A DNA stretch of 64,000 bases from Claveliimonas bilis (lineage in GTDB: Bacteria > Bacillota > Clostridia > Lachnospirales > Lachnospiraceae): assembly GCF_030296775.1 (NCBI RefSeq), contig NZ_AP027742.1:496001-560000 (forward strand), in the 5' to 3' direction. Positions 1 to 64,000 of this stretch are shown piece by piece. The notes under the pieces are model-generated. The model saw only the letters and a program-made list of their open reading frames with translations, did not search any database and was not told the DNA's origin. Position numbers and translations under genes: made by a program. Position 1 is the stretch's first letter; each line of letters begins with the position of its first letter.

Positions 1-2096
1 ACGAAGTTGTCTATATGACGGCGGATGAAGAGGATAATTATCATGTGGCACAGGCGAATGAGCCGCTTGATGAAGAAGGCCATTTTATCCGTAAAAATGT
101 ATCCGGACGTTATCGTGATGAGACACAGGAATATGAAAGAACCATGTTTGATTATATGGACGTATCTCCGAAGATGGTGTTCTCTGTGGCGACAGCCCTG
201 ATCCCGTTCCTGGAAAACGATGATGCGAACCGTGCGCTGATGGGATCCAACATGCAGCGTCAGGCAGTACCGCTTCTTATGACAGAAGCGCCGGTTGTAG
301 GAACAGGTATGGAAGAAAAAGCAGCCGTGGACTCCGGTGTGTGTGTGGTTGCAGAAGAAGGCGGAGTGGTAGAACGTTCTACTTCTACAGAGATCACAGT
401 ACGTCAGGACGACAATGTGCTGAAAAAATATAAACTGACTAAATTCTTAAGAAGTAACCAGAGCAACTGTTACAATCAGAGACCGATCGTCTTTAAAGGC
501 GACAGAGTAGAGAAAGGTCAGGTAATCGCTGACGGTCCTTCTACATCCAACGGCGAGATGGCTCTGGGTAAAAACCCGCTGATCGGATTTATGACCTGGG
601 AAGGTTATAACTACGAGGACGCGGTACTGTTAAGTGAAAGACTGGTACAGGATGATGTTTACACATCCGTACACATTGAAGAATATGAAGCAGAAGCCCG
701 TGATACCAAACTGGGGCCGGAAGAGATCACAAGAGATATTCCTGGTGTGGGCGATGACGCTCTGAAGAATCTGGACGAAAGAGGTATCATCCGCATCGGT
801 GCGGAAGTACGTGCAGGAGATATCCTGGTTGGTAAAGTGACTCCGAAGGGAGAGACAGAGCTGACTGCAGAAGAACGACTGCTTCGCGCCATCTTCGGTG
901 AAAAGGCCCGTGAAGTAAGAGATACTTCTTTGAAAGTGCCTCACGGAGAATACGGTATCGTTGTAGATGCCAAGGTGTTTACAAGAGAACACGGCGACGA
1001 GCTGTCTCCTGGCGTAAATCAGGCAGTGCGCATTTACATCGCACAGAAGAGAAAAATCTCTGTCGGTGATAAAATGGCCGGACGTCACGGTAACAAGGGT
1101 GTCGTTTCCCGTGTGCTTCCAGTGGAAGACATGCCGTTCCTGCCTAACGGACGTCCCTTGGATATCGTGCTGAACCCGCTGGGCGTGCCTTCCCGTATGA
1201 ACATCGGACAGGTATTGGAGATCCATCTGTCTCTGGCGGCTAAGGCTCTTGGCTTTAACATTGCAACACCGGTATTTGACGGCGCGGATGAAAATGACAT
1301 CATGGATACACTTGACCTGGCAAATGATTACGTAAACTTAAGCTGGGAAGAGTTTGAAGCAAAGCATAAAGAAGAACTGCTTCCGGAAGTAATGCAGTAT
1401 CTGTATGATAACAGAGATCACAGAAAACTGTGGAAAGGAGTGCCTATTTCCAGAGATGGTAAAGTGCGTCTCCGCGACGGACGTACCGGAGAATTTTTCG
1501 ACAGTCCGGTTACCATCGGACACATGCACTATCTGAAACTGCATCACCTGGTAGACGATAAGATCCATGCAAGATCTACCGGTCCGTACTCTCTGGTAAC
1601 ACAGCAGCCTCTTGGAGGAAAAGCGCAGTTCGGCGGACAGCGTTTCGGAGAAATGGAGGTTTGGGCGCTGGAAGCTTACGGCGCATCTTACACACTGCAG
1701 GAAATCCTTACAGTGAAATCTGACGATGTGGTGGGACGTGTCAAGACTTATGAAGCCATCATCAAAGGGGAGAATATTCCTGAACCGGGTATTCCGGAAT
1801 CCTTCAAGGTATTGCTCAAAGAGCTGCAGTCCCTCGGTCTGGATGTCCGCGTTCTGCGCGATGACAACACAGAAGTTGAGATCATGGAGACTGTGGATAT
1901 GGGAGAAACAGATTTCCGCTCACTGATGAATGAGGACAGAAAGTACCAGGATGACGGAGAAAATCTGGGAGAACACGGATACACTGCGCAGGAATTTCAG
2001 GGTGAAGAACTCGTGGATGTAGAAGAACCGGAGGAAGATTTTGACGATAGTGATTTCGCAATTGATTTTGACGAAGTGTCAGACGATGAATTTTAG
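1..2096 (+). CDS. rpoB: RNA polymerase beta subunit, 3' part (5' end outside window)
   Basis: Beta subunit of DNA-dependent RNA polymerase. The reading frame is open from the first bases of the window, so the start lies upstream and about 698 codons are seen. Recognisable parts are the conserved stretch around [14 protein letters not shown], the catalytic-core lysine segment [16 protein letters not shown], and the C-terminal clamp segment [20 protein letters not shown]. The acidic tail ends in EVSDDEF. It is followed 14 bp later by rpoC, so the two are cotranscribed. The family and partial status are certain. Confidence 0.98.
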
Positions 2097-2110
2097 GAAG
2101 GGGTGCCAGT

Positions 2111-5100
2111 ATGCCGGAAACAAATAATGATAAAAATTATCAGCCGATGACTTTTGATGCGATCAGAATAGGGTTGGCATCACCTGAAAAAGTGCTGGAA
2201 TGGTCCAGGGGAGAGGTTACAAAACCGGAGACCATTAACTATAGAACGCTGAAACCGGAGAAGGACGGATTATTCTGCGAGAGAATTTTCGGACCAAGCA
2301 AGGACTGGGAATGCCACTGCGGTAAATACAAAAAAATCCGTTACAAAGGTGTAGTCTGCGACCGATGCGGCGTAGAGGTCACCAAAGCAAGCGTGCGCCG
2401 CGAGCGTATGGGACACATCGCGCTGGCGGCTCCGGTATCCCATATCTGGTATTTCAAGGGAATCCCCAGCCGTATGGGACTGATCCTGGATCTTTCTCCG
2501 CGAACACTGGAGAAGGTTCTGTACTTCGCTTCTTATATTGTACTGGACAAAGGAGAGACAGACCTGATGTATAAACAGGTTCTCTCCGAGCAGGAGTACC
2601 AGGAAGCAAGAGAAAAATGGGGAAGCGCATTCCGTGTGGGAATGGGCGCTGAATCCATCAAAGAACTTCTGGAAGCGATCGACCTGGATAAGGAATATGA
2701 GGAACTTCAGGCAGGACTTGAAGGCGCTACCGGACAGAAACGTGCAAGGATCGTGAAACGTCTGGAAGTTGTGGAAGCATTCCGTGAATCCGGAAATAAG
2801 CCGGAGTGGATGATCATGACTGCAATTCCGGTCATTCCGCCGGATCTTCGTCCGATGGTACAGCTGGACGGCGGACGTTTTGCAACCAGCGACCTCAATG
2901 ATCTCTACAGAAGAATCATCAACAGAAATAACCGTCTGAAACGCCTGCTTGAACTGGGTGCACCGGACATTATCGTAAGAAACGAAAAGAGAATGCTGCA
3001 GGAGGCGGTAGACGCCCTCATTGACAATGGAAGAAGAGGCCGTCCGGTAACCGGACCTGGAAACCGCGCCCTGAAATCTCTTTCCGATATGCTGAAAGGA
3101 AAATCCGGACGTTTCCGTCAGAACCTTCTGGGAAAACGTGTAGACTATTCCGGACGTTCCGTTATCGTTGTAGGACCGGAACTGAAGATTTATCAGTGCG
3201 GTCTGCCCAAAGAAATGGCAATTGAGCTGTTCAAGCCTTTTGTCATGAAAGAGCTGGTTCAGAACGGAACAGCGCACAATATCAAAAATGCAAAGAAAAT
3301 GGTAGAAAGGCTGCAGCCAGAGGTTTGGGATGTGCTGGAAGATGTCATCAAAGAGCACCCGGTTATGCTGAACCGTGCCCCTACCCTGCACAGGCTTGGT
3401 ATCCAGGCGTTTGAGCCGATCCTTGTTGAAGGTAAAGCGATCAAGCTGCATCCGCTTGTATGTACTGCCTACAACGCTGACTTCGACGGAGACCAGATGG
3501 CTGTCCATCTTCCCCTTTCTGTGGAAGCGCAGGCAGAGTGCCGTTTCCTCCTGCTTTCACCAAACAACCTTCTGAAGCCTTCAGACGGTGGACCGGTGGC
3601 AGTTCCTTCACAGGATATGGTGCTTGGTATCTACTATCTGACACAGGAAAGACCGGGAGCACTGGGAGAAGGGAAGGTATTCAAGAGTGTAAATGAGGCG
3701 ATCCTTGCCTATGAAAACGAGGCCATCACCCTTCATTCCAAGATCAAAGTCCGCGTGACAAAGACAATGCCGAACGGAACGGTGAAATCGGGAACAGTGG
3801 AATCTACCCTGGGAAGATTCCTCTTTAATGAGATCATTCCGCAGGATCTTGGGTTCGTAGATCGTGAGATCGAAGGAAACGAGCTGCTTCCGGAGATTGA
3901 TTTCCATGTAGGAAAGAAACAGCTCAAACAGATCCTGGAGAAAGTAATTAATACCCATGGAGCAACCGCGACAGCGGAAGTTCTGGACAATGTAAAGGCG
4001 ATCGGATACAAATATTCTACAAGAGCAGCTATGACTGTATCTATTTCCGATATGACAGTACCTCCGCAGAAGCCGCAGATGATCGAAGAGGCACAGGAAA
4101 CGGTAGACAGGATTACCAAGAACTACAAACGTGGTCTGATCACGGAAGAAGAACGTTACAAAGAAGTTGTTGAGACATGGAAAGCAACAGACGATGCTCT
4201 GACAGAGGCGCTTCTTTCCGGTCTGGATAAATACAATAACATCTTTATGATGGCTGATTCAGGAGCCCGTGGTTCCGACAAGCAGATCAAACAGCTTGCA
4301 GGTATGCGTGGTCTGATGGCAGATACAACAGGACGTACCATCGAGCTGCCTATCAAGTCCAACTTCCGTGAAGGTCTTGACGTACTGGAATATTTTATGT
4401 CTGCTCACGGAGCGCGTAAAGGTCTGTCCGATACCGCTCTTCGTACGGCCGACTCAGGTTACCTGACAAGACGTCTGGTTGACGTTTCACAGGAACTGAT
4501 CATTCATGAAGTAGACTGCCGTCCGGAAGGCGGAGAGATCCCGGGAATGTATGTAAAAGCATTCATGGACGGAAATGAAGAGATCGAAAGCCTGCAGGAG
4601 CGTATTACAGGACGCTACCTGTGCGAAAGCATTAAAGATAAAGACGGCAATGTGCTCGTAAAGGCAAACCATATGGTAACGCCGAAGAGAGCGGAGCTGA
4701 TCATGAAAAAAGGTGTGGATGAGAACGGAGAACCTCTTAAGAAGATTAAGATCCGTACAATCCTTACATGTAAATCCCATATGGGCGTATGTGCAAAATG
4801 CTATGGCGCAAACATGGCTACAGGTGAACCGGTACAGGTTGGCGAAGCGGTGGGAATCATTGCCGCACAGTCTATCGGTGAACCGGGTACACAGCTTACC
4901 ATGCGTACGTTCCATACCGGTGGTGTTGCCGGCGATGACATCACACAGGGTCTTCCCCGTGTCGAAGAGCTCTTTGAGGCCAGAAAGCCGAAGGGTCTTG
5001 CAATCATCACAGAGTTCGGCGGCAAGGCTGTCATCAACGATACAAAGAAAAAACGCGAGATCATCGTTACAAATGAAGAGACTGGCGAGTCCAAGGCTTA

Positions 5101-5752
5101 TCTCATTCCTTACGGCTCCAGAATCAAGATTCAGGACGGAGCAGAGCTTGAAGCCGGCGATGAGCTGACAGAAGGTAGCGTAAATCCGCATGATATCCTG
5201 AAGATCAAAGGACTTCGCGCCGTACAGGATTACATGATCCAGGAAGTGCAGAGAGTATACCGTCTCCAGGGTGTTGAGATCAATGATAAGCACATCGAGG
5301 TCATTGTCCGCCAGATGCTGAAGAAAGTTCGTGTGGAAGAGAGCGGAGATTCCGATTTCCTTCCGGGAACGATGGTTGACGCACTGGAATTTGAAGATAA
5401 GAACATTGAGCTGGAAGCAGAAGGAAAAGAACCTGCAACAGGCGAACAGATCATGCTTGGTATCACAAAAGCATCTCTGGCAACCAATTCCTTCCTGTCC
5501 GCAGCATCCTTCCAGGAGACGACAAAGGTACTGACAGAAGCAGCTATCAAAGGAAAGATCGATCCGCTGGTAGGTCTGAAGGAAAATGTTATTATCGGTA
5601 AACACATTCCGGCAGGTACAGGAATGAGAAAATACCGCGATGTAAAACTGGATACAGAATTAGAAAAGGAAGAATTTCCGGAGGAGGACGACATTTTTGC
5701 AGAAGATGCGGAAATGACGGCAGAAACTTCAGAAGATCTGATTCTGGAATAA
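2111..5752 (+). CDS. rpoC: RNA polymerase beta' subunit
   Basis: Complete beta' subunit of 1,213 residues, the usual Firmicutes length. The N-terminal zinc site is CHCG...CDRCG (about residues 57-80). The catalytic magnesium loop is NADFDGDQ, and the second zinc cluster contains [13 protein letters not shown]. The trigger-loop/bridge-helix region is present ([18 protein letters not shown]). The start ATG at 2111 follows an AGGAAGGGG ribosome site directly after the rpoB stop. A strong terminator follows, so the rpoBC transcript ends here and does not continue into the next genes. Confidence 0.98.
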
Positions 5753-5763
5753 GAAACGAAATG

Positions 5764-5797
5764 AAAAGGACAGCGCTCATATGGGCGCTGTCCTTTT
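5764..5797 (+). terminator. Intrinsic terminator after rpoC
   Basis: AGGACAGCGC at 5767-5776 pairs with GCGCTGTCCT at 5785-5794 around an 8-nt loop, and T residues follow. It lies 11 bp after the rpoC stop. Confidence 0.93.
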
Positions 5798-5867
5798 AAA
5801 AAGCATATTGTGCGTTGAAAAGACAGTAAGAAATAATAGAAAAAGCCTAACAGGAAAAAAGAAACAG

Positions 5868-5896
5868 TGTCCATATTCCGTGAAATATGGTAAAAT
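5868..5896 (+). promoter_or_regulatory. Possible extended -10 promoter for the HD-domain gene
   Basis: TAAAAT at 5891-5896 is preceded by TGG (extended -10). The matching -35 position holds only TGTCCA, so the promoter rests mainly on the -10. It sits downstream of the rpoC terminator and upstream of a GGAGGAATT ribosome site. Confidence 0.45.
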
Positions 5897-5932
5897 AAAC
5901 AGGATATAGAAGAAAGACAGGAGGAATTAGAA

Positions 5933-6496
5933 ATGAACCGAGAACAGGCACATGAAATTTTACTGAAATATATGAAGGGGGAGAATTATATTACTCATTC
6001 GTATGCAGTAGAAGCCATCATGAGGGGACTGGCTAAAAGGCTGGCGCCGGACCAGGTAGAATACTGGGGAATCGCAGGCCTTCTGCATGACCTTGATGAA
6101 GAACAGTGTGACTGGCAGCATGACATGAGTGTTCACGGTCCTACATCTGTAGAAATTCTGAAAAAAGAAGGAATTGAAGACCCGGTTCTTTTTGACGCGA
6201 TCAAGGCTCACAATCCAAAATGCGGAATGAAAGCCAAGACGAATATCCAGTATGCTTTGCTGGCAGCGGATCCTATGAGCGGATTTGTCAAAGCTGTTGC
6301 CCAGATCTATCCGGATAAAAAAATTGCCAGTGTAAAGCATAAATCCGTTATGAAGCGTTTTAATGAGCTTCGTTTTGCAAAAGGGGCAAACCGGGATTAT
6401 ATGGAAATGATCGAATTTACAGGCCTTTCATTAGATGATCTGATCGATGTTGCGCTGGAAGAGATGGGGGCTATTGCAGATCAGATCGGTTTATAG
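5933..6496 (+). CDS. HD-domain (HDIG-type) phosphohydrolase-like protein
   Basis: 187-residue protein of the HD metal-dependent phosphohydrolase superfamily. The pattern HSYAVEAIMRGLA (about residues 22-34), HDLDEEQ (about 53-59) and a later KAHNPKCG carry the His/His-Asp residues expected to bind metal. Short stand-alone HD proteins of this kind are common in Clostridia and the substrate is not known. The start follows GGAGGAATTAGAA. It has its own weak promoter and is separated from the polysaccharide genes by a good promoter, so it is probably monocistronic. Confidence 0.85.
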   Translation: MNREQAHEILLKYMKGENYITHSYAVEAIMRGLAKRLAPDQVEYWGIAGLLHDLDEEQCDWQHDMSVHGPTSVEILKKEGIEDPVLFDAIKAHNPKCGMKAKTNIQYALLAADPMSGFVKAVAQIYPDKKIASVKHKSVMKRFNELRFAKGANRDYMEMIEFTGLSLDDLIDVALEEMGAIADQIGL

Positions 6497-6581
6497 AAGG
6501 AAATTCGCCATTTTTTTACAAAAATCCTGTTATTCATGCAGGAATATACAAAAATTAACACCTTTATGATATGATTATTAA

Positions 6582-6610
6582 TTGATTATGGCAGAAAACT
6601 GGAGTATAAT
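6582..6610 (+). promoter_or_regulatory. Sigma-A promoter for the cpsB-cpsC-cpsD block
   Basis: TTGATT at 6582-6587, a 17-bp spacer, then a consensus TATAAT at 6605-6610. Transcription would begin near 6617, about 40 nt before the cpsB start codon. Confidence 0.8.
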
Positions 6611-6657
6611 GATTGGGCAAAAACGGATATCTTAGAACAAAGCAGGAGAGGGCAGAA

Positions 6658-7395
6658 ATGGACAGGTTTATTGATATGCATTGCCATATACTTCCAGGTG
6701 TGGATGACGGTGCCCAGAGTATGGAAGATACCATACGCATGCTGCAGATCGCACATGACGAAGGGATACGCTATATCATTGCAACACCGCACCATCACCC
6801 GAAAAGAGGAAAGGAAGCGCCGGAGATACTGCGGGAGCAGATTAAAAAGGTCAGACTGGAAGCCCGGAAGATCGATGAGAAAATGAAGATTTTTCTGGGG
6901 ACTGAAATTTACTTTGGACAGGATGTTCCTGCAAAACTGAAGGAACGGAAGATTTTGACAATGAACGGAAGCGGAACCGTGCTGGTGGAATTTTCTCCTA
7001 TGGATACATTCGAATATATCCAGCAGGGGATCCAGCAGATACAAATGAAGGGGTTCACTGTAATTCTGGCGCATATTGAAAGATATAACTGTATCAGGGA
7101 AGATATCACTCTTGCAGATCATCTTGCTGACATGGGCGTGCTGATCCAGGTAAATGCAGGAAGCATTGCAGGAGACGGCGGGCGCAAAGTGAAGAAATTT
7201 GTCAAGGAACTCTTAGCAGATGAGATGGTGTTCTGTGTGGGAACAGATGCGCATAGTCCGAGGCATCGCGCGCCTCGTATGAAAAAAGCAGCAGAGTATG
7301 TACGGAAAAAATACGGAGAAGAATATATGAGGAGGATATTTTTCAGCAATGCGGCTGACATGCTGAAGAAAAAGAAGAAGAATGAGTCAAGATAA
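6658..7395 (+). CDS. cpsB: CpsB/CapC-type PHP-family protein tyrosine phosphatase
   Basis: Manganese-dependent PHP-superfamily phosphatase (CpsB/YwqE family) that would dephosphorylate the tyrosine kinase encoded two genes downstream. The start is placed at 6658, after AGGAGAGGGCAGAA; an in-frame upstream extension to 6613 has no ribosome site. MDRFIDMHCHILPGVDDGA carries the first metal site, ATPHHHP and HIERYN the next, and GTDAHSPRHRAP the last. It overlaps the next gene by 14 bp, which suggests coupled translation. The C-terminus is lysine-rich. The phosphatase fold is certain; the target is inferred from context. Confidence 0.92.
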   Translation: MDRFIDMHCHILPGVDDGAQSMEDTIRMLQIAHDEGIRYIIATPHHHPKRGKEAPEILREQIKKVRLEARKIDEKMKIFLGTEIYFGQDVPAKLKERKILTMNGSGTVLVEFSPMDTFEYIQQGIQQIQMKGFTVILAHIERYNCIREDITLADHLADMGVLIQVNAGSIAGDGGRKVKKFVKELLADEMVFCVGTDAHSPRHRAPRMKKAAEYVRKKYGEEYMRRIFFSNAADMLKKKKKNESR

Positions 7396-8155
7396 AACAA
7401 CAAACCGCGATTTTGAAAATGAAGAAATAACCATTGATCTTACGGAATTGTTTCTGGCTTTGTGGAATAAGATCCATCTGATCATCCTTGCAGGGATCCT
7501 GATGGCGCTGGTTGCCTTTGTGGGGACCAAACTCTTTATGACACCGATGTATACTTCCACAACCAGCATGTATGTCCTTTCCAGAACAGAAGGAAATGCC
7601 AGCGTCACCTACAATGATCTGCAGACAAGTACCCAGCTGACGCAGGACTATATGGAACTGGTAAGCAGCCGGCCGGTGCTGGAGCAGGTGATCGCTGTCC
7701 TTAATCTGGATATGACCACAGAAGAGCTGAAAAATTCCATTACAACAGAAAATACAGCAGAGAGCCGTATTCTGACGATCGGCGTGGAAAATGAAGATCC
7801 CAAGATGGCAAAAGAGATTGCAGATGCATTAAGAGATTCTGTCAGCATTCAGATTACTGAGATCATGGAAGCGGACGCCGTAAATACAATAGAGGAAGCC
7901 AATCTTCCTACAGAACCTTCTTCACCAAGCGTAATGAAGAATATTGCTATTGGCGGACTTTTGGGCATTTTGATCGCAGCCGGAATTATCATACTGATCT
8001 TTGTCCTGGACGATACGATTAAAACACCAGACGATGTGGAATACTATCTGGGATTAAATACCCTGACTTCTATCCCGATCCAGGAGGGTGTGAAGAAATC
8101 CAAGAAAGTAAAGGGATTATCTTCCAGAAAACTGGAAAAACAAATGAGGAGATAA
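7382..8155 (+). CDS. cpsC: Wzz/CpsC-type chain-length and kinase-modulator membrane protein
   Basis: 257-residue polysaccharide co-polymerase of the Wzz/CpsC family. Two membrane segments (about residues 31-52 and 188-209) bracket an extracellular loop, as the family requires. A short cytoplasmic tail rich in Lys and Arg follows, which in relatives touches and activates the CpsD kinase. It starts inside the end of cpsB and is followed 13 bp later by cpsD. The family names it a regulator of polymer length. No catalytic activity is expected. Confidence 0.9.
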   Translation: MSQDKTTNRDFENEEITIDLTELFLALWNKIHLIILAGILMALVAFVGTKLFMTPMYTSTTSMYVLSRTEGNASVTYNDLQTSTQLTQDYMELVSSRPVLEQVIAVLNLDMTTEELKNSITTENTAESRILTIGVENEDPKMAKEIADALRDSVSIQITEIMEADAVNTIEEANLPTEPSSPSVMKNIAIGGLLGILIAAGIIILIFVLDDTIKTPDDVEYYLGLNTLTSIPIQEGVKKSKKVKGLSSRKLEKQMRR

Positions 8156-8168
8156 GGAGGGATAGACG

Positions 8169-8855
8169 ATGCAGGAGATTACATTAAAAAATATAGCGAA
8201 AGATTACCGAAGCAACGAAGCTTACAAAACACTTCGGACCAATATAGAGTTTTCCGGTGCGGACAATAAGGTTATCGTTCTGACAAGCTGTACTCCCAAT
8301 GAAGGAAAGAGTACCGTTTCCCTGGGACTGTCCATGTCACTGGCGGAAAGCGGCAAGAAAGTTCTCTTTATTGACGCTGACCTTAGGAAATCTGTTCTGG
8401 TAGGACGTCACAGAGTGACAGAAGAGGTAAAGGGCTTAAGCCATTTCCTGTCCGGACAGGCAGAAGTGGAAGAAGTGATGTACAAGACCCAGGAGCCGGG
8501 ACTTGTTGTCATGTTTGCAGGAGTTGTTCCGCCCAATCCGGCAGAGCTCCTTGGACAAAAGCGATTCGAGGCACTGATCTCAAGCGCCAGAAAAGTATAC
8601 GACTACATTATTATTGATGCGCCTCCTCTTGGAAGCGTCATTGACAGCGCCATCATTGCAAGAGTGTGTGATGCTTCTGTGCTGGTCATCTCGGCACATA
8701 CGATCAGTTATAAATTTGCAAGGACAGTAAAGGAGCAGCTGGAAAAAGCAGGATGCCCGATCCTTGGAGTTGTGCTGAATAAAGTAAATATGAAGCAGAA
8801 CAAATATTACGGAAAATACTATGGACAGTATTACGGAGATTACGGAAAGAAATAG
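8169..8855 (+). CDS. cpsD: CpsD/CapB-type BY-kinase (tyrosine autokinase)
   Basis: Bacterial tyrosine kinase of 228 residues. Walker A is TPNEGKST at about 42-49, Walker A' is LFIDADLRKS, and a Walker B-like IIIDAPPLGS follows. The C-terminus holds the autophosphorylation cluster NKYYGKYYGQYYGDYGKK with seven tyrosines in 18 residues. With CpsC it forms the split kinase typical of Gram-positive bacteria, and CpsB would reverse the phosphorylation. Together they should tune polymer length and export. Confidence 0.94.
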   Translation: MQEITLKNIAKDYRSNEAYKTLRTNIEFSGADNKVIVLTSCTPNEGKSTVSLGLSMSLAESGKKVLFIDADLRKSVLVGRHRVTEEVKGLSHFLSGQAEVEEVMYKTQEPGLVVMFAGVVPPNPAELLGQKRFEALISSARKVYDYIIIDAPPLGSVIDSAIIARVCDASVLVISAHTISYKFARTVKEQLEKAGCPILGVVLNKVNMKQNKYYGKYYGQYYGDYGKK

Positions 8856-8866
8856 AGGATAAAGAA

Positions 8867-9592
8867 ATGAAGCAGCGTGTCATATGGATGATGATGGCGG
8901 CAGCCTGTGTGATTCTTGGTGCGGTATCTGTTTTTATCTATATCAGCAAGGATCATACACCGCCCGAGATCAGCATAGAAAAGCGAGATATCACCTATAC
9001 AGAGGGAGATTCCTATGAGGGTCTGATGGAAGGCGTGACCGCCACGGACAATATAGACGGAGATCTGACAGATCAGGTGTTTGTGGATCGTATTATTGTT
9101 ACAGGAGAAGACACCGCTGTCGTTTATTACGGCGTTACAGACAAGGAACAAAATGTAGCGACAAAAGGAAGAAAAATTACATATCATTCCGGTGAAAGCA
9201 GCGCAGATGATGCTGCACAGGAAGCAGAGGAAGAAGAACAGCAGGCGGAGGAAGAAGCTAAAAAGGCAGAAGAGGAGGCGGCGCAGCAGGAAGCTGCCGC
9301 ACAGGAGCAGGCAGAAGAGCAGCAGACAGAACTCACTCCGGATGGAGCGAATCCTGCAATTGCTCTGACAAGTGATTCTGCAACCATCACAGCAGGCACA
9401 ACATTTGATCCTATGAGTGTTGTGCAGGGAATGGTAGATGATAAAGATAATGTTGATGTGTTATCCAGACAGGTAATGGTGGATGGAGCATATGATACCT
9501 CTGTTCCGGGAAGCTATGCGTTAAGCTTTTCTGTGAAAGACAGTGACGGAAATGTTTCAGCGCCTGTAGCATTTACATTAGTTGTACAGTAA
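8867..9592 (+). CDS. DUF5011-like surface protein with Glu/Ala-rich linker
   Basis: 241-residue exported protein. An N-terminal hydrophobic segment (about 5-24) anchors it. Two Ig-like DUF5011-type modules follow: about 28-105, with EGDSYEGLMEGVTATDNIDG, and about 160-241, with GTTFDPMSVVQGMVDDKDN. A highly charged Glu/Ala/Gln linker (about 112-150) lies between them and is probably a helical stalk. It sits between the kinase and the LCP ligase, so a wall-side role in polymer assembly or anchoring is inferred. No catalytic motif is seen. Confidence 0.8.
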   Translation: MKQRVIWMMMAAACVILGAVSVFIYISKDHTPPEISIEKRDITYTEGDSYEGLMEGVTATDNIDGDLTDQVFVDRIIVTGEDTAVVYYGVTDKEQNVATKGRKITYHSGESSADDAAQEAEEEEQQAEEEAKKAEEEAAQQEAAAQEQAEEQQTELTPDGANPAIALTSDSATITAGTTFDPMSVVQGMVDDKDNVDVLSRQVMVDGAYDTSVPGSYALSFSVKDSDGNVSAPVAFTLVVQ

Positions 9593-9607
9593 AGGAGAAA
9601 AGTAGTT

Positions 9608-11083
9608 ATGGAAAAGCACAGCAGACATTCCCGGTCACAGGGAAGTCATCACAGACATTCACATTCTACGGAAAAGCGTCCGAAACATCTGGCAGGGAAA
9701 CTTCTGGCGCTCCTGCAGCTGCTTTTGTCTGCAGCATTGATCGTAGTAGCGTGGAACAGCGGCATGGTCCCCATGAAATATATGATAGTGCTGATCGTAG
9801 TACTCATCATATTGTTTGGGCTGACCTTCGGACTTCAGTATGTCAAAAATAAAATATTTATTTTAGGAATTGTCTTAAGTATTTTGATCAGTATTGGTCT
9901 GGCTTTTGGAGTGGTATATCTTTCTAAGGCAAATCAGCTTTTGAAAGATGTAGGAGGAGCCACATACAAGACGGATAATATGATCGTCGTAGTGAAAAAG
10001 GACGATCCGGCAGAAAATCTTCTGGATGCTCAGGATTACCGGTTTGGATTCCAGACTGCAGCTGACCAGGATAATAATGAGAAAATGAAGGAAGACATTC
10101 AGTCAGCAGTGGGAAGAGAACTGAAGGTTGTAGAGTTTGACACCGTTCAGGACGAGGCACAGGGACTTCTGGATGGGAAAATCGAAGCTGCTGTTTATAA
10201 TGAGGCCTTTGCGGGAATTATTGAAGAAACCATAGAGGATTATGCAGATCAGGTGAGGGTTCTCTATCAGTACGGCATTGATACACCGATCGAGCAGGAA
10301 GAGACAAATATCGAAGAGCCGTTCAATGTGTATATCAGCGGTATTGACGTATCCGGTCCGATTACGACCAACAGCCGAAGCGATGTGAATATCATTATGA
10401 CAGTAAATCCCAACACAAAGAAGATTTTACTGACTACAACACCCCGTGATTATTATGTGACTATTCCAAATGTTTCCGGCGAACAGCGAGATAAATTGAC
10501 CCATGCGGGAATTTACGGCGTAGATGTATCTATGGCAACACTGGAAAATGTCTATGGTATTGACCTTACTTATTATGCGAGAGTAAACTTTACTTCACTG
10601 ATCACGATCGTAGATGCGCTGGGCGGCGTGGATGTCAATTCAGAATATGATTTTGAGGCCGGCGGATATCAGTTCCACAAAGGAATCAATACGCTGAACG
10701 GAGAGCAGGCGCTTGCATTCTCAAGAGAACGTTACAGCTTCCAGGCCGGCGATAATCAGAGAGGAAAGAACCAGGAGGCGGTTCTGACCGGAATCCTGCA
10801 GAAAGCCATGTCACCGGCAATTCTGACAAATGCAAATCAGATCATTGCAAGTGTCAGCGACAGTGTAGAGACAAATATGACGCAGCAGGATATGGCGAAA
10901 TTTATTAATATGCAGCTTTCCGACGGAGCAAGCTGGACCATTGAATCCGTAGCGGCAACAGGAACCGGAGACACTCAGGCATGTTATTCATCAGGAAGCC
11001 AGCCATTATATGTAATGTGGCCGGATGATGCAGTTGTTTCTTCTATTAAAGAAAAGATGAATCAGGTATTAAGCGGACAATAA
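9608..11083 (+). CDS. LytR-CpsA-Psr (LCP) family polymer ligase
   Basis: 491-residue LCP protein, a membrane enzyme family that transfers lipid-linked polysaccharide to peptidoglycan. The N-terminus is His/Arg-rich and cytoplasmic. About three membrane segments lie between residues 27 and 105. An accessory domain (about 115-235) resembles a small ligand-binding fold. The LCP domain (about 240-410) shows VNIIMTVNP, the arginine-containing TTTPRDYYVTIP, ALGGVDV and ALAFSRERY. It closes the first EPS gene run and supplies the expected final attachment step. Confidence 0.93.
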   Translation: MEKHSRHSRSQGSHHRHSHSTEKRPKHLAGKLLALLQLLLSAALIVVAWNSGMVPMKYMIVLIVVLIILFGLTFGLQYVKNKIFILGIVLSILISIGLAFGVVYLSKANQLLKDVGGATYKTDNMIVVVKKDDPAENLLDAQDYRFGFQTAADQDNNEKMKEDIQSAVGRELKVVEFDTVQDEAQGLLDGKIEAAVYNEAFAGIIEETIEDYADQVRVLYQYGIDTPIEQEETNIEEPFNVYISGIDVSGPITTNSRSDVNIIMTVNPNTKKILLTTTPRDYYVTIPNVSGEQRDKLTHAGIYGVDVSMATLENVYGIDLTYYARVNFTSLITIVDALGGVDVNSEYDFEAGGYQFHKGINTLNGEQALAFSRERYSFQAGDNQRGKNQEAVLTGILQKAMSPAILTNANQIIASVSDSVETNMTQQDMAKFINMQLSDGASWTIESVAATGTGDTQACYSSGSQPLYVMWPDDAVVSSIKEKMNQVLSGQ

Positions 11084-11139
11084 AGTACACCTAAAGAGTG
11101 TCAAAAAGAACCGTATAATGGCTGATTGTGACGAACAAG

Positions 11140-11167
11140 TTGTTTTTTGGAAATATCTTGGTAGAAT
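11140..11167 (+). promoter_or_regulatory. Candidate promoter ahead of a small membrane-peptide ORF
   Basis: TTGTTT at 11140-11145, a 16-bp spacer, and TAGAAT at 11162-11167 preceded by TGG (extended -10). The start site would be near 11174, about 28 nt before the small ORF. Confidence 0.5.
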
Positions 11168-11201
11168 AGATTCCAGAGAAAAACAAAGGGGATGAGAAAA
11201 A

Positions 11202-11306
11202 ATGCTGGCGACAGTAGATCCGACAATGGCGGTAATAGCGGCTGTAATAGCAGGAATAGCGGGAATTGTTTTATTTCTGAAAAGGAATATATTTGAAGCT
11301 GACTGA
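11202..11306 (+). CDS. 34-residue single-pass membrane peptide
   Basis: A short ORF with start MLATVDPTMAV and end LKRNIFEAD. Residues 9-26 form one strongly hydrophobic segment of Val, Ile, Ala and Gly, followed by a positively charged LKRN boundary. It has a good ribosome site (GGGGATGAGAAAAA), its own promoter-like sequence and a long inverted repeat just after it. It lies between the LCP gene and the dehydratase gene of the polysaccharide locus. No family is recognised; a small subunit or regulator of the EPS membrane complex is a guess. Confidence 0.6.
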   Translation: MLATVDPTMAVIAAVIAGIAGIVLFLKRNIFEAD

Positions 11307-11321
11307 AAAGCCGGTTAAAAG

Positions 11322-11379
11322 AAGTGTCTCAGAAAAGAAAGGCGGCCATAAGTGACCAACATGATTTTTTGAGACTCTT
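11322..11379. terminator. Long inverted repeat, possible terminator or attenuator
   Basis: GTCTCAGAAAA at 11326-11336 pairs with the T-rich run and GAGAC at 11365-11375. Three more pairs lie beyond one mismatch, and the loop is 28 nt. The trailing tract TCTTTCTTC is only partly T-rich, so it may be a weak terminator between the small ORF and the dehydratase gene. Confidence 0.5.
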
Positions 11380-11415
11380 TCTTCGCTCAAAGCATAAAAT
11401 CAGAGGGAAAAGAAA

Positions 11416-13308
11416 ATGGGAGAACAAAAGAAACGAAAACTGGATCATGTATGGGTGAAAAGGGCAATTGCGCTGGCCTTTATTGATGCGCTGTCTGTTT
11501 TGGCAGCCTATTTGGCAGCTTTGTTTCTGCGATTTGACTTTATTTTTTCGGCGATTCCCAGGGAATATCTTGACGGATATGTGTGGTCCATGCCCTACTG
11601 GGTCATTATAACAATTGTAGTATTTTACGGCTTTCGTCTGTATCACAGTATCTGGCGGTTTGCAGGAATGGCAGAATTTAAAGCCATGGTACAGGCCTAT
11701 ATGGTACTTCTTGTACTGTATATCGCCGGAATGCTGTTTATGAAGCTGCATATGCCGAAGTCCTACTATTTTATGGGATATATGATCAGTATCATGCTGA
11801 CAGCAGGTTCCAGATTTGCCTACCGGCTGCTTCGCTCTTACTTTAACAGAGAACGTCAGAATGAAGGAGAGCCGGCAGACCGTGTAATGGTGATCGGGGG
11901 AGGTCAGGCAGGACAGACCCTAATCAAGGAAATGATGACCAGCAATCATCTGAATACCAAGGTGTGCTGTATTATCGATGATAACCCCAACAAAAAAGGA
12001 AGGGTTCTGGAAGGCGTACCCATTGTAGGAAACCGATATGATATTGTAGATAAAGTAAAAGAATACAAAATTACACGTATCATTTATGCGATTCCGGCAA
12101 CGACCGGGGCAAACCGGAAAGCAATCCTGAATCTCTGCAAAGATACAGGATGTAAAATGCAGACCATTCCGGGTGTGTACCAGCTTCTGAATGAAGAAGT
12201 CAGTGTCACAAAACTGCGCGATGTGGAAATTACAGACCTTCTGGGACGTGCGCAGGTAAAGGTCAATAATGATGAAATCCTCCACGTCCTGAAGAACCAG
12301 GTAGTCATGGTAACAGGAGGAGGAGGTTCCATTGGAAGCGAGCTTTGCCGTCAGATCGCGAAAGCAGAGCCAAGGACACTTATCATTTTCGATATTTACG
12401 AAAATAACGCTTATGATATCCAGCAGGAACTGAGGAGAAAATATCCGGAGCTTCACCTGGAGACTCTGATCGGATCTGTAAGAAACACAAGGCGTGTCAA
12501 CTCCGTGATAGAGAAATACAGACCGGCAGTTATTTTCCATGCTGCAGCCCACAAACATGTGCCGCTGATGGAGGACAGCCCTAACGAGGCGATCAAGAAT
12601 AATGTGGAAGGTACATATAAAGTAGCACAGGCAGCTGCCAAATACGGCGTGAAAAAGTTTGTACTGATCTCCACAGATAAGGCAGTAAATCCTACAAACA
12701 TCATGGGGGCATCCAAGCGTCTCTGTGAAATGGTGGTGCAGATGATGAACCGCCAGTCCGACACCGACTTTGTAGCCGTCCGTTTCGGAAATGTACTTGG
12801 CAGCAACGGAAGCGTGATTCCGCTGTTTAAGAAACAGATCGCCGAGGGCGGACCGGTAACTGTAACAGATAAACGGATTATCCGTTATTTTATGACGATT
12901 CCGGAAGCCGTGTCTTTAGTACTCCAGGCAGCGTATTATGCCCATGGAGGAGAGATTTTCGTTCTGGATATGGGTGAGCCGGTCAAGATTGACGATATGG
13001 CAAGAAACCTGATCCGCCTCTCCGGCTATGTTCCGGATGAGGATATCAAGATAGAATACACCGGACTTCGTCCGGGCGAGAAGCTCTATGAAGAGCTCCT
13101 TATGGATGAAGAAGGCATGACAGAAACAGAAAACGAATTGATTTTTATCGGAAAGCCTATTGAGATGGATGACGAGGATTTCAGAGAAAAACTGAAGCTT
13201 TTAGATGAGGCCAGCAGGATGGAATCCGATAAGATCAAAGAGATCGTTTCAGAGATCGTGCCGACTTACCAGTATAAGAAGAAGGAATTGACAAATTTCA
13301 GCAATTGA
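11416..13308 (+). CDS. FlaA1/CapD-like nucleotide-sugar 4,6-dehydratase, membrane-bound
   Basis: 630-residue fused membrane and short-chain dehydrogenase-like enzyme, the WbpM/CapD group, which typically acts on UDP-GlcNAc. About four membrane helices fill residues 12-115. A first nucleotide-binding domain has VIGGGQAGQTL (about 157), and the catalytic Rossmann domain begins at VTGGGGSIGSE (about 298). The segment STDKAVNPTNIMGASKR holds the active-site residues of this subgroup. Its keto-sugar product would feed the aminotransferase at 14400. The last bases of the gene contain a promoter for the loaP leader. Confidence 0.92.
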   Translation: MGEQKKRKLDHVWVKRAIALAFIDALSVLAAYLAALFLRFDFIFSAIPREYLDGYVWSMPYWVIITIVVFYGFRLYHSIWRFAGMAEFKAMVQAYMVLLVLYIAGMLFMKLHMPKSYYFMGYMISIMLTAGSRFAYRLLRSYFNRERQNEGEPADRVMVIGGGQAGQTLIKEMMTSNHLNTKVCCIIDDNPNKKGRVLEGVPIVGNRYDIVDKVKEYKITRIIYAIPATTGANRKAILNLCKDTGCKMQTIPGVYQLLNEEVSVTKLRDVEITDLLGRAQVKVNNDEILHVLKNQVVMVTGGGGSIGSELCRQIAKAEPRTLIIFDIYENNAYDIQQELRRKYPELHLETLIGSVRNTRRVNSVIEKYRPAVIFHAAAHKHVPLMEDSPNEAIKNNVEGTYKVAQAAAKYGVKKFVLISTDKAVNPTNIMGASKRLCEMVVQMMNRQSDTDFVAVRFGNVLGSNGSVIPLFKKQIAEGGPVTVTDKRIIRYFMTIPEAVSLVLQAAYYAHGGEIFVLDMGEPVKIDDMARNLIRLSGYVPDEDIKIEYTGLRPGEKLYEELLMDEEGMTETENELIFIGKPIEMDDEDFREKLKLLDEASRMESDKIKEIVSEIVPTYQYKKKELTNFSN

Positions 13309-13316
13309 TACATAAT
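13288..13316 (+). promoter_or_regulatory. Strong promoter for the loaP leader
   Basis: Consensus TTGACA at 13288-13293, a 17-bp spacer, and CATAAT at 13311-13316. It straddles the dehydratase stop codon. Its -10 area (AATTGATACATAATAAT) recurs almost unchanged at the second leader promoter (14219-14235). Confidence 0.8.
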
Positions 13317-13344
13317 AATTTGAGATTATGACAAAACTTTAAAG

Positions 13345-13374
13345 TTCCAAATCGTCGCTTTGCCGCGTTTGGGA
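13345..13374 (+). promoter_or_regulatory. LoaP-type RNA hairpin element, copy 1
   Basis: TTCCAAA (13345-13351) pairs with TTTGGGA (13368-13374). The loop and upper stem carry ATCGTCGCTTTGCCGCG (13351-13367), which is identical to 14268-14284 upstream of the next operon. It lies between a promoter and a terminator, as expected for a recognition hairpin of a NusG-paralogue antiterminator. The assignment to LoaP is inferred from the adjacent loaP gene. Confidence 0.7.
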
Positions 13375-13389
13375 CCGTGAAGGGTGATA

Positions 13390-13522
13390 AAGGTATGTTT
13401 TGCATTTTGGGCATGGCATAACCTTCCGCTTGATGTGCGGGCAGCAAAAGCTGCATCTGCACAAATGAACAATCAGGCAGAGGTTTATGCGATGGTCAAA
13501 ATGGCGAAGCATACCTTTTTTT
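13390..13522 (+). terminator. Large structured leader terminator upstream of loaP
   Basis: AAGGTATG at 13390-13397 pairs with CATACCTT at 13510-13517, and pairing continues inward for roughly 12 more bp. The apical part folds further (GCATAACCT with AGGTTTATGC, TGTGC with GCACA, CAGC with GCTG). Seven or eight T residues follow. The whole 130-nt rod ends as a classical terminator. It would stop the 13288 promoter transcript unless antitermination occurs. Confidence 0.75.
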
Positions 13523-13558
13523 ATTTCATAGGAAACTTCGTTCCCTTATGAAATAAAA
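13519..13558. repeat. 12-bp-arm inverted repeat, terminator-like on the minus strand
   Basis: TTTTATTTCATA (13519-13530) and TATGAAATAAAA (13547-13558) are exact inverse complements, with a GGAA/TTCC inner stem. On the minus strand it is followed by a T run. Together with the GC-rich palindromes around 13563-13620 it makes up most of the non-coding space before loaP. Confidence 0.6.
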
Positions 13559-13624
13559 CGCTCCGCGGGGTGCGCACCCGCACAAAGCGGAAATTTGCCG
13601 CTAAGGCGGCCGCGCCCGGCGCGG

Positions 13625-13648
13625 GAGTTCCAATTGCGGAACTCTTTA
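13625..13648 (+). promoter_or_regulatory. Small hairpin just upstream of the loaP ribosome site
   Basis: GAGTTCC (13625-13631) pairs with GGAACTC (13638-13644) around AATTGC, followed by TTTATT. It could be a weak second terminator or a translation-control hairpin. No stronger claim is possible. Confidence 0.4.
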
Positions 13649-13678
13649 TTCTCCACAGGCAAAGCAGGAAGGAAAGCA

Positions 13679-14188
13679 ATGTGGTATGTAATCCAGGTGA
13701 AAACCGGGAACGAAGAAGAAATCAGCACACAGTGCAGCCGGATCGTTGACCCGGCTGTCCTTGAAAAAAGTTTTATTCCCTACTGTGAGCAGATGAAGAA
13801 ATATCATGGTGAGTGGCACAAGGAAAAGAAAGTGCTGTTTCCCGGCTATGTGTTCCTTGTTAGCGGGGATAAAGACAGACTTTTCCTGGAACTTAAAAAA
13901 GTAACAGGACTTACAAAACTGCTTGGGACAGGACAGGAGGTCGTTCCGCTGACTTTGCCGGAGATTGAATTTTTACAGCGGTTCGGCAAAGAGGATCAGA
14001 TCGTGGAGATGTCCAGGGGAATCATTGAAAATGACAAAGTTATCATCACAAGCGGCCCTCTCAAAGGCAACGAAGCTCTTATTAAAAAGATCGACCGTCA
14101 CAAACGCCGGGCTTATCTGGAGATTGAAATGTTTGGACGGAAGGTAGAGACACAGGTGGGAGTGGAGATTGTAAAGAAGAGGGAATGA
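13679..14188 (+). CDS. loaP: LoaP-family NusG-like processive antiterminator
   Basis: 169-residue specialised NusG paralogue. The N-terminal NGN domain starts MWYVIQVKTGNEEEI and includes LFPGYVFLVS. The C-terminal KOW domain contains GIIENDKVIITSGPLKGNEA and IEMFGRKVETQVGVEIV. The ATG at 13679 follows AGGAAGGAAAGCA; a longer in-frame ORF upstream crosses GC-rich hairpins and is rejected. LoaP proteins bind RNA hairpins in leaders of long polysaccharide or antibiotic operons and let polymerase ignore terminators. Here the gene sits between two leaders with matching hairpins, so it probably controls itself and the EPS operon at 14400. Confidence 0.88.
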   Translation: MWYVIQVKTGNEEEISTQCSRIVDPAVLEKSFIPYCEQMKKYHGEWHKEKKVLFPGYVFLVSGDKDRLFLELKKVTGLTKLLGTGQEVVPLTLPEIEFLQRFGKEDQIVEMSRGIIENDKVIITSGPLKGNEALIKKIDRHKRRAYLEIEMFGRKVETQVGVEIVKKRE

Positions 14189-14201
14189 GAAGGATAGGAC
14201 T

Positions 14202-14231
14202 TTGCCATACGGATAGTAATTGATACTTAAT
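14202..14231 (+). promoter_or_regulatory. Promoter of the second leader (EPS operon)
   Basis: TTGCCA at 14202-14207, an 18-bp spacer, and CTTAAT at 14226-14231. The -10 surroundings copy the first leader promoter. Weaker than the 13288 promoter by consensus. Confidence 0.55.
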
Positions 14232-14261
14232 AATAGGAAGAAACAAGAAAGAATTTCAGGT

Positions 14262-14291
14262 CTTTGGATCGTCGCTTTGCCGCGGCCAGGG
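14262..14291 (+). promoter_or_regulatory. LoaP-type RNA hairpin element, copy 2
   Basis: CTTTGG (14262-14267) pairs with CCAGGG (14286-14291). The enclosed ATCGTCGCTTTGCCGCG (14268-14284) is identical to copy 1. The flanking stems differ in sequence yet both pair, which supports the structure. It lies 17 nt before a terminator. Confidence 0.7.
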
Positions 14292-14307
14292 GGCTGGAAG
14301 GATATAG

Positions 14308-14362
14308 AGGATGTGCGATTTTGGCATGGCGAAGGCTGTGCCGGAAGGCATGTCCTTTTTTT
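14308..14362 (+). terminator. Leader terminator before the EPS operon
   Basis: AGGATGTGC (14308-14316) pairs with GCATGTCCT (14348-14356), enclosing GGCATGGC/GCTGTGCC (14323-14330 with 14335-14342, GAAG loop). Seven T residues follow. It stands 38 bp before the first EPS gene, so expression of that gene needs read-through. Confidence 0.8.
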
Positions 14363-14399
14363 GTGGGGGAATAGTAGAAAGATGGAGTGGGAATAAGCA

Positions 14400-15626
14400 A
14401 TGGAAAAAAGAAATATTTTATTTAGTCCTCCCGATATTACGGAATTGGAAATAGAAGAAGTGGCTAATGCAATGCAATCTGGTTGGATTACTACTGGACC
14501 AAGAACAAAGATATTGGAAAATCGAATAGCAGATTTTATTGGAGTAAATAAAACGGTATGTCTTAATTCAGCTACGGCTTCGGAAGAACTAAATTTAAGA
14601 ATTTTAGGAATCGGAGAAGGAGACGAGGTTATTGTCCCTGCCTATACATATACAAGTTCAGCCGCCGCTGCAATTCATGTGGGAGCTAAAGTAGTTTTTA
14701 TAGATTCTCAACCAGGATCTGTAGAAATGGACTATGATGCAATGGAAGCTGCTATCAATAAAAAAACAAAAGCTATCATTCCTGTAGATATTGGAGGAGT
14801 GGTATGTGATTATCAAAGAATTTTTGAAGCAGTAGAAAATAAAAAATCTCTTTTTAAGCCTTCGGGTAATACAGAACTTGGACAACGCATTCAAACAGCG
14901 CTTGGAAGAATAGCAGTGGTAGCTGACTGCGCTCATGCCTTGGGGGCAAAACGGTATGGAAAAAAAGCAGGAGCAATTGCAGATATGTCCAGTTTTAGTT
15001 TTCATGCAGTGAAGAATTTTACTACGGCAGAAGGCGGAGCAAGCAGTTGGAAAACAATACCCGGCATTGATGATGATGAAATTTATAAATGGTTTCAGCT
15101 TTATTCTTTGCATGGACAGAGTAAAGATGCATTAGCAAAAACGCAACTAGGAGCATGGGAATACGATATTGTGGCACCGCTCTATAAGTGCAATATGACA
15201 GATATCATGGCGGCTATTGGTTTAAAACAATTGGATCGGTATCCAGCGTTGCTAGAGAGAAGAAGAGAGATAATAGAAAAATATAATGTAGCTATGGACC
15301 AAATGGGAGTAGAGTATTTAAAGCATTATGATGAAGATGCGGAAAGTAGTGGTCACTTGTATCTCATTCGTGTTCCAGGGATTACAGAAAAAAAGCGTAA
15401 TGAAATTATTAGAGAAATGGCAGTACAGGGAGTAGCAACTAATGTTCATTATAAGCCCTTGCCAATGATGACAGCTTATAAAGCGTTGGGGTGGGATATA
15501 AAAGACTTTCCTAATGCTTATGACTATTATCATAATCTGATTACGTTACCTCTTCATACGAAACTGACTGATGAGGATGTAGATTATGTAATAGACAAAC
15601 TGACAAAGATATTGAAAACAATTTAA
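14400..15626 (+). CDS. DegT/DnrJ/EryC1/StrS sugar aminotransferase
   Basis: 408-residue PLP-dependent aminotransferase of the nucleotide-sugar family. The PLP lysine lies in SFHAVKNFTTAEGG (about residue 205). The cofactor-phosphate region VCLNSATASEELNL and the aspartate segment VVADCAHALGAKR are in the expected order. It probably aminates C4 of the keto-sugar made by the dehydratase at 11416. No partner acetyltransferase of the PglD type is visible, so the product may remain a 4-amino sugar. First gene after the LoaP-type leader; base composition drops sharply to AT-rich from here. Confidence 0.92.
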   Translation: MEKRNILFSPPDITELEIEEVANAMQSGWITTGPRTKILENRIADFIGVNKTVCLNSATASEELNLRILGIGEGDEVIVPAYTYTSSAAAAIHVGAKVVFIDSQPGSVEMDYDAMEAAINKKTKAIIPVDIGGVVCDYQRIFEAVENKKSLFKPSGNTELGQRIQTALGRIAVVADCAHALGAKRYGKKAGAIADMSSFSFHAVKNFTTAEGGASSWKTIPGIDDDEIYKWFQLYSLHGQSKDALAKTQLGAWEYDIVAPLYKCNMTDIMAAIGLKQLDRYPALLERRREIIEKYNVAMDQMGVEYLKHYDEDAESSGHLYLIRVPGITEKKRNEIIREMAVQGVATNVHYKPLPMMTAYKALGWDIKDFPNAYDYYHNLITLPLHTKLTDEDVDYVIDKLTKILKTI

Positions 15627-15646
15627 ATCATATGAGGGGAAAATAA

Positions 15647-16345
15647 ATGTTTTTGAGAAAGTGGAATGAACTTCCGGAAGACATGAAAACACCAGAAGTA
15701 AAAAAATATTATGATATTTTAGCAAAACATAGAATAAGCCTTTTTCTAAAAAGAATTTTTGATATTATACTATCTTTCATTATGCTACTTATTTTAGCAT
15801 TTCCAATGGCATTAATTTCACTTTTAATTGTTTTTGACTCTCCGGGAGGAGTGTTTTATAGGCAAGTGCGTATCACGGCATATGGAGAAAAATTTCGTAT
15901 CCATAAATTCCGCACAATGATAAAAGATGCAGACAAAGTAGGGAGCTTAGTAACTGTTGTGGAAGATAAAAGAATTACTAAAATTGGCAAGTTTTTGCGT
16001 AAATACAGATTAGATGAAATGCCACAGTTGTTTGATGTTTTATTTGGAAAGATGTCTTTTGTGGGAACCAGACCAGAAGTTCCAAAGTATGTAAAAAAGT
16101 ATACAAATGAAATGAAGGCAACGTTACTCCTTCCAGCAGGAATCACATCTGAAGCCAGTATTCGATATAAAGATGAAGCGAAATTACTAGATGAAACTGA
16201 TGATATAGATGGTGTATATGTAGAGAAAGTTTTAAAAGAAAAAATGAGATATAATCTTAAAGCGGTTGAAAGGTTTAGCCTTGCTAAAGATATGATGACG
16301 ATGATACGAACTGTATTTGTGGTGTTGGGAAGGAAATATAAATAA
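15647..16345 (+). CDS. Initiating phosphoglycosyl transferase (PglC/WcaJ-type sugar transferase)
   Basis: 232-residue bacterial sugar transferase that loads the first sugar-phosphate onto undecaprenyl phosphate. A single membrane-embedded segment (about residues 29-60) precedes the catalytic core. The core has PGGVFYRQVRI, FRIHKFRTM, RKYRLDEMPQLFDVLFGKMS and FVGTRPEVP. The arrangement after an aminotransferase gene fits priming with an amino-dideoxy sugar. The start follows GAGGGGAAAATAA. Confidence 0.93.
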   Translation: MFLRKWNELPEDMKTPEVKKYYDILAKHRISLFLKRIFDIILSFIMLLILAFPMALISLLIVFDSPGGVFYRQVRITAYGEKFRIHKFRTMIKDADKVGSLVTVVEDKRITKIGKFLRKYRLDEMPQLFDVLFGKMSFVGTRPEVPKYVKKYTNEMKATLLLPAGITSEASIRYKDEAKLLDETDDIDGVYVEKVLKEKMRYNLKAVERFSLAKDMMTMIRTVFVVLGRKYK

Positions 16346-16375
16346 AATGGTAAAGAATACGGGAGGAAAAAGAAA

Positions 16376-17143
16376 ATGATTGATGGATTAGTTTCAATTA
16401 TTATGCCTTCTTGGAATACTGGGAGATTTATTGGTGAATCCATTCAGTCTGTAATTAATCAGAGTTATAAGCAGTGGGAACTCCTGATTATAGATGATGG
16501 TTCTACCGATGATACTGATAAAGTAGTTGCTTTATTTGAAGATAAAAGGATTAAATATTTCAAAAATATAGAGAATTGTGGAGCGGCATTATCTAGAAAT
16601 AGGGCATTGCGTGAAGCACAGGGAGAGTGGATTGCATTTTTAGATTCAGATGATTTATGGGATCCTGAAAAATTGGAACATCAGATTAAATTTATGAAAA
16701 AGAATAATTTTATTTTTTCTTATCATGACTATGTAAAAATTGATGAAGAATCCAATCCTTTAAATATTTATGTTACAGGCCCAGATGTTGTTACTAAGAA
16801 AAGGATGTATGACTATGGGTATCCAGGCTGTTTAACCTTTATGTATAGTTCAAAAGTTATGGGAGTTATTCAAATTAAGGATATCAAGAAGAATAATGAT
16901 TATGCAATCTTATTAAAACTTTGTAAAAAAGCAAATTGCTATTTACTAAAAGAAAACCTTGCACAGTACAGAATTAGAAAGCAGTCTATATCTCATGATA
17001 AATTGGGTAAAAAATTGAAAAGTCATTATGATTTATTTCATTATTGTGATGAGAGAAAAGCCATAGTTGCACTTTGGTATGCCTGCTGGAATATGTTTTA
17101 TGGCGTGCTGAAGAAGAAAAAGTATGAAAAGAAAATAATTTAG
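16376..17143 (+). CDS. GT2-family glycosyltransferase
   Basis: 255-residue GT-A fold glycosyltransferase. The start is LVSIIMPSWNTGRFIGESIQ, then LLIIDDGSTDDTDKV, and the metal-binding DSDDLWDPEKLEHQ at about residue 88. It is probably cytoplasmic and adds one sugar of the repeat unit to the lipid carrier. Donor and acceptor cannot be read from sequence. Confidence 0.9.
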   Translation: MIDGLVSIIMPSWNTGRFIGESIQSVINQSYKQWELLIIDDGSTDDTDKVVALFEDKRIKYFKNIENCGAALSRNRALREAQGEWIAFLDSDDLWDPEKLEHQIKFMKKNNFIFSYHDYVKIDEESNPLNIYVTGPDVVTKKRMYDYGYPGCLTFMYSSKVMGVIQIKDIKKNNDYAILLKLCKKANCYLLKENLAQYRIRKQSISHDKLGKKLKSHYDLFHYCDERKAIVALWYACWNMFYGVLKKKKYEKKII

Positions 17144-17157
17144 AAAGAGAACAGAAA

Positions 17158-18309
17158 ATGAAAGTACTATTGATCAATCCTTGGGGAATACGCAATGACC
17201 AATATTATACATCAGGTTTTATAAGTTCTATGAATAGGTTAATTAATTTGGATTATGTATCTAATTATTATTATAAGGGCGTTAATCCAAATGGAAAATT
17301 ATTTCGCATATTTTTTAAAAACACAGAAAATATGTCTGAATCTGTTAGAAGAACCATACTTCGAGGAATTGAATATATTGTTGCATGGAACAAAATCATA
17401 AAGATTATAAATGCCAACGAATATGATATTATTCATATTCATTGGTTGTTATTCTATAAAGCGGATATTGTTTTTTTGGAAAAATTGAGAAAAATAATGG
17501 GGACAAAAAAAATAATTTTAACAGCTCATAATGTGATTCCGCATATAAATGGAGAAAGGAAAATAGAAATTTTGAAAAAAGTATATAGTTATTTTGATTA
17601 TATACTTGTACATGGAGAGGCGATAAGAGATGAATTTGTTGAAATTTTTCCGGAATTTAGAAATAAAATTAAAGTTCAATATCATGGGGTATATTTAGGA
17701 CAAGGAACCTCAATTAGATTATCAATATACAATGATAAAAAGAGTGAAATAGATAGGTTAAGAATGAAATATAATAAAATTTTTATTATGTACGGATATC
17801 ATTATTTTAACAAAGGAACAGATAGATTGATAAGAATATGGAAAGAAAATTACTTGGATAAAGATGCGCTTTTATTAGTGGTAGGAAAGAAAGATTCTGT
17901 ATATTTAGAGTTGGAGGAAATAGTGCAACAAATAAAAAGTACGGATAATATTATATATATACAAGGTTATTTAGAGGAAGATATATTAAATTATTATATT
18001 AACATTTCAGATTGTGTAATTGTACCATATAGGCATGCCTCTATGAGTGGGGTGGTTTTTACAGCAGCGACATTCAAAAAGATGGTAATTTGTACAAAAG
18101 CAGGCGCTATTTCAGAATATATAGAAGATCAAAAGGATGGATTAGTATGTGGGATAGAAAACGAGGAACTAAATATGGCTATAGGTAAAGCTATGGAAAT
18201 GTCGAATGTAGAAATGAAAATGATGGGGGAAAATTTATTTAAAAATATTTATTCTAAATTCTCCTGGCAAGTGATATCAAATAATGTTGTAAAAAATATA
18301 TATTGTTAA
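17158..18309 (+). CDS. GT4-type glycosyltransferase
   Basis: 383-residue GT-B fold protein. The N-terminal MKVLLINPWGIRN and IIHIHWLLFY, then HNVIPH, match the acceptor domain of GT4 enzymes. The C-terminal half has FIMYGYHYFNKGTDRLIR and the donor-site stretch VIVPYRHASMSGVVFTAATF. Part of the EPS operon, 14 bp after the GT2 gene. Sugar specificity unknown. Strongly AT-rich like its neighbours. Confidence 0.85.
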   Translation: MKVLLINPWGIRNDQYYTSGFISSMNRLINLDYVSNYYYKGVNPNGKLFRIFFKNTENMSESVRRTILRGIEYIVAWNKIIKIINANEYDIIHIHWLLFYKADIVFLEKLRKIMGTKKIILTAHNVIPHINGERKIEILKKVYSYFDYILVHGEAIRDEFVEIFPEFRNKIKVQYHGVYLGQGTSIRLSIYNDKKSEIDRLRMKYNKIFIMYGYHYFNKGTDRLIRIWKENYLDKDALLLVVGKKDSVYLELEEIVQQIKSTDNIIYIQGYLEEDILNYYINISDCVIVPYRHASMSGVVFTAATFKKMVICTKAGAISEYIEDQKDGLVCGIENEELNMAIGKAMEMSNVEMKMMGENLFKNIYSKFSWQVISNNVVKNIYC

Positions 18310-18335
18310 CGAAAAAGTAGTGGATTGGAGGAACT

Positions 18336-19448
18336 ATGATTTTTTATAACATAGTATTTGGGATATTAGCCTTTTTATCTTTTGTAGAGTTATTTAGTTA
18401 TATCTCAGGAAGAAGTAAAAAGATTATAATAAAAATTACAGTAGTTATATTAATTATTTTTTCAGGCTTTTATTCTGGACCTATGGGGGATTATACAACA
18501 TATAAAGCCTATTTTGAGAATATCACTAATTCCCATTTGACTAATTTTCAGGATAATAGATTTGAATACTTATATGAGCTTATAAATGTAATTATACATT
18601 GGTTTACTACTAAATACTATATTTTAAGGCTTGTAATGGCCTTAATTGTGATGGGTCTTTGGTACAAAATTTATACATATTGGCAAGACGAAAACAATAA
18701 AAGATATGCACTTACTACTCTATTTATATTATGGTCACTGAATTTTGGAAACATATTTATTATTAGAAGTACAGTAGCGGTTTCTATATGTGTATATAGT
18801 ATTAGATATATAGAGGGAAAAAATCTAAAAAAATTTCTCTTATCGGTGATTATCGCGATGGGATTTCATACTATGAGTATAATATGGGCGGGAGCATATT
18901 TTATATTTAGAAAATCTGCATGGAAAAAATTTTATTATATAATATTGGGACTAGTAGTATTATTCTCTAATTATATGGCAAAGTTTGTTCTTGAAATTGC
19001 CTCATATTTAGGGGAGAGAATTTATAATAGTATTTACAGTTATATTATGTATGGAGCTAATCAAACTTTTTCTGTGACATATGACAATAGGTTTACTACA
19101 TTTAAGGCACTCTTAAATATAGTGTTCTTATTAATTCTTTTTATATATGTAGTACGAAGAAAAGAAAAAATGTGTACTTTGCAAAATGAAGACAGGTATT
19201 TAAATCTTTATTTAATCGGTTCAATTGTTTATGTAATTGCGCTAAACAGTTCGAATGCTCTAACAAGAGCAGCTTTAACATATAATTCTGCACAATATTT
19301 CTTATTGCCTAGGATGTTTGATTTACCGGAAATACGGCGTAATATAACAATTAAATTTATGACGTTTATGCTGTTTGTTACCTATTTATATATGAGAATG
19401 TATATGAATATAAATTCAAATGCATACGTGCCATTTACTTTAATTTAA
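18336..19448 (+). CDS. EpsG-family (Wzy-like) polysaccharide polymerase
   Basis: 370-residue polytopic membrane protein with roughly ten hydrophobic segments. It contains GDYTTYKAYFENI and NRFEYLYELINVII, a pattern typical of EpsG-type proteins. Such proteins polymerise lipid-linked repeat units outside the membrane in the Wzx/Wzy pathway. It is the only polymerase-like protein in the cluster and complements the flippase at 24456. Assignment rests on topology and the EpsG-like N-terminal region, not on a catalytic motif. Confidence 0.78.
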   Translation: MIFYNIVFGILAFLSFVELFSYISGRSKKIIIKITVVILIIFSGFYSGPMGDYTTYKAYFENITNSHLTNFQDNRFEYLYELINVIIHWFTTKYYILRLVMALIVMGLWYKIYTYWQDENNKRYALTTLFILWSLNFGNIFIIRSTVAVSICVYSIRYIEGKNLKKFLLSVIIAMGFHTMSIIWAGAYFIFRKSAWKKFYYIILGLVVLFSNYMAKFVLEIASYLGERIYNSIYSYIMYGANQTFSVTYDNRFTTFKALLNIVFLLILFIYVVRRKEKMCTLQNEDRYLNLYLIGSIVYVIALNSSNALTRAALTYNSAQYFLLPRMFDLPEIRRNITIKFMTFMLFVTYLYMRMYMNINSNAYVPFTLI

Positions 19449-19470
19449 AATAGAAAGCGAACAATAGAAG

Positions 19471-20637
19471 ATGAAAGTATTAGAAATAACTTTTGTGCCA
19501 CCAGATAAAAAATCTGGTGGTGGGCTAGGAGTGTATCAGTCTATTAAATCTTTAGCTGGAAATTGTGAAGTGGATTATATAGGTCCTGCATATGAAATTG
19601 AATTATTTTCAGATACTATAAATAAAGTTCATATACATACGATATTAAAATCTAAAAAAGAAAGTAAGTTATTAGGTATAATTCGATTTTTTACGAAAAA
19701 AGTTAGTACTTCTTTTTATTATTCATGGATGAATTGTAAGAACCACATTAATTGGGAACAATATGATTTTGTTCATATAGAATTTAGTCGATATTCTTTT
19801 TTGATTAATGAATGTCATAAATATGGGAAAAAGTGCATGATACGAATACACAATATAGAGAAGGATTATGCATATAATATTTATCGAATGAGCAGAACCA
19901 TGGCGAATAAGATGCGTTACTACTCATTTTGGATTAATGAAAAAAAGGTAATGAAAGACGGAGATATGTTTATATTTCTTACTAATGAGGATATCAAGAG
20001 AGCAATTGAATTATATAATCTGGAAACAGAAAAAATAACTAAGAATCCTGTCTGCATAGACGAAAAAGGTCAATTCCTCAAATGCAAAAAAATAAATGAA
20101 AAGAAAAATATATTAATAACAGGAAGTTTGAGTTATGCGCCCAATATAGAGGGCGTTCTTTGGTTTTTAAATAATGTTTGGGAAAAATTAAGTACTGAAG
20201 ATATTATTGATAATGCATTTCTTACTATTGCAGGGGCACATCCAAATGAAAGCATAAAAGAAGCGATAAAAAAATATCCAAATGTTAGGCTAATTGATAC
20301 TCCAAATGAAATGGAATCATTATTTCGAAACGCAGATATTTATATTGCAGCAGTATTCGATGGAGCTGGGATGAAAGTAAAAGTAGCAGAAGCATTTTCT
20401 TATGGCTTACCTATTATAGGAACAAAGCATGCTTTTATTGGTTATGAAGATTTGCATTTTGGAAAATATATTGCTGATTCGGAAAGTGATTTTATAAGAC
20501 AAATAAAAGATATTTGTTGCAATAGGACGCTACTTGAGTCACGAGAAAAAATTTATCATTTATTTTGTATAAATATCAGTATGAGAAGCAGCATTCAAAG
20601 ATATAAAGAATATATTTCTAAAATAGGAGAAAAGTAA
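19471..20637 (+). CDS. Glycosyltransferase, GT4/GT1-like
   Basis: 388-residue GT-B protein. N-terminal MKVLEITFVPPDKKSGGGLGVYQSI is the glycine-rich acceptor-side loop, and IRIHNIEKDYAYNIYR follows. In the C-terminal half ILITGSLSYAPNIEGVLWF and DIYIAAVFDGAGMKVKVAEA match the donor-binding region of this family. It ends exactly at the start codon of hddA (1-bp overlap), so the two are translationally linked. Confidence 0.85.
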   Translation: MKVLEITFVPPDKKSGGGLGVYQSIKSLAGNCEVDYIGPAYEIELFSDTINKVHIHTILKSKKESKLLGIIRFFTKKVSTSFYYSWMNCKNHINWEQYDFVHIEFSRYSFLINECHKYGKKCMIRIHNIEKDYAYNIYRMSRTMANKMRYYSFWINEKKVMKDGDMFIFLTNEDIKRAIELYNLETEKITKNPVCIDEKGQFLKCKKINEKKNILITGSLSYAPNIEGVLWFLNNVWEKLSTEDIIDNAFLTIAGAHPNESIKEAIKKYPNVRLIDTPNEMESLFRNADIYIAAVFDGAGMKVKVAEAFSYGLPIIGTKHAFIGYEDLHFGKYIADSESDFIRQIKDICCNRTLLESREKIYHLFCINISMRSSIQRYKEYISKIGEK

Positions 20638-21647
20638 TGATAATAACAAAAACACCATTCCGAATGTCGTTTTTTGGCGGTGGAACAGATATAGAGGAGT
20701 ACTTTAGGGAAAATAGCGGGGCAGTACTTTCAACAACATTTGATAAATACTGTTATGTAAATGTGCGGCATTTGCCGCGCTTTTTTGATTATAGTACAGA
20801 AATTGCATATTCAAAAATGGAGAGGGTAACAAAAGTAGATGATATTAAACACCCGGCGATAAGAGAGGCGATGAAATTGCTTGATATGCATGAGATTCGT
20901 CTTACATATGAAGCCGATCTTCCAGCGCGATCTGGTTTAGGGACCTCTTCTTCTTTTGCGGTAGGAATGCTTAATGCGTTTCACGCTTTAAAGGGAAAAT
21001 ATGTGGATAAAAAAAAGTTGGCCGATGAGGCTATTTATCTTGAGAGAGTATTGTGTAATGAAGCGGGGGGATGGCAGGATCAAATAGCGGCTTCTTTTGG
21101 AGGTTTAAATCGAATAAATTTTGGACCGGATGGATATGAAGTTTTGCCAGTCATCATTTCTCCCGATAGAAAAAGTCAACTAAATAATAATTTATTAATG
21201 TTTTTCACGGGATTTACAAGATTTTCATCTGATATTCAGAGAGTAAATGCAATTTCTAAGAATGAAAAGAAGGCACAATTAAAAGAAATGTATTCTTTGG
21301 TTGATGAGGCAGAAAAAGTGCTCGTGGATAAAGAAAAAAACATAGATGATTTTGGAATATTACTCAATCAAACGTGGAAATTGAAAAGACAAACAGGAGT
21401 TGCTATATCAACAAATAGTATTGATGAGTTGTATCTTAAAGGAATAGAAGCAGGTGCACTTGGTGGCAAACTGTTAGGAGCAGGCGGGGGAGGTTTTTTG
21501 ATATTTTATGTATGTCCTGAAAATCAAGAGGCAGTAAAAAGAGCTATGAAAGAATTGCTATATATTCCCTTCAGATTTGAAAACGGAGGTACGAGAGTAA
21601 TACATTATACTCCGGAGCTCTATGAACCTAGAAAGGAAAGTAAGTGA
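20637..21647 (+). CDS. hddA: D-glycero-alpha-D-manno-heptose 7-phosphate kinase (HddA-type GHMP kinase)
   Basis: 336-residue GHMP-superfamily kinase. The N-terminus TPFRMSFFGGGTDIEEYF and the ATP loop PARSGLGTSSSFAVGML (about residue 97) are hallmarks of HddA-like kinases. The late GGKLLGAGGGGFLIFY motif is also present. It would phosphorylate C1 of D-glycero-D-manno-heptose 7-phosphate in the alpha branch, the route to GDP-heptose. Direct neighbours gmhA and the downstream hddC-gmhB fusion complete that pathway. Confidence 0.9.
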   Translation: MIITKTPFRMSFFGGGTDIEEYFRENSGAVLSTTFDKYCYVNVRHLPRFFDYSTEIAYSKMERVTKVDDIKHPAIREAMKLLDMHEIRLTYEADLPARSGLGTSSSFAVGMLNAFHALKGKYVDKKKLADEAIYLERVLCNEAGGWQDQIAASFGGLNRINFGPDGYEVLPVIISPDRKSQLNNNLLMFFTGFTRFSSDIQRVNAISKNEKKAQLKEMYSLVDEAEKVLVDKEKNIDDFGILLNQTWKLKRQTGVAISTNSIDELYLKGIEAGALGGKLLGAGGGGFLIFYVCPENQEAVKRAMKELLYIPFRFENGGTRVIHYTPELYEPRKESK

Positions 21648-21649
21648 CA

Positions 21650-22306
21650 ATGGGATTATTAGATAAAAAGATAGAAAAGCATGTAGAGTTATTAATGGAG
21701 AGATATCCAAAGTTAATGAGTGTTAGAGAAGATATTATTAATGGATATATTGTTTTAGAAAATTGTTACAGGACTGGAGGGAAACTTTTGATAGCCGGAA
21801 ATGGTGGATCTGCAAGTGATTCGGAACATATTGCTGGTGAATTAATGAAATGTTTTAAAATACCGCGCCCGGTTAGTAAGGAATATGCAAAGAAATTAAT
21901 TTCGATTGATTCAAAAAGAGGTCCAGTGTTAGCACAGAATTTGGAACAAACACTTATGGCAATTCCGTTAGTAGCGCATGAAGCATTGACAACGGCATAT
22001 ATCAATGATGTAGATGGGGTGGGGGTATTTGCACAACAGTTGTTCGGTTTTGGAAAAAAAGGAGATGTTTTTCTTGGAATTTCAACATCAGGAAATAGTA
22101 AAAATATTATGAATGCAACTGTAGTTGCCAGGGCTTCAGGGATGAAAATTCTTAGTTTGACTGGAGCAGAGGGTGGGGAATTGGCATTAGTATCAGATGT
22201 TGCAGTTAAGGTGCCTGAAAATGAAACATACATGATACAGGAGTTACATCTTCCTGTATATCATTGTTGGTGTTTAATGTTGGAAGATAAATTTTTTGGA
22301 AAATAA
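21650..22306 (+). CDS. gmhA: Sedoheptulose-7-phosphate isomerase (GmhA-type SIS protein)
   Basis: SIS-domain isomerase of 218 residues, converting sedoheptulose 7-phosphate to heptose 7-phosphate, the first GDP-heptose step. Motifs are AGNGGSASDSEHIAGELMKCF and FLGISTSGNSKNI; the SDSEH segment is typical of GmhA. The ATG at 21650 is preferred over a GTG at 21644, which lies too close to the AAAGGAAAG ribosome site. It follows hddA within 2 bp. Confidence 0.92.
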   Translation: MGLLDKKIEKHVELLMERYPKLMSVREDIINGYIVLENCYRTGGKLLIAGNGGSASDSEHIAGELMKCFKIPRPVSKEYAKKLISIDSKRGPVLAQNLEQTLMAIPLVAHEALTTAYINDVDGVGVFAQQLFGFGKKGDVFLGISTSGNSKNIMNATVVARASGMKILSLTGAEGGELALVSDVAVKVPENETYMIQELHLPVYHCWCLMLEDKFFGK

Positions 22307-22319
22307 AGTTGTGAGTAGT

Positions 22320-23270
22320 ATGAAAATGATACCCATAGTTATTGTAGACTATAATACTGTAGAAAGAACAGAAAAATACATAGATGATGCTGAAAAGAAC
22401 ATTTTTCCGTTAAAAAAAACATATATAGTTGTAGAAACTGGGATGGACAATGAGTTATGTAGATTTGAAAAAATGTATTATAAGCTAGGTGAAATAAAAA
22501 ATATAGATTACAGAATTAAATTTATAAAGAAATATAGAACAGAAAAAGAAAACGCAATTTATTTTATTGGTTTGAAAGAGAATTACGGTTTTGCCATAGC
22601 AAATAATATAGGAGCCTGTTTTGCTAAAAAAGTTTTAAAGGAGAAGATGGATATATTATTGTTTAGTAATAGCGATATCTGTTTTATAGAACCTATTGAT
22701 TTAACATATTATAGTAAACTATTTGTTGATAATGATTCCGTTGCTGTAATAGGTCCACGAGTAATAGGAATAGACGGAAAGGAGCAGTCGCCATATAGAT
22801 ATATTGGATTGATAAAAAGATGGATGTTGCATTTTTGTATATGGCCTTTAGACTCAGTTTTACATTTTTTGTTTACATCTTCAGATAAAATAAGAGTAGA
22901 TAATACTGCTGCTGTTTATAGAGTAATTGGTGCATTTATGCTAATACGGAGTGAGTATTTTTTTGAAGTTAACATGTTTGATGAAAATACTTTTTTATAT
23001 TGTGAAGAAAATATTTTGTCGGAAAGATTTATGTCGAAAGGATATATAACGTTATATGACCCAACATTTGTAATAATACATGAGGAGGGTAATGCAACAA
23101 AGCAAATCTATAATAATGATAAAAGAAGTGCCCAGCAATTAAAATCTGAATTATATTATTATAGAAAATATAAACGATATAATAAGTCCTTAATAAAGCT
23201 AACAGAGCAAATGAGTTATATGTATTTTTGGAAAAGAAAAATGTTATTCAGGTTATTAAGAAAGGAATAG
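22320..23270 (+). CDS. GT2-like glycosyltransferase
   Basis: 316-residue protein. IPIVIVDYNTVERT near the start, LKENYGFAIANNIGACFA and DILLFSNSDICF (DXD-like position) identify a GT2/rhamnosyltransferase-like fold. The later FDENTFLYCEENILSERF is the family's conserved acidic segment. A TTG at 22296 would extend the frame into gmhA; the ATG at 22320 is chosen, although the ribosome site is weak. It probably transfers a deoxysugar or heptose. Confidence 0.82.
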   Translation: MKMIPIVIVDYNTVERTEKYIDDAEKNIFPLKKTYIVVETGMDNELCRFEKMYYKLGEIKNIDYRIKFIKKYRTEKENAIYFIGLKENYGFAIANNIGACFAKKVLKEKMDILLFSNSDICFIEPIDLTYYSKLFVDNDSVAVIGPRVIGIDGKEQSPYRYIGLIKRWMLHFCIWPLDSVLHFLFTSSDKIRVDNTAAVYRVIGAFMLIRSEYFFEVNMFDENTFLYCEENILSERFMSKGYITLYDPTFVIIHEEGNATKQIYNNDKRSAQQLKSELYYYRKYKRYNKSLIKLTEQMSYMYFWKRKMLFRLLRKE

Positions 23271-23277
23271 TAATAAT

Positions 23278-24456
23278 ATGAATTATATAATTTCAGGCGG
23301 GTGGGGATATGGAAATTGGGGAGATGAAGCCATACTATATTGTAGCATAAAAATGATAGAATTGTACAAAGGTACTGGAGAGTTAACTATTCTTTCATAT
23401 AATAGTAGTAATATAGACAGGTATAGAGAAAAATATCAATGTAACTTATCATTGCATAGGCTTGTGAAGGATGGGATGGTAAGTTATAAAAATATGTTGG
23501 AATGGGCCAAAGGAAAGGATGTATGTCTATCGTCAAATGAAAAAAAATATGTAAATATGTTTTCTGAAAACGATATATTTATTATGTGTGGGGGTGGATA
23601 TTTTAATGAAGAGTGGGAAGAATCATTTAGAATTAGAGTTTTAGAAATACTTTTAGCTAAAAGAAAAAAGAGTAAAATTTATATACATGGACAAACAATT
23701 GGGCCAATTGGAAAAGAAAAAAATAAAAAAATATTATATTATGCCTTAAATATGGTAAATAAAATTTATGTAAGAGATAAAGGAAGTTACAACTTAATGA
23801 AGAGCATTAAGTTGCATGAAAAAACAGAGATTATACCCGATGTAGTTAATTGTGTCCCGGATTTTCACAGTGTTTTTCATACAACTGAAGAATATGTAGT
23901 GGTAATGTTTTGCTCATATAGATATCATAGGTCGGAGAAATATAAATATCGGGGTAAGACTTTGCTTTGGCTAGGACAAAAATTTAAAACGATCTTGGGA
24001 TTACGAAAAAAGTATAATAAAAAAATTAAAACAGTTCTTCGCTCATTAATAGAAGAAGGACAAAATATAAAATATATTGTCAGTACAGAGTGGGATTATC
24101 AATATGCATGTGAAATTGCTGCAAAATTAGGGGATAATATTGAAATAGTGAAAAGTAGTTCTGTATTTGAATACCTAAATCTTCTATCGGGGGCACAAAT
24201 TATCATCAGTACAAATATGCATCCAATAGTTATAGGACATGCATATAATGTTCCTGTAGTTGCTATTTCATACGGATTTAAAACGGATAACTATATGGAG
24301 GAAATAGGACTTTCCGAGGCATTATTTAATATAGATTACTTTGATGAAAAGAAAGTTATAGAATGTATAAAGAATAAGAAATTTCTATATGGAAAAAAAG
24401 TTGATAAAAATTTAGTATATACATCTGTTGAAAAGATGTTTATAAAGGAAATGTAA
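23278..24456 (+). CDS. Polysaccharide pyruvyl transferase family protein
   Basis: 392-residue member of the pyruvyl transferase family (CsaB/WcaK group). The N-terminal GGWGYGNWGDEAILYCSI, central IYIHGQTIGPIGKEKNK and VRDKGSYNLMKS, and C-terminal STNMHPIVIGHAYNVPVVAISYG all follow the family plan. It would add a ketal-linked pyruvate from phosphoenolpyruvate to the repeat unit, giving the polymer negative charge. Overlaps the next gene by 1 bp. Confidence 0.87.
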   Translation: MNYIISGGWGYGNWGDEAILYCSIKMIELYKGTGELTILSYNSSNIDRYREKYQCNLSLHRLVKDGMVSYKNMLEWAKGKDVCLSSNEKKYVNMFSENDIFIMCGGGYFNEEWEESFRIRVLEILLAKRKKSKIYIHGQTIGPIGKEKNKKILYYALNMVNKIYVRDKGSYNLMKSIKLHEKTEIIPDVVNCVPDFHSVFHTTEEYVVVMFCSYRYHRSEKYKYRGKTLLWLGQKFKTILGLRKKYNKKIKTVLRSLIEEGQNIKYIVSTEWDYQYACEIAAKLGDNIEIVKSSSVFEYLNLLSGAQIIISTNMHPIVIGHAYNVPVVAISYGFKTDNYMEEIGLSEALFNIDYFDEKKVIECIKNKKFLYGKKVDKNLVYTSVEKMFIKEM

Positions 24457-25847
24457 TGGGGAAAAGTATAAGAAGTACAGGTTTAGTAAAAAATACAGTA
24501 ATACTAGGAATTGGTTCAATAGGTACAAAGTTTATTAGTGTAATCATGCTTCCGTTTTATACATCATGGTTATCGGTTAATGATTATGGATCTATAGATG
24601 TATTTAACGCTTTAGTTGCAGCATTAGTTCCTGTTTTAAGTTTGCAAATTGAACAAGCTGTTTTTAGATTTTTGATAGATGCAAAAGAAAAAAAAAGAAA
24701 AAGCACCATATTGAAAACAGGCATTTTGACAATAGTATTTATTTTGAGCATAATCAATATATTAGCGATAATGTTATTTCCTTTTATCGATTATAAATTG
24801 AAATACTATTTTTTATTTGCTATAGATTTTAATGTACTAATTACAGTGTTGTTACAAATTATTCGAGGTCTTGGGAAAAACTATGCATATACAGTGAATA
24901 GTATTTTGGTGTGTTTTATTAATCTATTGTTTAGCATAATATATGTAAGATATGAGAATATAGGGGTAATTGGTATATTACGCGCCAATATTATTGCAAA
25001 TATAGTAGGAATAGTGTATCTACTAGTTGTTATTTGGAAAGAAAGGATTTGGAAAAGTGGTTCGTTTGAAAAAACACTTTTAAAAACATTTGTGGGATAT
25101 TCTATTCCTATGATTTTAAATAATGTTTCGTGGTGGATCTTAAATTTATCAGATAAGTTGATAGTAAATCAATTTTTAAATACCACTTATAATGGTATAT
25201 ATGCCGCTGCCGGGAAACTATCATATATTATTATTTCTCTATATTCTGTTTTTTCATTAGCATGGCAGGAATCAGCTTCAAGAGCTTATGCAAGTGTTGA
25301 ATATGAAGAGTATTGCAATAAAATTCATAAAATTATATTAGATATTTGTATACATATGGTTGCAATTACTCTTGTAATTTCTCCTATAATATTTGACATT
25401 TTAATTAATGAAAAATTTTCGCAAGCTTACATACATAATTTAATTCTTATAGTAGCAACTTTTTTTTGGTGTATGTCATCTTTTTATGGTGGAATTTTTG
25501 TGGGGGTAAAGAATACCGATAATCTAGGAATAACGTCAATGATAGCTGCTATAACAAACATAGGAATTAACATAGTACTTATTAATATTATAGGGTTGTA
25601 TGCTGCAAGTATATCAACATTGATATCTTATTTTGTTTTGTTCTTAATACGTTATTTCAAACTGCAAAAATGTATTTCAATTAGAATTGACATGTATCAT
25701 ATCTTTTCGATGATACTAGCATTTGGAATAGGATTTTATATTTCTATAGTGGATAATAAAATTATTAGCTTAATTATAGGAACATTATACGCTATGGCGT
25801 ATACGATATGTTCTATTAAAGAAATAAAATTATTATTAAAAATGTAA
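24456..25847 (+). CDS. Oligosaccharide flippase (Wzx-like, MATE/MOP superfamily)
   Basis: 463-residue polytopic membrane protein with about 12-14 hydrophobic segments. The start KNTVILGIGSIGTKFISVIMLPFYTSWL is the usual first helix of Wzx/PST transporters. It would flip the undecaprenyl-linked repeat unit outward for the EpsG-like polymerase. It is the last gene before the IS110/IS21 interruption, and the remaining heptose gene lies beyond the insertion. Confidence 0.9.
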   Translation: MGKSIRSTGLVKNTVILGIGSIGTKFISVIMLPFYTSWLSVNDYGSIDVFNALVAALVPVLSLQIEQAVFRFLIDAKEKKRKSTILKTGILTIVFILSIINILAIMLFPFIDYKLKYYFLFAIDFNVLITVLLQIIRGLGKNYAYTVNSILVCFINLLFSIIYVRYENIGVIGILRANIIANIVGIVYLLVVIWKERIWKSGSFEKTLLKTFVGYSIPMILNNVSWWILNLSDKLIVNQFLNTTYNGIYAAAGKLSYIIISLYSVFSLAWQESASRAYASVEYEEYCNKIHKIILDICIHMVAITLVISPIIFDILINEKFSQAYIHNLILIVATFFWCMSSFYGGIFVGVKNTDNLGITSMIAAITNIGINIVLINIIGLYAASISTLISYFVLFLIRYFKLQKCISIRIDMYHIFSMILAFGIGFYISIVDNKIISLIIGTLYAMAYTICSIKEIKLLLKM

Positions 25848-25972
25848 AAACATTGAAAACATATGAAAGACTAACTATTAAAAGTCAAGTTTAAAATGAA
25901 AATTTTTGAATGAATTGCAGAAATGCATTTTAGATAAAGATGTACCTAAAAAACTGCATGACAAGCAGAGTG
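25848..25972. other. Junction between the flippase gene and the IS110 remnant
   Basis: AT-rich spacer. A short frame running 25900-26007 (LQKCILDKDVPKKLHDKQSV...) could be the tail of a truncated EPS gene, but no family is recognised and it runs into IS110 sequence on the other strand. No promoter or terminator of quality is seen. Confidence 0.3.
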
Positions 25973-26651
25973 TTATTTCAAAAGGGGATATTTACAGAAT
26001 AAGTTAAGCTGTTGGTACGTATGATTGCTTTGATTTTCCATTGCGAATATTAACCATACAAGTTTCTTTGCGGTATGAGACAATGCAACGTTATAGTGCT
26101 TGCCTCCAGAGAGTTTCTTGCGGCTTTGCGAAAGATGACAGCAGTATCTTTTCCATATCTGCCTTTGGAATTTTCGGAGAGCAGATTAGAAAGCCTTGTG
26201 AGGTGTGCTGATGCGATAACATTAGCACGCGGAAATTCAGAAAGCATAAATGGAAACCATATGAAGCGTAGAAAGGAATTTTCCAGCTCTGGGAAAAGAA
26301 TACACACAAGTCTAGAAACAGAAATTTTCAGCTTTGCCCGTTCTTTGACTTTATCAAAACGGTAACGGGTTAGTGACTTTAATTCCTCATTGTGGTAAGA
26401 CGTGTTTAAGTTTATGTCAGATATCATCATAGTGGCGATAGTACGGGACTCCACCTTATCCGTTTTAGTCTTTCTAAGGCTAAGACTTTTTCTATAAAGG
26501 TTTGTGTGGAGCGGATTGATGATAAAGGTGCGGCAGCCTTTATGAAGAAGAAGTCCCAGAAGATTGTAACTGTAGTGTCCGGTGGCTTCCAGTCCTAATT
26601 TTACTTTATTTAAATCATTTGATATGGATATGATTCTTTGAAATAAGGTTT
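25973..26651 (-). pseudogene. IS110-family transposase, 3' part (internally deleted)
   Basis: Downstream portion of an IS110 DEDD transposase. From the IS21 junction it reads FETLFQRIISISND, KVKLGLEATGHYSYN and KTKTDKVESRTIATMM. Near 26110 the frame changes: the +1 frame continues as GGKHYNVALSHTAKKLV, the usual IS110 C-terminus. The domain between these points, which carries the catalytic serine region, is missing, so the protein is inactive. The 5' part lies at 29304-29455 beyond the IS21 insertion. Confidence 0.85.
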
Positions 26652-26656
26652 CAAAA
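26652..26656. repeat. Target-site duplication CAAAA, left copy (IS21 element 1)
   Basis: CAAAA here and at 29299-29303 flank the element. Removing the element and one copy restores the IS110 frame ...NNRDDFETLFQRI. Confidence 0.9.
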
Positions 26657-26797
26657 TGCAAACAGCCACTTTCTGCGGACAGCAGGGCCGCATTTCCCGG
26701 ACAGTCAGGGCCATATTAAACGGACAGCCTGGGTTATCAGCAGGGCAGAGGGTACTCCGCCCCACTGATCAGTATTGATCGGTGTTCCAGAAGAAAG

Positions 26798-27535
26798 CTA
26801 TGCTTTCTCAATAAGTACAGTAAATCCTGTCGTTAGTCTGCGTCTGATCCCGTCAAGCTTACCGTAGCATTCCTTTTCGTCACTCAGCTGATTTCCCCAC
26901 TCATCTGGAGAATACTGACAGCTGAAGAGTGTGGAGGTGCCAAGGTCATCCCGAAGTTTTATGAGATGATACAGAATCTTGATCCCTTCTTCTGAATACC
27001 TGCTTATGGCAAAATCATCAATGAACAGCAGCTGGATCCGTGCATAGTATCTGATCCTCTTACGATACTTGTTTAGGTCTTCCTGGCGGTTGAGGACGAT
27101 CAGTTCGTCCAGCAGGTCACTATAGTCTACGAACTTACAACGGTAATTACGTCTGCATGCTTCCACACAACAGGCAGACAGGAAATAAGACTTGCCGGCA
27201 CCGGTGACTCCATAGATCCCGACGTTCTGCCGGTTCTCAGCGAAATGAAATTTCAGGATCTGTTCAACGGTGGCATCATTGTAGATGCGTCCGTTGCCGG
27301 TTTTCAGATTCTCGGCCAAAGCACCTTTATTGATCAGGCTGCTGAGCCGCAGATTTGTTTCAAACCTGTTGTTGAGTGTTTCTATGTACTGAGGTTCCAG
27401 AACCTCACGGATAAACTGCAAAGCGGTATAGCTGCCGAATTCAGGGCTTTTAGACAGTTCTGCGAAACGCTGGGCGGCTACCGGCAGGGATAGTGTGTCC
27501 AACATCTCATAGATATCAGTAGTCTTATTCTTCAT
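26798..27535 (-). CDS. istB: IstB-like ATP-binding transposition helper (IS21 element 1)
   Basis: 245-residue AAA+ ATPase of the IstB/DnaC-like group. Walker A is GVTGAGKSYFLSA and Walker B LLFIDDFAIS. The C-terminal arginine-finger region is YGKLDGIRRRLTTG. IstB selects the target and activates IstA. Its start overlaps the istA stop by 11 bp, the normal coupled arrangement. Confidence 0.93.
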   Translation of the reverse strand: MKNKTTDIYEMLDTLSLPVAAQRFAELSKSPEFGSYTALQFIREVLEPQYIETLNNRFETNLRLSSLINKGALAENLKTGNGRIYNDATVEQILKFHFAENRQNVGIYGVTGAGKSYFLSACCVEACRRNYRCKFVDYSDLLDELIVLNRQEDLNKYRKRIRYYARIQLLFIDDFAISRYSEEGIKILYHLIKLRDDLGTSTLFSCQYSPDEWGNQLSDEKECYGKLDGIRRRLTTGFTVLIEKA

Positions 27536-29138
27536 TGCCTGCCTCCGTTTCCTGACGCTTCAGCAGGTTCTTAAGGGAATACTTGCTGTCATCATCTTTG
27601 TAGGCGCCGGATACGGCTGTTGCAGCATCTTCGTTGGGACTGCTCTGTGGCATTGTACTTTGCAGCGGCTCTTTATGGTAAGTTGAGATTGTGTTACAGA
27701 TATAGGAATAGTTGCATCTCCCAGCTAAAACGGCGTCTTTACAGCAGCGTTCCAGGGCTTCCGGCGAGTACTTCTCCGCATACCGCAGAATACCAAAGCA
27801 GCTTCGGAATGACTGCACCGGATAAGCGTATTTTCGAATGACTGCATCGATCAAAGCACGGGTGCTGGGTCCGATAGCAGATGCTTTCTGTTGAAAATAA
27901 GGCACCGTCCAATAGCCATAGTCTTTGTATCCGGCAGGCATATCCGAGGGGATGATCACCCAGTCTTTCGGTGTGTAGCTCCGCTTATGCGTCCGGATGA
28001 AGTCGCCGTGTTTGTTATAGACATAGATTTCTTTTTCCCCTGCCCGGATCTCAAGTTCCTGTCGCAGATATTTCCGGGGCATGCTATAATGGACTTTGTC
28101 GAAGGTGAAGGAGAAATCTTGTGCTACTTTAACAGTCTTTCGTTCAAGATATTCAAAACGGCTGGGCGGAAGAGGCAGGAGAGTCTCCTTCTCTTCTGTT
28201 GTAAAGAGATCATACCGGGAATAGGTGAGCCCCTCAAAAGGCTTCCGGTTCTCGGCATCCACCTTTTCCATCAGGACACGGTTTAAATCATCCAGCGAAT
28301 AAAAGACCATGTCTTCCATATCCATGAGGATGTGCATGGTAATGATCTTTACGTGGCCTTCCACAACTGGTTTCCAGCGGGGGGATTTCACTTTGGCAGG
28401 GGTTAAAACCGTATTGTTATGTTCTGCCCATGCCTGGAAATCTTTATTCAAGACAGGGCTGATCCAGTCTTTGTTCCGGGCAACTGCTACTTTGCAATTA
28501 TCCGGGGTGATTGTCGGCGTCACGCCGCCAAAATAGGACAGAGCATTATTGTTGACCCGGATCCAGTTCCGGATATCGCATTCGGTCATTCCCTCAGCGT
28601 AAAAATAATCACTGTAGGTGAGGGCAGCGATAAAGATCGTGACCTTTGTGGTCTCATCCGGGTTCTGGTGATTATGCAGATAGAGCTGCTTCCCCGCATA
28701 GTCCAGTTCAAGATTGACACCGGGATAACGCTGGATGTGGAAGGTCAGCTGTTTGGAATCAGCCCATTCGCTGTAACGCCTGCAGTACTGGCGATAGCTC
28801 ATTGGCTTCTTTCCATCTACGACACCTATGGCATTGTATTTCTGCCACAGATGCTTCAGGGTCTCTCCTTTGCGGGCCAGAGCCTTGTAGACAGCTTCCT
28901 TGTTAAAATCCCGGTAGAGGAGCTGATCCGCCGATACACCAGGCTTTTTATAAAGCATGTTTCCGATGTATTCATTCGTGACATCTGCCGGTAAAGGGTA
29001 TGAAAGCTCCGGATTCTCCCTGAAGCGTTTCAGGAACTCGTTGACAGTTGTTTTGCTGCAGTCGCCGCAGCTTTCGGCAATCTCACGGCAGCTAAGATGG
29101 TTCACAAAGTGAAGCCGTAGTACTTTTTTGTAATCCAT
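27525..29138 (-). CDS. istA: IstA transposase (IS21 element 1)
   Basis: 537-residue DDE transposase. An N-terminal HTH (LRLHFVNHLSCREIAESCG) is followed by the RNase H-like core: LELDYAGKQLYL with the first Asp, ALSYFGGVTPTITPDNCK with the second, and the final Glu in KPVVEGHVKI. A C-terminal beta-barrel-like part contains FSFTFDKVHYSMPRKYL. Full length, no stops; the element could be active. Confidence 0.93.
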   Translation of the reverse strand: MDYKKVLRLHFVNHLSCREIAESCGDCSKTTVNEFLKRFRENPELSYPLPADVTNEYIGNMLYKKPGVSADQLLYRDFNKEAVYKALARKGETLKHLWQKYNAIGVVDGKKPMSYRQYCRRYSEWADSKQLTFHIQRYPGVNLELDYAGKQLYLHNHQNPDETTKVTIFIAALTYSDYFYAEGMTECDIRNWIRVNNNALSYFGGVTPTITPDNCKVAVARNKDWISPVLNKDFQAWAEHNNTVLTPAKVKSPRWKPVVEGHVKIITMHILMDMEDMVFYSLDDLNRVLMEKVDAENRKPFEGLTYSRYDLFTTEEKETLLPLPPSRFEYLERKTVKVAQDFSFTFDKVHYSMPRKYLRQELEIRAGEKEIYVYNKHGDFIRTHKRSYTPKDWVIIPSDMPAGYKDYGYWTVPYFQQKASAIGPSTRALIDAVIRKYAYPVQSFRSCFGILRYAEKYSPEALERCCKDAVLAGRCNYSYICNTISTYHKEPLQSTMPQSSPNEDAATAVSGAYKDDDSKYSLKNLLKRQETEAGNEE

Positions 29139-29298
29139 AGTAGGACCTCCAGATATAATATTTCTCCATTTTAAGGAGATGCGCTTATTATATCTGAAGA
29201 TCTATTGTCCGGTTAATGTGTCCCTACTTGTCCGCTAATTATGTCTCAGACTGTCCGCCGAATATGGCACAGGTGTCCGTTTAGGCTGGCAATCTGCA

Positions 29299-29303
29299 CA
29301 AAA
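29299..29303. repeat. Target-site duplication CAAAA, right copy (IS21 element 1)
   Basis: Matches 26652-26656; see the element entry. Confidence 0.9.
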
Positions 29304-29455
29304 TCGTCACGATTGTTAGGGATAATGAAAGGTTTAAATAGTACCTCACCATCTGAGTTTGTAATAAAGCAGTCATGCTTATCTTTTGCGACGTCAATTC
29401 CAACGTAAATTTTAAAGAATCTCTTTTGAATAAATTTGATACTGTTTAGAACCAC
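29304..29455 (-). pseudogene. IS110-family transposase, 5' part
   Basis: N-terminal RuvC-like segment of the IS110 transposase: KIYVGIDVAKDKHDCFITN with the first catalytic Asp, ending IIPNNRDDF at the IS21 junction. A GTG at 29455 is the likely start. It continues in frame at 26651 once the IS21 copy is removed, but the 3' part is internally deleted. Confidence 0.85.
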
Positions 29456-29690
29456 AGGTACTCCTCGCGATTGTGACCTCGTTCTAAATAAACCCTCATG
29501 CGGTATCTAACTGATTAACAACTATACAAAGAGACTGTGGATGGAGCCTTTCGTAAACTATCAAGTAGTAGGAGAAATGAACCAATACACAGTATCTTAA
29601 AATAGCATAGTCTAACCTGTAGAAAAGGTAAAGAATGACTATGACAATACTAATAGTAGGATAAAAACAAGAGATGGAGAGGAACATGAA
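29456..29690. other. IS110 left-end non-coding region and EPS gene upstream region
   Basis: On the minus strand this lies directly upstream of the IS110 start codon, where IS110-group elements encode their bridge RNA. The exact IS110 border is not visible, because these elements lack inverted repeats. No good plus-strand promoter is seen for the next EPS gene; GGAGAGGAACATGAA serves as its ribosome site. Confidence 0.4.
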
Positions 29691-31022
29691 ATGAAAGTGA
29701 TAATTATGGCAGGTGGACAAGGAACAAGGATTAGATCTGTTGTGTCTGGGATACCTAAACCTATGATACCAATAAACGGAATACCTATTCTTGAACATGA
29801 AATTATTTCTTTGAGAAATCAGGGCTTTAAAGATTTAATTATTACAGTGTCGTATTTAGGCGATGCTATTATGAACTATTTTGGAAATGGAGAAAAATGG
29901 GGAGTAAGAATTGAGTATTATAATGAAAAAAAGCCGTTAGGCAATGCGGGAGCATTATTTAAGATAAAAGATAAACTTAACACAGATTTTTTGCTTTTAA
30001 ATGGAGATTGTTTATTTGATATAGATTTTAATAGATTTATAAAATTCCATAAATCTCATAAAAGTTTGGCTACGATATTTACACATCCTAATGACCATCC
30101 TTATGATAGCGGTCTAATAATTGCTAATACAGATGGAAGCGTTAGAAACTGGCTAGGTGAAGAAGAGACAAGACCAGAATTTTATCATAATAGAGTAAAT
30201 GCAGGACTTCATATAATATCTCCTAGAGTTTTAGATATAATAGATGGAAGTGAGGTGGGAAGAGTAAATGAAAATGGGGAAATAGTTAAAATTGATCTTG
30301 ATAGACAAATACTTAAGCCATTAGTTAGAACTGGGAAGATATTTTGCTATGATTCTCCAGAGTATGTGAAAGATATGGGGACACCTCAACGTTTAAATCA
30401 AGTTAGGAAAGATTTTGAATCAGGGAAAGTAAAAGAGAAAAATTTGTTAAATAGACAAAGAGCCGTGTTCTTGGATAGAGATGGGACTATTAATGTATAT
30501 AAAGGATTTTTGCGCGATGCTAATGAGTTTGAATTAATTGATGGTGTTGCGGAGGCTATTAGAGAGATTAATTTATCTGGTTACCTTTGTGTTGTTATTA
30601 CGAATCAGCCAGTAATTGCAAGAGGAGAAGTGACTTGGAATGAATTAGAAGAAATCCATAAGAAGATGGAGACGCTACTTGGGAGAAAAGGTGCTTATCT
30701 TGATGGTATTTACTTTTGTCCGCACCATCCGCATAGCGGATTCAAGGGAGAAATTGAAGCGTTGAAATTTGATTGTGATTGTAGAAAGCCTAAACCAGGA
30801 TTATTGTTAAAGGCATCAGAAGATATTAATATAGATTTGACAAAGAGCTGGATGATAGGTGATAGTGGAAATGATGTTAAAGCAGGAAAAGCGGCTGGAT
30901 GTAAAACTGTACTGGTTAAGAAAGATTCATCTAAAAATAGTCTGGAAGATTATGGACAAGACCATACCTTTGAATCTTTAAATCAATTTGTGGATTGGTT
31001 CTTGAGCTTAGAGGATTATTAA
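29691..31022 (+). CDS. HddC-GmhB fusion: heptose-1-phosphate guanylyltransferase plus heptose bisphosphate phosphatase
   Basis: 443-residue two-domain protein. The N-terminal half (about 1-235) is a sugar nucleotidyltransferase: MKVIIMAGGQGTRI, KPMIPINGIPILEHE and LNGDCLFDIDF. The C-terminal half (about 258-435) is a HAD-type GmhB phosphatase: AVFLDRDGTINVY, VVITNQPVIARGE, the zinc-site FCPHHPHSGF...CDCRKPKPG, and MIGDSGNDVKAG. It would remove the 7-phosphate and then add GMP to give GDP-D-glycero-alpha-D-manno-heptose. With gmhA and hddA it completes the pathway; it is now separated from them by 3.8 kb of insertion sequence. Confidence 0.9.
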   Translation: MKVIIMAGGQGTRIRSVVSGIPKPMIPINGIPILEHEIISLRNQGFKDLIITVSYLGDAIMNYFGNGEKWGVRIEYYNEKKPLGNAGALFKIKDKLNTDFLLLNGDCLFDIDFNRFIKFHKSHKSLATIFTHPNDHPYDSGLIIANTDGSVRNWLGEEETRPEFYHNRVNAGLHIISPRVLDIIDGSEVGRVNENGEIVKIDLDRQILKPLVRTGKIFCYDSPEYVKDMGTPQRLNQVRKDFESGKVKEKNLLNRQRAVFLDRDGTINVYKGFLRDANEFELIDGVAEAIREINLSGYLCVVITNQPVIARGEVTWNELEEIHKKMETLLGRKGAYLDGIYFCPHHPHSGFKGEIEALKFDCDCRKPKPGLLLKASEDINIDLTKSWMIGDSGNDVKAGKAAGCKTVLVKKDSSKNSLEDYGQDHTFESLNQFVDWFLSLEDY

Positions 31023-31100
31023 TTGCCTTAGAATTATTAAAATGACGTATGAAGAACAATACGGCGAGAAAGTATTTATACTATATATTAGACATATAAA

Positions 31101-31887
31101 GATGCAGAGTTTGCAATTATTGCTGCACCTACCAATTATGACAGTAAAAAGAACTATTTCGATACCAGTGCAGTGGAATCAGTGATTGAATTGGTGATGA
31201 AGGTCAATCCAGAGGCGATTATGGTTATTAAATCCACAATTCCTGTAGGATATACCAGGTCCGTGAGGGAGAAATTTGGAAGCAGCAATATTATTTTCAG
31301 CCCGGAGTTTTTAAGAGAATCAAAGGCTTTATATGATAATCTTTATCCCAGTCGTATTATCGTAAGTTGTGATGAGAAAACGGAGGCTGCTGCCCATACT
31401 TTTGCAGGAAGGAGCCTTAAAAGAGAATATTGATACTTTGTTTATGGGATTTACCGAAGCAGAGGCTGTAAAGTTATTTGCAAATACATACCTGGCACTT
31501 CGAGTATCCTATTTTAATGAACTGGATACTTATGCAGAAGTGAAAGGGTTAAACACTCAGGATATCATCAAAGGAGTATGTCTTGATCCTAGGATTGGAG
31601 ATCAATGTAATAATCCATCATTTGGATACGGTGGATATTGTCTGCCTAAAGACACTAAACAGTTACTTGCAAATTATCAGGACGTACCGGAAAATCTGAT
31701 TGAGGCAATTGTGGAGAGTAACCGCACAAGAAAGGATTTTATTGCAGACCGTGTCCTGGAGTTGGCAGGAGCCTATGGAAATTCAGAGAGTTACTCGGCT
31801 GATAAAGAACATGAGGTAGTAGTAGGTGTCTATCGTCTGACAATGAAATCTAATTCCGATAATTTCCGTCAGAGCAGCATACAGGGA
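31101..31887 (+). pseudogene. UDP-glucose 6-dehydrogenase, broken (5' missing, frameshift, 3' cut by ISL3)
   Basis: Clear remnant of a Ugd-type dehydrogenase. It begins mid-protein ([16 protein letters not shown]), passes [11 protein letters not shown] and [14 protein letters not shown], and shifts frame near 31398. It continues as [20 protein letters not shown], the catalytic-cysteine loop [18 protein letters not shown], and [13 protein letters not shown]. The N-terminal NAD-binding domain is absent. The C-terminus stops exactly where the ISL3 terminal repeat begins. The locus once could make UDP-glucuronate here and no longer does from this copy. Confidence 0.9.
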
Positions 31888-32074
31888 GGTTCTTCTAAAT
31901 AACCTGGTGACAAAGAGGCGCGAAGCCTTGTAAATACTGAAAGAGTGAGGATTTTAAGATGGATAGTTCCTAAAAATAGGTATAGCAAACAGACCTGACA
32001 GGAGATACTTTCAAAAATCAGGCAAAAACAGGACTATTAATAATTGCATAAATAATCAATGACGATCAAGAGAG

Positions 32075-32097
32075 GCTTTTAACAGGCCTTTTTTCGT
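32075..32097 (+). terminator. Weak terminator-like hairpin inside the ISL3 left end
   Basis: AGGC at 32075-32078 can pair with GCCT about 9 nt downstream, followed by a run of T. The stem is short, so this is tentative. The rest of 31888-32184 holds ISL3 end sequence and no gene. Confidence 0.35.
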
Positions 32098-32145
32098 GGA
32101 TTTTTTTATGTATCACCTCCAGAGTTAAGACTACAGTGATTCAGA

Positions 32146-32184
32146 TCAGAGCAGGCCATGCTCTTTCAGGATACGTTCGTAGTC
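32146..32184 (-). pseudogene. 3' end of the ISL3 accessory ORF (cut off by IS21 element 2)
   Basis: Encodes the last residues DYERILKEHGLL and stop of the small ORF whose 5' part is at 34908-35209. Removing the IS21 element and one TCGTAGTC copy joins them in frame as LCDDYERILKEHGLL. Confidence 0.85.
32177..32184. repeat. Target-site duplication TCGTAGTC, left copy (IS21 element 2)
   Basis: Eight-base direct repeat, identical to 34908-34915, flanking the second IS21 element. Confidence 0.9.
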
Positions 32185-32200
32185 TGCAAATGTCAACCAC

Positions 32201-32344
32201 TTTTTTACATTGTTAGGTAAGATGTTTTTTACACCGTATGGTAAGGAGTTTTTTACATCCCTTAGTAAGCAGATTTTTACATCGTAAGGTAAGCACTTTT
32301 TTACTTTACCCGGTAAGCAGTTTTTTACATCCCTGTTTCTCCCT
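32201..32344. repeat. Left terminal array of six 24-bp units (IS21 element 2)
   Basis: The TTTTTTACA core recurs at 32201, 32225, 32249, 32273, 32297 and 32321, an exact 24-bp period, each followed by a GGTAAG-like block. The last unit overlaps the istB stop codon. These are probably transposase binding sites. Confidence 0.85.
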
Positions 32345-33128
32345 GTGGGTAAAGGTCAGGGTGCTTCAGCCGGTACGATTCCCCGCGGAAAGAGTAACAC
32401 TTGGCATGGTGCAGGATCCGATCCAGCATTGCAGTGGTAAGTACCGGATCCCCCATCATCTCAGCCCAGTCAACGATCTCTTTGTTGGTGGTAAAGATGA
32501 TAGAACTGGTTTCATAGGTATCACTGATAAATGTGAAAAATCTGTTTGCCTGTCCGCGGCTGATCGGTGTGTAGCCGATCTCATCAATTATGACAAGCTG
32601 TGCTTTCTTGATATTTTTGAGCCGGAATCCGGCTGCACGCTCTGTCTCTGCGGTATCAAGGATCTTGATCAGACTGGTCATCTTCTCAAAACATACAGTA
32701 TAGCCGCTGTTGACAGCCTGCAGACCAAGGCCACAGGCAACCATGGTCTTGCCGAGGCCCGGAGGCCCCGCAAAGACAAGGTTTCCGCAGTTGTCCAGCC
32801 AGGACAGTTCTTTCAAAACGGAGAGCTGTGCGTGGGTGATACCTGACTCCAGCTCTTCCGGATCAAACTCTTCCAGCGGCCGGATATTTGGTGGAAAATG
32901 CGCCGCGGAATAGTTACGCTTCCGACGCCGTTCATTCCGCCCTTTGACTTCGGTCTCAAGAACGGCCAGAAGAAATTCCCTGCAGGAGGAGTCCTGCAGA
33001 TCCGCAGTTTCCAGAAGATCCGGAAGCATGCGCGCCGCGTGCTTTAAGGTAAATGTTTCGAGCAACGCTGTGAGCCGCTGTACAGGGATATGGCCGGTAT
33101 CCATACTTTTTAAGATTTCACGGTTCAT
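32325..33128 (-). CDS. istB: IstB-like ATP-binding transposition helper (IS21 element 2)
   Basis: 267-residue AAA+ ATPase. Walker A is GPPGLGKTMVACG, Walker B VIIDEIGYTPIS, with sensor region SSIIFTTNKE. The ATG overlaps the istA TGA (ATGA). The C-terminal codons run into the 24-bp terminal repeats, so the element is very compact. Confidence 0.94.
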   Translation of the reverse strand: MNREILKSMDTGHIPVQRLTALLETFTLKHAARMLPDLLETADLQDSSCREFLLAVLETEVKGRNERRRKRNYSAAHFPPNIRPLEEFDPEELESGITHAQLSVLKELSWLDNCGNLVFAGPPGLGKTMVACGLGLQAVNSGYTVCFEKMTSLIKILDTAETERAAGFRLKNIKKAQLVIIDEIGYTPISRGQANRFFTFISDTYETSSIIFTTNKEIVDWAEMMGDPVLTTAMLDRILHHAKCYSFRGESYRLKHPDLYPQGETGM

Positions 33129-34699
33129 CGAGCAGCAGCCTCCTTCCTTTCTGTGCGTTCCTGAAAGGCTTTTGCATAAACAGAAAGATCCGTGTAGCTG
33201 ACACTGCCGGATGGAACCTGGGCACGGCAGTCGTCTGTGGTCAGTTCCCGGCCGGCTTTTGCAAGACTGTAAACAACTTTAAACTGTGAGAACTGATACC
33301 GGTATTTCTGGCAGCATTCCTTCATCACCTGCGCTACCAGGGATTTATCCGGATTCTCAGAATCAAGGAACTGTTCAATTGCCCGAAGCTGTTTGGAGAT
33401 ATGCCGTGGATTTTCCTTTTTCACACCATTGATGAAGTGCTGGAAGTCATAGCAGTTCCATTTCCCACGGAGACGCTCCATGATCTCGATCCAGTCTCCG
33501 GAGTCCTGTTTCCGGTGTTCCGGGAGCTGATTAACACTTCCCTTCCTCTCGCTGAGATTATGGGAACAGATATAGTTCAGCTGGTCATCATAAATGTGGA
33601 TCTTCCCACTGACAACTTTGAACTGTACCGTTTTGAAAGCATAATCACGTGGAACCGAATACCTGCATGATTTATACAGGACGTAAGGTATTGCCGCGAT
33701 TTCATAAGTGCGGAATGTATTCGGAGATGTTTCATACACGGATGGAAGAAGAGGCCGCATGGCTGACCTTTCAATGCTGTCGTAGACTGCTTTTGGGACC
33801 CGTAAGGTAGAACGGTGGATCCGCTGGTTCTTGCGTTCCAGCCATCCGGGCAGGGAACGCCATACATCATCGATACAGGTGACCTTCCGCGCACTGAAGA
33901 AGTTTTTCTTCACGAACCCGACAGAGTTTTCGATAGGTCCCTTGCTTTCCGGATCCGCTTTATTACACACCCAGAGCCGGATATCCTGTTCAGTACAGAA
34001 ATCTTCAAAGGTCCTGGTCTTGATGACTTCACCATAGGTTTCACTGGCGACAAACACGGCGTCCTGGTCAATGACCAGTTCTTTAGGACGCCCTCCAAGC
34101 CTGCAGAAACTACGGTAGATCGCCTTACAGGCCTCTTCCGAGTTATACTTGTGATCCTGTGCATAGACGCATAAAAAACGGCTATAACGCAGCAAAAGGC
34201 ACATGAAATGGATATGCGTTGTTTTTGAGAGAGTCTCCTCACCGAAGTCAATCAGCATCTGTTCTCCGGGCGGGGTGTCAAAAACATAATCATAGATACG
34301 GCGGTGCTCAGGCTCCCTGTTGATCTGTCCGGAATCCTCAAGATAATGGATGTAGTTCCGGAGCGTCTGTTGGTTCCCGGGAAGTTTCTCATAGTCTCCG
34401 TTTTCGATGAATTTTTCTTCCAGAACATCGTAAACTGATGACATACAGAACGTTTTTCCGCTGTTTGTTTCAAGGATCCTGATAATCGTACTGCGGAAAG
34501 GTTCCGCATCAAAGGTTTTCGGTTTTGCGAGCTTAGCGCCGGGATCATCCGGGAGCACATCCATGTCATAATACTTGCTGATTGTGGGCCGGCTGGGAGG
34601 CTTGCGTCCCTGCGCTTCATAGTATCTGATAATATCAGCTTTTGTGTAACCTTGCAGTTTTAAATCCTGTATTTCCTGCATTTTTGTTTTTGTCAGCAT
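33125..34699 (-). CDS. istA: IstA transposase (IS21 element 2)
   Basis: 524-residue IS21 transposase. N-terminal HTH region QDLKLQGYTKADIIRYYEAQG, catalytic core with GEQMLIDFGEETL (first Asp), KELVIDQDAVFVA (second Asp) and ESKGPIENSVGFVKKNF (Glu). The C-terminal domain is complete. No frameshift, so it may be active. Confidence 0.94.
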   Translation of the reverse strand: MLTKTKMQEIQDLKLQGYTKADIIRYYEAQGRKPPSRPTISKYYDMDVLPDDPGAKLAKPKTFDAEPFRSTIIRILETNSGKTFCMSSVYDVLEEKFIENGDYEKLPGNQQTLRNYIHYLEDSGQINREPEHRRIYDYVFDTPPGEQMLIDFGEETLSKTTHIHFMCLLLRYSRFLCVYAQDHKYNSEEACKAIYRSFCRLGGRPKELVIDQDAVFVASETYGEVIKTRTFEDFCTEQDIRLWVCNKADPESKGPIENSVGFVKKNFFSARKVTCIDDVWRSLPGWLERKNQRIHRSTLRVPKAVYDSIERSAMRPLLPSVYETSPNTFRTYEIAAIPYVLYKSCRYSVPRDYAFKTVQFKVVSGKIHIYDDQLNYICSHNLSERKGSVNQLPEHRKQDSGDWIEIMERLRGKWNCYDFQHFINGVKKENPRHISKQLRAIEQFLDSENPDKSLVAQVMKECCQKYRYQFSQFKVVYSLAKAGRELTTDDCRAQVPSGSVSYTDLSVYAKAFQERTERKEAAAR

Positions 34700-34763
34700 A
34701 AAGGTCTCCTCTCTTGTGTACTGCTTACAGTATACAAAATCGGATGAACTGCTGACTCCTCCT

Positions 34764-34907
34764 GTGATAAAACTCGCCGCAGAGGATGTAAAAAAGTTCT
34801 TACCGGACGGTGTAAAGAACTTCTTACCAACTCATGTAAAAAACTCCTTACCGCGTCATGTAAAAAACTCCTTACCCTGTGGCTGTAAAATCACCTTACC
34901 ACGCACA
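34764..34907. repeat. Right terminal array of six 24-bp units (IS21 element 2)
   Basis: GTAAAA-type cores start at 34788, 34812, 34836, 34860 and 34884, with a degenerate unit at 34764: the same 24-bp period, inverted relative to the left array. Confidence 0.85.
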
Positions 34908-34915
34908 TCGTAGTC
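34908..34915. repeat. Target-site duplication TCGTAGTC, right copy (IS21 element 2)
   Basis: Matches 32177-32184. Confidence 0.9.
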
Positions 34916-35209
34916 ATCGCACAGGCCTTGGAGGTAACTGATATCTACCCGGAGATCTGTGATAAGGTCTTTCAGGTCATCATAGCGCTCTTTTAAGCGT
35001 GTGATTGGATCCGGAATCGTGACATCCAGTCTGCCGTAGGCAAAGGACTGGCAGTACATACAGACCATATCCTCCAGTATGGAGGCTGTATTGAAGTTTT
35101 CATAAGGCTCATCCTCGAAGTGGACGAGAAGCCAGTCCTCCAGTTCACGGGGAAGTTCAAGGTTATTTTTCTGTGCGCAGCGGCGCAGGAAAATTCTGTC
35201 GGGGATCAT
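34908..35209 (-). pseudogene. ISL3 accessory ORF, 5' part, disrupted by IS21 element 2
   Basis: Encodes about 100 residues starting MIPDRIFLRRCAQKNN. The sequence is acidic and helix-rich, with a final predicted coiled segment (RLKERYDDLKDLITDL). Its ATG overlaps the transposase TGA (ATGA), so it was translationally coupled to the ISL3 transposase. The intact protein would have been about 112 residues, with its end at 32146. No known family is recognised; a transposition accessory or regulatory protein is inferred. Confidence 0.7.
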
Positions 35210-36525
35210 AAGCGTATCTCCTTTCCGTTCCTGGCATCCTCAAGGACGGACAGAGGGTCCTTGGAAAGCCTGAGTTTACCACAGGTAAGAAGGATCCGTT
35301 TGCGGAAGCTTTCGAAGCTGTGCAGGCCAAAGGCCACCCGCTTCAGGACTTTGACCTTGTTGTTCAGACCTTCGCTGAGGCCGTTGGATTTGCCGTACTT
35401 CCAGCTGTTCTGGATGTAGCCCCGCCAGTGGCGGATAGTGCAGGCGGCAGAGTGGATCTCCTCTACATCGGAGGCGGTATACTGTTTGATCCATTCTGTC
35501 AGCTCCTCATACTGGACAGAGTAGGGCCAGGAAGCAAGGATATCGTGGAAGAACTGAAGGGAATCATAGGCTTCCAAAAGATCCGGAGCCACTTCAAAGG
35601 CATCCTGGAACTGGCGCTGCTTATTTTCGTGAAAACGAGCGCCCCAGTATTTTACCTGGTTATCTTCTCTGGTTTTCAGGAGGCGGATGATACCTTTTAG
35701 TTTTTTCAGGCTCTCCGTGTCGCCGGCATCCTGGAACTGGCGCTGATAGCGGAGCCGCACATCGTCCACCATTTCATTGAGTCGCTTGACGACGTGGAAG
35801 GGGTCGATACAGATCCTGGCGTCAGGGAAGTTCTTTCTGGAGACAGAGACAAAGCCGTTGCTCATGTCACAGCAGAAGTATTTCACCCGTTTCCTCTGCT
35901 CTAAAGAGAACTGGTGGAAGTACTTGTTCAGATAGACGCCAGAGATCTGATCCAGGACGTCGATGACGGAATGGGAGTCACTGTCAGAGATGCTGCAGTG
36001 GTATTTATTGCGATACCAGCGGTGAGACTTTGGACTCCATACACCGCTGTTGCCTTTGAATTCGTCAATACAGATAGTCTCGGGGAGCTTTGCAGGAAGG
36101 CCGAAATGGATGAACTGAAAGACAGACTGCACAGCGCTTTGTGGAACGTGGTTGCGTCTTGCAATCTCGGAGAAGGAGAGAGGTTGGATCAGATCCAGGA
36201 GAATGGAGTCATAGAGAGCCTGTGTCATGCGCAGGAAGGGATGGATCCAGTAGGGAGTCTCATAGAAAGAGGAGTGACAGTCTTTGCACAGGAGCCTGCG
36301 CTTGTGGAAAGAAACAACGGTACCGCGATGGTTACAGGGGATGTGCCTGACAGTCTGTATGGTACCGGAGTCCTTGATAACACAGTCGTCAGAGCCGCAG
36401 TGAGGACAGAGTCTCTGACTGGCTGTAGGTACATCAAGAGAGATGAGATCGTAGTCCTTGAAGACCTGGATGCTTTTAATGGTTGCTTCCTGTGGCAGTT
36501 TTGCCAGATAGTTGGATGTTTTCAT
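35206..36525 (-). CDS. ISL3-family transposase
   Basis: 439-residue transposase. N-terminal zinc-finger region CPHCGSDDCVIKDSG and RRLLCKDCHSSF, then an HTH (LIQPLSFSEIARRNHVPQSAVQ). The DDE core includes ICIDEFKG, the conserved RICIDPFHVVKRLNEMV, and the C-terminal NSWKYGKSNGLSEGLNNKVKVLKR with the catalytic Glu. Good AGGAGG site before the ATG at 36525. The gene is intact although the element is disrupted downstream. Confidence 0.93.
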   Translation of the reverse strand: MKTSNYLAKLPQEATIKSIQVFKDYDLISLDVPTASQRLCPHCGSDDCVIKDSGTIQTVRHIPCNHRGTVVSFHKRRLLCKDCHSSFYETPYWIHPFLRMTQALYDSILLDLIQPLSFSEIARRNHVPQSAVQSVFQFIHFGLPAKLPETICIDEFKGNSGVWSPKSHRWYRNKYHCSISDSDSHSVIDVLDQISGVYLNKYFHQFSLEQRKRVKYFCCDMSNGFVSVSRKNFPDARICIDPFHVVKRLNEMVDDVRLRYQRQFQDAGDTESLKKLKGIIRLLKTREDNQVKYWGARFHENKQRQFQDAFEVAPDLLEAYDSLQFFHDILASWPYSVQYEELTEWIKQYTASDVEEIHSAACTIRHWRGYIQNSWKYGKSNGLSEGLNNKVKVLKRVAFGLHSFESFRKRILLTCGKLRLSKDPLSVLEDARNGKEIRL

Positions 36526-36777
36526 AGTTGTTCTAAACCTCCTTTAAATTGATAAATTTTTGTTTCAAACCAATCATAACACTGGAAGTTTGGAACAACT
36601 ATGGAAGCATCTAACATGGGAAAAAAGTTATGGGAAGCTTCAAAGATAACTGGTGAAGCTTTAAGAAGATCTGGTGACAGGAATCAGGAACACCAGAAAA
36701 AGGCGAAGAGCCATATTTGGGAACATTATAAGCGATAGGTTTTCGCAAAATCGTTGATATCGTAATTTCGCTAAATT
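36526..36777. other. ISL3 right end and junction to IS30
   Basis: 36526-36712 is the ISL3 promoter side and terminal repeat (GAAGAGCC at 36705-36712). 36713-36777 is a short unique spacer ending in TTGATATCGTAATTTCGCTAAATT (36754-36777). No gene is supported here. Confidence 0.6.
36754..36777. repeat. 24-bp direct repeat flanking IS30, left copy
   Basis: 22 of 24 bases match 38467-38490 (they differ only in GC versus CA). It abuts the IS30 left terminal repeat. Confidence 0.75.
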
Positions 36778-38461
36778 GAAATTTTAAATTCCAGTGCAGG
36801 GGTAAATTCCACCATACTTTATTTTTTGCTGATTTTGCAGGAAATTTTTGAGCGAAATCTCCTGTTTTCTGCTATAATTAGCTAAACTCATCGAAAATTA
36901 CTTGATTTCTGGGTATGGGAAACGGACCGCTGAAAAACAGTGTGCGAGACTGAATTCCACCGGCCACATCTAAAAAATGTGAAACGTTTACTTCCAGTCT
37001 GACAGCAGATTTCGATCAGTTGATTAGTGGTTAAAGCGGATCAGCTTAGGTGTCAGATTTACCTCATCCGGGGCAATCGGCCTAAGCTGAAATGCGTTTA
37101 AGACCTCTTCTCCAAGTGTTTCCAAGGCAACGCTGTATGGCGTCCTTCCACCCAGGCTTTCCCTCGGTGTGGAATTGATATGGTTTACGATCAGGTTTAT
37201 GTCCCATTGTGTAAGGAACTCAAAACAGGTTCCTTTTGGCAGAATCATCCGGAGCATCGTATGTGCCTGTTCCAGTCCGCCCTTCTGCCCGCTCTGCATC
37301 GGGTCACAGTAATAAATGCTGGAACGCTGTATTCCGTTTACGCCGGTTTCCAAAGCATCCGGATCACCAAATTCAGAACCCCGGTCCGTCAGGATATATT
37401 CAAACACGGAAGTAAATTCATAGGTTCCCATGCGCTTTTCCAGACGGTCAAAAACAAGACGGACAGCACCTTTCGTGCAGCGGTTCATCAGAAAAGCAAG
37501 GAAGAGTTTTTCTTTGGTGAAAAACATGGTCAGCAGGGTCTTTTTTGATTCCCTGGAAGAATGGACAGTATCCATCTGGACATAGTCTGTAAGGGCAAGG
37601 GAGCAGAAGTCATGATATAATCGGTTGCTAAAGACTGCTCTGTCCGTGATTTGTGTTTTATGGCACTTTCTTGGTTTGAAATGAACTTTCCGTTTCAGAT
37701 CTATGTTCCTTGCCGTAAAGAGTCCCTGGTCAAGATACGAATACAGGGTACGGACGGACATATCCAGCTCCGGATGGTTTGTCAGGATATGATAGGGAGA
37801 CTGTCCCTGTTCGATCAGAGGGGAAATGATCTGATCCTTTTTGTGAAGCTCCCGTTTGGTCATGTTGATCCCTGTTCTGGAATCCCGGAGTTTTTCCCGG
37901 TATTTCCTGTCAGCGAATCTGGCGTTATAAGAGTATTTGTGTGCAATGGTGCAGTGATTGATTTTTTTCGTACAGCCGTTGCAGACATAAGGAGCCCGGT
38001 CAAGTCTTACGCAGCGCTCTTTCTCAAAGTCTCTGCAAGTTTGGTTGCAGGTAGGACAGGATGCGCATTTGATCCCGCACAGGACAATCTTTCCACAGGC
38101 GTTCGTCTTCTTGCAGTGATAGCGGTGAATACAGAAATTTTTGGCGTTATAGAAAGAACCTTTGTGATACCAATCTGAGAGACGGTGAGCCCTGACTTCT
38201 TTAGAGATTGTGGTAGGATCCTTGCACAAGAACCTGGCAATATCCTTAAAGGAAGTGCTCTTATTTAGTTCGTTTTCGATATAGATACGGTTTTCAAGGG
38301 TAAGATGTTTTTGGTTACCAGGAATATATTTACTCATGATTAGCCTCCTTCTACTGCTGTCAGAAGGAGAGATAACCATACCATGGATGTATGAAAGAGT
38401 AAATATCAACTGTGCAGGAGTAAAAGCTACTGCTCCTAGGGGAGGCGGAATTTAAAATTTC
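36778..38461 (-). mobile_element. IS30-family element
   Basis: Exact 15-bp terminal inverted repeats: GAAATTTTAAATTCC at 36778-36792 and its complement at 38447-38461. It encodes one transposase on the minus strand. 36793-37023 is the non-coding left end. An imperfect 24-bp direct repeat flanks the element, longer than the 2-3 bp duplication usual for this family. Confidence 0.82.
37024..38337 (-). CDS. IS30-family transposase
   Basis: 437-residue transposase. The HTH region HLTLENRIYIENELNKSTSF and DIARFLCKDPTTISKEVRAH is followed by a cysteine-rich segment (CGIKCASCPTCNQTC). The DDE core shows YVQMDTVHS, EYILTDRGSEFGD and GLEQAHTMLR. The start at 38337 follows AGGAGG; a longer frame to 38409 lacks a ribosome site. 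Intact. Confidence 0.93.
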   Translation of the reverse strand: MSKYIPGNQKHLTLENRIYIENELNKSTSFKDIARFLCKDPTTISKEVRAHRLSDWYHKGSFYNAKNFCIHRYHCKKTNACGKIVLCGIKCASCPTCNQTCRDFEKERCVRLDRAPYVCNGCTKKINHCTIAHKYSYNARFADRKYREKLRDSRTGINMTKRELHKKDQIISPLIEQGQSPYHILTNHPELDMSVRTLYSYLDQGLFTARNIDLKRKVHFKPRKCHKTQITDRAVFSNRLYHDFCSLALTDYVQMDTVHSSRESKKTLLTMFFTKEKLFLAFLMNRCTKGAVRLVFDRLEKRMGTYEFTSVFEYILTDRGSEFGDPDALETGVNGIQRSSIYYCDPMQSGQKGGLEQAHTMLRMILPKGTCFEFLTQWDINLIVNHINSTPRESLGGRTPYSVALETLGEEVLNAFQLRPIAPDEVNLTPKLIRFNH

Positions 38462-38466
38462 ATTTT

Positions 38467-38490
38467 TTGATATCGTAATTTCCATAAATT
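38467..38490. repeat. 24-bp direct repeat flanking IS30, right copy
   Basis: See the left copy at 36754. This copy overlaps a 31-bp sequence shared with the terminator at 43603-43633. Confidence 0.75.
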
Positions 38491-38506
38491 AGGTCTTTAC
38501 TTTCTT
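38476..38506. repeat. Half copy of the island-end terminator
   Basis: 29 of 31 bases match 43603-43633, the loop and 3' arm of the terminator after the FRG gene. The 5' arm is absent here. The two copies bracket the HEXXH/FRG cassette. Confidence 0.7.
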
Positions 38507-38592
38507 TGAACTTGGATGTATAATCAAGATTAACATAACACTATGTGAAGGTGTTAGTTGTGTGAAAATTGCTACGGATTTTGTCTTATCTA

Positions 38593-38621
38593 TTGACAAG
38601 AAAATCCCTATAAGATATCAT
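38593..38621 (+). promoter_or_regulatory. Strong promoter of the HEXXH/FRG cassette leader
   Basis: Consensus TTGACA (38593-38598), exactly 17 bp, then TATCAT (38616-38621). Transcription would start near 38628. Confidence 0.8.
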
Positions 38622-38635
38622 AATAAATTATTAAA

Positions 38636-38661
38636 TATTGATAATATAGTTATTATCAATA
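38636..38661. promoter_or_regulatory. 10-bp-arm palindrome downstream of the cassette promoter
   Basis: TATTGATAAT (38636-38645) and ATTATCAATA (38652-38661) are perfect inverse complements with centre ATAGTT. Placed about 8 nt after the predicted start site, it could be a repressor operator, or an RNA hairpin hiding the GAAAAGAGG ribosome site just after it. Confidence 0.6.
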
Positions 38662-38682
38662 GGAAAAGAGGTATATGGATAT

Positions 38683-38868
38683 ATGTATAAAGTGAAAGGA
38701 GGAGGCTCCAGAATCGCCGATAATTTTGAGGGACGGCATTTGACGGCTGATATGGAACCTATGTATTATGAAACATTAGAGTATTATGTATATAATAAAG
38801 AGAGCTCTGAGTCTTATGAGAGAACAGCAGCCGGCAGCAACAATAAACGACATAGATTACCGAACTAA
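38683..38868 (+). CDS. 61-residue hypothetical protein or leader peptide
   Basis: Short ORF beginning MYKVKGGGSRIADNF, with tyrosine-rich centre MYYETLEYYVYNKESS and a basic end. The ribosome site GAAAAGAGG is about 11 nt upstream. It lies between a strong promoter and an intrinsic terminator, so it forms a self-contained transcript of about 270 nt ahead of the large HEXXH gene. No homologue is recognised. It could be a small regulator or antitoxin of the cassette, or a leader peptide. Confidence 0.5.
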   Translation: MYKVKGGGSRIADNFEGRHLTADMEPMYYETLEYYVYNKESSESYERTAAGSNNKRHRLPN

Positions 38869-38870
38869 GA

Positions 38871-38901
38871 AAAAGGAGCATATCAATGCTTCTTTTTTTT
38901 T
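38871..38901 (+). terminator. Intrinsic terminator between the small ORF and the HEXXH gene
   Basis: AAAAGGAGCAT (38871-38881) pairs with ATGCTTCTTTT (38886-38896) around ATCA, followed by an unbroken T run to 38901. The ATG at 38886 lies inside the 3' arm, which argues against that codon as the start of the large protein. Confidence 0.8.
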
Positions 38902-38966
38902 ACCCTGACGGCGGGAAAGATAAAATTGCATGGTTATCTAAAATAAAATGCAGGAGGGAATACGGG

Positions 38967-41900
38967 ATGGCTACAAGTCTGGATAGGGAGAAGAAATGCG
39001 AATTGCGTTATGTTTATTTATACAGGACGGATGAGGAGAGGAAAGTAGAGTTTACGGAGGAAGAAACAGCGTTAAAGGAGCATACAAGGCAGGCGTTCTA
39101 TGGAACAGACTATTTCAATCAAATGATTGTTGTAGAAGGAGATATCGAAAAAGACAGTATGTCAAGTGCGTGGGGAATCTGGCCGGGAAGCCATAATGGC
39201 AGTGAAAATGTAGCGGCGCAGAGCTACACTCTTTATGGAAATGAATCGACAGGAGAGGCATACGGGAAAGACGATAAATCCCCTTTTGATTGTAAAGACA
39301 AAAGATATTTGAGTATTATTCAGATACATATTGCGCCGGAAATTTTTGCTAGATTAGGAGTAGATAAGGAGAAGAGCAATCTGGAAAACTTAAAACCCTT
39401 GGTATCAGAGTTGCAGAATATTCTGGAAAAGTTTTGCTCTGAGCAGGGAAAGGATACGGTGTGTAAGATATACTATATGCTGTCAAGCGGAGACTTTGCA
39501 ATTGTGACAGCCAGCAATGATGTGACCGCCTCATACAGGCTCTCAACAATGATTAGATGTAGGAAAATTTCTGAAACAATAAATGGAAAAGATACAGAAT
39601 GGATCCTGTTTAAAACATATACGCTTCTTGTTGTGAGATGTGAAACAGAAGAAAAAGGCTGGCCAAAAGATGAGACAAAAGTAGTTATCAGAGGTTGCTA
39701 TTCTAATCTTTATTGGAGAGATTACCGCCAATGTGGAGCTGAATTGATGAGTCGGAAAATAGGAATAAATCCGGGTACAGCACTGAATGGGCGATACGAT
39801 TTTTCTGTTGAAATGACACTGGAGGAATATGATGGATTTTTGCAATGTTTAGAAAAAAACAAGGAACCAGATGATGAGGATAAAGAAACGATCAGGTGGC
39901 TGTACTATTTAAAAAAGAAGCATTATGTATCTTATATCAATAGGAGAATACTTATTCAAAACGCTGAAGCCAAGAAAATGGTAAACTATATAAATCATCA
40001 GGGGGATATGGAACTCGTATCTGAAAAAATTGTTCTGAATACTAGCGGAAAAACGATGCTTCGGGAGAAAATTGACGGACATATCGGTACTGTATTGAAA
40101 TATTATAAAGAAGCACTTTCTTTAGTGAATGAAATCCCGGGATATCGTAAGAATCTGCGGCACAATCTTCACTTGCTTCAGAAACTAATTCTTTCCTGTC
40201 GATCTATTAACGATGTATCGGATACACGAATCTATGCGGTTGTGTTGCTGAAGCAGATATTGGTTGTTCTTAAATCGTTTAAAGAGTTTACGAAAATTTA
40301 TATGCAGTCTGGGACTGATAAAAATATTTTGGATGAGATGGATGGATACCTACAGGAATCTCTCCGGTCTATTAACGTATATGCTGAATATATACGCAAT
40401 AATAATCTGCAGACGCTTCAGATGCCTAACTACAATGTAGAAACCAGTAGCAGTGTTGAGAAATTATTGATCGGTTACAGTGAATTTGTGCGCATGATCT
40501 ATGAGGGAATTAAAAATACAGAGTTTTTGTCTATAGAATCCGCAGTGCCCATTGTAGTTCCGGCGCTGGATGCGGATGTAGTGTCGGTAGAGGTTATGTT
40601 TGCTGATGGGACGGGACAAGACTGGGAAGCGGAGAAATCGATTCATCAATCTAAGGAAAAACTGGTTATTTTGAAGAGCCCAACTCAGACGGAGCTTTCC
40701 TATATGTCCACAATGGCCTTTTCTCTGCTTCATGAAATTGCACATCAGCTGAGATATGAAACTAGGGTAGAAAGAAACAAAGCAGTTGCAGCAATTTGTG
40801 TAGGAAGACTTGCGCATATCATAGCTGAAAATATCAGCGGAATGTTTCAAAGAATTACCAGTGAAAGAGATATAGGATATGAAGCCAGTGTTTTACTAGA
40901 GTCATGTGTGAAGAAGGCTTATCTTGATATCTTTTGGGGTGAAAGCGCAGATGATGATTTCAATACTCCTTTAGCATTCTTTAAAAAGCAGCTCGTTGCA
41001 TACTGGACTAATTTTTTCCTGGCATACGGACAGCCTGCGCAGCTGGAAGAGGATGCGAAAGCATATCTTCAAGAAACAATTCAATATTTTGATTACAGCA
41101 ACGAGTGCTTAAAAAAGGATATTCTGGATATATATGAAAAGATCAGAGAGGTAGAAGGGGATACAGAGGATGAGAAAATCGTAGACAAATTACAATCCTT
41201 GGTCGCGGCGATTGCTGATTATGGCGATAAAATAGGAAGACAGTGTAAAGATAAAGAGAAAAAAGCCAGATTAGCAGGGATTTGTCAAGCACTTCAGGTG
41301 AGAATTATAACACAGGGAGAAAGATATTTTTGTGACAGGAAGTTAAAGAAAAAGGTAGAAGATGACTTATATGAGGGGCTATGTGAGAAATGGGAAGAGA
41401 AATATAAAGAAAAAAAGGCAGCTGGACAAGATTTGAAAAGTTGGAATGTTTTTGGGAGATGGATGGGAATCGATGTAAAAGGAAGCGCATATAATAAAAA
41501 AGTTTTTATAAAAATAATAGAGGGAGTAAGTGAAAGCGCCTGGAAGGGACTGGAAAATCTGTTTAGCATGTGTATTGGGCAATACCGGGAAGAAACAGCG
41601 GATATTTTTATGTGTAAAACAGGGAATCTGTCCGCCGAGGATTATATTACCTTAATATTGACGAATGTAAGCGCAGACCCAGAAATAGAAAATAAATTGA
41701 TCAAGCGGATTTTAAGAGTAATGGCGGTAGTATATTGTGGAGAAATGGATGAAGACACGACATTGAAATTACTGGAACAGCTTATAGAAATTATAAAAGC
41801 CGCAGAAGACAGAATGAAGGATGCAATTGAGTTGGGAAATGCTGCGCAAGTGCCATGTGAAAATCTTAAAATAGCACAGGAGAATGCAAAGGCAAGGCTC

Positions 41901-42428
41901 GATGCATTAATAGGGACAGAAGAGTCTTTAGTGCAGGCAGGTCGTATGAAAGGGGAAAACGGGGTAGTAAACGAGTATCAGGATAAGCTTGAAGCATTAA
42001 AACAAGCATTAAGAGAGCTGGTCGAGGAGGCGGAAAAATACAGCGACAAATGTAAGGGGGGAATTCTGTCAAAAGACCCGCGCCTTATCCATAAAAATTT
42101 AAAGAAAATACGTCATTATATAAAAATGGCAGCAGTAATGAGTCAATTGATAGGAAAAGCGAGCAGAGAGGTTACAGTATTTAAATTTCAAGAACATGAA
42201 TATTATACCGATCTTGTAAAGGGCGCAAGCGCATATGAACGCAAAAAGTATTTGGATGAGAACTCTAAACTGAGTAAATTTTCTTTTGAAAAGTTGATGC
42301 CGATATATCCAAAGGAGGAGGAAAGTGGAAAGAGCAGAGGAGAGTATAATCGGTTCTGCATTGAAACATTACTGGACTTATTTTATACGCAGAAAATAAA
42401 ATATGCTCAAAATCCGGACATTGAATAA
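38967..42428 (+). CDS. Large protein with HEXXH motif, family not recognised
   Basis: 1,153 residues from the ATG at 38967 (GGAGG site 9 nt upstream). An in-frame ATG at 38886 would add 27 residues but sits in a terminator hairpin. The N-terminal 300 residues are mixed alpha/beta (YLSIIQIHIAPEIFAR, CKIYYMLSSGDFAIV). Residues about 380-560 are helical. A metallopeptidase-like LLHEIAHQLRYE lies near residue 589, with possible downstream Glu ligands (YEASVLLESC). The last 400 residues are helical and charged. No signal peptide or membrane segment is seen, so it is cytoplasmic. It forms a likely operon with the FRG gene 33 bp downstream. Defence or toxin function is inferred from company only. 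Confidence 0.75.
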   Translation: MATSLDREKKCELRYVYLYRTDEERKVEFTEEETALKEHTRQAFYGTDYFNQMIVVEGDIEKDSMSSAWGIWPGSHNGSENVAAQSYTLYGNESTGEAYGKDDKSPFDCKDKRYLSIIQIHIAPEIFARLGVDKEKSNLENLKPLVSELQNILEKFCSEQGKDTVCKIYYMLSSGDFAIVTASNDVTASYRLSTMIRCRKISETINGKDTEWILFKTYTLLVVRCETEEKGWPKDETKVVIRGCYSNLYWRDYRQCGAELMSRKIGINPGTALNGRYDFSVEMTLEEYDGFLQCLEKNKEPDDEDKETIRWLYYLKKKHYVSYINRRILIQNAEAKKMVNYINHQGDMELVSEKIVLNTSGKTMLREKIDGHIGTVLKYYKEALSLVNEIPGYRKNLRHNLHLLQKLILSCRSINDVSDTRIYAVVLLKQILVVLKSFKEFTKIYMQSGTDKNILDEMDGYLQESLRSINVYAEYIRNNNLQTLQMPNYNVETSSSVEKLLIGYSEFVRMIYEGIKNTEFLSIESAVPIVVPALDADVVSVEVMFADGTGQDWEAEKSIHQSKEKLVILKSPTQTELSYMSTMAFSLLHEIAHQLRYETRVERNKAVAAICVGRLAHIIAENISGMFQRITSERDIGYEASVLLESCVKKAYLDIFWGESADDDFNTPLAFFKKQLVAYWTNFFLAYGQPAQLEEDAKAYLQETIQYFDYSNECLKKDILDIYEKIREVEGDTEDEKIVDKLQSLVAAIADYGDKIGRQCKDKEKKARLAGICQALQVRIITQGERYFCDRKLKKKVEDDLYEGLCEKWEEKYKEKKAAGQDLKSWNVFGRWMGIDVKGSAYNKKVFIKIIEGVSESAWKGLENLFSMCIGQYREETADIFMCKTGNLSAEDYITLILTNVSADPEIENKLIKRILRVMAVVYCGEMDEDTTLKLLEQLIEIIKAAEDRMKDAIELGNAAQVPCENLKIAQENAKARLDALIGTEESLVQAGRMKGENGVVNEYQDKLEALKQALRELVEEAEKYSDKCKGGILSKDPRLIHKNLKKIRHYIKMAAVMSQLIGKASREVTVFKFQEHEYYTDLVKGASAYERKKYLDENSKLSKFSFEKLMPIYPKEEESGKSRGEYNRFCIETLLDLFYTQKIKYAQNPDIE

Positions 42429-42461
42429 GGAGATTGGAAAATTATTGCATTGGGAGGAACT

Positions 42462-43571
42462 ATGATAAAATATTTTTATGCGGATTCACTGAAAGCATAT
42501 TTTGAGTGTATCAGGGAGATTGAAGAAGTCGTGATAGGGAGGAAAAATGTATCTGGGAATTATTTTTCTGTTGAGAAACCTCCAATTTTATGGTACAGAG
42601 GCTTATCCCATGTTACACATTCGCTTACGCCAAGTTTATATCGTGGAAAAGAGAATGGGAAGGGGACAGAAAAATATTCCAGTCTTCATAATGCGGAAGA
42701 GATAAGGACACAGCATTACATAGCCAAAAATTATCATTATTTTAACCTGAAGCCTTCATCCCGAATTGAATGGCTGGAGGTGATGCAGCATCATGGAATG
42801 AAGACAAGAGTACTGGATTGGTCTGAATCCAGCGTGCATTCTTTGATTTTTGCATTGGGAGCTTTTTTTGAGCTGATTGATTGTATTGCAAATGACAAGC
42901 AGACAAGTATGCCATGTGTATGGGTTATGGATCCGGGTGGATTAAACAAAGAAATTTTTAAGGAGATAGCCAACGAGATCACAGCAGAACATCCGTTATT
43001 TTGGACGTTAGATTTGAAATATAGAGAGAAGAAGAGAATAAATAATATCCTCAATGAACTGAAAAGAGTTTTGGATAAGGAAGAAAACTTCTTTGAAGAG
43101 AAGGATGTGACACATTTAAATTATATTTTAAATTTGAGTGCTATCCATGACGAATATATACAGAATCTTCCACAGATAAAAGCGTTGCTGTTACAGGGGG
43201 AAGTCGTACCCATCATCTACTATATTTTGCTTCGCATTTACTCAGAAGGGTATATCCAGGAGAAAAAAGCGCTTCCACCTTTGTCAATTGTAAATCCGTA
43301 TCATTCTGAAAGGATAAAGGCACAAAAAGGAGTATTCAGTGTATTTCCTTTTTATAAGGAAGAGGAAATAGATAAGAAACTTCGCAAGATGGGCATTGTG
43401 CCAGAAGGGATGGAAAACAATAAAGTAGCGCAAGATTATCTTTATAAAATTGTTTTACTGAAACCGCAGCGCATTGTAGAAGAGATGATTGCAAATGGCA
43501 TGGACGGCGGATGGCTTTATCCTGAACTTCCTACTATGGCGAAGCTTATAGAAAATCATAAAGTAGAATAA
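42462..43571 (+). CDS. FRG-domain protein
   Basis: 369-residue protein. The FRG signature is clear: ILWYRGLSHVTHSLTPSLYRG (the [FY]RG motif and PSLYR), then EWLEVMQHHGMKTRVLDWSESSVHSLIFALGAF, the QHxGxxTRxLDWT-like core. FRG domains occur in phage-defence and toxin contexts but have no settled activity. The C-terminal part (about 200-369) is family-specific. The ATG at 42462 follows GGGAGG, and the gene ends at a strong terminator. Translated right after the HEXXH protein, so the two probably act together. Confidence 0.87.
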   Translation: MIKYFYADSLKAYFECIREIEEVVIGRKNVSGNYFSVEKPPILWYRGLSHVTHSLTPSLYRGKENGKGTEKYSSLHNAEEIRTQHYIAKNYHYFNLKPSSRIEWLEVMQHHGMKTRVLDWSESSVHSLIFALGAFFELIDCIANDKQTSMPCVWVMDPGGLNKEIFKEIANEITAEHPLFWTLDLKYREKKRINNILNELKRVLDKEENFFEEKDVTHLNYILNLSAIHDEYIQNLPQIKALLLQGEVVPIIYYILLRIYSEGYIQEKKALPPLSIVNPYHSERIKAQKGVFSVFPFYKEEEIDKKLRKMGIVPEGMENNKVAQDYLYKIVLLKPQRIVEEMIANGMDGGWLYPELPTMAKLIENHKVE

Positions 43572-43578
43572 ACAGGAT

Positions 43579-43642
43579 AAGAAGGAAAGTAAACCTGGAT
43601 TTTAATTTCCATAAATCAGGTCTTTACTTTCCTTCTTTTTTA
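43579..43642 (+). terminator. Strong terminator after the HEXXH/FRG cassette
   Basis: AAGAAGGAAAGTAAA (43579-43593) pairs perfectly with TTTACTTTCCTTCTT (43623-43637). An upper stem CCTG/CAGG and ATTT/AAAT sits above a 2-nt bulge. A T run follows. The loop and 3' arm are repeated at 38476-38506. Confidence 0.9.
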
Positions 43643-43738
43643 TCCTATAATGAAATTATGTAAATAAAATATCTTTATTTATTCTTCTGTGACAGAGAGG
43701 ACAAGAATGATGTTGAGAACATAAAAACGATTCTGTGA

Positions 43739-44578
43739 ATGTCAGATTTACGTATGAAAGAAAATGAAAAGCAAAGCCGAATTCTGGAGCGAGAAAAGCT
43801 CATAGAGGAAGTGAAGAAACTGACGCTTTTTGATGATGTTTTTATGTCTGCTGTTCTGGAAGATATTCCTGCATGTCAACATGTATTGCGGATTCTGACA
43901 GGAATTTCTGATTTAAGTATACGTACAGTAAAAAGCCAATATCATATAACAAAGCTTGTTTCCAAACGTTCAAGGTTGGATATTTTTGCAGAAAGTACGG
44001 ATAATCAGATTTATATTATTGAAGTTCAGAAAGAAGATAAAGAGAATCACTCAAAAAGGGTCCGGTATTACCGTGCTATGGCAGATAGTGAACTGCTGCG
44101 CCGAGGCGAAGGTTATGAGAAACTTCCGGAGTGTTCTCTTTTTTACATCAGTCAAACAGATATATGGAACAGAGGAAGCACAATTTATCCTGTATATAAA
44201 TATCTGGGAAATACCGGAGAAGAATATGAGGATGGGCAGCACATTATTTTTGTCAATGCAGAAGTAGACGATTATACTGAAATTGCAGAGCTGATGAAAT
44301 ACTTTAAGACAGCGGACCCGGAAGATGACAGTCAGGGGGCTTTGTCGAAGCGTGTTAAGTTTTTGAAAGGTGAAAAGAAAGGACTGGATATCATGAGTAA
44401 TTTTGGAGAACGAATGGAGAAAAGGGGAGAGGAAAGGGGAGAGAAAAGAGCAGAGAGAAGATTGATTTTGGGCTTATTGAAAGCTGGGGCAGAAATCAGT
44501 CTTATTAAAGAAGCTAGCGGATTGAGCGAAGAGGAAATCGAAGAAATAAGCAAGAAATCAGAGCTCCAGGAAATATGA
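43739..44578 (+). CDS. Rpn-family PD-(D/E)XK nuclease / putative transposase
   Basis: 279-residue Rpn-type protein. The nuclease core has LFDDVFMSAVLED, then SRLDIFAESTDNQIYIIEVQKE with the D...ExQ active-site pattern, and HSKRVRYYRAMADSELL. The C-terminal tail (about 219-279) is very charged, then ends in a short helical module LLKAGAEISLIKEASGLSEEE. An in-frame ATG at 44393 with its own AAAGGAC site could yield the tail alone. Rpn proteins are DNA nucleases tied to recombination and phage defence, and in Escherichia coli an internal C-terminal product acts as antitoxin. The start at 43739 has a poor ribosome site; 43754 is an alternative. Confidence 0.85.
   Translation: MSDLRMKENEKQSRILEREKLIEEVKKLTLFDDVFMSAVLEDIPACQHVLRILTGISDLSIRTVKSQYHITKLVSKRSRLDIFAESTDNQIYIIEVQKEDKENHSKRVRYYRAMADSELLRRGEGYEKLPECSLFYISQTDIWNRGSTIYPVYKYLGNTGEEYEDGQHIIFVNAEVDDYTEIAELMKYFKTADPEDDSQGALSKRVKFLKGEKKGLDIMSNFGERMEKRGEERGEKRAERRLILGLLKAGAEISLIKEASGLSEEEIEEISKKSELQEI
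44393..44578 (+). CDS. Possible internal-start product: Rpn C-terminal tail (61 residues)
   Basis: In-frame internal ORF inside the Rpn gene, starting MSNFGERMEKRGEERG. The sequence GAAAGGACTGGATATC stands before its ATG. The start is mirrored by the stand-alone duplicate at 44595. An RpnS-like inhibitory peptide is inferred by analogy. Confidence 0.45.
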   Translation: MSNFGERMEKRGEERGEKRAERRLILGLLKAGAEISLIKEASGLSEEEIEEISKKSELQEI

Positions 44579-44594
44579 GAAAAGGCGGGACGTT

Positions 44595-44759
44595 ATGAGT
44601 AATTTTGCAGAACGAATGGAGAAAAGGGGAGAGAAAAGAGCAGAAAGAAGATTGATTTTGGGCTTATTGAAAGCTGGGGCAGAAATCAGCCTTATTAAAG
44701 AAGCCAGTGGACTGAGTGAAGAGGAAATTGAAGAAATACGTAAAGGAGCGGAAGTTTAA
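44595..44759 (+). CDS. Stand-alone duplicate of the Rpn C-terminal tail (54 residues)
   Basis: Begins MSNFAERMEKRGEKRAERR and contains LLKAGAEISLIKEASGLSEE, the same as the tail of the preceding Rpn gene, apart from a four-codon deletion and one amino-acid change in the shared part. Of eight base substitutions over the shared region seven are silent, so it has been kept as protein. The site AAAAGGCGGGACGTT precedes its ATG. It lies 16 bp after the Rpn stop. An antitoxin-like partner is a reasonable inference. Confidence 0.7.
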   Translation: MSNFAERMEKRGEKRAERRLILGLLKAGAEISLIKEASGLSEEEIEEIRKGAEV

Positions 44760-44790
44760 AGGTGCTTCTGTAACACCAAGGATATGAATT

Positions 44791-44982
44791 ATGACAGACA
44801 GTGACAGAATATCTGAAGGACTGGAAAAAGAGAGTAGAGCGGCTGGAGATTGTCCGGGCTATGATCCGCTGCCAATAGAAGATGAAAAGATAAGGCCGGA
44901 ATGTCGCCATGACTTCTCGGAGGAACAGAAAGAGAGGTTAGCGGCGTATTTTCGTGCATTGAAGCAGATAAGAAGAAAGTAA
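44791..44982 (+). CDS. 63-residue hypothetical protein
   Basis: Small acidic-then-basic protein starting MTDSDRISEGLEKES and ending AAYFRALKQIRRK. The AAGGA ribosome site is about 9 nt upstream. It is the last gene of the island and runs into an 18-bp terminator hairpin. No domain is recognised, and it may be cotranscribed with the Rpn genes. Confidence 0.5.
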   Translation: MTDSDRISEGLEKESRAAGDCPGYDPLPIEDEKIRPECRHDFSEEQKERLAAYFRALKQIRRK

Positions 44983-45025
44983 CGAAACGCCTCTGTGCCA
45001 TTCAAGAGCACAGAGGCGTTTCGTT
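44981..45025. terminator. Bidirectional terminator with 18-bp perfect stem
   Basis: AACGAAACGCCTCTGTGC (44981-44998) pairs fully with 45008-45025 around a 9-nt loop, with T-rich sequence on the plus side. It serves the small ORF at 44791 and the convergent amidohydrolase gene, whose stop it overlaps. Confidence 0.93.
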
Positions 45026-46277
45026 ATTTTTCTTCCCGGCGATGATCCTCCCATATTTTTTCCAGTGCACCGGGCGTTTCTATGAGAAGCTTTGTGCCTT
45101 CTGCCATGCATCTGGCAGCGTACAGCATCCCTTTGTGACCAATGCTCATGCCGGCCTGGCGGGCAGCAGCCCAGTGATGAAGAGGGGTTCCCTTGCACAT
45201 GGTGGCAGCGCTGATGGTGATCATAGGGACAACGTGGCTGACTTCGGAGGCATCCGTTCCGATGGCAATGGGAACGGGTTCATCTTCCAGCGGCTCCAGC
45301 CCTGTGAAATAAATGCCGTGATTGTTAAGCCCGGCTTCCCTGCTGATTTCGGCGGCAAAGTCCAGTTCTTCCTGTGTGTAAGTGGGAGTGTCGATTTTTG
45401 TCATGGCTTCGTAGTAAAGCTCGGTCAGTGCGCGGTTTATTTTCATTTCCCGACAGCTTTTTACCAGTTCGATGTCCACAGACGTTCCGGTCATGAGTGC
45501 AGCGCCCCGGGCGCAGTCATCCACCCTCCGGCTTGCCTCCTCTGTGCGGGATCTTAGGGAAGCGCGGATAAAGTAGTTCGTTTTTGCGGTATCGGGAACT
45601 ACATTGGCGGGGATGTGATTATCGATATAGGCATAATGCATCCTCACGTCGCCCGGTACATGTTCACGAAGATAATTGACGCCGATATTCATGAGCTCTG
45701 CAGCGTCCAGCGCGCTTCGGCCCTCTTCGGGGGATCGGGAAGCATGGGCGCTGACACCGTGAAATGTGTAGTTTTTTACGTCCTGTGCCTGCCAGATATC
45801 ATTGCTGATCCGGTTCCGGTCAAATGGATGCCACATGACGGCAACGTCCAGATCGTCAAATACGCCTGCTTTTGTCATGACGATCTTTCCAGACATGATT
45901 TCTTCAGCAGGGCAGCCGTAGACAAGGATAGTGCCGGGAGTTTTGGAAGTTTCCATATCATTTTTCAGAGCACAGGCAGCAGCGCATACGCCTGTGCCGA
46001 GAAGGTTATGCCCGCAGGCATGGCCGATTTCCGGAAAGGCGTCATACTCTGCCAGAAAGCCGAGGCGAGGAGAGCCATTTCCCCAGGTGGCGGTAAAAGC
46101 GGTGTCAATGCCGGCTGTTTTCCATGTTATTTGAAAGCCCTGATTTTCCAGGAAGGATGCAAGGCGCTTGGAAGAATAGGTTTCTTCATAAGCAAGCTCC
46201 GGGTGACAGAAAATATCATGGGATATATCCGTTAATTCTGCTTCGTGGGAAGCAATCCAGTCTGCAATTCTATTCAT
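45024..46277 (-). CDS. M20-family amidohydrolase (AbgB/aminoacylase-like)
   Basis: 417-residue zinc aminoacylase/carboxypeptidase. Metal-site segments are GHACGHNLLGTGV and CPAEEIMSGK. The dimerisation-domain start NYTFHGVSAHAS and the final GTDASEVSHVVPMITISAATM follow the AbgB-like branch. It would hydrolyse an N-acyl amino acid or an aminobenzoyl-glutamate-type amide. Monocistronic, transcribed toward the island. Substrate unknown. Confidence 0.9.
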   Translation of the reverse strand: MNRIADWIASHEAELTDISHDIFCHPELAYEETYSSKRLASFLENQGFQITWKTAGIDTAFTATWGNGSPRLGFLAEYDAFPEIGHACGHNLLGTGVCAAACALKNDMETSKTPGTILVYGCPAEEIMSGKIVMTKAGVFDDLDVAVMWHPFDRNRISNDIWQAQDVKNYTFHGVSAHASRSPEEGRSALDAAELMNIGVNYLREHVPGDVRMHYAYIDNHIPANVVPDTAKTNYFIRASLRSRTEEASRRVDDCARGAALMTGTSVDIELVKSCREMKINRALTELYYEAMTKIDTPTYTQEELDFAAEISREAGLNNHGIYFTGLEPLEDEPVPIAIGTDASEVSHVVPMITISAATMCKGTPLHHWAAARQAGMSIGHKGMLYAARCMAEGTKLLIETPGALEKIWEDHRREEK

Positions 46278-46512
46278 ATACGTTTTTCCTCATTGTTTTG
46301 ATTGGAAGAAGAGCTAAAAAACTCTTCGATTTAGTATAATAAAGTGACGAGTAAAGTATACAACAGATAATGGGAAAAAGAAAGTCAGGGGAGGTTTTGG
46401 GATAAACAAAATAGGAAAATCTTAAGGAAATCTTCTGTAAATTTTGATTGCTTTTCCTGTTACATGGGGATATTATAAATACTACAATTGCGAAAGCAGA
46501 GGTGAAAGAAGA

Positions 46513-47106
46513 ATGTTGCAGGAATTTATCGCGAAAGCGATTTGGTTTTTAAAGATATATTATGTGGAGAATCAGCTTCTGGTGCAGTTCCTTTTGCTTT
46601 TTGTGATTACGTATATGCTTCTTATGTACTGGCTGAACCCGAGGCTGTCTCCTGTTTTGAGAAAAGTACTGGCGATTTTCTGTCTGCTTGTAGAGCTGGC
46701 AGGCATCGCTTATTTCACATTGGGATTCCGGGAGATTGGCACATCTCATCGATATGAGCTGGAAATGTTCTGGTCCTATAAAGAGTGGATTTTTGGCGGA
46801 AATGTGGAACTTGGAATGGAAGTGATCAATAATATCGCTCTGTTTTTCCCGTTGGGATTCCTTTTGAATGATGCGCTGAAAAAGGCGTCTTTCTGGAAAG
46901 TGCTGATGCTGTCGATGTTTTTAAGCATTGCGGTAGAGAGTACTCAGCTTGTTTATAAGATCGGGCTGTTCGAACTGGATGATATCTTTAATAATACGAT
47001 GGGAGCAATGGCGGGATGGTGTCTCTTCCATATCCTGCGCTCTCCGGTGAGAAACCAGTGCCGGGTGCCGAAAAGAAGGAGACGGTATGCACAGGCGCGT
47101 TTGTAA
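46513..47106 (+). CDS. VanZ-family membrane protein 1
   Basis: 197-residue VanZ-like protein with about four membrane helices. The family core is NNIALFFPLGFLLNDAL, AVESTQLVYKIGLFELDDIFNNTMGA. The ATG at 46513 with AGAGGTGAAAGAAG is chosen; a frame extending to 46444 has no ribosome site. VanZ relatives affect teicoplanin sensitivity, but most have unknown roles. The Arg-rich C-terminus is cytoplasmic. Confidence 0.87.
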   Translation: MLQEFIAKAIWFLKIYYVENQLLVQFLLLFVITYMLLMYWLNPRLSPVLRKVLAIFCLLVELAGIAYFTLGFREIGTSHRYELEMFWSYKEWIFGGNVELGMEVINNIALFFPLGFLLNDALKKASFWKVLMLSMFLSIAVESTQLVYKIGLFELDDIFNNTMGAMAGWCLFHILRSPVRNQCRVPKRRRRYAQARL

Positions 47107-47275
47107 ATTGTCGGCTTATCCTTTTTCTCCTGGATCACGAGCGTGCTCTGAAAAAGAAGGAATAATAAAAGAAAAGGCACGTTAACTGACTGTATTCTGC
47201 GTGAAGCCGTACGCAGTTTCGCGGTGATTTCCTTATATAATCTATAGAAACTATAGAAAAAGGAGGTCACACGTG

Positions 47276-48226
47276 ATGGTGAACGAAAACATGGAATTTG
47301 AGGTGATTGTCCGGCAGTGGCTGGATAATGTAAGGCTTCGCGTTAAAGAATCTTCCTATGTAAAGTATAATAATCTGGTGCGCAACCACATTTTGCCTCA
47401 GCTTGGCAGTGTGAAAGCGGGACAGATGACAACCGCTGTCGTAGAAGCGTTTGTACAGGATAAGCTGTCCGGAGGAAATTTGCGGGGAGAGGCCTTGTCG
47501 GGGAAAACAGTCAAGGATATTTTGACGCTGCTCAAGGAAATCTGCCGTTATGCATCTTATTGGGATGTGGAATTTCCCTGCCATTTCGAACTGATACGGC
47601 TGAAAAACTGTGACAGTCAGATCCATATCCTGGAGAGGCAGGAGCAGAGGAAGCTGGAGCGATTCCTGATGAGTGATGAAAGCCTGACTAAGACGGGAGT
47701 TCTTTTGAGTCTGTATATGGGGCTTAGGCTGGGAGAAGTCTGTGCGCTGAAAAAGGAAAACATTATTAATAAGGAAGAACTTCTGCAGGTGCGTTTTACT
47801 ATGCAGAGAATACAGGATGTAAAAATGAGCGGGGGAAGGAAGACCAAGATCATTGTGACAGAGCCGAAGAGCAGCTGTTCGAGAAGGGATATTCCGATCC
47901 CCTTCTTTTTGCAGGAAAGATTGAAAACTCTGGAGAAATCTCCGGAAAATGCATATGTCCTTACGGGTACGGCAGATAAATTTATTGAGCCGAGAACCAT
48001 GGAAAATATTTTTAAGCGGTATCTTAGGGAATGCCGGATGAATGAGATCAATTACCATGCGCTTCGCCACACGTTTGCCACCAGATGCATTGAAGAGGGG
48101 TTCGATATTAAATCTTTAAGTGAAATTCTGGGACATGCCAATGTAAATATTACGCTGAACCGGTATGTGCATTCTTCTATGGAACAAAAAAGAAAGCATA
48201 TGGACCGGTTGTGTGTCAGTCCTTGA
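47276..48226 (+). CDS. Tyrosine recombinase / integrase
   Basis: 316-residue phage-type integrase. N-terminal SAM-like DNA-binding domain (about 5-105). The catalytic domain has SLYMGLRLGEVCALK (first Arg), NYHALRHTFATRC (His-x-x-Arg), LSEILGHANVNITLNRYVH (His and nucleophile Tyr). AGGAGG precedes both a GTG at 47273 and the ATG at 47276. No excisionase or attachment site is obvious, and it is squeezed between two VanZ genes. A domesticated or site-specific chromosomal recombinase is possible. Confidence 0.9.
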   Translation: MVNENMEFEVIVRQWLDNVRLRVKESSYVKYNNLVRNHILPQLGSVKAGQMTTAVVEAFVQDKLSGGNLRGEALSGKTVKDILTLLKEICRYASYWDVEFPCHFELIRLKNCDSQIHILERQEQRKLERFLMSDESLTKTGVLLSLYMGLRLGEVCALKKENIINKEELLQVRFTMQRIQDVKMSGGRKTKIIVTEPKSSCSRRDIPIPFFLQERLKTLEKSPENAYVLTGTADKFIEPRTMENIFKRYLRECRMNEINYHALRHTFATRCIEEGFDIKSLSEILGHANVNITLNRYVHSSMEQKRKHMDRLCVSP

Positions 48227-48250
48227 CATGGGAAAGAGAATCGCTATAAT
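48223..48250 (+). promoter_or_regulatory. Consensus promoter for VanZ protein 2
   Basis: TTGACA (48223-48228), 16-bp spacer, TATAAT (48245-48250). The -35 overlaps the integrase stop codon. Confidence 0.85.
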
Positions 48251-48286
48251 AATCAGAAGAAAAGCAGCGGAAGGAATGGAAATGAA

Positions 48287-48799
48287 TTGAAACGAAAAGT
48301 ATTGACAGCGGCGGTCTTTTTCTGGATGTGTCTGATCTTCTGGTTTTCGGCACAGCCGGCGGATGAATCCAGCAATATGAGTCTTTCGGTTGGGAAAATA
48401 GTAGGAGAGATTTTCGTGCCTGATTATGATAAATGGACAGAAAAGGAACAGGAAGCATTTGCCGAGCGAATAGATTATCCGGTGAGAAAGGCGGCCCATG
48501 CCACAGAATACGCCTGTTTTGCAGTTCTCCTTATGGGAATGTACCAAAGTTATGGGCTGGCAGGCAGAAGACAGATCATTGCCAGTTTTTTGTCGGCGGC
48601 GGCTTATGCGGCAACTGATGAATTTCATCAGCTCTTTGTGCCGGGCAGAGGATGCAGAGTTACAGATGTGCTGATCGACAGTCTTGGGGCGGCGGCAGGT
48701 ATATTGCTCTTTCTTGCAGTGAGTTTTCTGCTTGCCCGGCCGGCGCATTGCAGGAAAGAAGCAGAAAATGTAGTATCGGGAACAGAAAAAACCACATAA
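48287..48799 (+). CDS. VanZ-family membrane protein 2
   Basis: 170 residues, starting at a TTG (48287) after GGAAGGAATGGAAATGAA. The family core RKAAHATEYACFAVLLMG, AYAATDEFHQLFVPGRGCRVTDVLIDSLGAAAG is complete, with three to four membrane helices. It is a different VanZ branch from the 46513 protein (phosphotransbutyrylase-adjacent type). Role unknown. Confidence 0.87.
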   Translation: MKRKVLTAAVFFWMCLIFWFSAQPADESSNMSLSVGKIVGEIFVPDYDKWTEKEQEAFAERIDYPVRKAAHATEYACFAVLLMGMYQSYGLAGRRQIIASFLSAAAYAATDEFHQLFVPGRGCRVTDVLIDSLGAAAGILLFLAVSFLLARPAHCRKEAENVVSGTEKTT

Positions 48800-48825
48800 T
48801 ATAGTAAATTTCCAGCTTATTACAC

Positions 48826-48854
48826 TTTTAACGCACAGGCTTTTGTGGTATAAT
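48826..48854 (+). promoter_or_regulatory. Extended -10 promoter of a probable structured RNA
   Basis: TTTTAA at 48826-48831, a 17-bp spacer, and TATAAT at 48849-48854 preceded by TGG. The -10 lies inside an 11-bp perfect inverted repeat (GGTATAATAAC, 48847-48857, with 48867-48877). Confidence 0.65.
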
Positions 48855-48860
48855 AACGGC

Positions 48861-49045
48861 AGCGCGGTTATTATACCTGCGCATAGGGCAGTTTTTGTGG
48901 AACCGCAGAAATCCACTGCGCATCCGTCGGGCATATTATGGCGGCAACCAAGTGTTTTGGGACGGGAAAAGCCAAGGGAGTATTAAGCATAGAAAACGCC
49001 GTCAGGCGAAAGAAAAATGCAGGGCAGGAAGCCCTGTATTTTCTT
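48861..49045 (+). ncRNA. Candidate structured non-coding RNA, about 185 nt
   Basis: A non-coding block between the VanZ and DUF1016 genes with its own promoter and an intrinsic terminator (ATGCAGGGC 49017-49025 with GCCCTGTAT 49031-49039, then T-rich). Internal helices can form: GTGG/CCAC with GCGCA/TGCGC near 48880-48920, and CCGTC/GACGG enclosing CCAA/TTGG near 48924-48965. No conserved family (6S, SRP, tmRNA, RNase P, common riboswitches) is matched. It could also be a leader of the next gene. Confidence 0.5.
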
Positions 49046-49159
49046 TATGGTGGCTGGCGTCGTACATTTCTTAATGGGTTTGAAAAAAGAGATTGGTTTA
49101 TGATAAAATAGAGAAGCATAAGTTTTCTTTTGGTAGAAATACTAATTGGAGGAGCATCC

Positions 49160-50218
49160 ATGACAAGTAGAGAGGTTAGCTTTGTGGTAACAGAGGATTA
49201 TAGAGCTTGGATAGAGAACATAAAACAAAAAATCAGGCAGAGCCAAATTAAGGCATCTGTGAAAGTGAATTATGCTATGCTGGATTTGTATTGGGATATA
49301 GGCAGAGACATTGTGATAAAACAGAAAACTGCTAAATGGGGAGATGCTTTTCTGCCTGCTATGAGCAAAGATTTGAAAAAAACATTTCCGAATATGTCGG
49401 GTTTTTCTGTTCAGAATTTAAAAAGTATTCGTTATTGGTATAAATTCTATAACATTGATGAAAATGGTTTACAAGCTGTAAGCCAAACGGACATGATAGA
49501 AAAAATGGTAAAAAGCATTCCGTGGGGCCATAATCAGCGAATTGTTTATAAATGCCAAAGCATTCCGGAAGCATTATTCTATGTGCAGAAAACAATGGAC
49601 AACGGGTGGAGCAGATCAGTATTAGAACATCAGATTGATAGCGGACTCTATGATAGGCAGGGGAAAGCAATTACTAATTTTTCTGTAAAACTTCCAGAGC
49701 CTCAATCAGACTTGGCAGTGCAGACTTTGAAAAATCCATATAATTTTGATTTCCTCACACTCCGAGAAGAATACGATGAAAAAGAATTAGAAGATGCCCT
49801 TGTTAACCAAATTACGCAATTTTTACTGGAGCTTGGCACAGGATTTTCCTATATGGGCAGACAAGTCCATATTCGTGTTGGAGAAAGCGATTTTTATATT
49901 GATTTGCTTTTCTACCATGCCCGTCTGCATTGTTATGTGGTGGTAGAATTGAAAACTGAAAAGTTTAAGCCGGAGTTTGCGGGAAAATTAAATTTTTATG
50001 TAACTGCTGTTAATAAACAGATGAAGGCATTCCAGGATAATCCGACTATTGGAATACTCATTTGTAAAGATAAAGACGATGTTGTCGCAGAATATGCTCT
50101 TGACGATATATCACAGCCTATCGGGATTGCAGAATATGAATTGACAAAGGTACTGCGTGAGGAGTTTAAAAGTAGTCTGCCGACAGTAGAAGAAATTGAA
50201 AACGAGCTGTCTGAGTAA
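49160..50218 (+). CDS. YhcG-type DUF1016 / PDDEXK nuclease-domain protein
   Basis: 352-residue protein. The N-terminal DUF1016 part begins at KVNYAMLDLYWDIGRDIV and includes GFSVQNLKSIRYWYKF and IPWGHNQRIVYK. The C-terminal nuclease domain has DFYIDLLFYHARLHCYVVVELKTEKFKPEFAGKLNFY, the D...ExK motif. Such proteins accompany restriction and mobile systems, but this copy stands alone. The ATG at 49160 follows GGAGGAGC. Confidence 0.92.
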   Translation: MTSREVSFVVTEDYRAWIENIKQKIRQSQIKASVKVNYAMLDLYWDIGRDIVIKQKTAKWGDAFLPAMSKDLKKTFPNMSGFSVQNLKSIRYWYKFYNIDENGLQAVSQTDMIEKMVKSIPWGHNQRIVYKCQSIPEALFYVQKTMDNGWSRSVLEHQIDSGLYDRQGKAITNFSVKLPEPQSDLAVQTLKNPYNFDFLTLREEYDEKELEDALVNQITQFLLELGTGFSYMGRQVHIRVGESDFYIDLLFYHARLHCYVVVELKTEKFKPEFAGKLNFYVTAVNKQMKAFQDNPTIGILICKDKDDVVAEYALDDISQPIGIAEYELTKVLREEFKSSLPTVEEIENELSE

Positions 50219-50247
50219 ATTGGCTTACAACTTGTAAGCCAATTTGT
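50218..50247 (+). terminator. Terminator after the DUF1016 gene
   Basis: AATTGGCTTACAA (50218-50230) is the inverse complement of 50232-50244; TTTG follows. The stem is strong and the T tract short. Confidence 0.65.
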
Positions 50248-50363
50248 CAAAATTAAAATTGCATATTTTTTTAACATAGCTGAGAGGTGTTCATTGTGAA
50301 AACCCTTCAGCTTTTCTATTTAAAGGGAAAGTCCCATTTTTTCAGGAATTTTGGGCTATCCCC

Positions 50364-50392
50364 TTGACTTTTCGGTTTAGACATAATAGAAT
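50364..50392 (+). promoter_or_regulatory. Promoter of the str operon
   Basis: TTGACT (50364-50369), 17-bp spacer, TAGAAT (50387-50392). About 100 nt of leader precede rpsL. Confidence 0.8.
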
Positions 50393-50432
50393 AATCTAGC
50401 GCGTATAAAAATGTGCAGTATTTTTTTGCGCG

Positions 50433-50456
50433 TTTTAAACGGAATGACGTTTAAAA
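50433..50456 (+). promoter_or_regulatory. Leader hairpin before rpsL
   Basis: TTTTAAACG (50433-50441) and CGTTTAAAA (50448-50456) form a perfect 9-bp stem within the rpsL leader; no U tract follows directly. It may take part in leader control. Confidence 0.45.
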
Positions 50457-50493
50457 ACCCGTAACTTATTTTTATCGTAGGAGGTGAAAAGAA

Positions 50494-50916
50494 ATGCCAA
50501 CATTTAACCAGTTAGTAAGAAAAGGACGTCAGACATCTGTAAAGAAGTCAACAGCACCGGCACTTCAGAAAGGATACAACTCCCTGAAGAAGAGAGCGAC
50601 AGACGCATCTGCACCGCAGAAGAGAGGCGTTTGTACAGCTGTTAAGACAGCGACACCTAAGAAACCTAACTCAGCTCTTAGAAAGATCGCCAGAGTTCGT
50701 CTGTCTAACGGAATCGAAGTAACAAGCTATATTCCGGGAGAAGGACATAACCTTCAGGAGCATAGTGTTGTTCTGATCCGTGGAGGGCGTGTTAAGGACC
50801 TTCCAGGTACAAGATACCACATCGTAAGAGGAACACTTGATACAGCAGGTGTTGCCAAGAGAAGACAGGCTCGTTCCAAATACGGAGCAAAGAGACCGAA
50901 AGACGCAAAGAAATAA
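50494..50916 (+). CDS. rpsL: 30S ribosomal protein S12
   Basis: 140 residues, normal length. The decoding-centre sequence [17 protein letters not shown] is present, with the usual Lys of streptomycin-sensitive S12. [21 protein letters not shown] and the basic end are conserved. First gene of the str operon. Confidence 0.98.
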
Positions 50917-51068
50917 GCTCTTAGTAAATGTAAGAGAAAATTGTAGTCACAAACAGAACTATGATGAAGTAAGTTACAGGTATTACGGATAGAAGAAAGC
51001 GTTTCTTCCTGCCGTATGGCCTGTGCACTACACTGTATCATTAGAAAGACACATGTGAGTACCGATGA

Positions 51069-51569
<501 letters not shown>

Positions 51570-51584
51570 TAGGAGGAAGAGACC

Positions 51585-53702
51585 TTGGCTGGAAGAGAAT
51601 ATCCATTGGAGAGAACCAGAAATATTGGTATTATGGCTCATATCGATGCTGGTAAGACAACATTGACAGAGCGTATTCTGTATTACACTGGTGTTAACTA
51701 CAAAATTGGTGATACTCATGAAGGTACTGCTACCATGGACTGGATGGAGCAGGAGCAGGAAAGAGGTATTACAATTACTTCAGCCGCTACTACATGTCAC
51801 TGGACTCTGGAAGAAAAGACAAAGCCGAAAAAAGGTGCTTTGGAACATCGTATCAATATCATTGATACCCCGGGCCACGTTGACTTTACAGTAGAGGTTG
51901 AGCGTTCACTTCGCGTACTTGACGGTGCGGTGGGCGTATTCTGTGCTAAAGGCGGTGTAGAACCTCAGTCAGAAAACGTATGGCGTCAGGCTGACACATA
52001 CAATGTACCACGTATGGCCTTCATCAATAAAATGGACATCCTGGGTGCTGACTTTTACAACGCAGTAGAGCAGATTAAGACAAGATTAGGTAAAAATGCA
52101 ATCTGTCTTCAGCTGCCAATTGGCAAAGAAGATGATTTCAAGGGAATTATCGACCTGATGGAAATGCAGGCTTATATCTACAATGATGATAAAGGTGATG
52201 ACATTTCCGTTACAGATATCCCGGATGATATGAAAGACGATGCAGAACTGTATCATACAGAACTTGTAGAGAAGATCTGCGAGCTGGATGATGACCTGAT
52301 GATGGAGTATCTGGAAGGTGAAGAGCCGTCCGTTGATGCACTGAAAGCAGTTCTCCGCAAAGCTACATGCGAATGTACAGCTGTTCCTGTATGCTGTGGA
52401 TCTGCATACAGAAACAAAGGTGTTCAGAAACTTCTGGATGCTGTTCTTGAATACATGCCGGCTCCGACTGATATCCCTGCTATCAAGGGTCAGGACGAAG
52501 ACGGAAATGAAGTTGAGAGACATTCTTCTGATGAAGAGCCGTTCTCCGCTCTCGTATTCAAGATTATGACAGACCCGTTCGTAGGTAAGCTGGCATATTT
52601 CAGAGTTTATTCAGGAACTGTAAATTCCGGTTCCTATGTATTAAACGCAACAAAAGGCAAGAAGGAACGTGTAGGACGTATCCTTCAGATGCACGCAAAT
52701 AAGAGACAGGAGCTGGATAAGGTTTACTCCGGAGATATCGCTGCAGCGATCGGATTTAAGTTCTCTACAACAGGTGATACAATCTGTGATGAGCAGCATC
52801 CGGTAATCCTGGAGTCCATGGAGTTCCCGGAACCTGTTATCGAGCTTGCTATCGAGCCTAAGACAAAGGCTTCCCAGGGTAAACTTGGTGAGTCTCTTGC
52901 AAAACTTGCAGAAGAAGACCCGACATTCCGTGCTCATACAGATCAGGAAACAGGTCAGACAATCATCGCTGGTATGGGTGAGCTCCACCTGGAGATCATC
53001 GTAGACCGTCTGCTTCGTGAATTTAAGGTAGAAGCTAATGTAGGTGCACCACAGGTTGCTTACAAAGAGGCGTTTACTAAAGCAGTTGATGTAGACAGCA
53101 AGTATGCAAAACAGTCTGGTGGACGTGGACAGTACGGACATTGTAAAGTAAAATTCGAGCCAATGGATGTCAACGGTGAGGAGACATACAAGTTCGAGTC
53201 TACTGTAGTCGGAGGAGCAATTCCGAAGGAATACATCCCGGCAGTAGGCGAAGGTATCGAAGAAGCAATGAAATCCGGTATCCTCGGCGGATTCCCGGTA
53301 GTCGGACTGCACGCTACTGTTTATGATGGTTCTTACCATGAAGTCGACTCCAGTGAAATGGCATTCCACATTGCCGGATCCCTGGCATTCAAGGATGCGA
53401 TGAAGAAAGCTGCTCCTGTACTTCTTGAGCCTATTATGAAGGTAGAAGTAACTATGCCGGAAGAATACATGGGAGATATCATCGGTGATATCAACTCACG
53501 CCGTGGACAGATCGAAGGTATGGATGATCTGGGCGGAGGAAAGATCGTACGTGCACACGTACCGCTTTCCGAAATGTTTGGCTATTCCACAGACTTACGT
53601 TCCAGAACACAGGGACGTGGTAACTACTCTATGTTCTTCGAGAGTTACAAACCGGTTCCGAAATCTGTTCAGGAAAAAGTTCTGTCAGGAAAAAATGAAT
53701 AA
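51585..53702 (+). CDS. fusA: Elongation factor G
   Basis: 705-residue translocase GTPase with a TTG start after AGGAGG. G1 [10 protein letters not shown]2/G3 [11 protein letters not shown] and [10 protein letters not shown]4 FINKMD. Domains II-V follow in full, including the domain IV loop [11 protein letters not shown]. 15 bp after rpsG. Confidence 0.98.
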
Positions 53703-53739
53703 TTCCCGCGTATTTTCTTTGAAAAAGTGCGAAAAAGGC

Positions 53740-53768
53740 TTGAAAATCAAGGGGATATGAAATATAAT
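53740..53768 (+). promoter_or_regulatory. Separate promoter for tuf
   Basis: TTGAAA (53740-53745), 17-bp spacer, TATAAT (53763-53768), in the 139-bp gap between fusA and tuf. Confidence 0.75.
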
Positions 53769-53841
53769 CAGAAATAGCCGAGTAAACTGAAAAATCATGA
53801 AAAATGCCCGAAAGGGCGGTTGAATAAGGAGGACATTCAAA

Positions 53842-55035
53842 ATGGCAAAAGCTAAATTTGAAAGAACAAAACCACATTGTAATATTGGTACCATCGGCCA
53901 CGTTGACCATGGTAAAACAACTCTTACAGCAGCTATCACAAAAGTTCTTTCCCACAGAGTATCTGGTAACGCAGAGGTTGCATTCGACAACATCGATAAA
54001 GCTCCGGAAGAAAGAGAACGTGGTATCACAATTTCTACAGCTCACGTTGAGTATGAGACAGAGAAACGTCACTACGCTCACGTAGACTGCCCGGGACATG
54101 CTGACTACGTTAAGAACATGATCACAGGTGCTGCTCAGATGGATGGAGCTATCCTGGTTGTTGCTGCTACAGACGGTGTTATGGCTCAGACAAGAGAGCA
54201 CATCCTTCTGTCTCGTCAGGTAGGTGTACCTTACATCGTTGTATTCATGAACAAATGTGATATGGTAGATGACGAAGAACTTCTTGAATTAGTAGAGATG
54301 GAAATTCGTGAACTGCTTGATGAATATGAATTCCCGGGAGATGACACACCGATCATCCAGGGATCCGCTCTGAAAGCTCTGGAAGATCCAGACGGAGAGT
54401 GGGGAGATAAGATCATGGAGCTGATGGATGCAGTTGATTCTTATATTCCAGATCCACAGCGTGCTACAGATCAGCCGTTCCTGATGCCTGTAGAGGACGT
54501 ATTCTCTATCACAGGACGTGGAACAGTTGCTACAGGTAGAGTAGAGCGTGGTACACTGCATGTATCCGACGAAGTTGAAATCGTTGGTATCCATGAAGAG
54601 AAACAGAAAACAGTTGTAACAGGTGTTGAGATGTTCCGTAAGCTGCTTGATGAGGCACAGGCTGGTGACAACATCGGTGCTCTGCTTCGTGGTGTTCAGA
54701 GAACAGACATCGAAAGAGGTCAGGTTCTTGTTAAACCAGGTTCTGTAACATGCCATACAAAGTTTACAGCACAGGTTTACGTTCTGACAAAAGATGAAGG
54801 TGGACGTCATACTCCATTCTTCAACAACTATCGTCCACAGTTCTACTTCAGAACAACAGACGTAACAGGTGTTTGCAACCTGCCGGACGGTGTTGAAATG
54901 TGCATGCCTGGTGACAACGTAGAAATGTCAATCGAACTGATTCACCCAGTTGCTATGGAGCAGGGACTTCGTTTCGCTATCCGTGAAGGCGGACGTACAG
55001 TAGGATCAGGACGTGTTGCTACAATCATTGAGTAA
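53842..55035 (+). CDS. tuf: Elongation factor Tu
   Basis: 397 residues, full-length EF-Tu. GTP motifs [10 protein letters not shown], the switch segment [23 protein letters not shown] and MNKCDMVD, then domains II and III ending SGRVATIIE. Strong AAGGAGGACA ribosome site. An own promoter and a clean terminator allow high expression. Confidence 0.98.
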
Positions 55036-55063
55036 TCATTGATAGGAGTAATATAAAAATTCA

Positions 55064-55095
55064 CCCTCAGAAAGTTATGCTTTCTGAGGGTTTTT
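55064..55095 (+). terminator. Intrinsic terminator after tuf
   Basis: CCCTCAGAAAG (55064-55074) with CTTTCTGAGGG (55080-55090), loop TTATG, then five T. Confidence 0.95.
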
Positions 55096-55129
55096 GAATT
55101 TGCAGCGCTGGCTAAAAGGAGGGATTTCC

Positions 55130-55954
55130 ATGAAAATCGCACAGATACAGTCCCGTGTTTATAATGATAAGAAGAAAAATGCAGAACAACTGAAGCTGTA
55201 TCTCGAAAAAATAAAATCGGAGAGACCGGATCTTGTAATGCTGGGGGAAATGTTTAACTGTCCCTATGAGACAAAGCAGTTTCCGCTTTATGCAGAGGAA
55301 GAAGGCGGGGAAACATGGAAGATGTTAAGTCATCTTGCAAAGGAATACGGGATTTACCTTGCAGCAGGCTCTGTCCCGGAAATTGCAGAGGGGAAGATAT
55401 ACAATACTGCTTATGTCTTTGACAGAAATGGGAAGCAGATCGCGAAGCACAGGAAAGCGCATCTCTTTGACATTCAGGTCGAGGGCGGTCAGCATTTTAA
55501 GGAATCAGAAATATTGACGGCGGGGGATAAGTGTACGGTATTTTCCACAGAATTTGGAAAAATCGGACTCTGTATCTGTTTTGACTTCCGTTTTCCGGAG
55601 CTGGCAAGGATGATGGTACTTAGGGGAGCGAAAATGATTCTGGTTCCGGCGGCATTTAACATGACCACAGGACCGGCGCATTGGGATGTAATGTTCCGCG
55701 GCCGGGCTGTGGACAACCAGTGTTTTGTGGCAGGTACTTCCAGTGCAAGAGATACAGGAGCCTCTTATGTTGCCTGGGGGCATACCCTTCTGGTATCTCC
55801 ATGGGGAGATGTCATTGAAGAGATGGAGGGAGAAGAAGGATACATTATCCATGACGTTGATCTGAAAGAAGCAGATAGTATCCGCAGGCAGCTGCCGCTT
55901 CTTTCGGCGCGCCGGACGGATATATACCAGAGCGAAAATGGAGCAGAATTTTAA
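55130..55954 (+). CDS. Nitrilase-superfamily carbon-nitrogen hydrolase (omega-amidase-like)
   Basis: 274-residue amidase. The catalytic triad is readable: Glu in VMLGEMFNCPYE, Lys in KHRKAHLFDI, Cys in GLCICFDFRFPELARMM. The family branch resembles omega-amidase/Nit2, which hydrolyses alpha-ketoglutaramate or similar. Start at 55130 after AAAGGAGGGATTTCC. Probably monocistronic after the tuf terminator. Confidence 0.9.
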   Translation: MKIAQIQSRVYNDKKKNAEQLKLYLEKIKSERPDLVMLGEMFNCPYETKQFPLYAEEEGGETWKMLSHLAKEYGIYLAAGSVPEIAEGKIYNTAYVFDRNGKQIAKHRKAHLFDIQVEGGQHFKESEILTAGDKCTVFSTEFGKIGLCICFDFRFPELARMMVLRGAKMILVPAAFNMTTGPAHWDVMFRGRAVDNQCFVAGTSSARDTGASYVAWGHTLLVSPWGDVIEEMEGEEGYIIHDVDLKEADSIRRQLPLLSARRTDIYQSENGAEF

Positions 55955-56013
55955 TGATAAAAAATTAACGAAAAAATCGAAAATATAAACTGCATATTTG
56001 GATAGTTTTCATC

Positions 56014-56041
56014 TTGCTTTTTGAATAAAAAGTTCTATAAT
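56014..56041 (+). promoter_or_regulatory. Promoter of the glycerol dehydrogenase gene
   Basis: TTGCTT (56014-56019), 16-bp spacer, TATAAT (56036-56041), 52 bp before the start codon. Confidence 0.7.
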
Positions 56042-56092
56042 AAAATTAAATTGATAAATAATTAACAATAAAAATTGTAGGAGGGTGTTACT

Positions 56093-57181
56093 ATGGCAAG
56101 ATTAAGACTGATGCGTGCTCCGCAGAAATATGTGCAGGGAAAAGATTCTCTTTTGAGTTTCTATGAAGAGATGAAAGAGCTGGGAAACAAATGGCTGTTT
56201 ATTTGTTCAAAAAGTGGACATAAAATGTGCCATGACAAGATTGAAAAAAGTTTCGGCACTGCAGATGACAGCAGGTGCTATGAAATCTTTGGCGGTGTTT
56301 CCAGTGTCGGTGAAATTGAAAAAATGAGAGCGATTGTCCGTGAGAAGGGGATCAATGTTGTAGTTGGCGTGGGCGGAGGTTCTGCAATAGATACGGCCAA
56401 GGCAACTGCTTACTATGAAAAGCTTCCGGTTGTCATTGTTCCTACTGTTGTGGCAACAGATGCCCCCTGTACCGGCCTTTCTGTTATTTATAATGACGAT
56501 GAGACTTTTAACAGTTATCTGTTTTATCCGAAAAATCCGGAGGCAGTTATTGTGGATAGTGATATCATTGCCAAGGCGCCCGTGAGATTCCTGGTTGCCG
56601 GAATGGGAGATGCTCTGGGCACTTATTTTGAGGCCAGGGCCTGCCAGAGGACAGATGCCCCCAGTCTGGAATTTGGAGGAATTACAAGATCGGCTATGGC
56701 TCTTTGCGGTCTGTGTTATGAAACATTGAAAGAATACGGGGCAGCGGCAAAACATGCCTGCGAAAATCAGGTTGTTACTCCTGCTCTGGATGCGATTATC
56801 GAAGCGAATGTATATCTGTCCGGTGTCGGTGCAGATAACGGCGGTCTGGCTGTAGCTCATTCCTTCTACAATGGACTGACAGCTCTTGGCGGACACAGCG
56901 CTCCGCATGGAAATTGTGTGGCATATGGCACTTTGGTACAGCTTGTTCTGGAAGGAGCATCCAAAGAAGAATTTAAAGAAGTGCAGGATTTCTGCATGGA
57001 AGTAGGGCTTCCGATTACTCTGGAAGAGCTTGGAGTTACAAAGAAAGAAGAAATTGAGGTAATTGCGAAGAATGCATGTGCAGAGGGAGAATCCATCCAT
57101 AACATGGTAGCGGATGTAACGCCGGAGCAGTTATATGATGCGATTGTTGCGGCAGATTCTCTTGGAAGAGCCAGAAAATAA
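56093..57181 (+). CDS. gldA: Glycerol dehydrogenase-like iron/zinc alcohol dehydrogenase
   Basis: 362-residue member of the GldA branch of group III alcohol dehydrogenases. NAD-site GVGGGSAIDTAKA and VPTVVATDAPCTGLSVIY. Metal ligands in GMGDALGTYFEA and HSFYNGLTALGGHSAPHGNCVAYG. It would interconvert glycerol and dihydroxyacetone with NAD. The start follows GGAGGGTGTTACT, and the gene ends at a terminator shared with the opposite CobW gene. Confidence 0.9.
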   Translation: MARLRLMRAPQKYVQGKDSLLSFYEEMKELGNKWLFICSKSGHKMCHDKIEKSFGTADDSRCYEIFGGVSSVGEIEKMRAIVREKGINVVVGVGGGSAIDTAKATAYYEKLPVVIVPTVVATDAPCTGLSVIYNDDETFNSYLFYPKNPEAVIVDSDIIAKAPVRFLVAGMGDALGTYFEARACQRTDAPSLEFGGITRSAMALCGLCYETLKEYGAAAKHACENQVVTPALDAIIEANVYLSGVGADNGGLAVAHSFYNGLTALGGHSAPHGNCVAYGTLVQLVLEGASKEEFKEVQDFCMEVGLPITLEELGVTKKEEIEVIAKNACAEGESIHNMVADVTPEQLYDAIVAADSLGRARK

Positions 57182-57192
57182 AGGAAATAAAA

Positions 57193-57219
57193 TTCCGGCT
57201 GTCAGGAAGACGGCCGGAA
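57193..57219. terminator. Bidirectional terminator between gldA and the CobW-type gene
   Basis: TTCCGGCTGTC (57193-57203) pairs with GACGGCCGGAA (57209-57219) around AGGAA. It overlaps the 3' end of the minus-strand gene. T runs are weak on both sides. Confidence 0.6.
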
Positions 57220-58128
57220 CTGTATACGGGGAATGTACTGTGGAAGGAGTTTCCGGCGCAGTGCATTCCTTTTTATATTTGTGCCAATAAACACACCTTG
57301 AGATTTGCCGGATGATTCGAAACCAGTGAGACTGTAGCGCATATCCACGGTATCAAAACGAAGATGGCACTGTCCTGTATTAAGGATCCCTTTTGACCGG
57401 CAGATGTCTCCAAATTCTCCCCGGACAAGCTGCTCTAAAAAGAGAAGAAGAGCAGAGCTGTTTTCCAGAGAAATGCCGGATAGAGTGAAGCTGTCAAAAT
57501 CAGACTTGGCCTCTCCTTTGTTTTCTATTATATTTCCGCTGAAGTCCGTTTCCAGAAGACTTTCCCACCAGGAAGAGTCAAGATAAGAATAACGCTGGAC
57601 CTGTATCCTGGCATCCGGTGCTGTCTTTTGAACTTTTTGGACAAATTCGGCGGTCTCTTCAGGTATATGGAAGTTTCGTTTGGATATTACAATGGTTCCG
57701 GCAGATTTCAATTGATCTTGAAAAATTTCCTCATAGTCATGCATATAGCGGTCAAAGCAGTTGGCATCCAGAATAGTCACGGGGCGAAGCAGAGTGATAC
57801 GCTCATATTCGATCTGCCGGATATTCTGGATGACATTGCTTAACATACCGACGCCTGTAGGTTCCACAATGAGATACTCCGGATCCAGAGTGTTGGCAAT
57901 GGTCAGGATGGAAGATGCGAAATCTGCTTTCATGGTGCAGCAGATACATCCTTCTGTCATTTCCCAGATATTCAGTTTTTCGTTATCCTGGAGAAAGGTT
58001 TCATCCATATTTGTCTCGCCGTATTCGTTTTCCATGACAACAAAATCACGGTCCAGTTTGCGGGACATCTCTTTTATAAAGGTGGTCTTTCCGGCGCCAA
58101 GAAATCCGGATACGATCAGTATCTTCAT
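57202..58128 (-). CDS. CobW/COG0523-type G3E GTPase (metallochaperone-like)
   Basis: 308-residue GTPase. Walker A GFLGAGKTTFIK, the metal-binding EGCICCTMKADF, Walker B-like YLIVEPTGVGM and a base-specificity region near VISKRNFH. The C-terminal CobW domain is shortened. COG0523 proteins deliver metals to partner enzymes. It lies 24 bp downstream of a zinc alcohol dehydrogenase gene on the same strand, so that enzyme is the obvious candidate client. Confidence 0.9.
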   Translation of the reverse strand: MKILIVSGFLGAGKTTFIKEMSRKLDRDFVVMENEYGETNMDETFLQDNEKLNIWEMTEGCICCTMKADFASSILTIANTLDPEYLIVEPTGVGMLSNVIQNIRQIEYERITLLRPVTILDANCFDRYMHDYEEIFQDQLKSAGTIVISKRNFHIPEETAEFVQKVQKTAPDARIQVQRYSYLDSSWWESLLETDFSGNIIENKGEAKSDFDSFTLSGISLENSSALLLFLEQLVRGEFGDICRSKGILNTGQCHLRFDTVDMRYSLTGFESSGKSQGVFIGTNIKRNALRRKLLPQYIPRIQFRPSS

Positions 58129-58152
58129 GTGTTATAATCCTCCATGGGGCAG

Positions 58153-59214
58153 TTAATCTTCGATTTTTACAACTGGTTTGATCAGATCCTTCGGTTTGTC
58201 ACGCATCATGAACAGAGCTTCTTCCAGATGTTCCCAGCCTTCAAATACATGAGATACAAGAGGATGCACATCAAGTTTTCCGGCAGAGACAAGTGCGCCC
58301 AGTTTTTCCATACGGAGACGTCCGCCCGGCATCAGTCCGCCGTTGATCTGTTTGTGTCCCATGCCGACGCCCCACTCGGCGCGGGGGATGTTTACATAGG
58401 TTCCGCTTCCGAGATAATTTACATTTCCGATTTTTCCGCCTGGTTTCAGGGCTTTAACGGCTGATTCAAAGGTTTCGCATCCGCCTCCGGCAACGATCAC
58501 TTTATCTACGCCTTTTCCTCCTGTCATGGCAAGAACCTGATCTTCGATGCTTCCATCTTTATAACTGATAAAATCAACAGCGCCGTATCCTTTGGCTGCT
58601 TCTACACATGCCGGGCGTGTGCCGACTGCAATGATCCTGGATGCGCCTCTTAAATTTGCTCCGGCAACTGCCATAAGGCCGACCGGGCCGATTCCGATTA
58701 CAAGAACGGTATCTCCAAACTGTACGTCTGCCAGTTCTACGCCGTGGAATCCGGTAGGAACCATATCAGACAACATACATGCGTCTACCGGAGTAATGTT
58801 GTCAGGCAAAAGTGCGAGATTGCCGTCGGCATCGTTTACATGGAAATATTCGGAAAATACGCCGTCTTTAAAGTTGGAGAATTTCCATCCTGCAAGCATT
58901 CCGCCGGAGTGCATGGAGTATCCTGCCTGGGCTTCCAGAGAGTTCCAGTCAGGTGTAATGGCCGGAACAAGAACACGGTCTCCGGGTTTGAAATCCTTTA
59001 CAAGAGAGCCTACTTCTACAACTTCAGCACAGCATTCATGCCCAAGTATCATATTGTGACGTTCTCCGATGGCGCCTTCCCAGAGAGTGTGAACATCGGA
59101 TGTACAGATGGCAACTGCCAGTGGTTTGCAAATGGCATCCAGTGGTCCAAAGTCAGGTTTTTCTTTTTCGATCCAACCGGATTCCCCGATTTTAAGCATT
59201 GCATAGCCTTTCAT
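58153..59214 (-). CDS. Zinc-dependent secondary-alcohol (isopropanol-type) dehydrogenase
   Basis: 353-residue medium-chain alcohol dehydrogenase, very similar in layout to the NADP-dependent Thermoanaerobacter/Clostridium secondary-alcohol enzymes. Catalytic-zinc ligands Cys in LAVAICTSDVH, His-Glu in MILGHECC, and Asp in CMLSDMVPTGFHG. NAD(P) site VIGIGPVGLMAVAG followed by VGTRPA, with an Arg that suits NADP. The C-terminus DKPKDLIKPVV is typical. The structural zinc lobe is replaced, as in that subgroup. Confidence 0.93.
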   Translation of the reverse strand: MKGYAMLKIGESGWIEKEKPDFGPLDAICKPLAVAICTSDVHTLWEGAIGERHNMILGHECCAEVVEVGSLVKDFKPGDRVLVPAITPDWNSLEAQAGYSMHSGGMLAGWKFSNFKDGVFSEYFHVNDADGNLALLPDNITPVDACMLSDMVPTGFHGVELADVQFGDTVLVIGIGPVGLMAVAGANLRGASRIIAVGTRPACVEAAKGYGAVDFISYKDGSIEDQVLAMTGGKGVDKVIVAGGGCETFESAVKALKPGGKIGNVNYLGSGTYVNIPRAEWGVGMGHKQINGGLMPGGRLRMEKLGALVSAGKLDVHPLVSHVFEGWEHLEEALFMMRDKPKDLIKPVVKIED

Positions 59215-59256
59215 ATCGTTCCCTCCTTTTACTTTTTGAAATTGATAATTTATCTC

Positions 59257-59285
59257 ATTATAACAGGACGCCTATGAAAAGTAAA
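59257..59285 (-). promoter_or_regulatory. Promoter of the alcohol dehydrogenase-CobW operon
   Basis: On the minus strand TTTACT (59285-59280), 17-bp spacer, TATAAT (59262-59257), about 43 bp before the start codon. Confidence 0.7.
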
Positions 59286-59333
59286 TAAAAAACAGAAAAT
59301 TAACAATAATTTATTAAGTTTGTAGAAAATATA

Positions 59334-59957
59334 TCAAATACAATCTAATATTTTGAATATATAAAGAAAAATGTGACAGATAATCCAGCATATAAGGGAG
59401 AATCCGACTGTAAGATAGAAGAGTATTCCAGCCAAAAGAGTATAGAGATTCAGACAAGTAAGGATAACTGGAAGAAGGCAGATAAATATCATGAGCATGG
59501 AATAAGGAAGCCGCCCGAAGGAAAGAAGAAAAGAATTTTTTATAACAGCAGACAAAGAGAGAGTATAGCGGGCAATCAAAGCATAAGCATAAAGGCTTAT
59601 AGATATGACAAAAAATTCTATAATGAAGAGAAAAACAAAAAGGATATTGCCAAGAAACGCAAGACCCATTTGCCGGATGATCAGAAAATCAGCGGTCAGG
59701 ATCAGCTGAAGAAAAAGAGAACCAAACCAGAGAGCAGTTCCCTGTTTGAAATTGTTTTTAAAAGCATAAAAAAACTCCCGGGCAATATAACTTTCATTTT
59801 TTTGAATGAGTTTAAACATAACAGAATAGAGGGCGGCAGTAGAGGCGCCCATAGTAAACAGCGGAATGGAAAAAATAATCCAAAGTATATTGAGAAGAAA
59901 AAAATCGGTTATGCGGGAAAGAAAACGAAAAATAATGTGATCTGTTATGTTTTTCAA
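59334..59957 (-). CDS. YesL-family (DUF624) membrane protein
   Basis: About 207 residues with five or six membrane helices. The N-terminal DFFLLNILWIIFSIPLFTMGASTAALY is the YesL signature. A TTG at 59957 sits 7 nt after GAGAGG and is preferred; a GTG at 59966 is the other option. YesL proteins often accompany carbohydrate ABC transporters, which fits the solute-binding protein at the window end. Divergent from the GntR regulator. Confidence 0.82.
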   Translation of the reverse strand: MKNITDHIIFRFLSRITDFFLLNILWIIFSIPLFTMGASTAALYSVMFKLIQKNESYIAREFFYAFKNNFKQGTALWFGSLFLQLILTADFLIIRQMGLAFLGNILFVFLFIIEFFVISISLYAYALIARYTLSLSAVIKNSFLLSFGRLPYSMLMIFICLLPVILTCLNLYTLLAGILFYLTVGFSLICWIICHIFLYIFKILDCI

Positions 59958-60095
59958 AATATACACCTCTCAGTTCTTGCAGTAGTTCCCTGGGATTTTA
60001 TGGGTGACGTTATGATGTCGGCGGCTTGCTCAGCGCTGTGCACTTCCAAAATCCTGTCCTGACATCGTATATATTATATCATAAGTAAATAAAAC

Positions 60096-60124
60096 TTGCA
60101 CAACTTGTTTTAAGACGTTATAAT
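60096..60124 (+). promoter_or_regulatory. Promoter of the GntR gene with overlapping AAGACGT motif
   Basis: TTGCAC (60096-60101), 17-bp spacer, TATAAT (60119-60124). TTAAGACGTTA (60110-60120) overlaps the spacer and -10 and resembles the palindrome at 61024, so it may be an autoregulatory operator. Confidence 0.65.
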
Positions 60125-60147
60125 ATGAATGAGTAGGAGGTGGGAAG

Positions 60148-60873
60148 ATGGAAATTATGAATAGTGGGAGCAGTCAGCCCTTATATTTACAGTTAAAGGA
60201 ACATTTGAAAAGACAAATAGATACCGGAGAGCTGAAGCCGGGAGACAGGATATTGTCAGAGGCGGGTTTGGTAAAAAAGTATAATTTGAGCAGAGTGACT
60301 GTAAGAAGGGCGATTGAAGAGCTTGTGAAAGCAGGATATTTGATCAAAATACAGGGAAAGGGGACGTTCGTTTCCCAAGTAGCAGAATTTGAAGCTGTAA
60401 AGAACATCCGCAGTTTTACAAAAATATGCCAGATGCAGGGACATGATACTATTGCGGATGTGAGGCGTGCGGAATTAACTGAGGGAACAGAGGAGTTGTG
60501 CAGCTTTTTAAATCTGTCTCCGGGATCACAGGTTATGCTGATAGAGAGAGTACGAAAAGTGGACGGTGTTCCGGTTGTTCTGGAAAAAAATTACTTTCAT
60601 CCCTTTTGTGAGTTCTTAAAAATGGAGGATCTGACAGGTTCGCTTTATGAAATTCTCATTGAAAAATATCATATATTTCCTTCCAAAAAAGGATTGAATA
60701 AGGTAGAAATTGCCAATGTCAATAAAGAGGAAGCAAAACTTTTGAAGATTACAGAAGGAATGGCTGTTATTAAAAATCATGTCCATGTATATGATGAAAA
60801 TGACAATCCTGTCCATGTAGTAGAAGAACTGGTCAGAGTAGACCAGCCGGAAATTTTCAAGTACTATTTATAG
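60148..60873 (+). CDS. GntR-family regulator with UTRA effector domain (FrlR-like)
   Basis: 241-residue HutC-subfamily regulator. Winged HTH about 8-75: LYLQLKEHLKRQIDTGELKPG, LVKKYNLSRVTVRRAIEEL, GKGTFV. UTRA ligand-binding domain from about 90, with MLIERVRKVDGVPVVLEKNYF. It lies just upstream of frlB/frlD-like genes and shares a DNA motif with their promoter, so it probably senses a sugar-phosphate of that pathway. Confidence 0.9.
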   Translation: MEIMNSGSSQPLYLQLKEHLKRQIDTGELKPGDRILSEAGLVKKYNLSRVTVRRAIEELVKAGYLIKIQGKGTFVSQVAEFEAVKNIRSFTKICQMQGHDTIADVRRAELTEGTEELCSFLNLSPGSQVMLIERVRKVDGVPVVLEKNYFHPFCEFLKMEDLTGSLYEILIEKYHIFPSKKGLNKVEIANVNKEEAKLLKITEGMAVIKNHVHVYDENDNPVHVVEELVRVDQPEIFKYYL

Positions 60874-60893
60874 AGAAAAGAAGAAACCAGCAG

Positions 60894-60923
60894 AGAAGCG
60901 CTTGTATGGGCGCTTCTTTTTTG
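60894..60923 (+). terminator. Terminator after the GntR gene
   Basis: AGAAGCGC (60894-60901) with GCGCTTCT (60910-60917), then a T run. Confidence 0.9.
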
Positions 60924-60986
60924 TTCTGATCGAAGATAAATAGAAAGGAAATAAAAAAGAAGTGGTATTATTTTTCTGAAAATTTA

Positions 60987-61014
60987 TTGACAGAATGGTA
61001 TTGGGTGATATTAT
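60987..61014 (+). promoter_or_regulatory. Promoter of the frl-like operon
   Basis: TTGACA (60987-60992), 16-bp spacer, TATTAT (61009-61014); start site near 61021. Confidence 0.7.
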
Positions 61015-61023
61015 ATAAAATAA

Positions 61024-61033
61024 AAGACGTCTT
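61024..61033. promoter_or_regulatory. Candidate GntR operator (palindrome AAGACGTCTT)
   Basis: Perfect 10-bp palindrome immediately downstream of the predicted start site. The half-site AAGACGT also occurs in the regulator's own promoter (60112-60118). Confidence 0.6.
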
Positions 61034-61058
61034 AATACATATTAAAGGAGGAGGAACA

Positions 61059-62042
61059 GTGAACATTCCAGAAATTGTAAGTGACTTGAAGAAGAGAAGC
61101 GAAAAGAAAGATACCCCTATCAGAAATGTTTATTTCATTGCCTGCGGAGGATCCCTGGCTGGAATCTATGCAGGGAAGTATCTGCTGGAGAGGGAATCTA
61201 AAATTTTCAATGTAGAGCTTTATAATGCCAGTGAATTTTTACTGACAACACCAAAGGCATTTGATGAAAACTGCCTGTGCATATGCAGTACATTGAAAGG
61301 GACACCGGAAGTAGAAGAAGCAATTCGTTTCTGCAAGGAAAAGGGTGCTTACACAATCGCAATATGTGGAGAGGGTAATGAGGAGACAACAAAATATGCA
61401 GACTATGTGATACGTTTTGAATCCATTGGAGAAGTGACGACACCTATGATGAAAACGAATGTGACTTTATCACTCTGGGTATCCTTTGAATTGCTGAAAC
61501 AGTTTGAAGACTATGCATATTATGATGAGGCGATGAAGGCCTTTGATGTCCTGGAAGATCTGGCAGAGAGAATCCGAAAATATGTAAACAATGGAAGAAC
61601 GGAAGAATTTGCAAAAAAGCACAGAAAGGAGGATGTGATTTATGTAATGGGTGGAGCGCCGGCCATGGGAGTTGCTTATGCCACCTCTATCTGCAGTCTG
61701 ATGGAGATTCAGTGGATTCATTCGCCGACTGTAAATTCAGCAGAATTTTTCCATGGTCCGTTCGAGACTTTGGATAAAAATCTTCCGATGGTTCATTTGA
61801 TCAGTGATGGAAGAAGCCGGGAGGAAGACTTAAGATGCCAGAGATTTATGGAAAAATTCGGAGAAAAGATTACGGTGATCGATGCCAAAGAGTTAGGAAT
61901 TGACATTCTGGGAGACAATGTAAAAGAGTACTTCAATCATGTACTTCTGGACTGTGCCTGGAGAGAATATCTGACAGCCCTGGCGATTGAACGTAAGCAT
62001 CCGAAAGAGACGAGAAGGTATATGTGGAAGATGAAATATTAG
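61059..62042 (+). CDS. FrlB-like SIS-domain sugar-phosphate deglycase
   Basis: 327-residue double-SIS protein from the GTG at 61059 (AAAGGAGGAGG site); the ATG at 60987 lies in the promoter and is rejected. Motifs YFIACGGSLAGIYAGKYLL, CICSTLKGTPEVEEA and the C-terminal HSPTVNSAEFFHGPFE are those of fructosamine/glucoselysine-6-phosphate deglycases. It would split a phosphorylated Amadori product into amine and sugar phosphate. The kinase is 27 bp downstream. Confidence 0.85.
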   Translation: MNIPEIVSDLKKRSEKKDTPIRNVYFIACGGSLAGIYAGKYLLERESKIFNVELYNASEFLLTTPKAFDENCLCICSTLKGTPEVEEAIRFCKEKGAYTIAICGEGNEETTKYADYVIRFESIGEVTTPMMKTNVTLSLWVSFELLKQFEDYAYYDEAMKAFDVLEDLAERIRKYVNNGRTEEFAKKHRKEDVIYVMGGAPAMGVAYATSICSLMEIQWIHSPTVNSAEFFHGPFETLDKNLPMVHLISDGRSREEDLRCQRFMEKFGEKITVIDAKELGIDILGDNVKEYFNHVLLDCAWREYLTALAIERKHPKETRRYMWKMKY

Positions 62043-62069
62043 TTTTTCAGGGAAGACAGGGGAAGATAT

Positions 62070-62972
62070 ATGCCAAAACTGTTGGGAATCGGAATTAATA
62101 CAATGGATATTTACCGCCATGAAAAAAGAATGTATCCTGGCGGGAATGAATTTAATATTGCATATCATGCCGCAAAGAATGGTACACAGGCTGCATTTAT
62201 GGGAGTTTTCACCAGGGAGGATCCTTTGAGCCTGATTTTGTATCATACACTAGAAGAGGCAGGTGTGGATTTATCTCATTCTCACTTCCAAAAGGGGACA
62301 AGCGGATTTGCTATCGTGGATCTGGTAAAAGGCGACCGGGTGTTTGTTGACTGGAACAAAAAAGGAGTTACTGATCTTTATCCATTTGTGTTCACACCGG
62401 AAGAAATAAGCTATATTAACACATTTGATATTGTATGTCTGAGCAGATGTGCCCGGGTAGACAATCAGAAAGTAGTCAAGCTTGCCCAGAGTGGAGCTGC
62501 AATATCTTATGATTTCTGTGATGATTATACAAAGGAAGACATAATCTGCCTGTCTCCCTATTTAAAATTTGCCTTTTTATCGGGAAGTCACCTAAGCGAG
62601 ACGGAGGTCAAAGATCTGTTAAGGGAGATAACAGCCCGAGGAACGGAAACGGCAGTTGCTACAAGAGGAGAGAAACCTGCCATCGCATTCGACGGGAAGG
62701 AATTTTACTATCAAAAACCTATGGAAGTAAAGGCTGTTGATACGATGGGAGCGGGAGATTCTTTTATCAGCAGATTTCTGACGGCATATCTGGATGTCGG
62801 GAAGAACGGGGAAAATGCAGATAAAGGCGCAAAGATAAAGAATGCGCTTTCAAAAGCGGCGTCTTTTGCGGCAGAGATTGTACAGAAACGCGGAAGCCTG
62901 GGAGTTGGATACGAAATGACAGAGGAACAAACAGAACGTATACTACAGACGCTTAAAGGAGGAAAAGTATGA
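62070..62972 (+). CDS. PfkB-family carbohydrate kinase (FrlD-like)
   Basis: 300-residue ribokinase-like enzyme. N-terminal GIGINTMDIYRHEKRMYPGGNEFNIAYHAAK includes the sugar-binding GGN. The C-terminal VDTMGAGDSFISRFLTAYL carries the catalytic GAGD. Position after frlB suggests phosphorylation of fructosamine-type substrates at C6. The stop overlaps the next ATG by 4 bp. Confidence 0.87.
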   Translation: MPKLLGIGINTMDIYRHEKRMYPGGNEFNIAYHAAKNGTQAAFMGVFTREDPLSLILYHTLEEAGVDLSHSHFQKGTSGFAIVDLVKGDRVFVDWNKKGVTDLYPFVFTPEEISYINTFDIVCLSRCARVDNQKVVKLAQSGAAISYDFCDDYTKEDIICLSPYLKFAFLSGSHLSETEVKDLLREITARGTETAVATRGEKPAIAFDGKEFYYQKPMEVKAVDTMGAGDSFISRFLTAYLDVGKNGENADKGAKIKNALSKAASFAAEIVQKRGSLGVGYEMTEEQTERILQTLKGGKV

Positions 62973-64000
62973 AGAAGAGATATGTATCACTTTTTTTAGT
63001 TGGAGCAATGACTCTGGGACTGCTGGCAGGATGCGGAAGCTCTGAAGAAGATAGTGGAGATAAAATTACGATCAATTTTTTGAACAAATATCCGGAAGAA
63101 GAATATGTCAAATATTTTGAAGAGGCAGTGGCGGATTATGAAGAGGCAAATCCGGATGTAGATATTGTCATGGAGAATGTCAGCGACCAGGCGATTAAGG
63201 ATAAATTAAGTACAATGGCAGCAGGTGGAGAAATGCCGGATGTATTCTTCTCCTGGTCGGGCGAATATTGTAAGAAATTTGCCCGTTCAGAACTGGCTTT
63301 AGATCTTACATCTTATCTGGAAAATGATACCGAGTGGAAAGACGGCTTTCTTCCGGCCTTTTTGAATAATAGTACATTTGATGGAAAGACATATGGTATC
63401 CCATTCAGAAGTTCTGTCATGTATATGATTTACGATAAAGAGATTTTTGAACAGTACAATTTGGAAGTACCGGAAACTTATGATGAATTTTTAAATGTAT
63501 GCCAGACTCTGCAGGATAATGGCGTGACTCCGATCGGATTTGGAAATTCACAGACATGGTATTCTGCCTGGTGGATTGGAACATTTAACGCACAGATGGT
63601 AGATCCGGAGACCTTGAATGCCGACTACAATCCGGAAACCGGACAGTTTACTGATACAAGGTATCAGGAGGCCATTCAGATGCTTCTGGATTTAAACGAT
63701 AACGGATATTTTGGCAGCAATGTAAATTCCAAGGATTATTATCAGGTTCGTGAGGAGTTCTGCGCGGGACAGGTTGGAATGATCATGGACGCTACAGCAC
63801 AGTTTTCTATTTATGAAGAAGCAATGGGCGATAATATGGGATATTTCAAATTCCCAACGGTTACTGAAGGAGATGGTGATCCGGGAACGACAACAGGTGG
63901 AGCGGAAGTTTACTGTGTATCCGCGAAATCAGAACACCCGGATGAAGCGGTGGACTTTATCAAATTTATGACAAGCAAAGAACAGGCGATCAAGCAGACA
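62969..64000 (+). CDS. ABC transporter solute-binding lipoprotein, partial (3' end outside window)
   Basis: 344 codons visible. Signal peptide with lipobox LLAGC at about 18-22. Family-1 sugar-type binding protein: FYEEAVADYEEANPDV-like start (here YFEEAVADYEEANPD), MPDVFFSWSG, GKTYGIPFRSSVMYMIYDKEIF and GQVGMIMDATAQFSIYEE. Coupled to the kinase gene (ATGA overlap). Permease genes are expected beyond the window. Likely imports the Amadori-type substrate of FrlB/FrlD. Confidence 0.93.
   Translation, partial: MKKRYVSLFLVGAMTLGLLAGCGSSEEDSGDKITINFLNKYPEEEYVKYFEEAVADYEEANPDVDIVMENVSDQAIKDKLSTMAAGGEMPDVFFSWSGEYCKKFARSELALDLTSYLENDTEWKDGFLPAFLNNSTFDGKTYGIPFRSSVMYMIYDKEIFEQYNLEVPETYDEFLNVCQTLQDNGVTPIGFGNSQTWYSAWWIGTFNAQMVDPETLNADYNPETGQFTDTRYQEAIQMLLDLNDNGYFGSNVNSKDYYQVREEFCAGQVGMIMDATAQFSIYEEAMGDNMGYFKFPTVTEGDGDPGTTTGGAEVYCVSAKSEHPDEAVDFIKFMTSKEQAIKQT

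Follow-up and report, generated by a model that had tools for sequence, protein, structure and literature searches.

A gene for LoaP, a NusG paralog, lies between two leader-like modules in the window (the whole 64,000-nt stretch of DNA analysed here), with polysaccharide genes on either side. This arrangement raises the question of whether both modules are leaders for LoaP, and which sequences would direct LoaP to them. A LoaP call was defined as an NF033641 profile score over the curated cut-off of 125, and the 188 bits reached here uphold the identification made in a first-pass annotation of this DNA. A plasmid search with LoaP gave two matches, both distant. The features of the region are compiled in Table 1.

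Table 1. Features of the two leader modules, loaP and the adjoining genes (positions within the window).
Feature	Position	Strand	Basis
Preceding polysaccharide gene, domains Polysacc_synt_2 + CoA_binding_3	11416..13308	+	
Possible promoter 1, TTGACA-17-CATAAT	13288..13316	+	promoter scan, 11/12 matches
LoaP-type hairpin 1 (class A), core 13351-13367	13343..13376	+	fold, covariation; 48.5 bits
GNYATA-like box of module 1 (GTGATA)	13384..13389	+	alignments A2, R2
Intrinsic terminator 1, formed by the very long second stem-loop of module 1 with its T7 tract	13389..13522	+	fold -73.3 kcal/mol, z -8.85
Putative pause/ops-like element of module 1, TGGCGAAGC	13502..13510	+	letters and conservation across leaders
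d(GCGAAGC) inside the module 1 element	13504-13510	+	
loaP, 169 aa	13679..14188	+	NF033641 188.1 bits; PDB 8f5g E 6.6e-18
Possible promoter 2, AATTGATACTTAATAAT	14218..14234	+	16/17 identical to 13303-13319
LoaP-type hairpin 2 (class A), core 14268-14284	14260..14293	+	fold, 41.5 bits, R2 alignment
GATATA box of module 2	14301..14306	+	R2 alignment
Terminator 2 with T7 tract	14306..14362	+	terminator scan, fold z -5.57
First EPS-cassette gene, DegT/PseC-like aminotransferase	14400..15626	+	

The annotation had claimed an identical 17-nt motif in two hairpins. Exact copies were indeed found at 13351-13367 and 14268-14284 and nowhere else in the window, where no further copy appeared at up to three mismatches (shuffles: mean 0.06, largest 1). 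The five remaining matches in the 3.11 Mb genome all carry three mismatches; a backward-control 17-mer gave eight matches there. Both hairpins fold, with outer stems that differ in sequence. Taken singly, the hairpins of modules 1 and 2 reach z values of just -0.8 to -2.1 and -0.9 to -2.2, respectively, so the structure rests on covariation. In ten class A sequences 8 of 14 pairs were changed on both sides and 92.9% of cells were paired, compared to 30-43% in slid-alignment controls, and helix 1 was 94.1% paired in 27 sequences. The covariation that had been read from two differing yet pairing stems is therefore seen in the hairpins of relatives as well. A model built from 27 other leaders, without the window sequence, recovered just these two places in the window at E <= 1 (73.6 bits, E 1.4e-15 for module 1; 47.3 bits, E 2.7e-9 for module 2), while an Rfam search of the window gave no match over the gathering threshold. 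The class A hairpin is small and located in the 5′ leader, upstream of the terminator of a LoaP-linked operon. Its loops (UUUG, CUUG, UUCG, AUUG and others) were compared with the UNCG type, and UUCG loops occur at three loci from other families. Class A fits best as a new lineage within the LoaP leader hairpins already known.

The proposal that both modules share one order and a near-identical -10 region stood for the 16/17 stretch, the hairpins and the terminators, but promoter 2 is weak and the promoter scan scored none on the + strand for module 2. Promoter matches in the region were not above shuffles (4 versus 4.4). The possible promoter 1 lies partly within the 3′-terminal part of the gene before it. 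The terminator scan reports the terminator of module 2 and misses that of module 1.

In order to place the hairpin in a wider context, we used a sample of 397 Lachnospiraceae genomes, of which 28 have the hairpin, 45 LoaP and 22 both. Hairpins were found in 22/45 genomes with LoaP versus 6/352 without (odds ratio 55, p 1.5e-18, nominal because the genomes are related). LoaP is over the cut-off in 6 of 11 genomes of the genus, and in all six the hairpin lies upstream of loaP; at 19 of 28 further places it precedes loaP by 88-376 nt. Away from loaP, it lies upstream of DegT-type aminotransferase genes in two genomes (G102, G150). These data support the suggested candidate motif of this lineage, as a covarying, LoaP-linked hairpin in Lachnospiraceae, and the link of the leaders to both EPS genes and loaP. 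The expectation that the motif accompanies loaP leaders held throughout the genus, but 23/45 LoaP genomes of the family lack the class A hairpin. Its predicted scarcity in genomes without LoaP was also observed, except that G338 (99% complete) has hairpin and EPS genes with no LoaP over the cut-off; the sole 88-bit match to the LoaP profile there may be the housekeeping NusG. The G338 hairpin is preceded by a protein with the same domains as the gene preceding module 1, and followed by a sugar dehydrogenase and then a DegT-type aminotransferase gene.

Altogether 66 LoaP places over the cut-off were listed, 21 of them with a class A hairpin in front. From the 45 others 43 were examined; in each of two tandem pairs in G272 the second gene was excluded. 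In the LoaP tree class A is not a single clade (6 changes), and the six class B rows form one clade (99/98); G272b and G272c were not counted as class B, since the adjoining leader precedes the next tandem LoaP. Low R1 matches in G204, G305 and G369 (23-24 bits) are doubtful, and those in G204 and G305, which have no element, look false.

The first-pass annotation described the leader as hairpin plus terminator. This description proved too narrow, as the conserved leader also holds a second stem-loop and the element TGGCG(A/G)AGC. The element lies within 110 nt downstream of the hairpin at 24 of 28 places (antisense: 1), mostly at a spacing of 43-56 nt; the exact 9-mer was present at 23/28, with permuted 9-mers reaching a mean of 0.014 and 7 at most. 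It usually begins one base after the second stem-loop: in 25 of 35 sites the last paired base is located exactly one before TGGCG, and shuffles expect 5. This stem-loop could not be aligned gap-free across leaders (A3), which precluded a separate covariance model for the constant element. The element also stands beside 21 of the 43 LoaP genes without class A hairpin, and 3 of the 4 loaP loci from Eggerthellales have it alongside in the form GGGCGAAGC. A pattern search gave 25 places versus 4 in the reversed control, 20 of the 25 with a NusG paralog alongside. Within 700 nt of six LoaP loci from other classes of the phylum (six of seven assessed, L248 left out) TGGCGNAGC was not found. Within the element lies d(GCGNAGC), which belongs to a class of DNA mini-hairpins known to be very stable; the DNA parameters of ViennaRNA gave no fold for TGGCGAAGCATA. 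A literature search covering part of the LoaP papers brought up none that joins the element to LoaP or pausing, GCGAAGC combined with RNA polymerase, non-template and pause gave 0 matches, and among the matches listed for pieces of the 9-mer none dealt with NusG. The kind of hairpin is already known, and the apparent novelty is the conserved element downstream of it.

It is conceivable that TGGCGNAGC is merely part of an intrinsic terminator or another RNA structure and is kept for base pairing. The module 1 element does sit in the 3′ arm of the terminator with its T7 tract, a U-tract follows the element at 14 of 35 sites, and in 37 leaders the box pairs with the post-element region of its own leader slightly better than with that of another (13.7 versus 12.5; 2/500 shuffles as high), although this pairing is weak. 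With a U-tract in only 14/35 sites and none in the other 21, many elements are not terminators. Furthermore, 32/35 sites read TGGCGAAGC and 3/35 TGGCGGAGC despite variable adjacent stems; these sites were chosen by a motif permitting only the two forms, but independent selection by the hairpin also led to the element in 24/28 places. We consider conservation for pairing alone unlikely. Much less probable still is that RTG GCG AAG starts a leader peptide. The base before TGG is A in 27 and G in 8 of the 35 sites, making a start codon possible at all of them, yet the third positions of GCG and AAG are unchanged across 27 aligned leaders, G150a alters other positions (ATA GTG AAG), and the recurrent change, AAG to GAG, affects a first position. 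This codon-position pattern led us to reject the leader-peptide reading.

For module 2, the question is whether it is a repeat that marks an exchangeable EPS cassette and has no regulatory meaning. Identity to the same-species genome G001 (98.4%) ends at the loaP stop codon, GC drops to 26-35% beyond it, and G001 has a similar terminator 3′ of loaP but not the hairpin. The other five LoaP genomes of the genus have one leader each within 15-18 kb around loaP, so that twin leaders are not the rule and were seen in this strain only. The module 2 hairpin is accordingly specific to the strain, and it sits where an exchanged EPS cassette begins. Module 2 has no element in the conserved position; TGGCGAAGG at 14327-14335 lies within terminator 2, outside that position. 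Against a mere repeat, the core, the box, the order of parts and the pairing of the stem are all preserved in module 2 (47.3 bits with the 27-leader model), and its stem is unlike that of module 1, yet pairs. A marker devoid of regulatory meaning appears improbable to us, and we retain the view that module 2 is a leader.

Hairpin-stabilised (his-type) pauses are a known pause class. The leaders resemble them in the distance of about 12 nt from the end of the stem to a T|R site, at which a pause is predicted here, and differ in that invariance extends to the sequence following the stem. Neither an RNA hairpin nor a shared element is known to us from the leaders of Bacteroides UpxY proteins. Like LoaP here, UpxY is a NusG paralog; it acts on termination in the leader 5′ of the gene that encodes it, within capsule loci (PMC7819879). 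The likeness to RfaH and ops (PMC5995543) consists of a leader element that is invariant and linked to a NusG paralog, and of a short DNA hairpin in the sequence (ops GCGGTAGC versus GCGAAGC here); the preceding RNA stem-loop, the covarying hairpin about 50 nt earlier and the LoaP family are differences. The ops sequence GGCGGTAG is not present; TGGCG(A/G)AGC stands in its place, so the element is ops-like at most. According to the sections of PMC12691694 at hand, LoaP of B. velezensis acts with the UNCG hairpin of the dfn/mln leader, binds weakly and nonspecifically to ssDNA just upstream of the hairpin, and does not strictly require the leader pause; the authors regard the LoaP-hairpin complex as sufficient. 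Both systems have a LoaP gene and a leader hairpin 5′ of a terminator, and some relatives here have UUCG loops. In B. velezensis a pause lies between hairpin and terminator, which here is suggested by sequence. Unlike B. velezensis, the operons here are EPS operons, a hairpin precedes loaP itself, and a conserved TGGCGNAGC with preceding stem-loop is present, which those sections do not mention.

Anatomy, conservation, covariation and linkage to loaP and EPS genes make it highly probable that both modules are cis-acting leaders for LoaP, binding and read-through included, the latter two by analogy to B. velezensis. Polymerase would start upstream and transcribe the class A hairpin, LoaP would bind the hairpin RNA, and the LoaP-carrying polymerase would pass the terminator. 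Read-through in module 1 would permit expression of loaP, implying autoregulation, and then processively of the EPS genes behind it; module 2 would gate transcripts begun between loaP and the EPS cassette. For the element we infer pausing and contact through non-template DNA, presumably with the pause after T13512 in module 1. The second stem-loop and TGGCGNAGC may, with a chance that we put just short of even, form a hairpin-stabilised pause at which LoaP is loaded through its N-terminal domain; a mini-hairpin in the non-template DNA would assist, much as ops assists RfaH. Recruitment would then be bipartite, the RNA hairpin providing choice and the pause with folded non-template DNA providing loading. 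Somewhat more tentatively still, the NusG paralogs of the LoaP clade in Clostridia and Eggerthellaceae might use such a code generally: a clade-specific RNA hairpin would select the paralog and a common pause with a non-template d(GCGNAGC) mini-hairpin, the counterpart of ops, would load it, so that several orthogonal hairpin-paralog pairs per genome could share one type of loading site.

With these data, LoaP-type leaders of gut bacteria can be recognised by a sequence signature, and capsule operons are tied to them. Until now an RNA hairpin has been considered all that LoaP needs, and the element is a testable candidate for its loading onto RNA polymerase. If this holds true, LoaP would be linked to the RfaH ops paradigm, and orthogonal antiterminator-hairpin pairs that are usable as tools would be predicted. 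The second conserved, pause-like signal suggests how LoaP switches may be aimed at polysaccharide operons.

In both leaders the 17-mer folds into a hairpin whose inner pairs are shared while the outer stems differ, and a strong stem-loop with T7 follows downstream, so that the twin hairpins and terminators proposed by the first-pass annotation were seen at both modules. The genome holds two copies of the 17-mer, and all its other matches have at least 3 mismatches. A covariance model spanning the full leader (R2) and trained on 27 leaders, none of them from the window, matched both modules and nothing else in the 64 kb. Taken alone, the folding energy of the two hairpins was unremarkable, and an Rfam search returned no family at the modules. 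As to a shared promoter, a 17-nt stretch upstream of both hairpins is identical at 16/17 positions, but a promoter was scored for module 1 only, and regional promoter matches were no more numerous than in shuffles.

Coordinates of the features discussed (window positions unless a genome or locus is named)
Feature	Position	Remark
Gene whose domains recur before the G338 hairpin	11416-13308	
Module 1 hairpin core	13351-13367	
loaP	13679-14188 (+)	
Module 2 hairpin core	14268-14284	
DegT/PseC-like aminotransferase	14400-15626	first gene of EPS cassette
EPS cassette	15000-26000	low GC (26-35%)
Tandem NusG-paralog pair	G000:C1 ~1550356-1551718	L149:5357-6719
Tandem NusG-paralog pair	G000:C1 ~2438448-2439882	L150:8449-9883
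Leader of second paralog of one tandem pair	L150, upstream of 8946 (-)	also at L009
Tandem GGCGAAG at element	L041:263-311	two copies (ATGGCGAAGTGGCGAAGC)
Class-A-like hairpin sequence	L043:5056	Eggerthellaceae loaP coding region

The host genome (G000) is a single contig of 3.11 Mb from Lachnospiraceae, and the closest named relative found, C. bilis c-25, has a LoaP 98% identical to that of the window. In profile searches the loaP product scored 188 bits against NF033641 (cut-off 125) and fell under the own cut-offs of the NusG (64), UpxY (49) and RfaH (39) profiles. Its closest solved structure is 8f5g, which we take to be a LoaP-RNA complex. Polysaccharide genes flank loaP on both sides. 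The same genome carries two tandem NusG-paralog pairs, all under the LoaP cut-off (81-116 bits), each behind a 222- or 193-nt segment between inverted repeats holding CGCAGAGT; these segments are possibly invertible promoters.

Across ten hairpin sequences the core was almost invariant, 8 of 14 pairs changed on both sides, and 92.9% of cells were paired (30-43% in slid controls). The hairpin lies upstream of loaP in 6/6 genus genomes with LoaP over cut-off (11 genus genomes), and also at loci L037-L041, whose LoaPs are 58-69% identical. When the hairpin model (R1) was searched in 397 family genomes (E <= 0.01), 28 had a match, 45 a LoaP over cut-off and 22 both (odds ratio 55). The expected covariation and link to LoaP in Lachnospiraceae were thus borne out, and the motif recurs at the other loaP-linked leaders of the genus, but in only 22 of the 45 LoaP genomes of the family. 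LoaP over cut-off was missing from six matching genomes. Contig edges lie 71 nt (G061) and 293 nt (G399) downstream of two of the matches; the weak matches in G204 and G305 look false, and that in G369 is of uncertain status. A genuine exception is G338: this genome is 99% complete, the gene ahead of its hairpin shares its domains with one in the window, and its single LoaP-profile match reaches only 88 bits, below the cut-off, and may be the housekeeping NusG.

Not counting the window and the copy in the same species, there are 28 hairpin places, and 19 of them have loaP 88-376 nt downstream. In G102 and G150 the hairpin precedes a DegT-type aminotransferase gene, as in module 2, and in G338 a sugar dehydrogenase gene and then a DegT-type aminotransferase gene follow. 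The absence of loaP from the genes seen beside these three hairpins suggests that LoaP acts on them in trans.

The alignment of the 27 leaders revealed a second conserved part downstream of the hairpin, consisting of a GNCATA-like box, a second stem-loop and the element TGGCG(A/G)AGC, a candidate pause or ops-like signal; the bases that follow are mostly N, T, A or G, then C's. For each of the six pairs counted in the second stem-loop the alignment includes two-sided changes, and 72.8% of cells are paired. The element lies within 110 nt of the hairpin in 24/28 R1 places, 43-56 nt from the end of the hairpin model (one at 97), and is missing from G150a (a variant), G338, G305 and G204. The exact 9-mer occurs in 23/28 places, compared to a mean of 0.014 (largest 7) for permuted 9-mers. 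At 25/35 sites the stem ahead of the element has its final paired base exactly one before TGGCG (5 expected from mononucleotide shuffles), and 14/35 have a U-tract. The TGGCGAAGG of module 2 lies within the terminator with no stem directly before it and is probably no working element. One locus has a tandem repeat at the element (Table).

We also examined 43 of the 45 family LoaP genes without a class A hairpin (the type described here) in front. Within 400 nt the sense element was present at 21/43 (10 upstream, 11 downstream), and the antisense element once upstream and never downstream; permuted 9-mers gave means of 0.05-0.07, at most 3. Other hairpins are present in several of these leaders, either with a class B core around GNAGCNNGGGCAC or related to class A. 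The pattern RTGGCGAAGCNTRCCC occurred at 25 places in 23 of the 397 genomes (reversed control 4), with a NusG paralog within 1.5 kb at 20/25; 13 places had been identified before this pattern was picked, and 8 of the 12 new ones have the paralog. R2 gave 15 hits in 245 genomes of the class. At 12 R2 loci outside the family a NusG paralog adjoins 6, the element is present in 7 and three have UUCG-loop hairpins; both paralog and element are absent from L229, L230 and L233. In Eggerthellales, another phylum, GGGGCGAAGCC(A/G)TG flanks loaP 151 nt (L042) and 149 nt (L043) upstream and 246 nt downstream (L047); no such element was found at the flanks in L044, where a run of N lies upstream. No TGGCGNAGC was found within 700 nt of six LoaP loci from other classes of the phylum, which weighs against generality of the element. 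The class-A-like sequence within an Eggerthellaceae loaP (4 mismatches to the 17-mer) may be chance. One tandem-pair leader has a GGTCATA box, a stem-loop and ATGGCGAAGCATACCC, but a different hairpin.

On a tree of 53 NusG-like proteins the hairpin labels, including two rows (G272b, G272c) wrongly marked class B, were clustered, requiring 14 changes compared to a shuffled mean of 26.7. A single clade (support 99/98) unites the six proteins whose class B label is correct, class A labels need 6 changes, and G272, with 8 LoaPs, has both classes. Hairpin type follows the LoaP protein in part.

The twin arrangement is present in the window, but within 15-18 kb around loaP a single leader was seen in each of the five further LoaP-bearing genomes of the genus. 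G001, of the same species, is 98.4% identical to the window from 6001 to the loaP stop codon and divergent beyond, where GC falls from about 45% to 26-35%; it carries another low-GC cassette at the position of the EPS cassette. Downstream of its loaP, a terminator similar by eye to terminator 2 was found, with neither the hairpin nor the shared upstream 17-nt stretch. Judged from this comparison, terminator 2 is probably older, and the hairpin of module 2 is strain-specific and sits at the border of an EPS cassette that has been exchanged.

In B. velezensis, according to excerpts of PMC12691694, the dfn leader contains a UNCG hairpin to which LoaP binds; at the terminator LoaP works against NusA, and a pause located between hairpin and terminator assists it without being strictly required. 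The order of parts in the present leaders fits that arrangement. The spacing from stem to element resembles that of hairpin-stabilised pauses. TGGCGNAGC contains d(GCGAAGC), and the loops of GCGAAGC and of GCGGTAGC from the RfaH recruitment element ops are one base apart in length. An excerpt of PMC10527192 cites d(GCGAAGC) as an extraordinarily thermostable mini-hairpin, and in the table there a two-pair hairpin of this kind, letters not given, is listed at 76.5 C. From the mini-hairpin content, the likeness to ops and the pause-like spacing we propose that the RNA hairpin would provide choice, and a paused polymerase with folded non-template strand would provide loading. ViennaRNA with DNA parameters did not return the mini-hairpin fold for TGGCGAAGCATA, which counts against this proposal. 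So does the weak binding of B. velezensis LoaP to ssDNA from upstream of the hairpin, described in PMC12691694, whose consulted passages say nothing about binding to DNA at the pause.

We conclude that the finding holds and that these leaders are most fittingly classed as a new lineage of LoaP leader; of greatest interest in them is the constant element, absent from the first-pass annotation.
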